Below are positions 1 through 64,000 of a stretch of DNA of 64,000 nt, piece by piece. The notes beneath the pieces were generated by a model that was not told where the DNA came from, searched no databases, and saw only the letters and a list, made by a program, of their open reading frames with translations. The DNA is from Ceratodon purpureus (Eukaryota; Streptophyta; Bryopsida; Pseudoditrichales; Ditrichaceae), in the NCBI GenBank assembly GCA_014871385.1, contig CM026426.1:695201-759200 (forward strand). The letters are read 5' to 3'. The stretch's first letter is position 1, and every line of letters begins with the position of its first letter. The position numbers were made by a program, and so were the translations under genes.

Positions 1-182
1 CATATTCTTCATCTCTTGGTATAAAATCAACTCCCACAATGCGACATTTGTAAATAATACCATAACCACCTTTAGCAAACTCTCTATTTCCATTCAAAAA
101 AACAACTTCTGATTCGAGTGAAAGAAAATGCAACAAAGATCCATTTAGCATATCTTTGTTTATGTCTTGTCTTAATCGTCAA
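1..182 (-). pseudogene. protein-kinase-like N-lobe fragment, cut by window edge
   Basis: On the minus strand an open stretch of about 60 codons contains a glycine-rich loop, AKGGYGIIYKCRI, preceded by hydrophobic residues and followed by VGVDFIPRDEEY. This resembles the nucleotide-binding loop (GxGxxG-like) and first strands of a protein kinase. A stop lies just upstream at about 183-185, so it is either an exon or a decayed piece. The rest of the kinase would lie to the left of the window. A similar loop, RGGYATIRRVRIEG, occurs in the kinase-like gene near 59.2 kb, so both may belong to one transposon-borne family. No catalytic loop is visible here. Confidence 0.4.
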
Positions 183-962
183 GGTTCAACTACTAATTTA
201 CTTAGCTCATTATCAAATCAAGTTATTATATTCATTACAAGGATATAATCAGGATGAACCAGATTTAAAATCTGAGTTATCCTATTTTTTAAATTCCATG
301 TTGCACTTCTAACCTCCTCGCTAATCAGACTTTGAAATCTTTTAGAAGAAAACTGGTTCTTCTCATATTCTAATTCATTACTAAAAATTTCAATTAGCAA
401 TATTCATTTTATATGTTTTTAATACTATTCAACCCTTTGGACATTACTACTAAAAAACATATGACGTAAACAAATTCTTAGAACAATCTTTAGACCAATT
501 TACTGTATTATTATGAAGTTGTCTAAGACGTTGTCTAAAGAACCCATCATGGTCTTTTCTTCTATAACCAGCATCATCGGTTCGAGAACATTTTTTTTCT
601 TTCTTTAGGTTTCTTGTACACCGACATCGACATAGCTAGGTCCAACTGAAAACTTGTCCAGAAGAGAAGCAAGCCAGACTCAGTGCAGAACCAAGGTGAG
701 GTGTGAATCCACAACCAACTCAGGTTTTGATTTAAATCAATCGTGGCTCCTAAGAGCATGACAGATTCTTCAGTAATTTCAACTGAACTCAAAACTTTCA
801 ACATTTCACTTTCATTAATGGTGGAAACAGTACAGTTTTGCACTCACATGCATGGCATTCTTTCGCCATCCATAACGAAGGAATATCCTGACAATCTATC
901 TTACATTCTACAACAACCTCCACAGAATCGCCTAACCTTGATATATAATTCCAATGTGCAGA
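183..962. other. flanking DNA, no gene seen
   Basis: AT-rich sequence with only short open frames and no recognisable domain. It ends at the MULE target duplication. Confidence 0.5.
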
Positions 963-971
963 GCAATCATT
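963..971. repeat. 9-bp target-site duplication, left copy (GCAATCATT)
   Basis: GCAATCATT directly abuts the left inverted repeat and is repeated exactly at 15070-15078 outside the right one. A 9-bp duplication is the hallmark of Mutator-like insertion. Confidence 0.95.
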
Positions 972-1214
972 GGAGAACGCTAAATCGCATGTAGCATTGG
1001 CGGGTCCCGCCTCCCGCCCGCCAACGTGGCGCGAACCGTTTTCCCCCCGATCCAGCGACGGGGTAATTTTCTTCGCGTCACGGAACACTACGTCGTGCTC
1101 CCCGCGAGACACTACATTTCGCGTGACACTACGGATGCGTGACACTGCCACGTCGGCAGCATCCAGAAACTGACCGCAGGAAAAAAGAAGGTGACGTCAC
1201 GATGACGAACATCT
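972..1214 (+). repeat. MULE left terminal inverted repeat (243 bp)
   Basis: Matches the reverse complement of 14827-15069 without gaps (coordinates sum to 16041), with one mismatch seen (A at 996). Homology stops at 1214, after GATGACGAACATCT. It includes two direct GTGACACT copies (1123, 1139). Confidence 0.95.
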
Positions 1215-1380
1215 ATACAACAGAGTCACGATGTCACTACAACTTCCATTCGGGCTAATTAGGGTTTAGGGTTTCGCGCACTCCATCGTCGTCTTTCTTG
1301 TCGCTGCATTGCGTGTTTGTGTGCTTCCATGTCCGTCTTTCGAATGTGTTTTTGCCTGGAGTTTATCCTTGCTTCGTACA

Positions 1381-4300
1381 ATGGAAAGTGTTAATGAGGT
1401 TGGCGTGGATAGCAAGGAAAATGTCCGTGCGCATGTTGGTTGTGATGTAGACCTAAAAACCGGAGACATACACAGACAACAGTTGTTGAGTATTGAAGAT
1501 CGGGTTCAGTGTCCCCCTCCAGGTGTCTTCGGTCCTCGTGATCTGAAGTGGGATCTGGAGTACCGCCCTCCAAGGGGAGAGCACAAGAAGAGCCATGTTG
1601 TCCAACAGTGCTTCATCCCAACAGATCGAGTTCCAGACTTTATCGAGGGTATGCAATGCGGACGCGAAGGAGCACAATGTAAATTTCGGGCCAATAAGGA
1701 GAATAGAAGACCTAACGTGTCCCGAGATGGGCCTCGGACTGCTCTCAATTTCATCAGGTACGGAACTTCTCTGCACTCTAGATTTCGTAATTGTAATATA
1801 TATATCTGCAGTCCCTCATAACCGATCGACATGACCATTCAATGTGTACTACAAACTATCCTTAGATACTGCTATCGTTGTTCATGGTTTTGGGGTGTTT
1901 GCTTTGCTTCGATGATGTAATTCTCTTTAGGGTTCACTGCCTCCATCTGTAAGGTTTAGGGTTCGGTTTAGGCCATTCACATTTCGGAGTCACTGTCACT
2001 TCAATGCCTACGTATATGTAATAGCATCTGACATTCCCCATTTCTACTGTTCTCGCAGGTATAAGTGTGAGTACGGTCCGAAGGATTACTCCAGAATAGT
2101 CAAACCTATCACTGAGGAACTTCTCCCGAAGCCACGAAAGAAGTTGCGCAAGCCAGATGTTCCTCTAGAGGGGAACTTAATAGCGCCGACCAGGAAAGCC
2201 AGAGCTAAGCGAGGGAAGGGTGCCGACGCCAGAAAGCCGCCTCGTAGATTTAAGTCAAAGACACCTGCGACCCATGGCGATGCCATGGATTGGATGGTGG
2301 AAAATCCTGCAGAAGAACCGAAGAAGCGGAACTCTGGGAAAACGAAGAAATGCTCCGACAAAGGTAGTGTGGGTAATGCAGGAGATGCAGGTTGTTGCAG
2401 TTCCATTATCCCGGACTTGAATGAGCTCCCGGAAGTGATCGATCCTGATGTGCCACTTCCGAAGGTAGTGAAAAAACGTGGTCCGCGGAAGAAGAAGTTT
2501 GATTCAGAAAACCCCGTCGGCTCTCTTGCTGGTGCCAGTGTCACAGGCATAGAGGACGCTCCTAAACCCCCAAAAGCCCGTTCTGCAAGGAAGAAAAAGG
2601 TCATAAACGTTCCCAGCTGTGACACTAACATGGACTGCCCAGGTACGCATACACTGCCGGGGGGAGAGGAGATCGGCGCTTCCATGAGTGTCATTGGGGA
2701 GTCCTCTACGTCTGGTTTAGGCGGGGTTCTACCTCAGGTCGAATCCTGTATCGGACCAACCCCAGGGGTCATTCATTTACCGGAGTCGCGGCCACCCGCG
2801 ACCAGGAAGTCACGTAAGGTTGCAAAGAAGAAGTCAGTGCCCAAGATACCTGCCGCTTGTAATGAGGCACAGAAAGTATTACCCGAGGGCTCCCTTAATG
2901 TGGACGCAGGACAGTCTGCGACAGGCGACATCGGACCGATGTTGTCTGCCCTCTGTGACACTGCTGGGGGACCGACATCCACTGCAGACTGTTCAGGGGA
3001 GGTCGTGGATCCGGAGGAGGCACCCTCTTTTGACCTGTTAACTGGGAAACGAGGCAGCACTACAAGTAGTCAACAACGGCCAAAGGGAGTGAGAGACTCA
3101 AAAAAAAAATGGGGAGGGTCCATCAAGAGAGGATGTCTCGCACAGTTTACAGTGAAGAGTCTTATGTACCTGCCGCATGTTTCTGAAATCAGCATTCTGC
3201 AGGAAAAACATGTCAATTGCGATGGCTTAGTTGTGCATGGAGGTATGAAGGTTGGAGACAGAAGCGCGTTCTCTGCACATCTATCTCCGGAAATCCGTGC
3301 TTTTGTAGAGGACTGTCTGAGAAGAAAGGATACAGTCAGCCAGATAATGAGGAAGCACTTGGATATGCTGAAGAAATACAAGGCAGAGGGCAGGGACATC
3401 ACACGGGATTTGTTACTAAGCACGAAGGACATCCGTAATATATCCGGCAAGCTCGCTCAAGAAACCTACATGCTGCACAAGAACGACGCACAGAGTGTGA
3501 GAATGTGGGTGCAAAGAAACCCTGACAAAGTGTTTCACTATACCGAGTCCAATCAACATAAACCAGTGCAAGTGCCAGGCGAACTAAATGGTCAAAATAT
3601 GCCCTTCACTATAGGGATTCAGACACAGTGGCAGAAAGAAATGATGCTCCAACATGGACACCGTGGAGGAATCTCTGTGGACGCCACATTTGGAACTAAT
3701 GATAAAAAGGTACGATATCCACTGTGACCAACAATTTAAATTCAATGGGATTTCTTGTAGAGGATCCTGTGCCGTTTAACAAGGTGGACTGTATCACTCC
3801 CTGTGGGTTAGTGACATTGGGAGTTAACCACCTGTTGTTGGCCCAAAATACTGTGACACTGGCATTGAACCTAACATTCTTTTATTGTTCCATGGTGCAG
3901 TTTCCATTATATACTCTAATGGTCTTCGACGAGTGGCACAACGGTGTTCCGGTTGCTTTCATCCTGACTTCGAAATGTGCGGAAGCGGATTTGAAGCCCT
4001 GGATGAAATCTTTGAACGATAGGATGACCGCTGAAAAGCCGGACTGGAAACCTTCGGCATTCATAGTGGACTGTGCCCAGGGAGAGATTAATGCCATCAA
4101 GTAAGTAAACTGTTGACCAATAACCTAGAAGATTACATGTTTCTCTTTGCGTTATGTTTGATACCCGTAGTGTCACTGATTACATTTGTAACCATACGTA
4201 CTCTTGTGACACTAAGAACTACGGACAATGTCCTCGCAGTGATACATGGCCCGAGACCGCCATTTTCCTTTGCCTGTGGCATGTGCGTCGTGCATGGCAA

Positions 4301-5395
4301 AAGAATGCCTGTTACAAGATCGCTGATTTGCCAACAAGAGCCGCCGTCCTCAAGGAATTGGGGTTGCTCATGTATGATCGCACGTCTCCACCGGGAGACG
4401 ATAGCAAGTCCTGGGCCGAGTTGAAGATCGATGAATTAGAGAAGAAGTACCCAAAGGAGTCCGAGTTTTGGGAATATATGAGGACACAATGGCTGGATAA
4501 GGTGCATATGTGGGTAGTTGGGTACAGGAATCTAAAATACTGCGGACAGGACACGAACGCAGCCATAGAAGGGTACCACGGTTTTACAAAGTCAATTCTG
4601 AGGTCTGAGAGGAGCAGAATGACAGGTCGCCGGGTGGACTGGTGTATCACTGCACTAACGGAAGACGTCGTCGATCATTACTGGTATAAGGATTTACGGA
4701 AAGAGAAGGGTTTCATTGACAACAAGAAGTTGCAGGACTGTGTGGTTGACTCTATTCTCAAGGCCCGCGCAATCCCAGATGAGGACGTGACACTACCAGC
4801 CGAGGATGGTGACACTGCGATGGTGACGTCGACGTCACATCGGCATCTGAGGTACACTGTGCATAACCCGGGCTCCGAGTGGGGCCTGTGCACCTGCGTT
4901 TGGGCTCAGCGCGGGAACATGTGTAAGCACCATGTGAAAGTCGTACTTATGATGCACCCAGAAATTGCTGAAGGGACCATTGCACGTTATTGCGGTCGTC
5001 TAGCCGGAAACATCAACGGCGGTCTACGTCAACTTCTTACTCCGCAACGAGTGCAACCCCCATCCTTCGCAGAGGCAGAGACACCCTACTCCCCTGTGAA
5101 GCCATCGCCCGTGAGACCAGTGTCACAAGATTTACCAGAAATGTTGAGTCAACAGGTTAATAGTCTCGCTGCGGAGGTGGCTGGTGACACTGTTCTGATG
5201 GAGCATCTTCTCGCAGAATTCAATTTGACTCTAGGGAGAATTCGAAGATTAAAAGCCGAAATAAAATCCGGTGTTGTGCATCCTATGGAGGGAACTCCTG
5301 TGTTTGTGCCCGTGGACGATGGGCAGGGGTTCAAACTGGCTCGGAGGAGAGATTTTCTTGAAAAACCTCATAAACATGTCGTCAGGCGTCTTTAG
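1381..5395 (+). CDS. MULE transposase (four exons, DDE plus SWIM zinc finger)
   Basis: Proposed exons are 1381-1757, 2059-3709, 3901-4100 and 4240-5395. All junctions are GT-AG and phases match, giving 3384 nt (1127 aa). The N-terminal third is basic and lysine/proline-rich, with a RYKCEYG patch across the first junction. The catalytic core has SVDATFGTN (first Asp, end of exon 2), FIVDCAQGEINAI (second Asp, exon 3), LCLWHVRRAW (start of exon 4) and the expected Glu in TNAAIEGYHGFTK. A SWIM finger follows, CTCVWAQRGNMCKHH (CxCxnCxH). This order is that of MURA-type transposases, which bind TIRs and catalyse cut-and-paste. The C-terminus has a short coiled-coil-like segment. Start: the ATG at 1381 opens the frame and lies 0.17 kb inside the TIR boundary. 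No inactivating lesion was seen. Confidence 0.88.
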
Positions 5396-8300
5396 AGTAC
5401 TGTATGCCGTACGTGGATACTGTACGAGCTGCAGTACAAGCTTCTCGAGCACTCTTCTAGTAGGTGGGTTCCTTATTTTCACCACTGCCTTGACGTTCTT
5501 CAATCTCGCGTGGTGTTTTCCGGTTATTGTTCGTAGTGCGTCCATTCAGTTTAAGATTGCGTATCCTTGTCGGAAGGATGCCTCGCTTTGGGTTTGTTTT
5601 TGCAGTCGAAGTATCGGAGGAGATACTCTGGCTGGTTCTGTTCCTCTCTGTTATGTGGGCTTCGGTGTTAATTATTAGGGGTTCGCAGAGTAGGGTTTCC
5701 TCGACGCGAAGTTCTAAGGGCGTCAGGGTCCCGTCATGGAGTTCAGGAAGGGCGGGAACGAAGACTGTACGACGTCAAGTGGAGTCCCAGGGAGGTAGGC
5801 GTGCCAACGGGGTTCATATTGCGACTATTCCAACGGACCAGGCGGGCAATGGGAGAATGCACAAGGGAGTTTCGAAAGAAACAGAGCAAGACAGCGTCAT
5901 CAATCTGCAGGGAGAGAACAACTGGATTCTTGAGCAATTTTATGGGGGAATGTGCGACGAGGAATTCCATAATATGAGTGCATTTAGCACGTAGGTCCGG
6001 GATATGTGGAGGCGATTACGCGTTATCGTTCACGGATGCCCCGTCCCCGTTAGTGACACTGGGATGTAGGTGCAATTAGTTCCGTATCTCCTTGATGTAT
6101 TTTGAACATATCAATTCACGAGAACTTGCATCCACGCTCAGTGTACCATGACTCATTTCTACCAGTCTCTTCTATCATCCCTAATTACATTGCGAGTGGC
6201 AGAGAACTCTGTCTCGTCTTAGGTTTTTCCTTTCTGGTATAAAAATACCAAAATGCAAGTTCCGTGAAACCATTTCAATAATTCTCTACAACGTTATATC
6301 TATGTCCAAGCCTTGGAACCTACTGTAAGTGTCTCCCGGATGTTCTGAACACCATTCTCATTATATTTAATATGACCGTCAGTGTCACGGAAACAGTACG
6401 TTTAAGTATCCCACTGCCTTCCGAGCAATACAATGTCCCGGTCTGTACTGTGGAACTGTAATGGAGCCTAAGGAGAAGAGAGATATGTGGAAACACCTGA
6501 CAAAGGACAAGAAAGAACATTCCAAATTAAATCCAAAAATTTGAGTAGTTCCTGACTTTTCGAATGCATTCTACGCGAAATGGATCTAACTTAGCAATAC
6601 ATAATCTCGCGTGATAGCCATGAGAACCTGACCCTTAGTAACTTGCCATAAGTCTGTCTTAGATAAACCTGTTTGTTGACAAGAACATTTCATGAAGATG
6701 AATAAAGTAGGCCTTTATTTCACTCATGATAATTGTTTAGGGCAAGTAGAAAGAAGTTACTATATGAAATTGTGAGAGAAGGTCTTTGTCTTAGTGTACA
6801 TACCTTTTTCCATGCGTAGTGGAAAGTCTTTAGCTACTTTTTTTAGTCCTTCAATATTTTAAATACGCTTAAATTAAAAATTCTATTTGTAAACAAGAAT
6901 TGGTTACTTTTCGATTCGACAATGCAATGTCTCCATTTCGGTACTATTGATTCATATTCCAACAAAAGTATAATACATCTACTATAATCGTGTATAAAGA
7001 ATTTTTTTGAGTAAGGAAACCACATATAAAGAGAGAAAATATCAATACGAAATGTCTTATTAAGCAATAAATATATGATGACAAATTAATACCGTAAGGA
7101 ATAACGGCACAATTTTAAAAAAAATTCCTTCGTAAGTAAATTAATTGTTATTTAAGATGTTAAAATATTTGGTTTTACCACCCATCAAGTCATGAAATTG
7201 CGAGTACTCCATAGTGATTTTAAAGATGAATTTCTTCATGATCTTAATATAAAGAATATATAATCATGTCCAAATTTCAATTTATTAATAAATGAAACCA
7301 AATTTTGAGAGAAAAAACATTCCTATAAATGGCTATCATGAGCAATAAAGAAGACGACGATAAATTAATACACTAGGTAATAACAAAAACATTATTAAGA
7401 ACGTTCCTTCTTAAATAAACTATTTGTATAATTAAGATGAATGAACCTTTTCCTCCCCAAATACAATAAATCCGACAAGTGCGTGGTACGTGTACTGTGT
7501 GATTTTTAAGATGAAGTTCTCTTCAATTAAGCCGGATAAAAAGGGGAAATCGGAACCGACGTTTCGTAATGAAACAAAACCGAATTATAGGGCATTGTAA
7601 GAGACGTGTTCGCAAATGATATGATTGCGGTTACATGTGGCAAGTTCACGTGTATACATATGAAAATAACTATAATTTTAAAGCAGTCATGATGTAGGGC
7701 ATCAGAGTGTGCCAACATCAAATTACAATAAATAATTACTACGAAAGGAAGGGAAGGGAAGTGACACGAAGAAATCAAGAGGGTTTATATGGCACCTGCC
7801 TTTTAACTTCTCATTCGTGACACTAATTCACGACAAAAATATTGATTCTAATGACGGTACCTTAGGATCGGAACTGAAACTATTCGGATGATGGAGTTCG
7901 ATGTCTGGCCCTCGCTATGTCAAAATCCGTAACTGCAGTGAGGTCAGTGTCACACGTATTCAGGCGGAATCACACTCTGTGACTATGGAAGAACAGTGTC
8001 ACGGAAACTGAGCATTACTGGAACACCAGTGAAGTGTGTCGTAGTCAACGGCTTTTCTGTCCTTTGTCCACAATACGAACTGGGGAAATACAGTAAAGCA
8101 GTAAAAGCACAACTTCTGAGACAGTATATGAAGCCGCGGAAAAACTTTGGCCACTACTAGGTACAGTCTAGTAAACATCCATTACCGGTTACAAAAATAA
8201 AATGAAACCCGTTATCGTAAGGGGAAAAAAGTATTTTACACTTCTAGATATTCATAGAATGAGTGCCAATGACCTTGGAAGCGCAGGTTCACACCGGTCC

Positions 8301-8482
8301 CTCAGATTAAGTATACGTGGCATTAGGTCGCCAACTACACTGTGACACTGCCTACTCAATGTCTACACCAAGGTAACTCTTCATCTCCCTGAACATACAG
8401 TAACTGAATCTAAATGTCAATTGACACTGAACTCGGCGTATCACTCTCCCTTCCTTTGCTTCTTTTCATCATCGAAGCTGAA
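5396..8482. other. MULE internal spacer between convergent genes
   Basis: AT-rich intergenic DNA holding the 3' sides of both MULE genes. A 155-codon open frame at 5527-5994 (+) encodes a hydrophobic start followed by a polar tail; it matches nothing I recognise and may be chance or a small accessory gene. The rest (6000-8480) has only short frames. GTGACACT copies occur at 6053, 6381, 7817, 7946, 7995 and 8342. Confidence 0.5.
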
Positions 8483-11400
8483 TTAGTCGTCATCGGTATC
8501 AGAGGATTTCTCGGGCGACTCCTGGGGGATGCACATGGGAGCCTTGTATCGTGCATCACGACGACTTGGGTCCAATTCTCTAGCCAGCAGTGATAGTATT
8601 TGAATGTTTATGTCCTTTGTCTTGAAGCGCTCCAGAAGTTTCTCCTTCAGTCGCTCCTCTCTGTCATCTGCATTCACAGCGTGGAACTACATGGCAATTC
8701 CGGTTAGGACCTCCTGTAATCAGTGTGCGTTGGTTAAGTAATTACAACATGAAATGAGTAAATGACTAATTTCAAAGAGACAAAGACTAAGATGAAGCAC
8801 CTTCAGATACAGCAGTGCGTTCCGGACCGTATGGTGGCCACATTCGTAATTGCCCGGCTGTTGAATGACGTCGACATCGACTATGGGTACGTCGTAGAAG
8901 TCAACTCCACGTAAGCGCTGCCAAGCTCTGCAGATACTCCTCACAAACTCTGCATCTTTGACCCTTGGGTCGTGACACTGCCCTTTATATGAGTCGAAGT
9001 GTATAACTCTGGAATACTGGAAAACCAACAGTGACCAGTGGTCATTACCAACCCAGGGGACGAGGATTTCCTTCACTTGATGGATCTGCACCGGGTTCGG
9101 TGGCTGTAAGTAGATTTTAGCCCACCTCTCTAGTGTAGTGCTCCCTTTGACGACGCTCTGGAGACAAGAACTCACACGAGAGGTGACAAGATGTATTTCA
9201 TGCCGACCTATGCTAGGATACTGGAAGTAAAACCTAGACATAACAAAGTCAACTATATCATTTCCTAGTCTGGTGCGTACCCGCTTGAGGTCCTGAATGG
9301 CTGCAAATTTAACTTCCAGCTCCTTCCCTTTCTCATTGAAGAAAATGACACATTCAGCACCGTCTTTCTTCCCGTTACGACCAGGGATCGCCATGAGTAG
9401 ATTGTCTATTTGCAGGCTCTTGTACGCGTCTGGTATGTTCATGATCCTGAGGTCTCCCATCGGAACTATAGAACAGTCCGGCCATGGCTCTGTCATTGAC
9501 CCCCCCGTTTTTTTGGGTGCCAGCAGCGCCGTTCCCATCGAAGGAAGTGGAGAAACATCGTGCTCCTGTGAATCCGCTGCAATTGATAGGATATGCAGAT
9601 CCGTGACGAACTCCTGTCCTGTCTCACGCTCTTCATCGAAGAGCTTGCTTAGATTCCTCACAGTGGAGGTGTCGTCCTGTAAAGAACCGGATCCGGTACT
9701 GATAGAAGTCACAATCGATACTCCTTTGTAAGGAGTGAGAAGCGACTCTCTGGCGGATTCCTTTACCCACTGTCCGAAGCTAGGGTCCTGAGAAAATACA
9801 GACCCATCCATAGCCATATCCTTACCTGAGTGAGCCGTGTTTTGAAACTGGCTTAGAGTCAGAAGCGGGTCAGGTGTTGGTGATTCCCCCTGATCGAGTA
9901 GGTCCCTTATCTCGGGGAAAACCGGTGGAGGAGCTTCAACCTGCGAAGAGCTCACCGTAACTCTGAACTCATCCCCCACTTTGAAATCACCTTCGACTCC
10001 TTCATCTTGTAACGTCTCCGAGTAAGAGTGAGTACTGTCACCGTCTCCCTTTATGTCATCGGAGAGCTTTTGTTCCTTTCCTACGCAAACGGGCTCCGTC
10101 TCTACGACAGTACAGAAAGTTGGTTCCCCTAAAGTTCTGTCGCAGTTGTGGAGATCCTCAAACACCGCTGTCACTACGTCTGGATCCCGTGCAGTCTCCC
10201 TAATTTTCTCCGTGACACTGGATGATGCAGTTTGGGTAACGGGCCCTGTAACACCATCGGATTCCGTTAATGGTTCTCCACTGGTTATCCGGTGCGCTGT
10301 AACTTCAAACAGTTGTAATTCATCGGCCACGACTCCTGCCAGAGTGTAATTGGCTGCCCGCTGTACATCCTTGACCGTTTCCGCTGGCCCATCTTCATCC
10401 ACCTCAGGTGTATCATGCTTCACCTCAAACACCGCTGGACCCTCCTGTGTTTGTCCAGTGTAAGAAAGGCCAGCTTCTTCTCCATTAACCAACCCTGTGA
10501 CACTGTCTACATCATTCCGTGACACAACAGGATCTGTGACAGAAGCTGTTTCTGGGCCAGCTCGTCCGCAGTCCTTGTTGAGAGGTATCATGGACTGTTC
10601 ATCCGCAGTGTCACTATTCGGTACGTGGATTTTGTCATTAAGCGTAACCTGCGTATCCACCGCAGTTGTCGTGTCAATTTTGCCCACTTCTTCCAGTGAC
10701 ACTGAGTTCGCTCCGGTCTTCTCCATTTCCGCTGCGCAGCGTCTCCAATGGTAATCGTCCTCAACCCGAATCGCAACCCCAACGTCCTGGACAATTCCTT
10801 GCATCTTCAGGTGGATTGCAGCTACTCTAGGTGTCCAGTTCGGCGTTAGAGAAGTCGGCACCCAACCGATGTCGTGCTCTTCCCTTACACGCAGAGTCAG
10901 TCTCCAATTCCTTGTGTGCTCTGACCAATGCGACTGGTCAACTGTTTCCCATGCTCTAACAAAGTCCAGGGGTTGGCAAACTGCAAAGTCCTGTACCGCT
11001 CTCATCTGCACGTTGAGACACCATCGGAGAATTGCGTTCACAACATCTGCAGCTCCTCCATCAGCCACATCAGATATCTGCTTCGATGCAGTGTCACGCA
11101 TCGATTCTCCCAATGCAAATGCCAAGTTCGCATACTGGTATTCCCCTTCTTCGATAAACAGAGTCAACGCTTTCTTTAGCCTCCATGGTTGGGTACATTC
11201 CTCGCGAATCATGGCATCCCCTATCCCATATGTCGGACATGTCAACTGCCTGAACAGTCCGTACTCATTCCGGAAAAGGGTACGGAATACGTAGAGTAGA
11301 GGTTCTGCTTCCATGGGGTCAATCCTTGCTGATTGAAGCACAGCCCTGACTTCCTTCGCCTCCGCCACTGTTGCAACACGCATGGGTATTAGAATATAAT

Positions 11401-14400
11401 GTGAATTTGTCCACCACCATAGCGTATTGTGAGTATCTATCGACGCATGAACCATTACATAGAGCGACGTGGCATTCGATACTTACCGTCGTGTCGCCAA
11501 GGTAACGTTGGTAGTTTGAGGAATATGTCGTCCCATTCACAGAAGATGCGCCAGAAAGGGCACCAACCCCAGCGAACCTCTTCCACCAGTCGCCCATTTT
11601 TCGAACTGAAATCAACTCCCCCCCTACGTATCAGGTCTTCCTTCCTCCCTGTGAGCGCGGCCTTGTACTCCTTTAGATTCTCCGTGTACACTGCGTAGTC
11701 GAGTGTCCACTGCAGGTACATTTGCAACCCCTCCAATTCGCCGTAGGGCTGGTCATTCTCAACGGACTGTACTAATGAATCAATTGAAGCAGTGATTGCT
11801 TCAACTAACTTAGCGGGGAGTGGGTTTGCCTTGTCACCCTGCAGGTCAAGATCAATTACACCTAACAGATGATTAGACCGTGACACTGATATCCTATCTC
11901 GGACCTACTTTTTCCATAGTGTCACAAGGTATCAGGTAACTGCGATATTAACAGAAGAGGACGACGCAACGAAAGTTTTCGGATAATATACCTTTCTGCG
12001 TATCCACCAATAAGCACACCTCATTAGCTTGTCTTTAAATTCGTCTGTCTTCACGGCTGCACTCCACCTCGCCACGAAGTCTTCTCCGCTACGTGATTCC
12101 CAACTCCAGGGCAATGTCACCTGCCCCTCAAACTGCCGGAGGAGGTACAACGAAGGCATTTGAGGTTCTGGAGGGCAGATGGGCTCGGCTAGGTCTTCCA
12201 GTAGATCTTCGTTATTTCTACAGAAACGGTCGATATGGCTCCGTTCCAATTCTGATAATAGTCTTGCCCTCTCCCTGAAGCGCTCCTCGACGAGGGGTTG
12301 ATAACTGAAAGGCAATGGACAACCCTTACCCTCGGCCCAGAAGCCCAGAATTTCTTTGTTCGTGCTCCATTCCTCCTTTGACACCACCATCGCTGGAAGC
12401 TTCTCCTCCATGACCTCAGGCGAACTCGACTCTGCGTGGTTTAGTCCGCATCGCAGAACATGGCTGTCCTCGTCCATCGCCACAGGGCTGTGACACTGCA
12501 TAGACAAGGCAGTGTTACAAGGTCCCTGGAAATTGAATTTCACAGGAATTCCATCCGCCCCCGTAGTTCCCCCCTTCGTGTCAGCAGTAATTGGAGCATT
12601 CGGGAGCACATTAGGGAACGTCAGAGATCTAGGCGTTATCGTTTGTACAATTCTGCCTCTGGTGACACTAGAGACGGGCAACCTGAACCTATCGCGAAGA
12701 ATCGAAATGGCCCTCGCTTTACTAAGTACAGAGTCCGTTAAGTTTGGACATACCTCTACAGTGTTCCCGTTAATATCCCCCGTCACTTCATTGACCCGAG
12801 AAGCCGGCGGTGGCCGCATGGAGACGTGGAAGGAGTCGTCTTCTGGGGGAGCCTTTCTCTTACCGAGACCAACGGCTGGTGCCCTTGTAACGCGTGGACC
12901 CGTACGTGCTCCTCGTACCTGGACCTCCAAAGAGTCTTGTCGATCCTTCTTAATGTTCTTCACTGCCTCGATCTGTGCTCCTATGTCGGTTTTCGGCGCC
13001 TTTTTCTTCGTTGAGGCGACATCCAAACCTTGCACACCTTTGCACCCATCTCTTGCAGGTCCGGGAGGAGGTTTGCGCTTCATATTCCGCGCACCTCCAG
13101 CACCAGTCTTCTCTTCTTTCCCTCCCTTCACAGGTGAGTTCTTCGGTGGAGGGGCCTCCCCACAGAACAGATCGGGGGGAGGCGTGGTGGTCCTCGTGCT
13201 TTTCCCGACTCCATTCGGCGCTACATCTAGGTCTTCGTCGTCTTCCATATTCTTCAGATCACCCGCTTCTTCGTCCCCCTCGTTGCCGTCTTCATCCACG
13301 ACTGCCCTTGTTGGATCATTATGCCCTAGTGTCACAGAGTGCCCCTTCACTGATCCGGACCCTAAACCTGTAGACCCTCCCTTCTTCTTACACAATATCT
13401 CCACCTTCTTACCCTCTCCCTGTTTGAAGTCGGGATATGGAAGTAGTAGAGCCTTCCTCCCATCAGGGTACCTAGCCTCCGGACAACCCTCAACAAATCG
13501 GTGCCGGTTAAGCATCATCTTATTAGAGAAATGATTGGAACCACAATGGATACACACAAAGTACTTTCGATTTGACGTTGGCTTCCTCCCACCCTTGCTC
13601 ATTGTCGCGAATTCCACTATCAATTCGTCCACTCGCTCCTGGCTGGGGTACGTGACATTGTAGTCCTTCCCGTAGAGGACAACTCTCAGTGTCACTGGCT
13701 CGGGCTCCATGTCTTCGGCTCTGAAGATATCACAGTCTGCTCCACAGAGTGCACACCTTTCCTGTCCCAAAGTTATGAATCTAAATCTGTTTCTCCACCC
13801 GATTACAGAACCGCACCCTCCCACACAGTAAACCACTGAGAAGTACCACTCCTCCTCTCCAAATGTAACCTGATCCCTATAGGAAAACAGCAAGGACAAG
13901 CAGCGGGTAAGAAATAAAATCGAAAAAAGCGAGACATGAATGGGCCATAGGGGCGAGGTAGATGTACTAACCCTAAACCCTGAAGACAGAGATGACGGTT
14001 TGCACATTCTATACATACTGGATACAAACACGAGGGTCCCCGGAATTCATAATCCTGAACCCGCAAAAGCCAGAACGAAGTGACCCTAAACCACCCGCAT
14101 TGTGTCACGACAGGACATAACTCAGAAACATATGCATTCCGAATTGTATCGGAAATGGCGGGGGCTTCCCGTGTGCTGTAGCAGAGCTAAATGTAAGCGC
14201 AATCACCCCTACGACGTCAAAGTAAGAATTACGGACAGGAACTTCCGCACTCCACGAAAAAACAGAGTTTAGGGCGTTTACCTCGGGATGCTCCAGTAGC
14301 GGAACGCAGGGTCTGTAGCTGCGCTAACGTCGCTCCTTCTGATCACTCTTACGTTAGAAAGAACAGCATGTGGACCTCCCATGTCGTCGACAATAGAAAC

Positions 14401-14639
14401 GCAATCGCAAACTAGGAACAATATGTACAGAACAACGAAATTCTGAGAAGGTGGGAGATCTTACCAGCAGGCGCAAAACTAAAGCGCCGACGACGATGCC
14501 TCCTCTTCAAGACGTCCCCACCGCGCTCGATGAGGGGTGTTAATTCGAAGGTCCACCTTGGTGTCATCGCGCATTTAATTTTGCAATTGAGTGCACCCCA
14601 GATGTGACACTTTGGACATCTAAACACAAGGGAGGCCAT
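8483..14639 (-). CDS. MULE accessory protein: Cys-rich zinc fingers plus C-terminal Ulp1/C48 protease
   Basis: Six exons can be joined in frame: 14639-14465, 14411-14282, 13876-11992, 11904-11487, 11367-8801 and 8686-8483. All borders are GT-AG and the sum is 5379 nt, about 1792 aa. The N-terminus has Cys-pair motifs (RCPKCHIWG, CALCGADC) and a C2HC-like finger (FVCIHCGSNHFSN...H...C). The middle is long, charged and disordered. The C-terminal 200 residues form a Ulp1-like cysteine protease: NDHWSLLVF (His), IHFDSYKG (Asp), QQPGNYECGHH (Gln, Cys). Ulp1 enzymes remove SUMO/ubiquitin-like tags; Ulp1 domains are recurrent in plant MULEs. The last two borders are the least certain. It might instead be two genes, but the phases agree across every junction. 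The DNA-binding half could recognise the dispersed GTGACACT motif (inference). Confidence 0.78.
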
Positions 14640-14826
14640 AAATCCCCAGGATACAAAATACCCAACTGCAGAATACAAACCCCCTGAGACCTAGACTAAG
14701 AAAACAGCAGTGGTCACGATGATGCGCGACCGACATTGCGTATCTTGAATTCGCGAAACCAAACTTTCCGAAACACTGATTCCCAAAACCCTAAACCACT
14801 GTGCGAATGCGAAGAAGAACCTCCGA

Positions 14827-15069
14827 AGATGTTCGTCATCGTGACGTCACCTTCTTTTTTCCTGCGGTCAGTTTCTGGATGCTGCCGACGTGGCAGTGTC
14901 ACGCATCCGTAGTGTCACGCGAAATGTAGTGTCTCGCGGGGAGCACGACGTAGTGTTCCGTGACGCGAAGAAAATTACCCCGTCGCTGGATCGGGGGGAA
15001 AACGGTTCGCGCCACGTTGGCGGGCGGGAGGCGGGACCCGCCAACGCTACATGCGATTTAGCGTTCTCC
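14827..15069 (-). repeat. MULE right terminal inverted repeat (243 bp)
   Basis: Gap-free reverse complement of 972-1214 with one mismatch. It contains AGTGTCAC at 14895 and 14911. Confidence 0.95.
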
Positions 15070-15078
15070 GCAATCATT
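15070..15078. repeat. 9-bp target-site duplication, right copy (GCAATCATT)
   Basis: Exact repeat of 963-971 immediately outside the right TIR. Confidence 0.95.
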
Positions 15079-15290
15079 CCTTCTGCAAAGCCCATTGAAC
15101 AACATTCTAATCTACAAGGAACTGATCGTGTCTAAAACTAACACTCTGATCACTCCCCGGTAAGCTCATTACAGATAAAGAAAAAGCCATCCTAATCGTA
15201 ACTTCTCATCAGCAAGAGCTTTGATCGGATTGTTGAATCCTCTTCTTCCATGAACAAATGACTTGCACATGATGTGTAGATCGGCGTTGA

Positions 15291-16085
15291 TCAGGAAGTT
15301 GGTTCAGGTTGCTGAATCTTTTTATTCCTTCCCGGAGAGAGTTTTGCTCGGATGGAGGCAGGAACGTGTTCCCAGATGAGATGCCACCCGATGACGACGC
15401 CCATGAGCGTGAACGAGATCCCCACCGCAACCCAGATCTTGTCATCCAGCAGCAAGATGAAGATCACGACGATGATCAAGAGTAACTGGCACGGCAATCT
15501 GAACTTGGCGAATTCCATGAACCGGTAGTCGCCTGCGGCGCACACCATGAGATTGGTTTGATAGCTGTAGGGGAGAGTGAACCCGGCCGACGCGCCCAAC
15601 ATCACCACCACGCTCATGCGCGTCGGGCGCACAACGCCCAGTGCGTCGCCATCATGGCCATCCCGAGGACGAGCGCTAGCCACATGCGTGACTTCTTCAC
15701 TGGAGACGACTCCGGGACGCCGGTGATGAGACTGAAGGCTGCGTCGTTGCGGTGCCGGTGTTCGAAGTTGGAGCCCGTGTCGAGGGGGAGCACGTCTCCA
15801 GGTCGGAGCTTCACGTCGCGCACGTCGATCGAGAGGCGATCCCCCTAGTGGTGGATTGCGAAAGTGGGCATCGTACTTGTTGCGGAAGTGGGCTTCCCGG
15901 ACGGTTGAGCCAACTAAGGGACTCTCGGATGCGAGCGATGCCTTCACGAGCTGGCAGTAGAGAATGTCCGTGCGGAGCTTTGAGGTTTGTGCTCCAGTCC
16001 AGGAATTTTGAGCAGGAAGTGGACGCCAAACTCGCCGCCTGCGAACCAAACGATGTCTCCAACCTGCAACCATTTCAAGGCTCAG
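15291..16085 (-). pseudogene. SLC13/SAC1-type anion transporter, 3' part, frameshifted
   Basis: Reading the minus strand from 16085 gives pieces of one protein in three frames: VGDIVWFAGGEFGVHFLLK, then KLRTDILYCQLVKASLASES with VREAHFRNKYDA, then VRDVKLRPGDVLPLDTGSNF and a transmembrane start, then LGASAGFTLPYSYQTNLMV and two hydrophobic segments near the end. These are the RCK_C (TrkA-C) domains and final membrane helices of SLC13-type sodium/sulfate transporters (SAC1/SLT group). At least three frame changes (about 15.99, 15.84 and 15.64 kb) break it, and the N-terminal transporter half is not in the adjoining DNA. I treat it as a host pseudogene, although unspliced introns could explain some breaks. 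The MULE sits just beyond its 3' end. Confidence 0.7.
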
Positions 16086-16726
16086 ATGATTTCAGCAAAT
16101 CGTCGCGGAAAGATTGGCCTGAATCATGGCAGGAGTTCTTGCGATAGGATCAATCTTACCTTAACCATGGTGCAAAACTGGCTCGACTCTACACCCGCGC
16201 CTCCTCCTCGCACAAGCTCTCCACGACCAAAGCTATCCCGGCCGCGATCCCGCACTACCGTCAACCAAAGGAAATGATGGAGTGTCGCATGCAGAGTGGT
16301 AGTTCCGGAAGGTAAAAGCACAATTTCTACTTAAGATTCAGAGTAAGTGGCGCTTTGTCTCCTCAACGGATTCCGACGAGGAACCATCGAGTAAGACATC
16401 CATGCTCATTTGTAATATAGATTTTTTAAATACGGCGTAAAGGTTTGTCTCAAATGGAACTAGGAAAAAGTATTTTGAAGTGGACTGCCAAAGGGGTAAA
16501 AGGTCAGACCTCCGACAATTATGTGCAGCCATAAGAAAGCACGGCTAAACAAAGGCTTTCAAAATATTGGAGATGGGTCACAAAGCCGTAGCTGGAAGGA
16601 TAAATCAATTGTAAATCCCGGCTAAAGAAATTGTAATGGAAAAATCGGGAGATTTTGACGCAAATGTTCCGTAAACTAGGAAATTCCGCGGATCCCCCCA
16701 CTTTTCAAGGAAATATTTCTAGCAAG
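16086..16726. other. no gene seen
   Basis: Short frames only; no recognisable domain. Confidence 0.4.
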
Positions 16727-16754
16727 TTTTTTTTTTTTTTTTTTTTTTTTTTTT
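16727..16754. repeat. 28-base poly-T run
   Basis: Uninterrupted T tract. It could be the poly-A tail of a retroposed sequence lying to its right on the minus strand, but no matching element body was identified. Confidence 0.6.
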
Positions 16755-19310
16755 GAAGACAAGTAACACATTGTATTACTGCAAAAGAAGGGGTACAGCT
16801 GCCAAGGGACTCCAAGAGCCGTGGTCTTAAAGGGGTAAAGTAACACGAAGCAAAGTCAAAACTTAAATAAGAAAAACCTCATGAGGCCGGGTAGCCACTC
16901 AGGTAACAGTAAGATCCGTGCGGGGAGCCCAAGAAATGGGCAGAGAACATTCACTGTGCGTCGAATCAAAAAAGGCCCCCGGGTTGGTAGCAAGGGATCA
17001 AGATGAGAGCTGAGTTGAGCTCCGTGAAACCTGGTGAGGGCGCTCGGAAGTTAGCCGCTGGGGCGAAAGGCTGCAGCCAGAGAGTGTTGCTGGCCTCCCT
17101 TGGAAACCCTCGCGCCTTATCTTCCCCAGTGTGAGTAAACGGTTGAGAGGCTTAGTGTGTTGGAGGGGTTAGGTGCGTCGCTGGTAGAGACTAGGAGTTG
17201 CAAACGGTTGCACGAGTATGAGGGAGAGTCAGAACTATGTTATCTGAATGAGCTGAACATGTGTTGGAAGTTGCTGTCCCCTCCCTCCCCTCGTAGTATA
17301 CCTTTGCTTCACACTTCTCTTGATCTCGAAGGCACACCTGGTGGGAGAGTTATGCCTCTGTGATACCAGTTCACACAACTTCTGAGCTGCTCGACCCAAG
17401 ACCACCATTCACCGCATAATAGCTCACATCTTCACACCGAGGCCTTGTTGGCTTCATGCCATCCTTTGTATTCTCTTAGTCAGCCCCCTTCCTCTTAATA
17501 GCATAGTGAACAGAGCTCTTCGTAACAACATTCAGACGCTTCCTTTCAGTGCCTGCTCACGGCCGGCTTCTCAGCACCCGCACCATCACTTCCATCCTGC
17601 AGTCACTAGATCACCGCCGAAACGTCACACAACGCTGGTAGTTGCAACTCCCTTGAGATCCGCTTTTTGTGGATCCACACACAGCGGCCTTATCTTCACC
17701 GATAACTCAAGCAGCTGCAGACATTCACACATTGACGTACCTGCTCAACCGTTCGCTCACCTGCGCTGCACCGCTTGTCCATCTACAAGTTTGCTGCACT
17801 GCTCGCCCATCTCTATCATCAAACTGCAGCTGAGTGAAGTCGTCTTCACAGATAGCGAACGACCTCGACCATCACCATCAGCCTGTGCCAACATAAAGTC
17901 ACATCCACCCCGCACCTGGCAACATGCACAAATAACCCGAGGTAAGTATATTAAAACTCCCCTCCCTTCCAATAACTGTGCATCTGATTACACATTGGGT
18001 TGCTGGTACAGGACAACTAGCAACATATCTCAGTCACATAATTCGAAGCAGTGGATCAAGTACCAGCGAGCCATCAGACCGCAGTACAGATTGTCAAGGG
18101 AAAATGGCTCACCAAGCTGCCGAAGTTTGCTGCCCTTGCGACTAATTCTGCAGCCTGGAGCAGCTCGCCCGGAGAGACCTAGCCTCGACAGTAGCCGTCT
18201 ATCACCTGCGAGCTCAGGCCCTCAGCACCATTGCTGGTCGAAGCAGAAGATACACGCCGAAGAGCTCCTACCTGCACACAACAGCGGACAGGTAAGATTT
18301 CACTACCCATCTCAATTTCGAAAATTCAATTCTAAAACACATAATACATTAGACAATGCAGATTACTGTGTGTTTCAATCACATGTCTCAGAACTCTTAG
18401 AAAGTAACTCAGCTAGACACACACATTCTGCAGATTTAGATTTGAACACTCCCCCACACCGCAATTTTGCTCACTTGCTTAACACAATCTCCACAAAAAC
18501 ATATCACATAAACACAGTAACATCAGAAATAAAACTCTTTCGATTAAAACACAATCTGCACAGGAAAGGGAAGGGTTGGGAGGGCTGGGGTTTGCTTTTT
18601 ACCTGTCTCGCAGAGCCAGGGCCATTCTTTGCCGTCTCTCATTGCCGCTCTGCAACTGAGAAACGAGGCTCCACCGCTGCTCACAGTCGCCCAATTCTCC
18701 TCGACACCCCGCTCAATTCTCCTCGACACACCGCTACACCATTCCGCAGAAGTAACGGCAACATTTGAAGTAGCAAAGAAGGCAGCCCGTTGGAGCAGCA
18801 GCAACAACACTGCTTCCGATCGCATCAGCAGAGACAGCGCGCCCCTGCCCTACTCATCATAGCATCTACTTGCCACCAATCGAAGCCCCACAGCACAGAA
18901 AACCGAAGGTGTTCAACGGCGACATATCTGCAAAATTCCAAGTCTGCTGAGCCGAAGCCTGTTACATCGCCACCAAGCCTACGGCACCAAAAATTGATAT
19001 GTTTGCACCAAGACCCACAACAACCTAGAGAAGAATCGAAGCGGCGCATGCAAATTGAAGGTGTAACTCATCGAGGAGAAGTCTTCCCTGGAGCAGCTTG
19101 CTGTGGAATTATCGCCCACACGCCCGCCCACACACAGGGACCCGCCACAATTCGAAACCCTCGGAAGAAGTCTCACAGGAAACTCGTTTATTTGGGTGGA
19201 AGTACACTAGAGGTAGTGCAGTTTTGGCAAAACTCCACTGTACCATTGGGACCTTTTAGTACTAAAGTGTACAATAAGTACTCTAACTTACTCAATCTGA
19301 GCCGTTGAAA
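16755..19310. other. unassigned region with splice-like signals on +
   Basis: Long open frames (17506-18768 and 18790-19308, +) are His/Ser/Pro-rich and look non-coding in composition. Clear donor-like GTAAGT/GTAAGA sites follow GAG at 17941 and CAG at 18291, with acceptor-like tracts ending near 18010 and 18619, so a spliced transcript on + is possible. No protein domain was recognised. It may be the 5' part of an old retroelement or a non-coding gene. Confidence 0.25.
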
Positions 19311-21550
19311 TTCCTTGAAAGAAGCGGGGTTAGGCGATTGGAATCAGCCAATCAGGATAGTCTATTCTGACAGTAGGGATTCGCTTTGATTTAGATCCAT
19401 ATGGGCCAGCACATCTCGACATGACATGTGGTGAAATTCAAACACATGGAGTGGCGGGAGTTGATGTCCAACCTTGGTGGCTGGATCTGCGATTCATTGA
19501 GGCACTTAGCATCCTAGCCTTTCCAGACAGGGTTTCCAAGATTGGTGATTTGATTACAATCACCCTTCTAATGTGCAATCATCCTGCTCCTGAAAATTGT
19601 ATATTTGTTAAAGGTCTCAAAGTTATGGACTTGTCTCCACTTCAGGTTTTTTTTAGATGAACTTGGGATGAAGTCTAATTCAGTCAAGTGATTGGTTGTT
19701 TGAAGCATTCCAAAATATCATGCAAGCTTTTGAAATTAAATTATAGCATGGCCCTAATAAGATTTTCTTTTTAATACGTTGTTATAATAAAAATTCTTTA
19801 AAGAAAACCATAAATATCGATTATTTATACACTTGTTTTTTTGGAATTGTATATGGTTCCTAATTTTGTATCTTGAAAATAAACCTCCGTACTTTGAATT
19901 GAGAGTTCTTCCTAGAATTCATCATTTTATAAAAGAAAACATGAGAAGTTGAGCTATTAGCATGGTGGAAAAAGGAGAATGCAAGAAAATACTCTATATA
20001 GCATGTTTATTTTTTCGTCTTTTATTTTTTTTGGGGTATAGCCTTTTGAAGTTGTTTTAATATTAATATAAAAATTAAAATTAAAATATGGACATCATTT
20101 CCTCCCCCCCCCCCCCCCCCCCCCTCCTAAAATAACATTTTAAATATTAAGATTAAAGAAAGAAAAAATTAATGGAAAAAAAAAAAAAAAAAGAGGAAAA
20201 TAAAAATAATGAAAGGACAAATAAAATAGAAACAGATTTGAAATACGGTAATAAAAGAAGGAAGAAAAATAAGTTAAATGAAAAAAAATAGAAGAAAAAA
20301 ATAACAATAATAGAAGGACTAGAAAAAGAGAGTAATATGAAATATGGTAATAAAAGAACAAAGAGGAAAAAATTTAAAAAGAGAAGAAAAAATTAAATAA
20401 AATAGAAGGGTGAGAAAAAGGTTGCGAATATGAATACTCTACTATAAGAGGGAATGAAAATAAATAAAAGTAGGACACTGAAAGAGGTCTACAAAAGAAA
20501 GGAATGAAATATTAAAATAAAAGAAGGTGGAAAAAGAAAAAAAAGGAAAAAAGAAAAAAAGGAGGACTTATGAAGAAAAAAGGAAAAGAAAAAAATTAAA
20601 GATGGTCAAAAAGAAAGAGAAAAAGAGTTTAATTAAATTATAAAAAAAAATAAAAAAATAGTTGAAGGATGAAGGAACACTCTACTCAAGTGTGATGTAA
20701 TAGAGCGATGAAAGTGAATTCATCAGATTTATGGGTGCTAATGGATTTTTAAGATAGCAATTTGAAAATAGAATATTCTAAAATGTAGTTAGATTTGTTT
20801 ATATGTAATTTTTTCTTAAAATAAGGCATGAGACATTAGAAATTAGTATGATGGAAAAAGTATAGCTGCAAAATCAACATATGAGATAGTTAATATATTC
20901 ATTTAACATGTACAACTACTTTAAGATATTTTATTGATAGAGAAATCAATTTAAAAAATAAATGAATGAACGTCATTTTGTGCGCTTCTTCTTAAGAGTT
21001 GATATGATATATTAAAAAAGAAGAAAGCAAAGAATAATAGATCAATATTATTAGAAAAAATAATAGATGAAGATTATTTCTTCCCCCCTTTAAATAAAAT
21101 ACGAAACATTAAAAGCGGGAAGAAGTGGTGAAAGAATTGAGAAGGACACTTTTCCAAAGACGAAAGAACAAGATATTGTAGAGATTGCTTTATATATGTT
21201 GTTCATTTAAAAAAATAAAAAATAAAAAAAATAAAAAAATAAAAAAACGAGATCTATTTTAAGTTTATTTGATAATAGGAAATTAAAAAAAAAAAAAAAC
21301 AATAGACAAAAATCATTGTCTTCCCCACTTTAAATAAAATATAAAGTATAGTACTTATCGTATGTTGGATGAAGACACCAACATATGTGTTTTTTTTTTT
21401 TTTTTTTTTATTCTGGAAAAAATTAGAAAACAGAAATCAGAAATTAGGTATAAGGAAAATACAAGCAATTACTTTATACATATATTTCTTTTTTTTTGAT
21501 TTTTTAATTTTTTAATTTCATATAGGTGTATTTTAAGTGTTTTTCAAGTG
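19311..21550. other. AT-rich and polypurine non-coding DNA with a 21-base C run
   Basis: Very AT-rich; about 20140-20650 is nearly pure A/G on the plus strand. A run of 21 C lies at 20104-20124 and long A or T runs occur near 21.2-21.5 kb. Its Phe-rich minus-strand frame is a composition artefact. No gene seen. Confidence 0.6.
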
Positions 21551-21968
21551 TCAATTAATGTTGAAGTCGGCTTACACTGAAGGTGACGGCGGGAAGTAAT
21601 GCTGAGGGTTTAGTGACTGGTGATCACTAGTTAGGAGTGAGGAGAGTGTGGGCATGACCGGTGACCGCCGGTGACCGCTGTGAAGGAGTGACGGCATGAC
21701 TGGTGGTCGGGGGTGAGCTTCGTCTCGCACCTCTGTCGGGGGTCCAAGGTAGTGAGCTTTGTGTGTAGCCGAAGCTGCGACTGCGAGAGGAGATGCTGGA
21801 GCAATGGTTTTGTAGACTTTAGGTGCGTCTGTTGTGGGTTTAGGGGGGGGCGATGGTGAGCTCGGATTGTGGGGTTTAGGGTGTAGAGTTTTCTTTTGGT
21901 TCTTTTGGAGCGGTGAAGGTAGCATTGGTGGCTGTAGTTGGTGTTTCTGTGGAGGGGTGAGGCGCAGC

Positions 21969-24900
21969 ATGGAGCGAAGTACTGGTGCACGCTCCGGGGA
22001 CACATCCAGCGCGAGGAAGGGGAGAGTAGTGGCGGCGCGAGAGAGGAGGAGTCGCGGTGCGGGGAGTGATGAGGAAGACGCTGGGGGGGAGGGTCCGCGG
22101 AAGAAGGCGCGGGCGTCGTCAGGCAAAGGAGGGCGGACTGGTGAAGAGCCAGCGAGGAGGGAATTGCGGACGAAGGCGGCAGCAGGAGGAACCAGAGGTC
22201 GCAGTCGTGGCCGGGACGAGGTGGAGGGAGGAGTTGCAAAGGACGTGCCGAGGAGGACTTCAGGCGCAACGCGAGGAGCAGATACCCCCCAAGACGATTT
22301 GGAGGAAGAAGCTGCTGCGGGTTCGAAGTCCACAGCGAAGAAGAAAGGGAAGGGGACTGTGAGGTCTGAGAAGGCCTTCACTTGTGTAGAAGACGTCGAC
22401 GACGAGATTTCGAGGCTGAAGAAGCCTCTGCGGGAATTGAAGAAGGCGGATTTCCAGGCTGAGTATGGACTCCCCAACGAGGGGGAGAACCCCCACCACT
22501 TCCGAAGAGGCACGGTCTCTTCCGACACTGTGCGCAAGTTGTTTGGTAAGCCCTACGGAGATGGTGGTCGGAGCGGGTTCTACTGGCAGGGTTGCAAAGT
22601 CCAGGATGTTGTGGACAGGGTGAAGTACCTACATCCCATTCTGTATCAACATGGGGAGGAGGAGAATCCAAACCTGATCACCGTGAGGTTCGCCGAAGGG
22701 ATAGCATTAGAGTACGAAGAAGGTGGTGGACGAGTGAATTGGTGTGCGTTTGGGGAGGAGACAAACAAGAGACAGAGGAGCCGGTACACCATGGACAGGG
22801 GAAAGCTCGAGGAGCTGAGGAAGTCAATTGCGGAGTCCAAGTGCGTGGAGGGGAAGAGAAAGGTCGACGTCCGGGGTAAGGAGTGGCGTGGCATTAAGAT
22901 AGAACCAGGCTGGGAAGGAAGGGTCGAGCAAGGGGATGCTGTGAGGGTGGGGGGTCGTGGGCCACCGGGAGATTCGAAGGGTGGACTTGAGTCCGCCATG
23001 GCCTCGGGTGTGTGCCTGCAGGAGGATACGGGTTTGCGAGGACAGAGCAGTGGTAGGTTGGCGAAGGGGGAAGTGGAGGAGCGGCTACGAGACGTGGAGG
23101 GTTTACAGCAAGCTGTCTACTTGGAGCAGAAGCATAAGCGGGAGCTGAAGAAGGAGGCAAGTCAACGGCTTGACGGCGCCATTTGGAAGAGCAAGCAAAG
23201 TGAATGGGGCATGGGCACATTGAGGAAACAAGAGGAGCAGAAGACGGCGCTAATTAGAGCGATGGAAGAGGAAGGGGCCGATGTGTACAAAGAGAAGATC
23301 AAGATGGAGGGAATTCAGGAGCAGTTGGCAGAGGAGGAGGTCAAGGTCGCGGCCGCTAAGAGGGAGCTAGAGAGTGCCGAAGCTGAGATCCAGGCATTGA
23401 ACCGTGAATTGGAGTCGAGCCAATCGCAACTTGATGCCCTTGCAGCCGAGAAGTTTCAGTTGAAGCAAGGGAGGAGTACTCTGAAATTTACTCCAAGTCC
23501 ACTGGTGTATGCGCCTGCGGTGTCAATTCTTTCCGGGTGTGATTTTGAAGATGAGACCGGGTTCATCAGGATTACCCCTTGCTGCTTGTGTTCCTTCCCA
23601 TTCCCGCAGAATGACATGGTTGTATCCTCCTGTAGACACTTATATCATCCTTTCTGTGCTTCAGTAGTCTTTGTGCGTAGCTGCAAGTGCGTGGCAATAG
23701 GGTGCGGGGAGATTTGTCACCCGGAATGGTACCGGAGTTTTGGTTGGGGAGAGCCACCTGCGGATTTGGTGGAGACGGCTAGGATGCTTGGAGTAGCCGA
23801 AGAAAGGAGGAGGCTGATGAAGGAAAGGACAGAGCAGGCTATGGCGAATGTGCCATCCGATGGTAAGTTAATTTACATTTAATTTTCAGCATTCTGGATA
23901 TGTGGTTTAGAGTGTTGAGTCATTGTTGTGCTCTGTAGGAATTTGAGTGTTTATGTACTTTGGAGTCCTAGAATGTAGTATGCGGTTGTTCCAGTTTAGG
24001 TGAGTTCTAGAAGTTTGTTAAAGGAATAGCCAGTATATTGTTGGATCGTAAGGTTGTACACTATGTCTTTGGTGTGGTTGCTAGCATTGTGATGATTGCG
24101 ATCTTTGTGCCGGATTAGACTTGCACAGTGGATATGAAGTCCAATTTCACTAACAGCATATGTCTGAAGATGTATCTTACTGTCGAAGTCTGAAGTCAAT
24201 ATGTGTACAAGAAGTCCCGTCACTGAATTCTATACATTATTGTGTATTGCATGGTACTTGGTGATTTTTGTTAGTTGCTGGAGATGTCATATTTGTATAG
24301 TAGTGTCAAAGTCTAAATCCAGTACGTGTACAAGTTGTTTGCTTCACTGAGGTCGGTACATTATTGTGTATTGCATGGTACTTGTTGATTTTTGTTAGTT
24401 GCTGGAGATGTCATATTTGTATAGTAGTGTCAAAGTCTAAATCCAGTACGTGTACAAGTTGTTTGCTTTACTGAGGTCGGTACATTATTGTGTATTGCAT
24501 GGTACTTGTTGATTTTTGTTAGGTGCAGGAAATGTCATATTTGTATATTAGGCCTAATCTTCAGGTACATGCGGCTACTTAGAGCAAGTATTTTATGTAC
24601 TCCATGTGACATAGTGCTTGAAATGTACTTACGGTTTAGGGTGCGCAGACAACATTGTACTTGACGGAGCTACTACAGGTATTTCTTGTCTTTATTTTAT
24701 TTGGTACTAGAAGTCCTACATGGTAAACACAGAGTGAGAACAAGTCGTAGAGTACATTTAGGATTGCGAACTTGTACAAATGGTCCACTAGTTCAAACAG
24801 AATAGGTAGTGATAGTACTGGTTCATTTGTGCTAGTTGATTGCAACTACATTCGGTACCATGTGTTTAGACTCTAACGGGATGTTTGGTGGCAGGTTCTA

Positions 24901-26700
24901 GCGTGAGGTTTGCATCACCTATGAAGGCCGTCAAGAATGCGGGGCCAACAGTGGAAGGGGAGACAAGCCAGCCAACATGGTCTCTAGGCGATCCAGAAGA
25001 TTTAGGTGAAGAGCCGCAAAGGATTGTCAGGGGCGAGAGCATTAAATCTAGAGTTCCTCGAATGCTGGAGAAGCCGGTGGAGAAGGTGGTGATGGACTGT
25101 TTCACGGATGGGACTCATGTAAAGGAAGCTGAACCAGAGCTCGATTCGGGAGACGATTCTTCTTCTGACGAAGAGGACGACAACAAGATGGGCCCCTTAC
25201 CTTCAAGCTCCGGCACTACCGTCTCAGGTGAAACTTCGGAGACCAGTGATGGTGAGTCGAGGGAGGGTCAAGAGGATGTTGGAGACGGTGACATTTCAAT
25301 AGAGCCGCTCCCTTCAGATGGACATCTCCTTAGCCCGCCACCGCCAACGCCACCGCCACCGCCAGGAGCCGGGAGCAATGAAGGAGCGACGGCGGAGGGC
25401 CAAGAAGGAGGTAGGGGTTACAAGGCGGGTGGTTTAGGCGTTGTTGGAGGAGGGAGGAGGAGGGATGAAGGAGCGGGCGTCATTGGGAGTGGAAAGAAAA
25501 AGGGCGAGGCAGTTGAGGTTCTTGGGAGCGGGAGGAAGAAGGGCGAGTCAGTGGAGGATCAGCCAGCTGAGGAAGGGGACGGCGCTGTAGAAATGAAGAA
25601 GGGACACCCTGTTGGGAGCGGGAGGAAGGTTCGTGAGGCAGTGGAGGAGGCGAAAGCTAAGGAAGGGGACGGCGCAGCAGTGCCGAAGAAGGGTCCAACT
25701 GTCGGGAGCGGGAGGAAGATTCGTGAGGCTGTGGAGGTGGGGACAGCTGAGGAGCTACACGGCGCTGGATTGCCGAAGAACGGTGGCGGTCCGACTGTTG
25801 GGAGCGGGAGGAAGAAGGGTGAGGCAGTGGAGGAGGGGACAGCTTAGGGGCTACTCGTTGAATTATCGCCAAAGAAGGGTGGTGGAGTTGGGAGCGCGGG
25901 GAAGAAGGATGAGGCAGTGGCGGAAGGGGATGGTGCTATAGAGAAGGAGAAGGGACCGCTGACACCGAAGGAGAACGAGAAGGACGATGAGCCGCAGCCC
26001 GCGAGGAAGGAGACACCCAAGCCAGGGTCGCAATGCCTGCCGGGACGCAAGGCCAAGTTGCTCTGGGGAAAGTATGGTAAGGATGGAGGAGCCACGGCCT
26101 CAGGTTTTGTAGATACATTGGTGCAGGTGGAGGCTGCAGCCAAGTTCATGGCGGTTTCAAGACGGAAGGCGGAGGGGGGAATAAATGAGAGCATGGCTGC
26201 GGCAAAGGAGAAGGGCTCCATGGAAGCAGAGGAGGATATGGAGGATACAGAGGTCGTTATGGAGGATACTAGAGCCGAGATTGAAGTCCCTCGCGTGACG
26301 GATGATGAGCCTGCGGAAGGAGAGGGAGAAGAACAGTCGAAGGGTCATACGCCCTGGTCACCATTCAAGTTGAGATCAAGGAGACAAAAGGGTCCAACTG
26401 TAGAGGAGGACTCAGGGCCGGGACTTGAGGGGGCGATAGAGAATGTTTATTCCGCAGACAAGACCACATATAAGGAGCTGGCCGAGATTGTTGGGGGGAG
26501 TGGGAGTCCCGTTGCTGTCCCTAAAAGCCAATGTGCGGACCAGAGCACGCACCGCCAAGGAGGCCGAGCAAGCGGCTGAGGAATCCCCGGCATCGACCAG
26601 GGCTAAGGGTTGTAAGAGTGAGGGCAGAAAGAATGAGAAGGGAAAGGGTGACAAGGTAGGTGGCGGAATCTCACAGAAACGGCGGAGAGGCGCCACTTAG
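21969..26700 (+). CDS. unrecognised long protein: basic N-terminus, coiled coil, RING-like Zn cluster, repeats; two lesions
   Basis: Exon 1 runs 21969-23862 and exon 2 from 24895 (GT-AG, phase 1). I start at the ATG at 21969 rather than the upstream one at 21834, whose extra residues are Gly/Trp-rich and unlike the rest. In order: Arg/Lys/Glu-rich region, a conserved-looking block around FRRGTVSSDTVRKLFGKPYG, a long coiled coil (about 23.05-23.47 kb), then a Cys/His cluster (CCLCSFPFPQNDMVVSSC, HLYHPFC, CKCVAIGCGEICHP) resembling a RING/PHD-like zinc fold. Exon 2 encodes acidic Ser/Pro-rich sequence and about six imperfect repeats built on VGSGRKKGEAVE. A TAG at 25845-25847 interrupts the repeats in frame, and a shift near the G run at about 26.49 kb is needed to reach the Lys-rich end at 26700. 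Function unknown; nuclear location is likely from the basic tail. Confidence 0.5.
24241..24560. repeat. tandem repeat, 124-bp period, inside an intron
   Basis: Copies begin at 24241, 24365 and 24489 (TGTGTATTGCATGGTACTTG). A more diverged copy can be traced upstream from about 24.18 kb. Each unit carries several GTAC sites. Confidence 0.85.
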
Positions 26701-26981
26701 AATGAGGGCTTGAGCAATCTGTAGATTGCTTTTAGTACTTTATTTTTTTGGGTTTTTGATCTGTTGAGCTGCAGTAGAATGCTTGTATAGAACGGATTTG
26801 CAGGTATATTAATGTATCTTCCCTCATCACTGAGGTCTTCCTAACAGAGAAGGATTACGGCTTGTGTACTTTATTTTCCATGCTGATGTGTTATTTGCGA
26901 TCCATTGTGATTTCTTTGCATTTGTACTTATGTTAGTCTTCCCCAGCAGCCTTGGAACTTTGCATTTCTATTTTTAAGAGT

Positions 26982-28088
26982 ATGACGAGGGGAAGGTGGT
27001 CTGTTGGGATGGGATTCTTTCAGGCCGAAGCTTGGTATGATGCAGCAGATTTGTCTAAGGGACTCGAGAGGATCCCTGTCCTTGTTGGTCAGTCTGATAT
27101 TGCTATGACTTATTTTCAGTATATTAATTCTAGCTTGATCTATGACCAAGCACACGTGCCTACCACCCTTCAGAGCCTTCGACCCGGGGACTACTGTCTT
27201 TGTTCCTCGGAATGCTTGGGCGGGAATGGTACGTGTGCGTGCCAAGCCGATTCAGTGGGAGGAGTTGCATACACCGAAGGAGGCATTGTGGAGGATGCGT
27301 ATCTCTACAATCACAACGAAGAAGATGCACATTACTGTAAGAAGGGTAGACGGTGTTTTAATGGCGAATCAGTGTGCCGAGGTCATGTTCCTCGTCTTTT
27401 CCTTAAGGAGTACAATGTCAAGTGTAGGTGTCATAGTGATTGTGGCAATCGTGTTGTCCAGCAGGGGATGAAGTTTCAAGTAGAGGTTTTTTCTACAGCC
27501 CTTACGGGGTGGGGGATTCGGACGACTGAGCTAATACCTAGAGGTGCGTTCGTTTTTGAGTTGGCGGGAGAGATTTTAACAAATGCTGAGCAAATGGTTA
27601 GGAACGTGGGGGTAGTTGGGGGTCAGTCCTATAGCTTGCAACTTGATGCTGACTGGGCCACTGAGCGGAAACTGGACGACCACAATGCATTGTGCTTGGA
27701 TTCTACTCGATTTGGAAATGTGGCCAGATTTTTGAACCACAGGTTAGAACTTGCGACCATATTCTACATACTTTGCGGTCTTTCTTCTTACATTCTACGA
27801 TATGGCCTGACTGTGGGCCTCTGTCATTACAGGTGTGAAGATTCTAACCTAGTGGACATACCTGTTTCGATAGAGAGTGTGGATTGCCGCTTCTATCATG
27901 TAGCATTTTTTGCAAGTCGTATCATACGTCCTGGAGAGGAACTAACCTGGGACTATGGCACTAATTTTAACAATGATGATCCGGACCTACCTCGATTTAC
28001 TTGTAAGTGTATGAGTAAAATGTGTAGAGACAATGCCTTACCACTTGCCATCCGAAGGTCAGCCAGTAAACCACCTAGGAGAAGATGA
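26982..28088 (+). CDS. SUVR-like histone-lysine N-methyltransferase (pre-SET, SET, post-SET)
   Basis: Exons 26982-27742 and 27833-28088 give 338 aa. The 90-nt intron is in frame and stop-free, so the unspliced ORF also stays open. Splicing restores NHRCEDSNLVDIPV, the SUVR form of the SET cofactor-binding motif. Domains: Cys-rich pre-SET (CLCSSECLGGNGTCAC onward), SET from GWGIRTTELIPRGAFVFELAGE to GEELTWDYGTNF, then post-SET CKCMSKMC (CxCx4C). The Arabidopsis SUVR1/2/4 group acts on H3K9, SUVR4 at transposons. The N-terminal ubiquitin-binding region of SUVR4 is absent, so it is short or lacks upstream exons; the start is the first in-frame ATG and uncertain. All catalytic motifs appear intact. 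It lies just downstream of the coiled-coil gene, in a GTAC-rich region. Confidence 0.8.
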   Translation: MTRGRWSVGMGFFQAEAWYDAADLSKGLERIPVLVGQSDIAMTYFQYINSSLIYDQAHVPTTLQSLRPGDYCLCSSECLGGNGTCACQADSVGGVAYTEGGIVEDAYLYNHNEEDAHYCKKGRRCFNGESVCRGHVPRLFLKEYNVKCRCHSDCGNRVVQQGMKFQVEVFSTALTGWGIRTTELIPRGAFVFELAGEILTNAEQMVRNVGVVGGQSYSLQLDADWATERKLDDHNALCLDSTRFGNVARFLNHRLELATIFYILCGLSSYILRYGLTVGLCHYRCEDSNLVDIPVSIESVDCRFYHVAFFASRIIRPGEELTWDYGTNFNNDDPDLPRFTCKCMSKMCRDNALPLAIRRSASKPPRRR

Positions 28089-29112
28089 CTCCAAATATGT
28101 GTTGTGATATCCTTCTGTAAAGCAGAACCACACTCATACATTCTTCTAGACTTTCAAGAGCAAGCCTTCTGTTTATGCATAAAAGGGGTTAATCCTGAAC
28201 AATATTTCTGCCGATATACTGTTTGTACTAGCGAAGATGTATTCAGAACATACTCTTTGTACATTTTATATACTACACGTACATATCCAAAATATACTCT
28301 TTGTATATTTTTACATACTACACCTGCATATCTAGAATATACTCTTTGTACATTTTTTGATGCACTACATGTACAAGTATACCAAATGCAAGGATTTTTG
28401 GGACTCTTGGAACTTCAACTATTCTGAAGCAAACATAGAACAACTCGGATAAATAGACAACCATTCAAACTCTAGAGCTTGAAGCCTGAACTTGAGTTTA
28501 TAAACTCACTTGTAAATTATTAGAATCAATGTTTCAATGGTACTGTTTGAGTAGTGTTAGGACTTGCCTAAACACCAACCAGTACTTCTAAAACCAACGT
28601 CGAATGAGAAACAAACCTCTCACCCTAAACCGGTAGCTCCCAATTCCAACATTCTACGATATCACTGCTATCCTCAGATATGAGCTCTTGAGGTACCGCT
28701 ATCCAGTGCTCCCTGTAAAAGGCCCAAAACAAAAAGGAAAAAACTACAGTACCTAATATCCAGCAAAGTGTAGAACTATGATCGTCCAGCCCGACTCAAA
28801 ATAAAAAAAGAAATACAGAATGGGTGATACTACGTAATGGGTGTGGGTAGCATGAAAAGAAGATTATAAAGAATAAAAGAAAGTAAGGGATTGCAGGTTC
28901 TCTTAATCACAGACTACTATGCCAGACAATAGATGACTGAAGCAAAAAAAAGGGGGAGCACTTGGATAGCGGGATATCTCTGGAGCTCACTTTCAGTCAG
29001 ACAAATACCCAAGCATTTGTTTGACTTATATCATCACGGGACCAGTACTTTTAAAACCACCGTCAAGTGAGAAACAATCCTGAAATCAGTGTACATAGCT
29101 TGCAACTTGAAC
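28089..29112. other. spacer between convergent genes, with a 41-bp direct repeat
   Basis: Non-coding. Related 41-bp copies lie at 28578-28618 and 29041-29081 (start ACCAGTACTT, five differences). GTAC sites are frequent, including a short periodic stretch with TTTGTACATTTT-like units at 28.2-28.37 kb. Confidence 0.6.
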
Positions 29113-32100
29113 TTAATCTTCGTTGAACGCCCACCACTCTCGCAGGGCATCTTCGCATATCTGAAGCGTTTCACTTGACATCTTGTATACAGGAGTACCT
29201 TTAACCCTGTGTTGAGCTAGAACCATAGGGAATTTACAAGCTCTAACCAGATGGGCATCAACGTGTGCATCAACTGCTTTGTCGCAGAGTACATACGTCT
29301 TCTCACCACGTCCATACTTCTTGTAATACTTTGCTCTGATCACAACATCTCCAGCCCTAAATACCCCCCCCCCCAAGGGCAAGTCTTGGGCTCTGCTAAC
29401 ACAAACTTCTTCGCTTGACACTGGAGAATGTAGAATTCCACCCTGTCTTCATTCTCCTCTTCTGCTGGAATCATGAAATTGTCGCCGATGTCCACCAAGT
29501 CACCGACCTCCTCTGAAATGCCGTCATACACCCAGTTAGCCTCGTCGTCAAATTCTTCAATTTGCTGTGCTTCACCTCCTGCACTCATCGAGCACAGCCT
29601 CTGAACAGCCCACTCCTGCACATGCGTCAAGTTCTCACACTCAGTCCAATCACCATCAATGCATGGGACGCAGAAGCATGACAACTCTCGAGTCCTAAGC
29701 ATAGTCGGATCAGCCATAGAGAAGCCCATAATAGAGTAGAGACTCTTTGAGCCGGGCAAAGTGTTACACTTGATACTCTTATCATTATGATCCACCTCTG
29801 TATTTCCTATCAACCAAAACACACGTGAAAGAGGGGAAGTTTTAGCATGAGCATATGAGCTGGCAACGCGCTCTGTGTATTTCTCCTCTAGGAACTCCAC
29901 AACTTGAGCGGCATTCTGTAAGGGCCTCAATGGATTTTGGATCTGCTCAGCAGCAAGCGCCCTCTTCACCACGGCACCAGCCCCATCCCATTCTCCTTTT
30001 CCATGAGCCGACTCAAAGTAGTTCCACCGCATCTTGCAACCCCCGGTGAGCGCCGGGTAGCGTGCAACAAAGTACATCGCTGTCGCGCACTTAAACTGGG
30101 AACTACACCCGTCACTGTAGACCCAATGTTCCTCTGGTGTCAACCCTGAATCACCCAGCCAATCCCAATGCAACGTCAGACAATGTTGAACAAAAGCTGA
30201 ATCGTGAGCCTTATCATCAGATATGTAGAAGTGAGTCTGCTTCATGGTCTGCTCTCCTTCTTTCCACATCGTAATGTGCACCAGGATGGTCACACTAGTA
30301 CTGAAGTAGTACAAGCTCTCGACCTCATTTTGGATGGCAAAAGTGTAGTTCTCTGCATAGTCGATATGTGACACAACCACTCCCTCCGGAACGTTCTTCA
30401 TCATCAATTGACATTGCTCATCTTGCCCTCATGCCTTGAAGTTGTGTGTGATAAAGGTGGTCACTGTTTTCTCCATATAAGATGGGAATTCGTGAACAGC
30501 TCTCTCTGAAAGCTTCCTGAAGACGTTTCTTCACTTTTCCAGACTGAGCATCCACTCCCACCTGGTAGTACTCGAAACACTTCCATCTAACAAGAAAGGT
30601 GTTAGAACCAGACAACTCATGCGGGCAAATAGGAAAGAGTTGGAAACCACAGCTAGAACAATCGCCCATGAGACATTCAAGCCTATGCCACATATCAAAT
30701 TCTCCTTTTGGACAAACACATGATTCCCACATCAGAGTTATTCGTTTGAAAGTATTCTCATGTGCACAACAAGTCCCTTCCTTACTGCCTGTGCACACTG
30801 TACACGCACAATCACACGTGGTATGCACATGGAGCCCCCTGACTTTGTCCCTGAGGTTGCTCAATCCAACCTTCATCATGTCCATCTCCACATGGTATAT
30901 GCAACAGCAGGTATTCCTCTCCTTGAGTTTTCGCACCCACCATGGCTTCAACCTCTCAAAAGCCCTCTGCCGCACACTACATTCTGGGTGGACCTCTTCG
31001 AAGCGCAAGTAGAATGAGGTCTGCCAATCACGCACAAGTGTACATCAGGTACGATAGAGGACCTTCATTCAGAACCTAATACAAAACATGCAACGAAATG
31101 TACTAATTGTACAAAACTGAGACCATTATTCTACAAAAAGTCATAGATAAGAACAGTCGGTACCCCTCAGTACTCTGAACAATGCCGCAAGTATAAAAGG
31201 TACATGAAGACCATACAATACAACGCAACGCAACGTATGTACATGACTCCAAGTACTAAGTTGTACTCTAAGTTATTGCTGAGTGTTCAAAAGTAGCAGT
31301 CTTAGTCAATTACTAAACACTGTATTACAGAAAAACTCTAACCTAGAACAATAAGTACAGTGAGGAACCATCATATGGACATTTAGACCCCTGCATCGCA
31401 ACTAGGGAAAGTCCAAAGTGAAAAAGTACATTACGGCGCACGTCCAGTACTTACTATGACCGTAAAGTACTCACGGTACCACTTCTCCAATTTTAATCTA
31501 AAGTCCGCAAAAGCACTAAATCATCTATGACTCCAAATTACACAACCAGTACAAATTATACTTCGCCCTAACAGGACCTTGCTAGAAGTTTACATTACAA
31601 AGAGTACACACCCGAAGAAGACTATGTATAGTACCTTTTCTTGAAATTGTTTGATCCAAACTATGTATCATAGAATGCAGCCTAGGCAAAATACGCTACA
31701 CAACAACTACAAAGTAACTAATGATGACTTCTCTACAACCTTCTGATACCCATATTGTCCTATGAGGTAGTGAAAGTATGTAAACTAAGCAATCGGACTC
31801 ATCATATTATACAAACAAGAAATCAATAAGTTACAACTCACCTGAGGCTCGCACAAGTAATGTGTTGGATGAGGTTCGGCCCAGTCTTTTCGACCTACTC
31901 TATGCTTGACGATGTCCTTCTTATTCGGTGATACTTTTGTTTGACCATTCCACCATGCATGAATGCATTCTTTGACGTACTCAGATAGCCCTGGTCTCTT
32001 CTTTCGATGCAATCGAAGACTGCAAACTGTGTCTGGAGTATTGGGGGCGTAAACCCTTCTGTTTAACGCAATATTGATGCTCTTCTGTGTCGTAACCAAA

Positions 32101-33167
32101 ACACGTGACAACGGCCTCACTCCCTCGATCCCCTGGCTAACTGCGGCATCTAACAAAGCACTCTTCCTTGCCAACAGCTCGTTAGAGTTAGCCTGCTTCA
32201 CTAACTGTAACTCGTTCTTGAAGTTCTCAATGAAAGAATGAATAACCTTTGCTTCCTGTGGCCGAGCATAGTAAAGAGGTAGCAAAGGCGAAATAGTGTT
32301 ATGACGCATGACTTTCTCCATAACATCTCTCCTACTAGATGGATTGGGACAACTTCTCAACTCTTCGACTATATACTGTGCTATGCGAAGGGAGATCCGG
32401 TTCAACTCCCGCACAGTGAGAGCATCATCAACTTCATGATCCGGCGGCACAGAAGCTAATACCAATGCCTCCTCGTGTCTTTGTCTATCTCGTGCTCTCT
32501 GAAGGGCCTTCCTTTCTCTTGCCCTCTCTGTAGCTACGGCCCTAAACTCCTCCTGCAAGCGAGCTTCAGCAAGCCTAGCTGCTGGACCTGGGCGGCTGAT
32601 ACCCTGTCGCAAGCGTTGCCTCTTAGCGGTGTTTCCCATCGCTGGAAACCTAAGCAAAAAACAGACGTAGAAAACAATAGACCCGCATCAGTTTTCTGAA
32701 ATTGAATAATCAGAGATCATGGTCGCGGAGTTCAGTCCGTGAAGGGTTTACAGATGAAAAACGCAAAATAACTCTTTCATGAGACTGCAACAGGAACTCA
32801 CCGTCGAATATTAATCTCGTCACTTCCTGAACGCAACAGATTCGCAAGAAGCAGTAGGAGACCCTACTGAACGCCTTCCCTCCGAAACAGAAGGTGTGTT
32901 CTCAAAGCTACTTGCAGAATAACATATCGAAACTGGACTCATGAATAAGGACCGCCTAGGGGACTCATCTACGTTGTTGCATCTGCCTAGATAGAAATCA
33001 CGATTCCCTTGTTTTGACACTGGGGTTTCTTCAACATAACCCGAATCAGAAACCTCACAGAATGAATGGCAGCAAGAAGAACCGAACTCAGTGATCGGAG
33101 CTGCAGTAAAGTATGATGTTATCAGTCTCTGCACACGGACAACCTGCCGCTGCGTGGACTTTGACAT
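29113..33167 (-). CDS. DDE-type transposase-like protein with Cys-rich domain, two frame breaks
   Basis: A clear intron (31021-31842, GTGAGT to CAG) joins exon 32651-31843 to the exon starting at 31020, giving LCEPQ then TSFYLRFEE. The order is: basic coiled region (KRQRLRQ, RARERKALQRARDRQ), Cys-rich zinc region (CDCACTVCTGSKEGTCC, CSSCGFQLFPICPH), then a DDE/RNase-H-like core with HIDYAENYTF (Asp), VYSDGCSSQFK (Asp) and HGKGEWDGAGAVVKR. This matches a broad eukaryotic transposon-related family I know only as uncharacterised, so no superfamily is assigned. Frame breaks lie at 30407-30418 and in an 11-C run (29364-29374), after which the frame continues to 29113. The first 116 codons (33167-32820) may be exon 1; they carry QRLITSYF, a PIP-box-like motif, and can splice in frame to 32651 using a weak GTGACG donor. 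Otherwise the start is ATG at 32639. Confidence 0.6.
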
Positions 33168-34065
33168 TCTTCACCGAGGAAGAACAACCGCCCTTAAACT
33201 CATGAACAAGAGTTATCGCACAGCATGCAAGCTAAACTACAGCACAAAGCAAAACCCTCAACACATTGTAAACCTCAACGCAACCAACAATATGCTACAG
33301 CAAACACGCAACAGTGTGCTGCATGGGCGATCAGAGGACATCAGTGAGAGAGACGATGACGTGGACAAATCAAAAGGTGGCGGCGCCTTCATGGCATGGC
33401 GGCCCGGGAAAACGGGATCTGTTGAAAAGAACGAGGCAGTAGTTATGACAGATTCCATGTACATCATATACTCATGCGTACATTTTGTACAAGTAGAACA
33501 CAGGAAGACGTCGAGGATCAAGTAACGGAAAAATGACCATTTTCATTATTTGACAGAAGGCCATTGTAGAAATGCGTGCCGCCGTCGAGTATAATGCCTC
33601 CGATTACGAAAAATCTTAATTTTCCACTTTGTATTCCGTTGCAACTGAAACCAGCACTTACTTCCATGTACAGACCAAATTAACTATGTACTTGTAAAAT
33701 CAGGGATAGATTCCAATAGGCTATTCCTTCTTATCTCCTTTGCAAAAAACGAAAACAGAATTAGAGCCTTTGATGTAAAAGAATTGTGTACTTTTCTCAT
33801 ATACAAGAACTGTGTGACCTTTTTGTACTAGTGCACAATAGTACAAATTGAACACACTTAACTTCATTTTCTAACTGATTCAATAATGCATAGGAAGTCC
33901 CTACATATGTAGTATTTGGAAAAACAAAACAAAACCCGAAGAAAAAGCTTCTGAGTACAGGTAATTAAAAGTACAAATTCATGCCTTCAATGTATAATGT
34001 ACTGTGACTCAAAAAGTACATTGGTCTAGCATACTTCCACCCATCTACCTTCCGGACCCTCGCCG
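33168..34065. other. divergent intergenic region rich in GTAC
   Basis: Separates the minus-strand transposase-like gene from the plus-strand ORF at 34066 and probably holds both promoters. About 12 GTAC sites occur in 33460-34030, against about 2 expected. A 144-codon frame at 33091-33525 (+) overlaps the other gene's first exon and has no recognised domain. Confidence 0.45.
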
Positions 34066-35850
34066 ATGGCAAATTCGGCTGCTTTTCTGTCTTGTTTTGG
34101 ACCAGAAGAAGAGTGCATGGAGATTGACACTCCCACTCAACATCTGAATAAGCGATCAGCGACAAAGGTCACACAGAATGTTGCAAGCACTGGAGCAAAC
34201 GGCGGTGGAGTAAGTAGTGCTGGAGCAAGTGGCGCTGGCGCAAGCAGCGCTGGTAAACGACCAAGAGAGAAAAACACCTCAGCCTCGACTTCACTCACCT
34301 CCCCGACGCCTCCTCTTCACGTCAGTGCGCCATCTCAGGCCATCCAGCGCCATCTGTGGCTGGGGTTTGAGAATATGGAGAAGCTGGCCTTGGAGCGTGG
34401 CTGCGAACCCCTCTTCACCGATGAAACGACGGCAGACAGAGTAACGCGAGGCATGCTCCAAGCAGAAGCTGCCGAAATGGAAGAGGTAAGCATTTCTTTT
34501 CCACGAGTCCTACAGTTGCTGTATCCTAGTACCAGGGGAGACGGTACTGCAGGACAGCACTTCAACCTTACGCAGGTACCATGTGACATACCCATTGACC
34601 CCATCACCTCTCTCTCTTTGGATTTTCAAATTTCAATCCATTTTGAACTCCCTAATACTCCCCTTTTCCACAACAATGTCAAAGAACTTGTAAGAAAAAG
34701 ATTGGAATTTATGAATATTCCTCTTGGTACTAAGCTTATTGAACCCATTTCAGTTATGTGTATGAGTGTAAAACGGGGTGGAGAGAAGGGGGTGTGGGCT
34801 GGAATAGTAAAATTACACCTCCTCCACCCTGAAATTGATGGTATTGCCCTCTTGAAGGGCTTAAGACCATTTATCTTGCTACTTGACTCTTCATCAAATG
34901 TGGGCACCTTGGGCAAGGTATGTAAGTCTTACCATGCCATTGCAAGAAATAATAATTTATCCGTTAAAATTACAAGTGAGAATTTGGTGAATGTGTCTCC
35001 ATATGCCCTCTTCTTTGATGTGTTGGAGAGCAGTTTTAGGAGAGGCTTCGATTTTGAGGTGGTGGATGTGCAAAAGAGCACTCCTCTTAACTATGCCTAC
35101 AAAGTTGCACCCACCCCTCTTCAAGCCAAGAGAATCAAAGAGAACCAAGTGACTACTCATCATGAGGTGCTAGTAGGGCAAATGAAGAAGGGTCCATCAC
35201 TTACCTTGGAGCAAAAGCAAAGGAAAGAAGCCCTCACTCTTACCCTCTACAATCTTCCAATTCTTATGAGTATTGATGCTACATCACTTGAAATTTACAA
35301 TGTTTTTGGAACCAAAAATGTGGTAAGCATTTGGTTCCACAAACAAGATGGCACTAAGCACAATGGTAGTGCTAATGTGGAATGCCTTAGCCCATTTGTT
35401 TATAAAAAATGGGTGGGTAAAGAAGTAAAAATTGGAGTTTACCACGTTGAAATTACCCCTCACCGTAGAAGCCTTGAGGGAAGTGAAAAACCCTCCAAGG
35501 AAGTGTTAGAAAAATTTGATTTTACTGACCCTAACGTGTGTTTGGTTAATACTGTGGAAGCCATTCAAAACCAACCTCAAGGAGAAGCAAGTGCTACCAA
35601 AGGTGAGGTTTTTACTATTATGAAGGAGGCAATTGAGGAAGGTAACAAGAAGTTGAAGGTGGAGTTACACAAGGAAATGACTGAGCTAAAGAAGGACATC
35701 ATCAAGAAGGCCCACCACTATGTCGATGATATTAACGAGAAGTTGAAGAAGCAGATGTTAGACATCCAAACTACACTTACCTTGGCACTCACCGGAATGC
35801 AACAATTTACCGATGAACTTTTACTTCAAGACAAGCCAAATGTGGATTGA
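34066..35850 (+). CDS. ORF1-like protein: low-complexity N-terminus, RRM-like domain, C-terminal coiled coil
   Basis: This 594-aa frame has a Gly/Ser/Ala-rich start with KRPREK (possible nuclear signal). A central region with LTLYNLPILM and HNGSANVECLS resembles RNP2 and RNP1 of an RRM, and the last 80 residues are charged and coiled-coil-like. RRM plus coiled coil is typical of non-LTR retrotransposon ORF1 proteins that coat the RNA, and a retrotransposon ORF follows on the same strand, so it may be its ORF1. However, the first 0.5 kb is more GC-rich and contains a donor-like GAGGTAAGC at 34493. The frame may therefore be a host exon fused by insertion to an AT-rich ORF1 that begins near 34.58 kb. 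It also differs strongly in base composition from the C/A-rich ORF downstream. Confidence 0.45.
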   Translation: MANSAAFLSCFGPEEECMEIDTPTQHLNKRSATKVTQNVASTGANGGGVSSAGASGAGASSAGKRPREKNTSASTSLTSPTPPLHVSAPSQAIQRHLWLGFENMEKLALERGCEPLFTDETTADRVTRGMLQAEAAEMEEVSISFPRVLQLLYPSTRGDGTAGQHFNLTQVPCDIPIDPITSLSLDFQISIHFELPNTPLFHNNVKELVRKRLEFMNIPLGTKLIEPISVMCMSVKRGGEKGVWAGIVKLHLLHPEIDGIALLKGLRPFILLLDSSSNVGTLGKVCKSYHAIARNNNLSVKITSENLVNVSPYALFFDVLESSFRRGFDFEVVDVQKSTPLNYAYKVAPTPLQAKRIKENQVTTHHEVLVGQMKKGPSLTLEQKQRKEALTLTLYNLPILMSIDATSLEIYNVFGTKNVVSIWFHKQDGTKHNGSANVECLSPFVYKKWVGKEVKIGVYHVEITPHRRSLEGSEKPSKEVLEKFDFTDPNVCLVNTVEAIQNQPQGEASATKGEVFTIMKEAIEEGNKKLKVELHKEMTELKKDIIKKAHHYVDDINEKLKKQMLDIQTTLTLALTGMQQFTDELLLQDKPNVD

Positions 35851-36084
35851 CCACAAATCGCCGAGGTAAAAAGTATTTACTGAAATACTACTATAGTTAC
35901 TTATTAGTACATTGGCATAGTATTTTACTTAGATTTTACCCTGAGGTAGATATTTTTTCCTATAGTAGAAAACATTTGTTTTTACCGTGTTTTAAATACG
36001 ATATGAAATATAATTACAATTACTGTACTTTACACTAGTGTAAATGTAATTACCAACCAAAACTCCATCTCCAACCATATTTAC

Positions 36085-36330
36085 AAATTCATCCAAAAGT
36101 TCATCCAAAACATAGATTTCATCCAAAATCTAGATTTCATCCAAAATCTAGATTTCATCCAAAATCCAGATTTCATCCAAAACCTAGATTTCATCCAAAA
36201 CCTAGATTTCAACCAAAACCCAGATTTCATCCAAAACCCAGATTTCATCCAAAATTCAGCTTTCCCTCAAACTTCAGATTTCCTCCAAATTTTAGACTCT
36301 CTTCAAAATTCATACTTCATCCAAAAATCA
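36085..36330 (+). repeat. 18-bp minisatellite (ATTTCATCCAAAATCTAG-like), about 12 units
   Basis: Units of 18 bp starting ATTTCATCCAAAA repeat head to tail and decay toward 36.33 kb. They lie just upstream of the retrotransposon ORF. Promoter-like repeat arrays occur in some LINE 5' regions; that role here is inference. Confidence 0.85.
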
Positions 36331-36419
36331 CTCTTTACTCAAAAATAAGACTTTACACCCCACATAGACACAATCTTAATACAAACCACCACTTCCAAAT
36401 ATCACAATACAACCATAAA

Positions 36420-39400
36420 ATGGCCTCGGCCTACCGGCCTCACCATAATACAAAACAAAAACACCAAATAACATACAAACTAATACCGAATATTGTAAGT
36501 AAATATGGTCAAATTCAAACCACACCATTTCCTGAACTCCACACCCAACTACAACAATCTAACACACCTATTTCCATTTCCTTAAATCTAAAAAAATTAC
36601 AAATACCCCCACTTGCCAAACCACTCTCTCAAAAAAATTACAAACAATACCAAAATACAAATCAAAAACTAGAAGTTACAGAAAAACTATCTACACCATT
36701 AATCCCCCTATACATTTCTTATCTTCTCTATCCCTTAGTTACATCTCTTCCCACCTTTCTTCTTCTCCTTTTCAAAATCTCCTCTTATTTCTCTTCTTCC
36801 TCCTTTTCATTTTCTCTCATACTTTTTTTATATTTTCACACTTCTTATTACCAAATCCTATTTTTTCTCACCCTCCCCTCTCTCTCTTTCCGTAACTCTA
36901 TTTGTTGTTCCCCCTCCTATCTACCCTTACCCCCCTGTTGGCACCTTCTCCCCTCTCTACACTCTCTCTCTACCCCACAACCTCCAACTCTACATCTTCA
37001 AACCAATAATCTCTCTAAAAAAAATCACAATCTACAAAATACTAAACCACCATTCCTACACATCCCTTATTCATATAAACATTACACATATAACACTATC
37101 TCTAAAAATCCCCTAAAAAGAAATCCATCACACCAGAAACTCATACTAAGTGGCGATATTGAGACCAACCCAGGACCCATGCCAGATTTACTTAAAAACC
37201 ACCCACCTGTACACAAACGACGTTGTAAAACCTACTTTTTACCCTGTACCATAAAACTCCACCCAGAATATCAACACCTTGCAAACTGCTTTTCACCCTT
37301 CCTCAATACAACACACCCAGATCATATCACAGTTAATACTGATTATCCCCACCTCTCACACTACATTTTACAAAAACATCACCCATCACCTAGAATCTTA
37401 TACGCACTCATCACCACTCTTAGCCAATCACCCGAAACATGCGACCAACTACTCATCGAGATTCCCAACCCAGACTGGACAAGTCTTCTTCTGGAAAAAA
37501 TGTTCAATTTACCCAACCCTCCAGAACGCCACATTCTCACCAAACACCCTTACATAGAATTCACACAAAACAATCTTCCACTAATAAAACCACCAGACAC
37601 CATACATACCGACGTATACAACTTTGTACATCAACACCACGATTCAATAAACCTTCAACAGTTAACAGAAAAATTCCCGTTCCTCCCAAATACACTATTA
37701 AAAGAAATACTTCGAATATATGAACCCATGCCAGAATATACACACCCCCCACCATTACCAGACATACCCCACGTCTCACCACAACAAACCCCCACAACCG
37801 CCCATACTACAAAATTCACTACATGGAACGCCGCATCACTCAATACAGCCCTTCCAAACCTACAAGAATTAATTACCAACACAACAGACGAACCTGCCAT
37901 CATAACAATACAAGAAACCAAACTCACTGCTACAAAATCCACAAAATATATATAACGCTTATTTCCAAATTATAAACTATTTTTTAATAACACACATGCC
38001 TTGACACGCTGCATACAACAACAGATGCCATACACACCGACAAGAGGCGGTCTTCTCACAATGATCAACAAAAAATATGCATACCCAGGCAACATCACAA
38101 AAATCCCCACTCCAAAAGAAATATCTCTCTACTTACAGATAATACAAATTAATAACAAACCACTACAAACACTCCTCATACTACATATATATATGCCATC
38201 CCACGTAGAGGACATACAATACATACCAATCATACAACAACACATCACACAACAACTCAATACACACCCAACTTTTACCCACATTCTTTGCGGCGATTTC
38301 AATCGCGATATTGATCTTTGCGGGCGGCAAACTGAACACAACACTACACCCCCACAACCTGAAGACATAGAATGGCGAACCTTTACAGATAACCTCCAAC
38401 TTCAATACATCCCCACAAACTGCCCATTTACAAGACAAGGAGGAAATAACTATACTCAAACCAGCCTTATAGACGGCTTCTACATAAAAACCACAAACAA
38501 CACAATATTTACTTCCACTACAGACAACAACCATAACCTCAACTCCGACCACTCTCCCGTCACGTTACACATCCCACCGAACATACTACTAGCAAAACCT
38601 AGTCTCCCAATAAACCAAACTCCAAGACTACTCAACCCAATTCCACAAGAGAATATGGATAAATTTAAACTCGAATATTTTGAGGAAAATGCCCTGATTA
38701 TAAATGAACTTACTACACTACTCTCCATAGAACATCTTACAGACAACCAATGGCAAACTTCCTGCACGCAACTAGATCATTTAATTCATAACATATCTGA
38801 CAAAATACAGGAAACTTGTAGTGCACCTCCCCTCCCAATACTAACAGCCCATACATCCCCACAAGGAGGTTTTCTCCCTCGAAAACTACAAAAAACCTTG
38901 GAAGAAACATCTAGCTACATACCACCTCATCCGTAAAACTATCTATATAACAAAAAATTCACCAAACTGGCAAACACACCCCATAATAGAAGAACTAAAT
39001 AACCACACCAATACCACAATCCCACCACTTCCAACTAACGAAGCCCTTCAACAAGCTTGGATCCAAACCATAGCTGACATAGCCAAACAATCAAAACTCC
39101 ACACTCGGAAAATCACTACTAAACATACCCAACAATGTGTCAAAAAAGCAATATTCAAATACAGACAACTATATGACAAAAGCCCAAAAAAGATAAACAA
39201 ACAGGTCTTCAAAAACCAAGACACACCCCCATTAGATTGCATTCTAGACCGTAATAACAACATTCTCACCAACCCAGAAGATATCGCAATTGAAATCCAC
39301 ACTCAACAATCCATTAGTAACCGACCCACAGTACCTACATGCTATTTCCAACCTGAACACCCCCCACAATGCAACTGTAGAGTTAGACAGTACCCCTGGC

Positions 39401-42400
39401 ACGACCTAGATGGCTTTGTCTTAGAAAAACGCGGAAACCCCCATATCCCGCTTCACAAACATTTTACTAAAGAAATATTTGAAACATGTCTTAAAAACTT
39501 ATCTAGCTACAAAACTCCTGGCCCAGACAAAATCCCAAACTCAATTCTTAAAAACATGCCAGAAAATTTCCACGAACTACTCTTCCTCTTTTTTACCCAT
39601 TGCTATAAACAAAAACAAATTCCCACCTCATGGAAAACAAGTCTTACCATACTACTCTATAAAAAAGGAGACCCTACCCAACTGCCTAACCATAGACCAA
39701 TTGCCCTAGCAAACACAATTTACAAATTTTTCACAAGTACTTTAACATACATATTATCAGCAAACGGGGAAGAATATCAGATATTACATGATAGCCAAGA
39801 AGGCTTCAGAGCCGAACGAAGCACAGCCCGTCAGCTACAACTTCTCATTGCCGCACTAGAAGATGCAAAATTCACCAACCAAGATATATACTTGCTCTAT
39901 ATCGATTCTAAAAATGCATTTGGCTCCCTCGACCATGCCAGACTCCTTGCTGTTATGAAAGACCTCGGTTACCCAATCGACGCAATCATGCTAATTGGAA
40001 ACATATACTCCCACTCTCACACAATAATCTGCGGTGAATATTTTGGTAAAACAAAACCAATACCGATTCAAAGAGGCACCATACAAGGAGACACACTCAG
40101 CCCCTATCTTTTTCTTATATTTCTTGAACCACTACTTCGCTGGCTACAAAAAGGGAACTATGGTTACACATTTGGAACATCTAAAATCAACATTAGCTCT
40201 GCAGCCTATGCAGATGACCTTGCTGCCCTAACACACACTTTAAATTCTCTACAAACCCAACTCAACAAAATTGACAGATTCTGCAAATGGGCAGGAATGG
40301 ATCTCGGAGTTACAAAATGTGCTGTCACTGGTTGCCCTAACAAAACCAAAATGCAACCCACCAAATTCAAAACCCACATACAAAACTACCGAATCATCTA
40401 TAGAAATCAACTACTCCTAGTACTTCATCAAAACGAACCCTATACTTACTTAGGCATACAATTAGTCCCCTCTCTTAAATGGAAAATTCAAACACATATT
40501 ACTACTACTAAAGTCATCGACCAATGCAAACAACTAACCAAATGCCCAGCCTCAATAAAACAAAGAATTAGCATGATTGATACAGTCATCCGAGCTGGCA
40601 TTGCCTACAGTTTCTTTGCAGTCCCATACTCACTACCAACCATTAAAAAACTTGACAAAAAAATTATTGCCATCCAAAAAACAATATGCGGACTCTCAAG
40701 GAGCACGGCCAACATAATCACACAACTCCCCCACGAATTCTTTGGCTTGGAAGCCTTCTCCCTAAAAAACGCATACCTCAGATGCATTAGTGAACAACTC
40801 CGTAATGCACTAAACGACAAAGGACGCCTCGGAATAATCTATAAAGGATTAATTCACCACATACTTGCCAAAGCAGGCGGTGCCAAAGATTTCCCAAGAA
40901 TTAAACCCCAAGACTGCGTACAATCTCCAACAACACGCACACTCTACCTTACAAAAACAGCAAGTGGTATGCATCTCAAAAGCACAGAAGAAACCTTTCC
41001 GCTGCATCAAACCGAATTAGAACTAGAATGGACGTCTAATACTACCACTGAACTCCCACATTTAGACCCCCAACTCTCTCTCAAACTCTTATATAAACTT
41101 CTAGCCCTAAACATACATACAATAAAACATCTTACCCTCCCAAATGGCACACACCTAATGTCCCCAGAAAACTTTACAATTTACTACCAAAAACCTACCA
41201 GGCTAGAAAAAAACGCCCTCAATCTAGCAGAACAACTTTTTTGTAAACAAAAATGCACTGCCCTCTGCCCAGATACTTGCCAATCACACTCACCCCCATA
41301 CACATTAAAAGACATATACAAACTAGACAACCACCAAATAATACCACGTAGACCTGTCCAACCAATACAAAACCCTCTAAATCTTCAAACACCTACACCA
41401 AAGCCTCCCCCAAAAATGCTAAAAGATCCCATCAAATACCCCATCTACACAATACTAAAACATAAAACAACCACAACAAAAGACAAATATAAAATTTCCA
41501 AAACATATAACTCTTACTTATGCCAATGGATTGATACAAACCAAATCATATACAAAAAATGGCTCGCCCAACGACACTTGTTCCCACTAAACCGGCCACT
41601 AGTAATCCAACACAACCAACACCTCCTCACCAATTACTACACACAACACAGAAATCAACATTATCAACATATCATAAACGCATTATTTACACCTGCTCAA
41701 CCCCGAGACACAAGATTCATACCCCCGCCAACTATCACTTCTAACATCAAAACCTCCACAATCGAATGTAACCCTGAAAGAGACATCGTTGCCACAAAAT
41801 GTACCCTCCACACACAAACCGACATAACCCACATATACACTGACTCTGGAAAGTATCTCACCACCATCCCCACTACAAGGATAGCTTGGCTATGGCAACA
41901 ATATAACACCAACAAACACAAAAACCACAGAATCATACCTGCCATACAAAACTTTGAAACAGAAGTAGCTTGGTTATATCAAAGATACGCACACAAAACC
42001 AGCAAAACAAACCCTAAACAAACGCCACATCATTCCATCCCATCCCCAATTCTAGACACACTCATTACAACCTTTCAAATAACTCACTCATACTTCTCCT
42101 CACCAATTACATGCTCCACTACACATACCCAATTTTACTCACAATTCCCACGAGATAAAATATTTGGCTCGTTAGGCACTGCCTTTGAATATATATGGAA
42201 AGGCATTGGATATGCTCACCCTCACAATGCTGCAACAGCACAACACGCCATCCATTGGGCCCGATTAGCATCAAAACATGACCCTAATACCATCACCATC
42301 TTAGCTCTCCTAGACTCTAGCTGGTACCAAAATCTATCACCATACATAGGCCCCTATCCAGATACACATGCCTTAATCCACTTTGCCGCTGATACCATCA

Positions 42401-44178
42401 CATATGACGAACCCACTCGACTTCCCGACAAAACAACACCTGAACCTTTAGCAATACATATTTGGTGCATTCACCACCAAAACAACACTCTTCTTAACCC
42501 CAACCAAATCAATACACTAAATACAACCCTAAATACCCTACACATCCCACACTACCACACCCAAATTATACCACCAACACCATCCAACACACAAGTCAAC
42601 AAAAATAAAAAATGGAACACATCATTATACCCTCCATACCAAAATCCACAACATCATCACACACCACCCATACCAACCTATGACATCCCTACTACACTCA
42701 AATTCTTACCACTTCACAGCTACTACACAGATGGCTCCTTCCTACCACCGCAAAAAGCAGATGACGGACCCTGGAAAAAAGAAAAAGCAGGCTACGGAAT
42801 ATACAACCCATCTAAACCTGACATACAAATATCAAAAAGATTACCTGGACTCCAAACATGTTTTCGTGCAGAACTCATGGCTATACATGAAACACTCTTA
42901 ATACTTACAACTAAATATCATAACGAACCCGCACATATCTTTACGGATTGTCTCAACTGCATTCATGTTCTCAACACACAACTCCAGCACCCTACTCAAC
43001 AGAATAACCATGCAGACAAAACAATCCTACAAGAAATGGTTGAGATGCTCAAAAAACGTACACAACCCACGACAATATACAAAGTCAAAGCACACTCCAA
43101 AATTGACGGCAATGAACAAGCAGATAAACTAGCAAAAGCCGGTACTATGAAACGCAACTATCAAAAAGCTGCAAAACCACACGAATTTGCACATACAACA
43201 CCTTATTACTTTCATAAAGACACATGGCCCGGCCCACACAAACGACCAGATAAAGGACCAATCCGCAACTTAGAAGAATATATAAAAAAATACGACCGCG
43301 ACAATAACCTCATAGAATTAGCCCTGAAATTTCCTAATATAAACAAATGGACATCAAATCCCATTATAGATAAAACACTATCTAATGACTTTTGGAAAAA
43401 TCCCGAAATAACCGACTCCCAGAAGACAAGCATACTCAAATTCAGAACCGGTCAATACATGGGAAACGCCCGCAAACAACTAATTTTTGGCATACAACGA
43501 TTCCCCTCAAAAAACTGCTCCATTTGTAATACACAAGATGCAGATACTTGGCTACATGTATTATTATTATGTCAACATCACCACATTCATGCACTTCGAA
43601 TAAAAAGACACAACAAAGCCGTATGGGAATTAAGAAAACTCATACTCTCCTCCCAAAAATCAAGATGCTACACCCTTATGAATGCAGGAACATTTAACAA
43701 CACCCCACAAGAAAATACAGTACCACCTTGGTTACTACCATGCACGTGCCATCAACGTAGATGCAAATGCAACGCTAGACTCAAACTAGATCTACTATGC
43801 ATCAAAGGCCTCCCCTACCAAAGCCTACCCCCACTTCGCCCCGACAAAAACTTGACCATACAATTTATCGAATTCACCTACACAAATGATAGATTTTCAC
43901 CCGAAGCAATTGGCAGAAAAATTATAAAATACCTACCTCTAATTAATGACATCACCAACCACGGATGGAAAGTTGACCCTATCCTAATTATCACAGCCGG
44001 AGCCCGAGGCACCACACACATTCCCCCAATGCAACAACTCGAAAAAACATTCAAAATCTGTGAAAACTCCATCAGACATACATTCAAAGCAATCAATACC
44101 ATTGCCATCCAACATGCAGCCTCAATCCTACTACATAAGCGCCGAATAGAAAATAACCAACCATTACCAATAGAATAA
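36420..44178 (+). CDS. retrotransposon polyprotein: 2A - APE endonuclease - RT - RNase H - RLE (one stop, one frameshift)
   Basis: Frame 36420-37955 continues in the same frame after a single TAA to 38936; the frame then shifts near 38.88-38.93 kb and runs open to 44178, about 2.58 thousand codons in total. Order: polar start; hydrophobic stretch (residues about 93-155); 2A motif (residues 241-253); APE endonuclease (TTWNAASL, IQETKL, CGDFNRD, IDGFYIK, SDHSPV); RT (GFRAERSTARQL, YIDSKNAFGSLDH, GTIQGDTLSPYLF, AYADDLAAL at about 40.2 kb); RNase H (YTDGS, FRAELMAI, TDCLN, GNEQADKLA at 42.7-43.1 kb). The C-terminal RLE has CSIC...H...C, KRHNKAVWEL, LKLDLL, IEFTYTND and KIIKYLPL. RT makes cDNA by target-primed reverse transcription; the endonucleases nick target DNA. 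Two lesions over 7.7 kb suggest a young dead copy or sequencing errors. Confidence 0.85.
37140..37178 (+). other. 2A-like ribosome-skipping motif (LILSGDIETNPGP)
   Basis: Codons 241-253 of the retrotransposon ORF read LILSGDIETNPGP, matching the 2A consensus D(V/I)ExNPG-P with the usual upstream Leu/Ser/Gly. Separation would fall between Gly (37173-37175) and Pro (37176-37178), leaving a product that starts PMPDLLK. 2A motifs are known in some non-LTR elements, including trypanosome L1Tc and sea-urchin LINEs. Confidence 0.9.
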
Positions 44179-44223
44179 ATCTAACACCCTCACAATAAAA
44201 CAAAACTATGTAAAAGTGAGAGT

Positions 44224-44239
44224 AGTGGTAACAACCACT
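44224..44239 (+). other. hairpin in retrotransposon 3' UTR
   Basis: AGTGGT (44224-44229) and ACCACT (44234-44239) form a tight stem with a 4-base loop about 45 bp after the stop codon, followed by a T-rich tract. 3' stem-loops in LINE RNAs can be recognised by the RT. Confidence 0.45.
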
Positions 44240-44274
44240 GCTAGCCACTCTTTTTTATTTTTTATTTTTTAACT

Positions 44275-44659
44275 AGCTCAGCTTGTCTCAAAGGGATAGG
44301 GGGCCGGTTGGTTGCCACAAACTTTCCTGCCATGATCACTCACCAGCAGCACATCACCGCTCAAACGAGCCCAGCAAGGTTCGAACCCGGACCAATTAAA
44401 TGAGATACTACACCTCACTCCAACCAACCACTGATGTCATGACTTGGTGACATTGTTCTTCTCAAACTTGCAATTATGCAAACTTTACCAGTATTCTATT
44501 GCACTAAAAGACTAGGCACTTGTTCCCTGGTTACTATAGTGTCCATTCTCGAAAGGGGAGAGTAGTTTTGTCTCAATGTCCCTCCGTCCTGTGGACACCG
44601 GGTCATTGACATTACGAACGGACACTTTATTCACGCCGGCCCTTATTGGGTTGGTGTTT
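44275..44659. other. spacer with Pol III box-like sequences
   Basis: TAGCTCAGC at 44274 and GGTTCGAAC at about 44380 resemble tRNA A and B boxes, but they are about 105 bp apart and no cloverleaf forms. It may be a decayed SINE. No gene seen. Confidence 0.3.
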
Positions 44660-45049
44660 CTATCTATCTATCTGCGTCGAATCGAGCAAGTAGGCGGGGT
44701 CGATCGCGAGGCCTGCGAAGAGCTCAAGTGACCTTTAGCCACGCGGTGGAAGTAATGTGGGGCCCCATTTCTCAGCAATGAGGTAGTGGAGGGTCGTGCG
44801 AGGGTTGAGGAGGCGACGGCCCTGCTTCGAGGAGTAGGAGAGCAGTTTCGTGCCGTCCGACCATAGCCAACGGCTTGGGTCAAAATCCAGGCGGGCAATT
44901 TGATCGACGAAGAGTAGGGTCGGGACGGAGGCGTTCCCTCGGCCAAGTAAGGTCACTCAAATTCCTCGGACGAACCCTAAAAAGTCCACATGGGGGGCTG
45001 GGGGATCAGGAGGAGGCTCGGGGCGAAGGTGTCGGGTGAGTGCCCCAAC

Positions 45050-45999
45050 TCAGAAGCGAGGGAGGGAGGTGGGAATGAGGGTGATCCCTGGGCCGCCATG
45101 GGTGAGGGGTCGAAAATGGGGTGTGGCTTGGCAGATCAGTACAGGGAGCTGATCCTCAACGTGGGCAAAGAAGCCTAGCCAAGCTTTTGGTTCAGGTGGA
45201 GCTCGTCGTCGCCGGAGCAACCTGAGCCATGAGAGAGGGAGGTGACGGCGGAAAGCCCCTCGGAGAGGCCGATCCTCTGCGGTAAGGTTGTAAGTGCGTC
45301 GGAGGTGATCCCAAGAATGGAACTGATGGGTGAAATCATCCCACAGATTGCCGACGGTGCGCAGGCCGCAGTTGTGTAACAAACAACCCTTGGAGACAGA
45401 GAACCCAAAATTGCCGCCAATGAAATGAGCAGCCCACCATAAGTTAGTGGTGCAAACTTCCTCACATGTGGTGGGCTCAGTTGGAATAGTGCATTTCACC
45501 AACTTTTTCCAAGCGTCCAGTACTTTGGACCAATTCTTGGAACCGCGAGGAGAAACAATAGTTGGAACGATAATCCTGTTAAAGGAGGGTGACCAACGGC
45601 CGCCACGGCGGGCAGGATTGCAGAGCGTGAGTCGATGTCGGAGGAGGGTTTTAAGGTTGGAGTCCCCAGGAACAAGGCTGTGAATCAGCTATTTTCCGAG
45701 CAGGGCCTCTGTGGTGCGTTCCGGGTCTAGGAGAGAGAGGCCCCCATGCATGCGGTGAAGACAACAATCTTCCCACCAAACCCTCATCCTACAATTGGAG
45801 TCAGAATTGGACCATAGGAAGTTTTGGAGGAGCCGGCGAATGGAGCAAAGGGCTGCACTGGAGCTGCTTAGACAGAAGTAAAATAGCACAGGGTTGAAGA
45901 AAGCACGGAGTTGACAATGGTCACCCGGCCGGCAAGCGAAAGCTGCTGCGTACGCCAAAAAACCAGCTTGCATGCAACCTTGTCGTGAAGGAAAGAGAG
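45050..45999 (-). pseudogene. L1-type LINE ORF2, C-terminal part (beyond the insertion)
   Basis: Frames here read the segment that follows RT in plant L1 elements: a block ending LRRLLQNFLWS-like, then WWEDCCLHRMHGGLSLLDPE and EALLGK. A further frame (45050-45502) contains WDDFTHQFHSWDHLRRTYNL and Trp-rich text. It continues from the RT part at 47354 once the 46000-47353 insertion is removed. Several frameshifts. Confidence 0.65.
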
Positions 46000-47353
46000 G
46001 GGGAAGCACAATAAAGTGTACCACAAAGTGCAATATGTGATCACTAAGAAGTGAATATGAAGTGTGCTGTTTTTTAAAGCTCAAAGCTGATTTTGAGCAT
46101 TTTGATGTAGTTTTTGAGCATTTTAGTCACTTTTTAAGGTGTCATAAGGTATCTTATAGGCATCTCCATTAATAAACATCTTCAATTGAAACTAAATTTG
46201 ACCACTAGTTCTAAATCATGAAAATGAACTTTTCCAAAGTCTTGATTTCTTCATTTGGGGCCCTTTATTGTCTTTAGAGGATGTTTTTTCCAATTTAAAA
46301 AACAATGTTCGGTAAAAAAAACCTCACAAAAAGTTTCACGGAAAACAGTGTTTTAAAAACGTCCCTGAAATACTTCTCGTCCGTCCAAACTTTCATTTGA
46401 AGTGGTCATTGTCATTTCTACAACCGCAATTCACAAACAAAGGTCCCCATGGAATCAAAAGTGATTCCCGACAACATTTGACGGATGTTCTTATCACTTT
46501 TTCAAATGACTGCAATCACTTTGTCGGACTTTGAGGTTCTCGTACGGCATTGTAGAAGACGCGAATTCTTACAGTATTCTCCCACACTTTAGATAATCAA
46601 GTCTATTTTCTAAACCTAGACTTCTTCCCTACATACCAACAACCGAAATTCCACTTTTTTATGTTTCTGCGATAGGGACTGTGTTAAAGGGATTTTTTGC
46701 CTTTTTTACCTAGGAGCAATAAAACAGGAGCAGTAACAGTGAACTGCTAGGAACAGTAAAAAAATTAGTTACTGGCTTGTTACTAGTCATTGCGTTTTGG
46801 ATGAAGTTTTGACAGTCGGATGAAAAATCGACTCGGATGAAAAACGGACAGTGGATGACGACGGCTAGGGTTTGGGGGTAGTGAGGAGTGAGGCTATGGC
46901 GGCTCTCACTCTCTCTCAGCCTCTTGTGTTTTTTCAGAGGTATGGTAGTATAGTAGGATGAGGTTAGGAGGTAGAGAGGAGATGTTACGGCTGTGGAGCA
47001 GGATCTAGGAGCAGGATCTAGGAGCAGGATCATTGTACCTAGCAGAAGAAATGAGTAAAGTTCCTTGGGATTTACAGATCACATGGTGTATTGAATGCTA
47101 GGGTTAGGTTCGAATTGAATGAGGAGTCCTTGCATTGATGTTCAGATCAGGAGCAGGGAGCAGGTTACTGGTGTAAGCAGGATCAGATTCGTTAGAACCA
47201 GCAAAGACGGATCAATATTACATTTTTTGGGGATTTTGATTTGGCTTAGAAGAAGTAACCAAGCTTTTTAAGGGTGAAGCTTAATCACCCTTTAACAGAC
47301 TGAAATTGGCAATGAGCGGAGCACTTTTTTGGTACACTTTATTGTGCTTCCCC
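46000..47353. mobile_element. short non-autonomous DNA element with 23-bp inverted ends, inserted in the LINE
   Basis: Bases 46000-46022 are the exact reverse complement of 47331-47353 (GGGGAAGCACAATAAAG...). Similarity extends inward with an indel (AAAGTGC). LINE coding sequence resumes on both sides, so the insertion is real. Removing the nested solo LTR and one 5-bp duplication leaves about 733 bp with no coding capacity. Flanks share GAGAG (45995-45999 and 47355-47359) with a one-base offset, so the target duplication and superfamily remain undecided. Confidence 0.7.
46682..47297. repeat. solo LTR, copy 1 (616 bp), nested in the short DNA element
   Basis: Begins TGTTAAAGGG and ends CCCTTTAACA (TG...CA with short inverted ends) and is flanked by the perfect 5-bp duplication GACTG (46677-46681, 47298-47302). 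No internal retroelement domains adjoin it, so it is a solo LTR left by recombination. It is closely related to 56767-57380. Confidence 0.85.
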
Positions 47354-49733
47354 TGAGAGTCGACGTCGGAGGTAGAAAGATTGAGGGTGAATGGTGTCCC
47401 CAATAATTTGGAGAGCGCCCGGTCCTCGGCCTACACACAGGCAAACTCTTGGAGCCAATCACGGGACCTTGCCCGAGAGAACCAATAGGCGACGGACTTT
47501 GTCCAATTCACCGTGAGCCCGGAAGCAAGGCGAAACAAATCAAGCAGGGCAATGAGAGCGCAAAGATAAGTGGCGGTCTCGGCCAGGGAGTAGCTGGTGT
47601 TATCAGCGTACTGAGACACCAACTGTTGACTCTGACCGCCGGGGAGAGTGATACTGAGAAGACATCCGGAGGTCTGAGCTGCAAGGCTCGCGGCATGCAG
47701 AGCCTCCCGAACGATCAGGAAGAGGTAGGGTGCCAGGGGGCACCCTTGCCTCACCCCATGTTGAATCGGGAAGGTCTCCGTGAGTCGGTTGTTAACCGAC
47801 ACTGCAGCTGTGGCGCCATGCAGCAGCATTTGGATAAGGTGAACAAAGGGCGCTGGGATGCCAAGCTTGTGCATGGCCCGAAAAAGGAACGTATAATCCA
47901 CGGAGTCATAGGCCTTTTGGAAGTCGAGTTTGAGAAAAATCAAATTCTGCCTCGACTGATCCGCCGAGGCGATAGTTTCAGCCTGCAACAGGAAGTTATC
48001 CAAAATGTAACGGCGAGGGAGAAAGGCCGACTGCTCAGGGCTAATCACCTCGGGGAGGACGGCCTGCATCCGCAATTGCATGGCTTTGGCGACTATCTTA
48101 TATTAGGAATTCAGGAGGGTGATCGGGCACCAGTTGAGGAGGAGGAGGAGATCCCCGGCCTTGGGAAGGAGGACGACGGTGCCGCTGGTCATCCCGGGAG
48201 GGAAGTGACCAGCGATTACAGAGGCCTAAACCATCTCAGTGAAGTCGTCTCCGTGAAACGGCCAGCAGGCCTGGAAGAACTCGATAACCACTCCGTCTGA
48301 CACGGGGCTACAGCCCTTGGCCAATTTCAGACAAGCCTCCTTAAGCTTGCCACTAGACAGAGGACAAGCGAGGGCGGCCTGCATAGTGTGTGTGAGCCGG
48401 GCCGGGAGGTGTTGGAGGATAACATCCTGAGCCAAGCGTGACTCAGGAGAGAGAGCAGGAGCGGAGTACATGTCGGCATAGAAATGCCTGCAGTAGGCAG
48501 CGACTGCAGGAGGATTGGTGACAATGTATTGTCAATTAGATCGGAGAGGAGGGATTGAGGTGGCCGATCTTGTACTGCAGCGAAGAACTCCTTGGTGACC
48601 TGGTCACCAAGGGCCTTCTAACGGATCTGGCTGCCGAGGCGTCTTTGAGCCGTCTATCGGGTCTCAAATTGGTTGAGAGCTTGTTGACAGCGGCTCGCCT
48701 CAGCCTGGGCTGGGAGATCATGAGGGCGTAAGTGAAGCGCGGCCAGAGCAGCATTAAGGGCCGCTTGAAGGCCCTCGACCTCAGTCCCACGTTGGGCGGC
48801 CTTAGTCTTGCAATGCTCACGGTAGAAGCGAACGAGGTGGGGGAACTTCGTGAAGAAAGGGGCATGCACCGGCTGGGAGAGCCAAAGCTCCCGGAGCTGG
48901 GGCTGTAGCGCCTTAATGTACTGCGTGGACATGATCTAGCAACTCCGCCGAGCGAGCTCCGGACAGAGTTGGAGCTGGACGGAAACAAGGGAGTGATCCG
49001 ACAACGAACCATCCCCATGGATGCGGTTTCCGAGAATAGCCTGGCCTCCAGAGGGGGAGAAGGAATAACAACGATCTAGCCTCGTGAGGACGCGGGTGCT
49101 GTTGACTCTACAGTTGTCCCACGTGTAGAGGAGGGAATTGTCGGTGCGGGGAGGCTCAGAGATTCGGTGGGCAAATTTGAGGGCATTAAAGAGAGTGCGT
49201 TCCCTGCCGCCAATGATCCGACCGCATTGGGAGGATTTATCCCGGCGTACCTCAACCATGTTGAAGTCACCGAGGACCACCCAATGGCAGTGGCGAGGGA
49301 GTTCGCGAAGGAGCGTCTCTTAGAGGACGCAACGATGAAGAAGATCTTTGGGAGCATACAGATTTGAAAACCGGCAATCGCCCCTAGGGAGGCCACTCAG
49401 AACAAACCAGGAGGCTCAGTAATTGAGGGCGATACCGGTAGCAGTAACGAATTTCCCCTACTTCGGGCCAAAGAGAGTGGTGAGGCCCCCACGGCCAGCA
49501 TGACGGCTGTCAGGGGTACCGGTGTAGCCCGCGGAGGCTTCAAGCGTTCAGCAGCAAGCGTCCTTCCATAGGACACGGCCCAGCCGTTGGGCAGGCTCAT
49601 GGCGCAGCTTGGTTTCCTGAAGGAAAATAAGATCCAATGCAGGCTTTTGAGAGCAAAGATAGCGACGAAGAGTCGCTACCGAGGAGACCTTATTGAGTCC
49701 CCGGACGTTATAGGTAAGAATGTTGAATTTCAT
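47354..49733 (-). pseudogene. L1-type LINE ORF2: APE endonuclease and reverse transcriptase
   Basis: Starts at ATG 49733 with MKFNILTYNVRGLNK and FLQETKLR (APE motifs). It continues in another frame with VLGDFNMVE, TRLDRCY and SDHSLVSV (49280-48936). RT follows: SPEQSAFLPRRYILDN, FLKLDFQKAYDSVD, GVRQGCPLAPYLFLI and QYADNTSYS (48081-47431). The last Asp of the usual YADD is Asn, and stops and frameshifts are frequent, so the enzyme is dead. Typical plant L1 order. Confidence 0.8.
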
Positions 49734-51620
49734 TGACGACGGCGGGGTCGAGAGTGCTGAGCAGCTCCCACGCCGAGAGGGGGAAGGCGGCTCCAGAGAG
49801 AGAGGGGGCGACCTTGGGCGTCCACGCCAAGAGGGGCGTCATTGCTAGGGACCGGATCAGGGCCTCGTCGAGCCGCGGCCTTAGCCTGACGAACGGAAGA
49901 GCCTTGAAAGGCGTGCAGCAAGCGGGCTTGGCGAATGGCCGTGAGATTAATGTCAAGGGACAAATAGGGAAGGGGGGAAGGGGTGTCGGAAGGAGGAGGG
50001 GAGCAGGAGGGGTCCTGGTTTGATGGTAAGGCGTCTACAAAATTGTCTTCCGTAGAGCTAGAATCCTCTGCTTCCGAGGATCGGAAAAAGATCCGGCCCC
50101 GTGGGGAGGGTCCTATGGGGGCGGTGGTAGAATGACGGCGATGCTCCGGAGAGCCAGGATGGGGACGACGGTCACCTTCTGACGGAGGGAAGTAGGGGAC
50201 GTGCGCGCCGGAGAAGCCCGCCAATCGGGTGATCGACGAGACGACAGAGGGGTGGGGAGTTGACGGGGAGGAGAGAAAAGAGTCCACCCGCAAGGGATCA
50301 TGAAAGGTGCCTTGGGGGGGAGCGGAACCATGAAGTTCAGAAATATGACAGGGAGTAGCACCATCCCGTAACGGAGGGGGAGGGGGGAGTGGGTAGAGGG
50401 CCAGGGGTTTTTTGAGGGTGGAAGGAGGAGGAATGGCGAGAAGGCCGGGAAGCGGCACAGGAGGGATCCTGTCAATGTCCATATGGGTAGCAGTCTTGGG
50501 AAGCTGTGGAGCACGGGGGGACTGTCGCTGGGGAGGTGTGAGGGTGTGGCCGCGGCGGCCGCAAGGGGATGCGGAGCTAGAGCCACTGGTTTGATTCCCC
50601 CGAGTGGAGGGGTGCACTGCTGCAATGTTGCACAGTAACCCAGCCATCCGCATCCGGGGCAGAGTGCCGAGGTTGACGAGGTCGGGAGGGGTGTCGGAGG
50701 AGCAGCCGGCAAGGCTTGTGAGCCCACACGGGTGGGTGAGGAGTTTCTACAGGATCCTGCTGCCAGGGTGACGGTTGAGCAGGGGCTCGCCGGGGAGGAT
50801 GGGCAGGGTTGTCCAGCAAAGAGGCAGACTTAGGCTCGGGAACCGGGCAGGGTGAGACCAAGCTCGGAGAGACTTGAGGACGGAGAAAATTGTAGTCTAG
50901 AGGGACCTCTACCGTATAGCCATCAGAATAACGTACACCGATATGCGACGGCCAACCACGGCTGACATCTATGGCCACACAAAAGCGGTGTTCATGGGAT
51001 GGGGCGGAGGGAGGCTTTGCGTCCAGCACTTGCCCCAGCTGATGGGCTATCAGGCGCAGAACCAGGCTCAGTTCAAGCGGTAAAAATCGAAAAGAAAACC
51101 AGGAGGGAACAAGGACTCCTTGTGGGCGTTCGGGGGTGAAGCCAACCTTCCACGGTTGGTAAAAAGCCGTACCACCAGGGAACTGATGCGTCGTGTGGAG
51201 GAGGCGTTGAGTAACCTCGGCACTGTCAAATTTGATGTAAAAGAACCCGTGGCCGGCCTCGCGCTGCCACAAGATGCGTCCCGGATGCGCCAAGCAAGTT
51301 AGGTCCGTCAACCAGTTGTCCCGGGCAGAAGGCGACAAACGACCTGCTATAAAGGAGACAATGACAATCTGACTGCAGACCTGGGCAATCTCCTATTGCA
51401 GGAGCCGCCGGGGGAATAATGAGGGTGAAATGGGCACAATATCTCGGAAGAGAAACCCTGCAGGATGGCGAAGCGTGACGGGAGGGAGAACCTCCCCCAA
51501 GGAAGGTTGAAACGGGTTGAGCCACAAGCCGAGAGCAGGGCCTGTAGGAGGGGCGAGTCCGGGAGGAGCAGGGCGCCGGGAGGCCCCGGGGAAGGCCTTC
51601 AATGGAGGGGAAGGATCCAT
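49730..51620 (-). pseudogene. L1-type LINE ORF1, frameshifted
   Basis: Begins near ATG 51620 (MDPSPPLKAFPG). The first part (51620-50577) includes a compact domain with GHGFFYIKFDSAEV and LSLVLRLIAHQLGQVLDA, like the DUF4283-type RNA-binding region of plant L1 ORF1. The rest (50653-49730) is Pro/Ser-rich. It overlaps ORF2 by a few bases. At least two frame changes break it. Confidence 0.6.
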
Positions 51621-52680
51621 GTTAACATAGGTTAGTGTGTGAGACCACTGAACCACATAGAGAACCAAATACTAGTCCAATTTGCAATTGAGAGGTATCA
51701 TTTGCCGCAGCGTAATTCTAACCATCCGATTCTGAAAAGCACATTGTTGAGGGGGGCATACTCTAAAGAGGAGCTTGCGAGCAAGGAGCCCGCCGCCCTG
51801 TGGCGGCCGTGCGGCCAAGGGCCAAAGCCTCCCCTAACCTAAATTCACGGAGCGCTGCGCTGTGCTCACTGGTGACCTCCTACTTCTTTCCACTCACTTT
51901 TCTATAACTCTTTCTAGCAAGTTTTGAATCTACAACCTTACGGCTGAGGTTTACGCAGCAGGGAGCCCCACTTGTGGGATTTTCACTTAGGAAAACCTCA
52001 CTCGGCCTCAGACTACTGTCCTTGCCCTCAGGAGTTTTTTTTAGCGCGGAAATCCCGCAGACGAGAGCTATCTTTTATACGATAACAACTAATGCGATGG
52101 TCTAAACCCAAGAAACACACATAGCGGCCACGGTAGAGAACAAAGCGAGGTACACAGCTTCCGCGGCAATAACCTTCATTAGGCAAAATATAGAAAATCC
52201 TGGAAACGGATAGTGTCTTACACAAGAAAAATCCTGTTTCCCTTGTATATAATTGGAGGGAAGGAATCATTTAACCCATTACCCTCTGTTTTCGAAATAC
52301 CATCACTCTTAGATTATTAAATTGGCATGCCCTTCTTTCTGCTGGAGAGAGCAAGGTTGGGTTTTCTACCCAGTGAAGAGCCTTTACATGAGTTCTGTTG
52401 GCAGCGTTGCTTTCTAAGGTGACATACGAGGTTCTTCTGGAGAGGAAATACTTGGAAAAAAAAATTCGTAGTAGTTGCACTATACCATATATTGTTAGCC
52501 TGGGTCCTGTTCATCTTTTTAAAACACTCAAATGCTATTGGGCAGGACTGGCATCTGGTGTAGTTCTCTCAGAGTGTCACCAAACTCGAGTCGATAATAG
52601 CGAGGATCGTGGAACGGGACTTCAGCAACCAATGAGCTGCAATTTTATTATTGGTCTTGAATGGTCTCCACAGGGGTCCC
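51621..52680. other. no gene seen
   Basis: Only short, overlapping frames on both strands without recognisable motifs. Probably the LINE 5' UTR and older flank. Confidence 0.45.
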
Positions 52681-52957
52681 TCTAAATTCCCCCAACGAGC
52701 GTTGCACTCGGGCAGGCACTCGAAGGGGGCAGCGATTTGGTTGGATGACCTTCCGTCCCTCCGTCAGGTTGCCTCCTTCCGTTACATCGATCACCTACCC
52801 TTCCCGCCCATTCTCTCTCGCCCTACTCCCGCTCCTCCCCGCTCCGCCCCCAGCTCTTCCCCGCTCCGCTCCCGGCTCTTCCCCGCTCCTCCCTGCCCCT
52901 GCTCTGTTGCAACGCAGCTGCTTCCGCCTCGCATCTGCCCTCGCCTGCACTCAAAGT
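52681..52957 (+). repeat. large inverted repeat, left arm (277 bp)
   Basis: Reverse complement of 53610-53886 without gaps (coordinates sum to 106567), one mismatch seen. The pyrimidine-rich arm contains CCCCGCTCC-like short repeats. The spacer between arms is 652 bp. Confidence 0.9.
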
Positions 52958-53476
52958 ACAGATCATCATCTCTCCGTTGCAGATTTCATGCTGGCGATGG
53001 TGTTTACCATGAATTCCATTCCACTTGGCAAAACTTCACCCTTCGAAGTTACGTTCTGTCTTAATCTGAACAAGGATTTTCGCACTTGTGATGTCTCCAC
53101 AGAAGGATTTCGCATGGCTTTGATGTTCCTTAAGCGTATAAAGTCCATGTCATTGAGTTCAGTCCGGGTTGGTGTCCACTGGGCAATACACATCTCACAA
53201 TGGTCATGAAGAGATTCGATTCATATATCCAACCATGATACGAAATTACCCAAGGTTATGTCCACCGAGAATTTTCATGAATGAAATCCAGTTCGAAAGT
53301 CTCTGGAATATATTTAAGTCTATGATGAATCCAGTTTGAGTGAGCAACTGGAAGTTTGCAATGGGCTAATTTTCATGTGTCAGATTTTTGGTTTGGTTGA
53401 GATTAGTGCATTCAGATCAGCACGGAGCCCTGACCGGAGGGGAGGGTTGTGAGACAAGACAATCAGAACTAAACCC
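52958..53476. other. spacer of the inverted repeat, no gene seen
   Basis: Frames at 52661-53209 (+) and 52966-53193 (-) cross it but show no domain. Coding status unsupported. Confidence 0.35.
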
Positions 53477-53618
53477 ACAACACAGTTCTCAACCCACAAT
53501 GCGAAAACTATTACAACATAATGGAAATGACGATCATTTTGAGTTAACCAACAACACAGTTTCCAACCCACAATGCGAAAACTAATACAACACAGTGGAA
53601 ATGACGATCACTTTGAGT
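53477..53618. repeat. 74-bp tandem duplication
   Basis: 53477-53550 and 53551-53618 share ACAACACAGT...CAACCCACAATGCGAAAAC with a few substitutions. The second unit runs into the right inverted-repeat arm. Confidence 0.8.
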
Positions 53619-53886
53619 GCAGGCGAGGGCAGATGCGAGGCGGAAGCAGCTGCGTTGCAACAGAGCAGGGGCAGGGAGGAGCGGGGAAGAGCCGGGAGCG
53701 GAGCGGGGAAGAGCTGGGGGCGGAGCGGGGAGGAGCGGGAGTAGGGCGAGAGAGAATGGGCGGGAAGGGTAGGTGATCGATGTAACGGAAGGAGGCAACC
53801 TGACGGAGGGACGGAAGGTCATCCAACCAAATCGCTGCCCCCTTCGAGTGCCTGCCTGAGTGCAACGCTCGTTGGGGGAATTTAGA
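53610..53886 (-). repeat. large inverted repeat, right arm (277 bp)
   Basis: Pairs with 52681-52957. The near-identity implies recent inverted duplication or a foldback element. Confidence 0.9.
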
Positions 53887-54389
53887 GAGACCCGTCTCCA
53901 CACATTTTCACTTGCCCTCCAATATTCTCTTACCCTGTGCAACCAAATTCTAAGTGGGGTTTAATTCATTGACTCCATTTTACTATGCACAGACTTCATC
54001 CGTTAGGCGCATTGATGGAAACTTCCAGATTCAACAGGACTTGGTGAAATGGACGTCTTTTAACTTCCCCCGATTTCCAAGTATGTTAATTCCACGTATG
54101 CAAGGGTATATTCAAATTTTGAAAGTAGAATCTGATGACCCCGTCATCGAGCCCTTCTCCATATGGGATAAGTGAATCCAATGCTGTGTTTTAACTCGGG
54201 TGTTTCTTGTGTGTTGTAGCACAAACCGTCACAAAGGAGATTATACTATCCACGGTAATCTGATGTGTATATGACCAGATTCACAAAAGATGTTCTACAG
54301 CTTCGATGTCAAAAAATTAAAGCCGCATATGTCCTCCGTAGAAAAGTAGAGTAACCAGTGTGCTTTATCAATCTAATCCAGCATCTATA
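53887..54389. other. no gene seen
   Basis: A 73-codon frame at 53954-54175 (+) has no recognised motif. Confidence 0.35.
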
Positions 54390-55668
54390 ATTTCTTCAGT
54401 AGATCAGACATGGCCTGGAAGTGAGATTCACGCTCACTGATGTTAGCAATTGCATCCTCATATTAACCGAGACGCTCTTCCGCATTCTTCATGTTACTCT
54501 CATTTTCTTCTTGCCACAGCTACGAACGATTTAGGATGTGGCTGTGGCTGCTACGCCCGAGCAGAAGACCAAATGCAGTATGTTTATCACCGATTGCAAG
54601 ACACTGTGCGATTCTTGGACTAAATCGCATTCTTCTTGCCACAGCCACATCCGCACGTGCACCCTGCAAGACACAGCGAGCACGCTCATACTCGGCCACC
54701 GCACGGTCGTGTATCCCTGTTTTCTCGACAACTTTACGTGTCACAAAATTCTGACGCTCCTTCTCTTCATGGACCCAGGATTGCTTTGGTGTAGTGTCAA
54801 CTTCGCTGCGTGAAATGCCTCCCTCAACTTAGAGAACTCTGCTTTCACAGGTGAGTCAACTGCCGACTTCATTTGCATCAGGCCGAGAAGCGCAGTCCCT
54901 CCAGGTTGAGGATTAGAACCGGACCATTCGCATCCTGATTTCCTGCCTCTGACCTAAGATCGGGTTGCTCGATTTTTGCATCCAGCAGCGCGCCCATGAA
55001 GTCAAAATTCAGAAGATCCTGTGCTGGTGATGGAGGGACATATTCGTGGCCACTGTCGATGCCCGCTTGCATGCAGTGAGTAGCCCACATGGGAATTTAG
55101 ACCACGGTTAGTTTAAGTGTGGATAATTGAGGACCTACAGAAACGTGGAATTACTGACACCAGTATTGACCAAGGTATGCCAAATGCAGCCAGGAAATAC
55201 ACCGCAACTGCTTAGGTATTACATGTCGCCCGAAGGGTGGTATGATCTTCCAGAAGTTTGACAACGGCAGCTCTAAGTGCTGGAACTCGGGCAGAATGCA
55301 GGGATGCTAGTATGTGACTGATGCAGGTGTGTGACTTTGAAAGCGAACTCTGCCCAGTCGACGTCCATTCCTATTGCCTCTGCTATCAGACCCTTGGCGA
55401 AGTGAAATGGGATGGCGCCGCTCAATGGCCACGGAGTCTGTAAAACACGCAGAAGTAGAATTCGGACATAGTGCTCGTATGCCTCACTGCCGAAATTCTT
55501 GAATATGTAACCATGTCCGTCTTTAGGACCCCAGAATTCCGCGAGTTGGTGACGAGTGGGCATGAGCTCTGACAATGTCACTGACGGAATTACTCCCCTG
55601 TTCGAGAGTCGCATGAACTCAACAAACCAACCTATCGAAGCTGCCTCAAATTGAGCCATGGTATACAA
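54390..55668 (-). pseudogene. decayed unrecognised gene, C-terminal coiled coil
   Basis: The minus strand from ATG 55668 encodes 131 aa (IGWFVEFMRLSNRG, FWGPKDGHGYIFKNFGSE, LQTPWPLSGAIPFHFAKGLI), compact and protein-like but of unknown family. Further on, fragments in changing frames (55090-54878; AEFSKLREAFHAAKLTL; VAEYERARCVLQGARADVAVA; ERESHFQAMSDLLKKL) suggest a charged helical or coiled-coil tail. Stops and frameshifts break it, and a short internal duplication (GCCACAGC near 54.51 and 54.64 kb) adds to the damage. Confidence 0.45.
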
Positions 55669-56761
55669 CTGGTTAACAACACCGCATCCACACCGGGGTG
55701 ATCAGACACACAATTACACAGCGATGACTGAGTGGTGCAACAAAGACCAAAAACAACGACGACAAATCAAACCACCACAATGAGAACTGGAGTCCGGCAG
55801 CGGTCTCCGAGAAAGGGCGACTACTAGGAAATGAGGCCCTGAGAGTCTCAGTAGCGCTGCATTATATTGGGAGCGACAGAAAACGAAGGTCATCAGACAA
55901 TAACCTGGTGAATGGCTATGGGATTGGACATGCAGCATTATCATCAATGCTCATGGCGTAGCTCCAAATCTAGAAGAAGGCTGAGTCGATCCTGCATGGC
56001 AACTTGACAATCAATTATCATCATCACTGGCCGGAAAAATAAAACCACAGTGTCACATCACAATTGACATGTTAGAGTAGATCGGATTTTTCTAACTAGT
56101 CAGTTTGGTTTTTCACTAATTATCGCATTAGTGCAATTAGTGGAACAATAAGTATGTCGTAACAAATCACAGGTTACCAGTAACAGGGATCAAACTAGGA
56201 CACAGAACATACCCTAAGCCACATACTAAAATGTGAGAACTGTACAAATCAGGTGGAAGTAGGACCTAGACGATCGCAGCCTTATAAGCAAAATTCTCAA
56301 TGTCAAGAAAATTTGATTTAAGGTATTCATGGGGCTGTTAATTTGACGTTTAGATAAGGGGAAATATTCAATCTGACGAGATGTGGTTTAAGGTGGCTAC
56401 GCATTGCGAAATCCAGGACCGTCGTTAAATGATACATATATCTGAGCTGATTTAATCTAGAGTCTGCTGAGAGGCAATACACTTTTTCCGAATCCAACCA
56501 AGATCACAGCCTAGTGTCGATTAATTGCTGACTGAATCACAAAACTTAGCCCTGGACTCTAGAGAAGCGTTTTAGAATGTGCAGAACCTATCTACAAGTA
56601 CTGCATGCAAACATAGCAAATTCTATGTGGCCCGCACTTACGGTCCCTGTAATTTAAACTTGAAAGACTGCCAAACGAGAGAATAGAGCAGAACCATAAT
56701 TGATTTGTATCATTGGAATTGCATGAAAATTTCATCATACGAGTGACAGGGGAGTGATAAC
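55669..56761. other. no gene seen
   Basis: AT-rich flank with short frames only. One exact AGTGTCAC occurs at 56048. Confidence 0.5.
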
Positions 56762-56766
56762 ATGCC

Positions 56767-57380
56767 TGTTAAAGGGATTTTTTGCCTTTTTACCTAGGAG
56801 CAGTAAAACAGGAGCAGGAACAGTAAACTGCCAGGAGCAGTAAAACAATTAGTTACTGCTGACTTCTTAGTTACTGCGTTTTGGATGAAGTTTTGATAGT
56901 CGGATGAAAAATTGACTTGGATGAAAAACGCACATATTGAGGGTGGCGGCTAGGGTTTGGGGGGGTTGTGAGGAGTGAGGCCGTGGCGGCTCTCACTCTC
57001 TCTCTCTCCCCTTGCAGATTTGCAGCTATGGAAGTTAGGATGGTAGTTAGAATGGAGGATTAGTGATTGAATGAGGAGCAGGACAGTTAAGAGCAGAACT
57101 GATTGTACTTGGAGGATAGTAATGATGAGAAAAGCGATCTTTGGATCATTGGGGTGTGTGCACATTGAATGCTAGGGTTAGTGGGTGGATTTGCATTGTG
57201 GATACTTGCATTGAAGAGAGTTAAGGGGGCAGGAGTTATAGAATACTGGTACAGTCCAGGAGCATATTGGTAAGAGGGGATAGGAACTAGGTGGGTACTA
57301 GAAATTTTTGAGGCTTTTCATTCTTTTTCTCTTGGACAGTCCATTAGCTTTCAAAGGGTGAGCTAAAACACCCTTTAACA
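56767..57380. repeat. solo LTR, copy 2 (614 bp)
   Basis: Same family as 46682-47297: TGTTAAAGGG...CCCTTTAACA ends, shared internal blocks (AAAGGGATTTTTTGCC, GTTTTGGATGAAGTTTTG, GGCGGCTCTCACTC). Flanked by the perfect 5-bp duplication ATGCC (56762-56766, 57381-57385). Confidence 0.88.
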
Positions 57381-57654
57381 ATGCCTATAGACTGTGAGGG
57401 CCATTTCAATTCTAAAGTGCATACTAGAAAAATACTGAAATCAAATGTCCTGGATTATTATACAAGTAGATGGTTCTTACATATTATTGCAAATTCCTAA
57501 CTTGCTGGTAGAGATTCAGAGTGCACAGCTCTAATTGTTCAGTATAATCAACAGGAGAATCAACTAATTTAATTGCAGCGAGACATAACCAATCCTGCGT
57601 TTGTACTCTAATCATGGTTCAGAAGATGAGAGAATTAAATATTGTGGGAGCAGG

Positions 57655-58376
57655 GTTGTTCAAATAGACGTCCGACCCGGCTCCGGACATCCAAACGTCC
57701 GACCCGGACGTCCCCCGTCCCGGACGTGGCGTCCCCGACGCTCAAAAATTATGTCGCGGTAATAATTTTGCGACGCCGGGGGGATAAAAACATCCCCCAA
57801 CCGTCCGATCGGCCGATCCCGCCACCACGCCCCATCTCGGCCGTCCGTTCGCAAGGACGGCCGCGGGGACGGCTGCGGAGACGGCCGCGGGGTCGCTAAG
57901 GACGGCCGCACCTCGATCCGTCGGCCAAGATGCGGCCGTCCTGGCACATCGCGGGCCGTCGGATGTGGGCGGCCCTCCTGGGCCGTCGGATCCCGCGCCT
58001 GTCCCCGTGGCCGTCCCCGCGGTCGGCCACGGCGACGGCCGCGGGATCCGATGGCCCGTGGCCCCCATGGTCGGCCTGGGAGGGCCGTCCGATCGGGCGG
58101 CCGTCTCCGCGGTCGGCCGCGGGGACAGCCACGGGATCGGACGGCCCGCGGCCGGCATGGTCGGCCGCGGAGGGCCGTCCGATCCTGTGGCCGTCCGCGT
58201 GGGCGACCGCGTAAAGATGCGGGGGACCGCGGAGACGGCCGCGTCGGGCGACGGCTACGCGGCGCCATCGCCCGGCGCGGCCGTCCGATCGGACGGCCGG
58301 CGCCTTTGGGCGGAGTCGCGCCAGATCGGACGGCCGCGGGGACGGCCGTGGGGACGGCCGCGAGGTCGGCTTCCCC
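57655..58376. repeat. GC-rich tract dense in GGCCGTCC/GGACGGCC and CGGCCG
   Basis: About 0.7 kb in which the palindrome CGGCCG and its extensions GACGGCC/GGCCGTC recur dozens of times in both orientations. Open frames here are composition artefacts. It immediately precedes a TATA box and the kinase-like gene, so it may be a promoter-side CpG-rich array. Confidence 0.7.
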
Positions 58377-58390
58377 TATATAAGGGGAAG
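58370..58390 (+). promoter_or_regulatory. TATA box inside an inverted repeat
   Basis: TATATAA (58377-58383) sits between CTTCCCCT and AGGGGAAG arms. A pyrimidine-rich leader follows and the kinase-like ATG is 0.27 kb downstream. Likely core promoter. Confidence 0.5.
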
Positions 58391-58658
58391 CCGCCTCTTC
58401 ATTTTTTACCTTTTTTCTCCCATTTCGAGTGAGGTCGGTTGCTACTGGTGGGGGATTCGCTCCTTCTCCGTTGGTTGTTCTCACCGGGAGGAAAGGGGTC
58501 CTTTATTTGGGGGGGGGGGGGGGGTGGACTTTTCAAGTTTTTAAACGGTTTTTTTCAAAACCCTTTGGATTTGTATTGCTCTTATTAATCTTTGTGGGAA
58601 TTGAGGGTTTATTTGGAGTTGCGGATTCGATTCCTTGAAGCCTTCAAGGCTTTCGACG

Positions 58659-60035
58659 ATGCCGAAGAACAAGAAGCACAAGAATATGGGGGAATGGGCG
58701 AACAAATACGATGACATGCCGAGCTTACGTTGCAAGGATTATATTACGACATTCATCGTGGAATTTTACCAGGAGAACACCCTTGTTTCATTGAACAGTC
58801 GTTACGTTTGGTATGAGGAAGATGGGCCCAAGAAATTCACGTCAGAGATGGAGGTAAAGATTAGGGATCGTTTGATGGATCCGTGCTGGCATTCGGATAC
58901 ACAGAAGCCCGGTTACGATCATTTCGTGTCACAGCGTGCACACGATGCGTTATGGAATGCTCGTGACGTTGTCTAAGTATGCAAGGGAGCAAAGCGGGGG
59001 AGTCGAGGCCTTCAAGGATACTATTACAAAGGCAGATTTCTTCCAGAGACTAATGGCGCCCCTGAGCTCAAGAAAGCATCGACGGGCGTCTATTACTTGG
59101 TGGAATTCTCCGATTGGGATGGAGACAGCGGCCGACTTACGTAGACGGCATTTGACTATTTTGGCAGACTTTGCAATTTTCTATTACTTGGATAAGGAAG
59201 TTCAGAGAGGTGGTTATGCTACCATACGTAGGGTTCGTATCGAGGGAAACCCGGAAATCCCACTATTCTGGGATTTTGCTGAGAAACGGCCGCTCAATAG
59301 GTCTATGAGGCCGGATTTGGCACGTGTGGACCACAACAATGAATCTCTTGCGATAAGGATTCCCCATCCTGATGTCATCCGCTTCATGGCCATTCATCAA
59401 GTGGAACATGTGGGATTCATGTATTGGTGGAACGGTGGGACCCTTCGAGCCATGCTACAGAGAGAAAACGAGGCTCCAAGTGACAGCCCTCGACTACATC
59501 TTCAGAAAGAATGCAGAGAACAGTCCGATTCTAGGGAAGCGTCTCCAACTTTTCCGAAGTAAGCGTACAGAGCTTGCTTGGGCAATGGGGCATTGTGTAA
59601 CATCATAGATGCTGTGCACAAATACGGTTACCTCTACAATGACTTGTCACCGGACAACATCCTACTTCACTTTCCGGAAGATGAGTCCAAGATCTACATC
59701 GGGGTTTGTGACTAGGGCTTGATGACGAAGACACTAGAGAACAGAAGGTCGCCTTGGGTTTTTGAGAGTGTCCATCAGATAGAGGAGACTATGAGGAGGC
59801 GATAGTGGGTGGATCCTCGCGTGGTATACTTACACAAGGAAAGCCAAGATATTAAAATCAATCCAGATTTGACGGTTGCATCGGAGGATTTCGCAGCCGC
59901 GAAGATTGCGGCAAAGATCAACGGGGGCAACATGTGCACGGCATACCACGAAGCGGAGCCAGTAGAAACACGCCATTTCGGGAATATCGGAGAACTCGCA
60001 ACTGTTTTCGAAGGTTACCTTGAGAGAGTTTGCTA
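58659..60035 (+). pseudogene. protein-kinase-like gene with frameshifts and a stop in the DFG-like motif
   Basis: ATG 58659 opens MPKNKKHKNMGEWANKYDD (to 58976). The frame then shifts and resumes with SKYAREQSGGVEAFKDT. The kinase-like part has a glycine-rich loop (VQRGGYATIRRVRI, 59.2 kb), then KYGYLYNDLSPDNILLHF (catalytic loop with Asp and Asn, about 59.63 kb) and IYIGVCD followed by a TAG where DFG-like motifs have their middle residue. The end (VDPRVVYLHKES...EGYLERVC) reaches 60035. At least three frame changes and two stops make it a pseudogene unless introns remove them. The class is unusual: ND-L-S-P instead of RD-x-K. Substrate unknown. Confidence 0.6.
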
Positions 60036-61203
60036 AAACAACAGAGGAACGATTGGTGGACTCGAACATCTTATTAACCGTTTCAGAGATACACACAACT
60101 GGCCCACTCCCTTCGAGCACTACCGCGTGGGTTACTGATATGGAGAGACATATCTACCTTTCCGTATTCCTATAATTTTATAATGTTTTTTTTGTTACCG
60201 GACGGCGGGCATAGCTCTTAGTAGTGAATAGTTATATTTAGACTCTATATTATGATGAGATGTTGGAATCTCAATTTTTGTACATCGGTCAATATTTTGT
60301 TTATAAAGTTTACTTGCATTTGGTTCAAATCTGGTCTCTGTATTGAGATTGGTCTATTTCTGCCCCTTGTATTCTTTGGAAAAAGGATTTGCTCCACACA
60401 TCCAGCTAGAACGGTGATTATGAAAATGATGTGATATGTGAATTGTAACCAATATGCTTTGTACGTTTTAGTCTTAGAAATATTGGCAAGCGTATACTAA
60501 AGTTCTTTTCGTGAAGACGAAAGCGTAAGGGCCGCATAACATGATTGCTCATAATCCCCGGTACAAACAAATAGCTTAAATATTAATATGCATCCCTCGA
60601 AAAGGATCATTCACGATATTCTTATTAATTTAGCAAAAAAAATATTTGAAAATTATTTTGCATATTTGTCTTGAAATTCATAATATTCAACTGGTCGTAA
60701 CCCATGTCAATGGTAAGTTGTCATTTAAAAAATAGTGACATTGATATTAATGTGCACTTAGAATACCGCCAGGAGAAGATTAAAAAGACAAATTCATTTC
60801 AAATGTCATGACAACTACAGTATAGAAGACAACACAAGTACACTCTATTCCACTAATTCTATCTATTCTATTTGCAATATGTGGCACGTGCCAATTTTTT
60901 TGAGTCCGTACATCTTAAACCTCCACCTACAAAACTACAAACTATGTACACACTATGCTTGCATCTTTTACTTTACGCTGTAAATTTGTAATATGCGATG
61001 TCCACATTAAAGACTCGGTACGCTCCGATGCTGTAGAAAGTACTACCATGCACCCCATTCTAATAGTCTCCCCTCCACCCTAATCCATTGTAGTCATATG
61101 GATGATAATAGTTGTCATCATTGGGGAGTTCGCTTGGACCTCCCCGATCGTAAGTTTCTTGTGGCCCGTGCCCTGCAGAATTTGTCAAGGCTCTCAAAAG
61201 TCT
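60036..61203. other. spacer, no gene seen
   Basis: AT-rich intergenic DNA between a plus-strand and a minus-strand gene that converge here. Confidence 0.5.
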
Positions 61204-62562
61204 CTATCTCTCCTCCATCAATCTTTGATTATCTGGTCTAAGGTGAAACGCATGATTCTCCATCTGTAGTACGTAATTTTGCCTTGCCCGCTCCAACTCT
61301 GATTCTTCCTCAAAATAGCTATCTCTTACAACTCGACCGGGAGGGTATCCAAAAGGAGGAGGTGGTACTCTGTCATCGGGATGAAGTACGTTGCGGTTTT
61401 CCCCGCTATTGTGACCAGTACCGTCGTTGTGATAACCTAGAGGTGGAGGAAATATTCTAGGCGGAGTCTGCGAAGATGATCTGTAATCATCTTCTGCAAA
61501 AAGGGCAAATGGGGTAGCATGACCACCATATCTGCGGTATGGAGGGGGAGTTGCGTAATCATCACGTCCCAGTCTCTGCGTAACTTCTTCGCGATCTAGG
61601 AAATAACCGTGAGGTACCTCTCTCGCAGGTGTTCGATGGCGCGGACTAGCACTCCTTGGAAGACTCGGTATTTCCAACCAGCCGTCGTCATAGTTACTAA
61701 AGTATCTTGATCCCGTTGCATAATCCTGCCAAGGTCGTCCCCCAAACGGTCCATATGCATCATCCGCAAAGTCATAGGGTAAATCAGCTCCTTCCGGTTC
61801 CCCGTAGCCATAGCCTCGTTTGTGGGGTCCCACGTCTTGACGATCTCGCGAACGGTGTCCCCCGTGGGTAGAGGTTTGTCGATACTCCTCATGGTTGGTA
61901 CGCGATGACTCTCTGCCACGATGCCCTCTGCGATTCCTGGGATTTTCGTTTGAGCGACGTCCTCGATAGTTGTCTTCATCATCATAGCTTAAACGACGTC
62001 TCTCCTGTTCCTCAACATTTTATTCGATGGCTAGAGTTTGTGTTCCTGCATCTTGTGCTGGTAGACTCTGACGGTTTGAAATATGTAGTGCGGGACAATC
62101 GCTATGTCCAACCCAGTCTGTGTCAAGATCCATGCTTTCTCTGTTCATTCTATCTGTCCTCAGGCCCGAGATTGTGGTCCAGTCAACCCTCTTGTGTAAG
62201 ACTTTCTCCACCCACACCATTGCCATATTCGAATACAACATGATATGAGGTCGGGAGTTCTGGATTCATGCTGCTTGAAACACCTCGTTATATCGAATTT
62301 TGAAATGATCACTTTAACAATTCTCGATCCTGATCTCTCCCCGTGTTGCTTGTTTCTCCGCAGCCTCGGTACGTAGTTGTACTGGGATCAACTTCATGAG
62401 GTGCTTCATCTTCACATATTCCTTGCAAGTTACCATCCTCCATGGTGATGGTTCCTCCTCCCATCCAAACTCTGCTACGCAATCAGGATCATTCGTAGCG
62501 TATGGATCCAAGGGGTGTTTCTTTTTTGGAGTGGAGGATCCTCCCCGGTCGTTACGAGGCAT
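61204..62562 (-). CDS. unrecognised charged, Pro/Tyr/Arg-rich low-complexity protein
   Basis: The minus strand from ATG 62562 reads MPRNDRGGSSTPKKKHPLDP with FGWEEEPSPWRMVTCKEYVK, ending near 62314. After a likely intron a second frame (62241-62020) leads, across one in-frame TAA, into a long Arg/Asp/Tyr/Gly/Pro-rich region (RRGHRGRESSR, GPHKRGYGYGEPEG, PPPPFGYPPGR), with a short helical end (ESELERARQNYVLQMENHAF) stopping at 61204. It looks like an intrinsically disordered protein that could bind nucleic acid. No domain recognised. Its placement opposite the kinase-like gene suggests both are cargo of one element. Confidence 0.4.
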
Positions 62563-62929
62563 GGCGAAAGTCGAGTAAGCGAGTACCTGAGAATACCGTG
62601 TATCGAACCAACCTTGTAACAATGGCTGTGACTTCTCCCCAATGTATAAAAGTTTATTTAATCTCGTATATATCTAGTGCATAAGGACCGAAACAAAACC
62701 TAGAACTCCTGCCAAAAAACCGTAGGTATGAAGCACTATTTTGTTGGTTTCATAATAACCAACAAACGGTACTGATAATCTTAAACACAATCCCACGATA
62801 ACCCGTGGGGAAGTAGAAAAAGCTTGGAGGAACGCAACTGAGCTGAAGTAAATCCAGCACATGTAGCACGAGCACCCAAGTGGAGAAAAAGGATGCATAG
62901 TCAGCCTTTTATGCTGGCCCGAACCCCTA
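62563..62929. other. presumed 5' region of the minus-strand gene
   Basis: No domain recognised in the short frames. Confidence 0.35.
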
Positions 62930-63430
62930 GACGGCCAGTTAGGTCAAACGACGGCCCCCTACGGCCGTTGGATCTCGGGGAATGGAGAATCCAACGGCCG
63001 TAACTGGTCCGTCGCGGGACCGGTCGCGGCCGTCCAGGAACACGGTCGCGACCGGTCGTGCGGCCGCGACCGCTCCACAAAGGGTGCGTCGGTGGCCCCC
63101 GCAATCGCAGCCTCCCGACCGCAGGTTGGCCCACGGCCATCCCCAAGGTCGGCCGCGACCCAACACGAGGTGACCGCCGTGGGCCACCTCGCGGTCGGAG
63201 GCTGCGGCCGCGTGGTCGGCCCCTCCGACTGCGGGTTCGGAGACGGCCGTCCCCAGGGACGACCTTGTCCGACCCCGCGTGGACGGCCGCAGCCGACCCC
63301 GGGGTCGGGGGGCTGCGACCGCGGTGTCGGCCGTGGCCGTCCCCGGGGACGGCCCAGGATCTTCTAGCCGGAGAAGATCCGACGGCCTCGGGCGACGGCC
63401 GTCCAAGTGGGGACGGCCATGGGAGGGGGG
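62930..63430. repeat. second GC-rich tract dense in GGCCGTCC/GACGGCC
   Basis: Same vocabulary as 57655-58376, here upstream of a pyrimidine-rich stretch (63440-63515). Open frames on both strands are Pro/Arg/Gly-rich artefacts. Confidence 0.65.
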
Positions 63431-63516
63431 GAGGGTCCAAGGAACTCCCCTCTCCTTTTGTTTTCTCTCCTCTCCTCCCCCCCTCTCCTCCCCTACTCTC
63501 CCCCCTCCTTCTCGTC

Positions 63517-63544
63517 CCAAACAATCTCACTTGGGATTGTTTGG
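63517..63544. other. 10-bp perfect hairpin
   Basis: CCAAACAATC (63517-63526) and GATTGTTTGG (63535-63544) with an 8-base loop, just after the pyrimidine-rich tract. Role unknown. Confidence 0.6.
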
Positions 63545-64000
63545 ACAGCGAATCTGCCCCAAAGAGAAAATTCAGACATATCCTGGATATTGTGGGGAAT
63601 GTCCTGAAGATTTTGTGATCGGGGAGGTGGGGTCGACGTTTAAAATTGGGATCCAATGAACTATGTGATATTTTGCTTCTTTGGGGGTGGATAACCCCCT
63701 AGGATCTACAAATAATGTGAACATGTTTATGAAGAAGAATATATATTCTATTGAATGGAAAGAATCGTAATTATTGTGGGTATACTTAAACAGTTTTTAA
63801 CCAATTTTCATTTAAAGAAACCAAGTTACTCATGTTGTAGCATATGGTAATGAATTAACTTTTTATAATAACGAATCAAAAGAGTAAATGTCAACAACGA
63901 GATGATAAAAGGAACATCGCGGTGAAAATGCATTAAAAGTAATTCACCGCATAAATTCATGTACACACTTGGTTTTTCATGCGGTGCAACTTACGTTTAC
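63545..64000. other. no gene seen
   Basis: Turns AT-rich after 63660 and continues to the window edge; nothing recognisable. Confidence 0.5.

What the first reader, a model, noticed from the sequence alone, without database searches (positions are those of the whole stretch)
36420..44178. Non-LTR retrotransposon with two different endonucleases plus a 2A ribosome-skipping motif
Seen: one ORF track with LILSGDIETNPGP, a full set of APE motifs (WNAASL, GDFN, SDHSPV), RT (YADD), RNase H (YTDGS, RAEL, TDC, EQAD) and, at the C-terminus, an RLE signature (Cys2-His-Cys, KRHN, LDLL, EFTYTND, KIIKY). Known: elements encoding both APE and RLE are rare (Dualen/RandI, Chlamydomonas), and 2A is known in other LINE clades. 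The combination in one element, in a plant-like genome, seems to me undescribed.
Basis: partly seen in the sequence, partly recalled or inferred. Interest (0 to 1): 0.9.

Follow-up and report, generated by a model that had tools for sequence, protein, structure and literature searches.

The report
Dual-endonuclease LINE with methyltransferase-like domain
A moss-like genome carries a jumping gene whose protein holds two DNA-cutting enzymes, a ribosome-skipping signal, a chromatin-reader-like domain and a domain resembling the enzyme that methylates the start of messenger RNA; it appears to belong to a little-studied group known from green algae.

Summary
This is a Dualen-type LINE with APE, RT, RNase H, an R2-like RLE and a 2A motif. 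The endonucleases are not from nested elements: 8 of 18 fetched copies read 2A-APE-RT-PCIF-RNase H-RLE in one stop-free frame, and 48 of 48 relatives with all five domains share the order. The window copy is broken (a stop in APE, a frame change) and larger than stated: about 34,049-44,673, with an ORF1 at 34,066-35,850.

Host: probably the moss Ceratodon purpureus, sex chromosome (inferred from assembly sizes). Verdict: new variant of a known kind, with a domain architecture for which I saw no report.

The parts
34049..44673 (+). whole element: 5' limit is where homology among copies begins, 3' limit is the end of a (TATC)n tail
34066..35850 (+). ORF1, 594 aa, no Pfam match at its cut-off; matched by tblastn in 13 of 18 fetched loci
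   Evidence: 84.8-97.5% aa identity in 6 near copies, 36-39% in 5 of the 62% family, 25% in L015 and L018
36039..36362 (+). 18-nt tandem repeat between ORF1 and the ORF2 ATG; also present, with different extent, in other copies
36420..37955 (+). ORF2 first segment from an ATG that reads MASAYRP; ends at a stop codon 37,953-37,955. That this ATG is the true start is uncertain: MASAY was found in 7 of 18 fetched copies, and in frame and open to the 2A only in L009, L019, L025, the window and relative P0027
37140..37178 (+). 2A ribosome-skipping motif LILSGDIETNPGP; predicted skip between codons 37,173-37,175 (G) and 37,176-37,178 (P)
37809..38579 (+). APE endonuclease domain, broken by the stop at 37,953-37,955
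38845..44178 (+). ORF2 second segment in another frame (frame change lies within 38,845-38,936)
39478..40695 (+). reverse transcriptase (YADD)
41410..41670 (+). chromodomain-like fold (PHD finger inserted in some relatives)
41737..42408 (+). PCIF1-like (cap m6Am methyltransferase fold) domain; the place of NPPF reads AHPHN at 42,214-42,228
42724..43143 (+). RNase H
43366..44154 (+). zinc knuckle (CCHC) plus restriction-like endonuclease, R2-like
44179..44660 (+). 3' UTR, conserved among copies
44661..44673 (+). (TATC)n 3' tail, of different length in different copies

Best explanation
A broken copy of an autonomous Dualen-type LINE. Shown: ORF1, then ORF2 with leader, 2A, APE, RT, chromodomain-like fold, PCIF1-like domain, RNase H and zinc-knuckle RLE; copies with a stop-free ORF2 in the same genome; low dN/dS in the domains tested; a 3' tail of variable (TATC)n. 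Inferred: the ribosome skips at NPG/P, so that the enzyme protein is made free of its variable leader; the chromodomain-like part (with PHD in some relatives) tethers the protein to marked histones; APE and RLE cut the two strands, in an order unknown, for target-primed reverse transcription; RNase H removes the template RNA. The PCIF1-like domain, descended from a cap-adenosine methyltransferase, is kept for binding, most likely of the 5' end or cap of the element's own RNA, and has probably lost catalysis in this lineage because the NPPF motif is replaced.
Confidence: 0.8

Rival explanations
1. The PCIF1-like domain is still an active adenosine N6-methyltransferase, acting on the element's RNA cap (m6Am), its RNA or its cDNA, with an unorthodox active site (NPEY or H-P-x).
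For: Fold and the FASPL and D..FG motifs are kept; the first Asn is kept in 44 of 84 rows, P0014 and P0061 keep NPP, and P0024 has SPPF, which fits the usual (D/N/S)PP(Y/F/W) pattern (pattern recalled); low dN/dS.
Against: NPP is kept in only 2 of 84 rows and SPPF in 1; 28 have NPEY, 11 NVPA (Haematococcus), and the window has HPH.
Confidence: 0.2
2. APE and RLE belong to two elements, one nested in the other, and are read together by accident.
For: The window copy is split over three open stretches.
Against: 8 of 18 genomic copies are open from 2A to RLE; 48 of 48 relatives with all five domains have the same order.
Confidence: 0.01
3. The NPGP motif is conserved but inactive in skipping, and the leader stays attached.
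For: The upstream context varies a lot and no translation assay was possible.
Against: GDIE(T/S)NPGP is exact in 16 of 17 copies across two families about 62% identical, while the leader before it is poorly conserved; 2A motifs also occur in P0008, P0027, P0019, and five Haematococcus proteins, and a shortened one at the start of P0115.
Confidence: 0.1
4. The PCIF1-like and chromodomain-like parts are host genes captured recently by this one family.
For: Captured methyltransferases are known in other retrotransposons (PMC5890265, passages read).
Against: The PCIF1-like domain is in 72 of 72 long proteins (window's included) spread over the RT tree. The chromodomain-like part was not counted across the tree.
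Confidence: 0.03

Closest known systems
Dualen/RandI group of non-LTR retrotransposons (Kojima and Fujiwara 2005: paper not held, content recalled; group mentioned in PMC4640811 and PMC8226300, passages read)
   Same: APE and RLE in one element, RT, RNase H; the RT clade contains Haematococcus and Parachlorella proteins, and a Pleodorina protein was among the RT hits
   Different: Moss-like host instead of a green alga; 2A motif; ORF1; PCIF1-like domain and chromodomain-like fold, for which I saw no description; no cysteine protease detected here
R2 (RLE LINE; 9nl2, 9nl3, 8gh6)
   Same: RT is closest by sequence to R2 among solved structures; zinc knuckle plus RLE fold
   Different: Has also APE, RNase H, PCIF1-like and chromodomain-like parts; no shared target sequence in the 3' flanks of 4 copies (by eye)
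APE-type LINEs with 2A (Odon et al. 2013: not held, seen only as a title in reference lists)
   Same: D(V/I)ExNPGP motif (motif as given in PMC4981915)
   Different: Here an RLE is present as well; RT clades not compared
PCIF1 cap-specific adenosine-N6 methyltransferase (6irv, 6irx)
   Same: Methyltransferase core fold; FASPLN and D..FG motifs in relatives
   Different: NPPF replaced; only the core (human 417-668) is aligned; embedded in a polyprotein
SymbioLINE-Dnmt and DIRS elements with methyltransferases (PMC5890265, passages)
   Same: A methyltransferase-type domain inside a retrotransposon
   Different: Those are C5-cytosine DNMTs or Dam-like; here the PCIF1 family, between RT and RNase H
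Chromoviruses (chromodomain Gypsy; PMC12477314, passages)
   Same: Chromodomain-type fold in the enzyme protein
   Different: Those are LTR elements with the chromodomain on integrase

Membership tests
Dualen/RandI | both APE and RLE encoded by one element (PMC4640811, passage) | tested here: met
Dualen/RandI | RT phylogeny: groups with green-algal Dualen | tested here: inconclusive
   clade with Haematococcus and Parachlorella proteins separated from R2 (2), L1 and P0003 at 0.989 and UFBoot 98; no sequence labelled Dualen was available, only 4 outgroup sequences, and the place between R2 and L1 is not resolved
Dualen/RandI | RNase H | tested here: met
Dualen/RandI | cysteine protease (recalled from the abstract of the 2005 paper) | tested here: inconclusive
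   no Pfam hit in ORF1 or the ORF2 N-terminus; Josephin listed for relatives, sub-threshold Josephin in P0019 and OTU in P0007
2A peptide | D(V/I)ExNPGP | tested here: met
2A peptide | skipping activity | not testable with these tools
   needs a translation assay
RLE of R2 type | CCHC, R-H, PD, D/E residues and fold | tested here: met
   the Pro of PD is Leu in this copy but Pro in 61 of 65 rows
PCIF1 methyltransferase | PF12237 above its cut-off and PCIF1 fold | tested here: met
PCIF1 methyltransferase | catalytic NPPF | tested here: not met
   HPH in the window; NPP in 2 of 84 rows, SPPF in 1; so it is filed as PCIF1-like, not as PCIF1
PCIF1 methyltransferase | N-terminal helical domain and WW domain | tested here: inconclusive
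   only the core 417-668 aligned
chromodomain | chromo fold and sequence profile | tested here: inconclusive

The most novel reading that the evidence does not exclude
A whole, ancient LINE clade spanning green algae and mosses carries a cap-methyltransferase-derived domain and chromatin readers beside two endonucleases, and uses the PCIF1-like domain to recognise or mark the 5' end of its own RNA during target-primed reverse transcription: a retrotransposon that checks its template's cap.
Probability: 0.3. Interest if true: 0.88.

Novelty: new variant of a known kind. Interest (0 to 1): 0.66.

Why it matters
Dualen's position has been used to argue how LINEs replaced RLE by APE (PMC4640811, passage), so its full anatomy bears on that history. 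A PCIF1-like domain present in 72 of 72 long proteins of the clade is the only case I know of (from memory and the searches named) of a cap-adenosine methyltransferase fold inside a retrotransposon, and offers a direct test of how a LINE might recognise the 5' end of its RNA. Copies with a stop-free ORF2 exist in one genome, so the division of labour between APE and RLE becomes testable.

Tried and rejected
Nested elements: rejected. Relatives in viral contigs: none (two peptide patterns, 302 stretches, none confirmed). Rfam at gathering threshold and ARAGORN (bacterial code) on the window: nothing. Stand-alone PCIF1 proteins close to the element's domain: the profile search gave 20 hits among the 7,997 candidates scored; those with Pfam annotation bear PF12237, PHD or RNase H, and one hit is from Pyramimonas. 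No protein named PCIF1 was among them, but candidates were capped and length-limited, so the origin of the domain is open. Target-site duplications: none of 8 bp or more adjoining in 4 of 4 copies examined; an earlier look used wrong limits. The upstream ORF 34,066-35,850 was first taken for a neighbour because its base composition differs, then shown to be shared by copies. A deubiquitinase in the window element: not found. NCBIfam adds nothing on ORF1.

Literature: in the listings (capped lists; titles and starts of abstracts) and in the passages I read (PMC4640811, PMC5890265, PMC8226300, PMC8000587, PMC4981915, PMC12846837, PMC12477314; part 1 of 4 of PMC6338049) I saw no report of PCIF1, a chromodomain or 2A in Dualen. 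The 2005 Dualen paper and Odon 2013 are not held, and the list is mostly German texts, so absence in print is not shown.

The genome-wide copy number could not be counted: one search scored 30 of 2,204 candidates, and later requests did not complete.

Full report
1. What is there. Pfam finds APE (2.3e-07), RVT_1 (3.1e-26), RNase_H (8.8e-16) and, unexpectedly, PCIF1_WW (1.5e-11, 44.7 bits against a cut-off of 31.1) between RT and RNase H. The copy is not one ORF: a stop lies at 37,953-37,955 within the APE, and the frame changes within 38,845-38,936.

3. Not nested. The own genome (362.5 Mb, 151 contigs) holds many copies: 30 of 2,204 candidates were scored, the window itself, 12 at 83-97% identity and 17 at 62%. 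I fetched 18 of the 29 others: 11 of the 12 and 7 of the 17. In 8 (L010, L012, L015, L018, L020, L023, L024, L025) the longest stop-free frame holds 2A, APE, RT, PCIF, RNase H and RLE in that order. The other 10 are truncated, interrupted or shifted. Of the 8, L010, L012 and L015 match all 13 catalytic-motif patterns I tried; the other five lack an exact match to one or more, so activity is not shown. Of 123 RT-bearing proteins (window's included, P0003 left out), 48 have all five domains, in the same order in all 48; of 79 with at least 500 aa before RT, 79 have APE; of 72 with at least 1,100 aa after RT (window's included), 72 have PCIF, 72 RNase H and 71 RLE. These HMMs were iterated on the same set; independently of them, 44 of the 120 listed relatives bear PF12237 (counted by hand).

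4. Element limits. ORF1 (34,066-35,850) is matched in 13 of 18 fetched loci: 84.8-97.5% amino-acid identity in 6 near copies, 36-39% in 5 of the 62% family, 25% in two. Homology at the 5' side begins at 34,049-34,066 in the 4 copies whose upstream part was read, a few bases before the ORF1 start, with different sequence before it. At the 3' side it ends in a (TATC)n tail, with 3, 1, 2 and 2 units in the window and three other copies. The tail fits target-primed reverse transcription (inference). No adjoining duplication of 8 bp or more was seen.

5. 2A. Homology to the window reaches this place in 17 of 19 copies (18 fetched plus the window; in L014 and L026 it begins further downstream). All 17 have NPGP there, and 16 have exact GDIE(T/S)NPGP; L013 has a changed residue and a stop just before it. 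The leader before it is poorly conserved, the residues after it well conserved. Where ORF2 starts is uncertain: MASAYRP is in frame and open to the 2A only in L009, L019, L025, the window and P0027. L016 has a second 2A-like motif upstream. Relatives P0008, P0027, P0019 (a second, NPGE, lies upstream in it) and five Haematococcus proteins have the motif, and P0115 a shortened one at its start. In P0019 it precedes a sub-threshold Josephin match; the five Haematococcus proteins are listed with Josephin, whose place after the 2A I read by eye. Skipping is inferred.

8. Phylogeny. 117 RTs of the clade separate from R2 (2), L1 and P0003 with support 0.989 (FastTree, 121 sequences) and 98 (UFBoot, 28 of the clade and the 4). 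The window groups with P0004-P0006 (1.0). Haematococcus and one Parachlorella protein are within the clade. No labelled Dualen sequence was at hand, and the order of R2, L1 and P0003 is unresolved.

9. Host. One 110.5-Mb contig in a 362-Mb assembly fits Ceratodon purpureus, about 360 Mb with U and V each over 100 Mb (PMC8000587, passages); the window is on that contig. A DUF4283 and an RT ORF nearby fit plant L1 elements (recalled). This is inference, not a name given by a tool.

10. Comparison. [quoted passage not shown] Retrotransposons with C5 or Dam-like methyltransferases are known (PMC5890265, passages). I saw no report of a PCIF1-like domain in a retrotransposon; the two most relevant papers were not held.

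Noticed in passing
window 47431-51338, - strand: RVT_1 ORF (47431-48081) and DUF4283 ORF (50577-51338): remains of what looks like a plant-type L1 LINE.
   Followed up: no
window 36039-44178: Sense strand of ORF2 is extremely G-poor (G 5.6-11%, A 37-39%, C 29-32%), unlike the element's own ORF1 (G 23%).
   Followed up: partly
window 46000-46027 and 47326-47353: 28-nt inverted repeat, 96% complementary, 1,298 nt apart: possible small DNA transposon.
   Followed up: no
window 20001-28000: Stretch of strong positive GC skew (0.23-0.37), containing a SET-domain ORF at 26952-28088.
   Followed up: no
window 8720-11455, - strand: 911-aa ORF with a sub-threshold Ulp1 protease match.
   Followed up: no
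L016, nt about 1932: A second 2A-like motif (CGATEQNPGP) about 980 nt upstream of the usual one; P0019 also has a second, AGIEPNPGE.
   Followed up: partly
P0057: A clade member listed with a C5 cytosine methyltransferase domain (PF00145) beside PCIF1_WW.
   Followed up: no
P0131: A Pyramimonas protein (EukProt) matched by the PCIF-domain profile, so the clade may reach prasinophyte algae.
   Followed up: no
window 44280-44440: The 3' UTR holds GGTTCGAACC, which looks like a tRNA B box on either strand; no tRNA called there.
   Followed up: no
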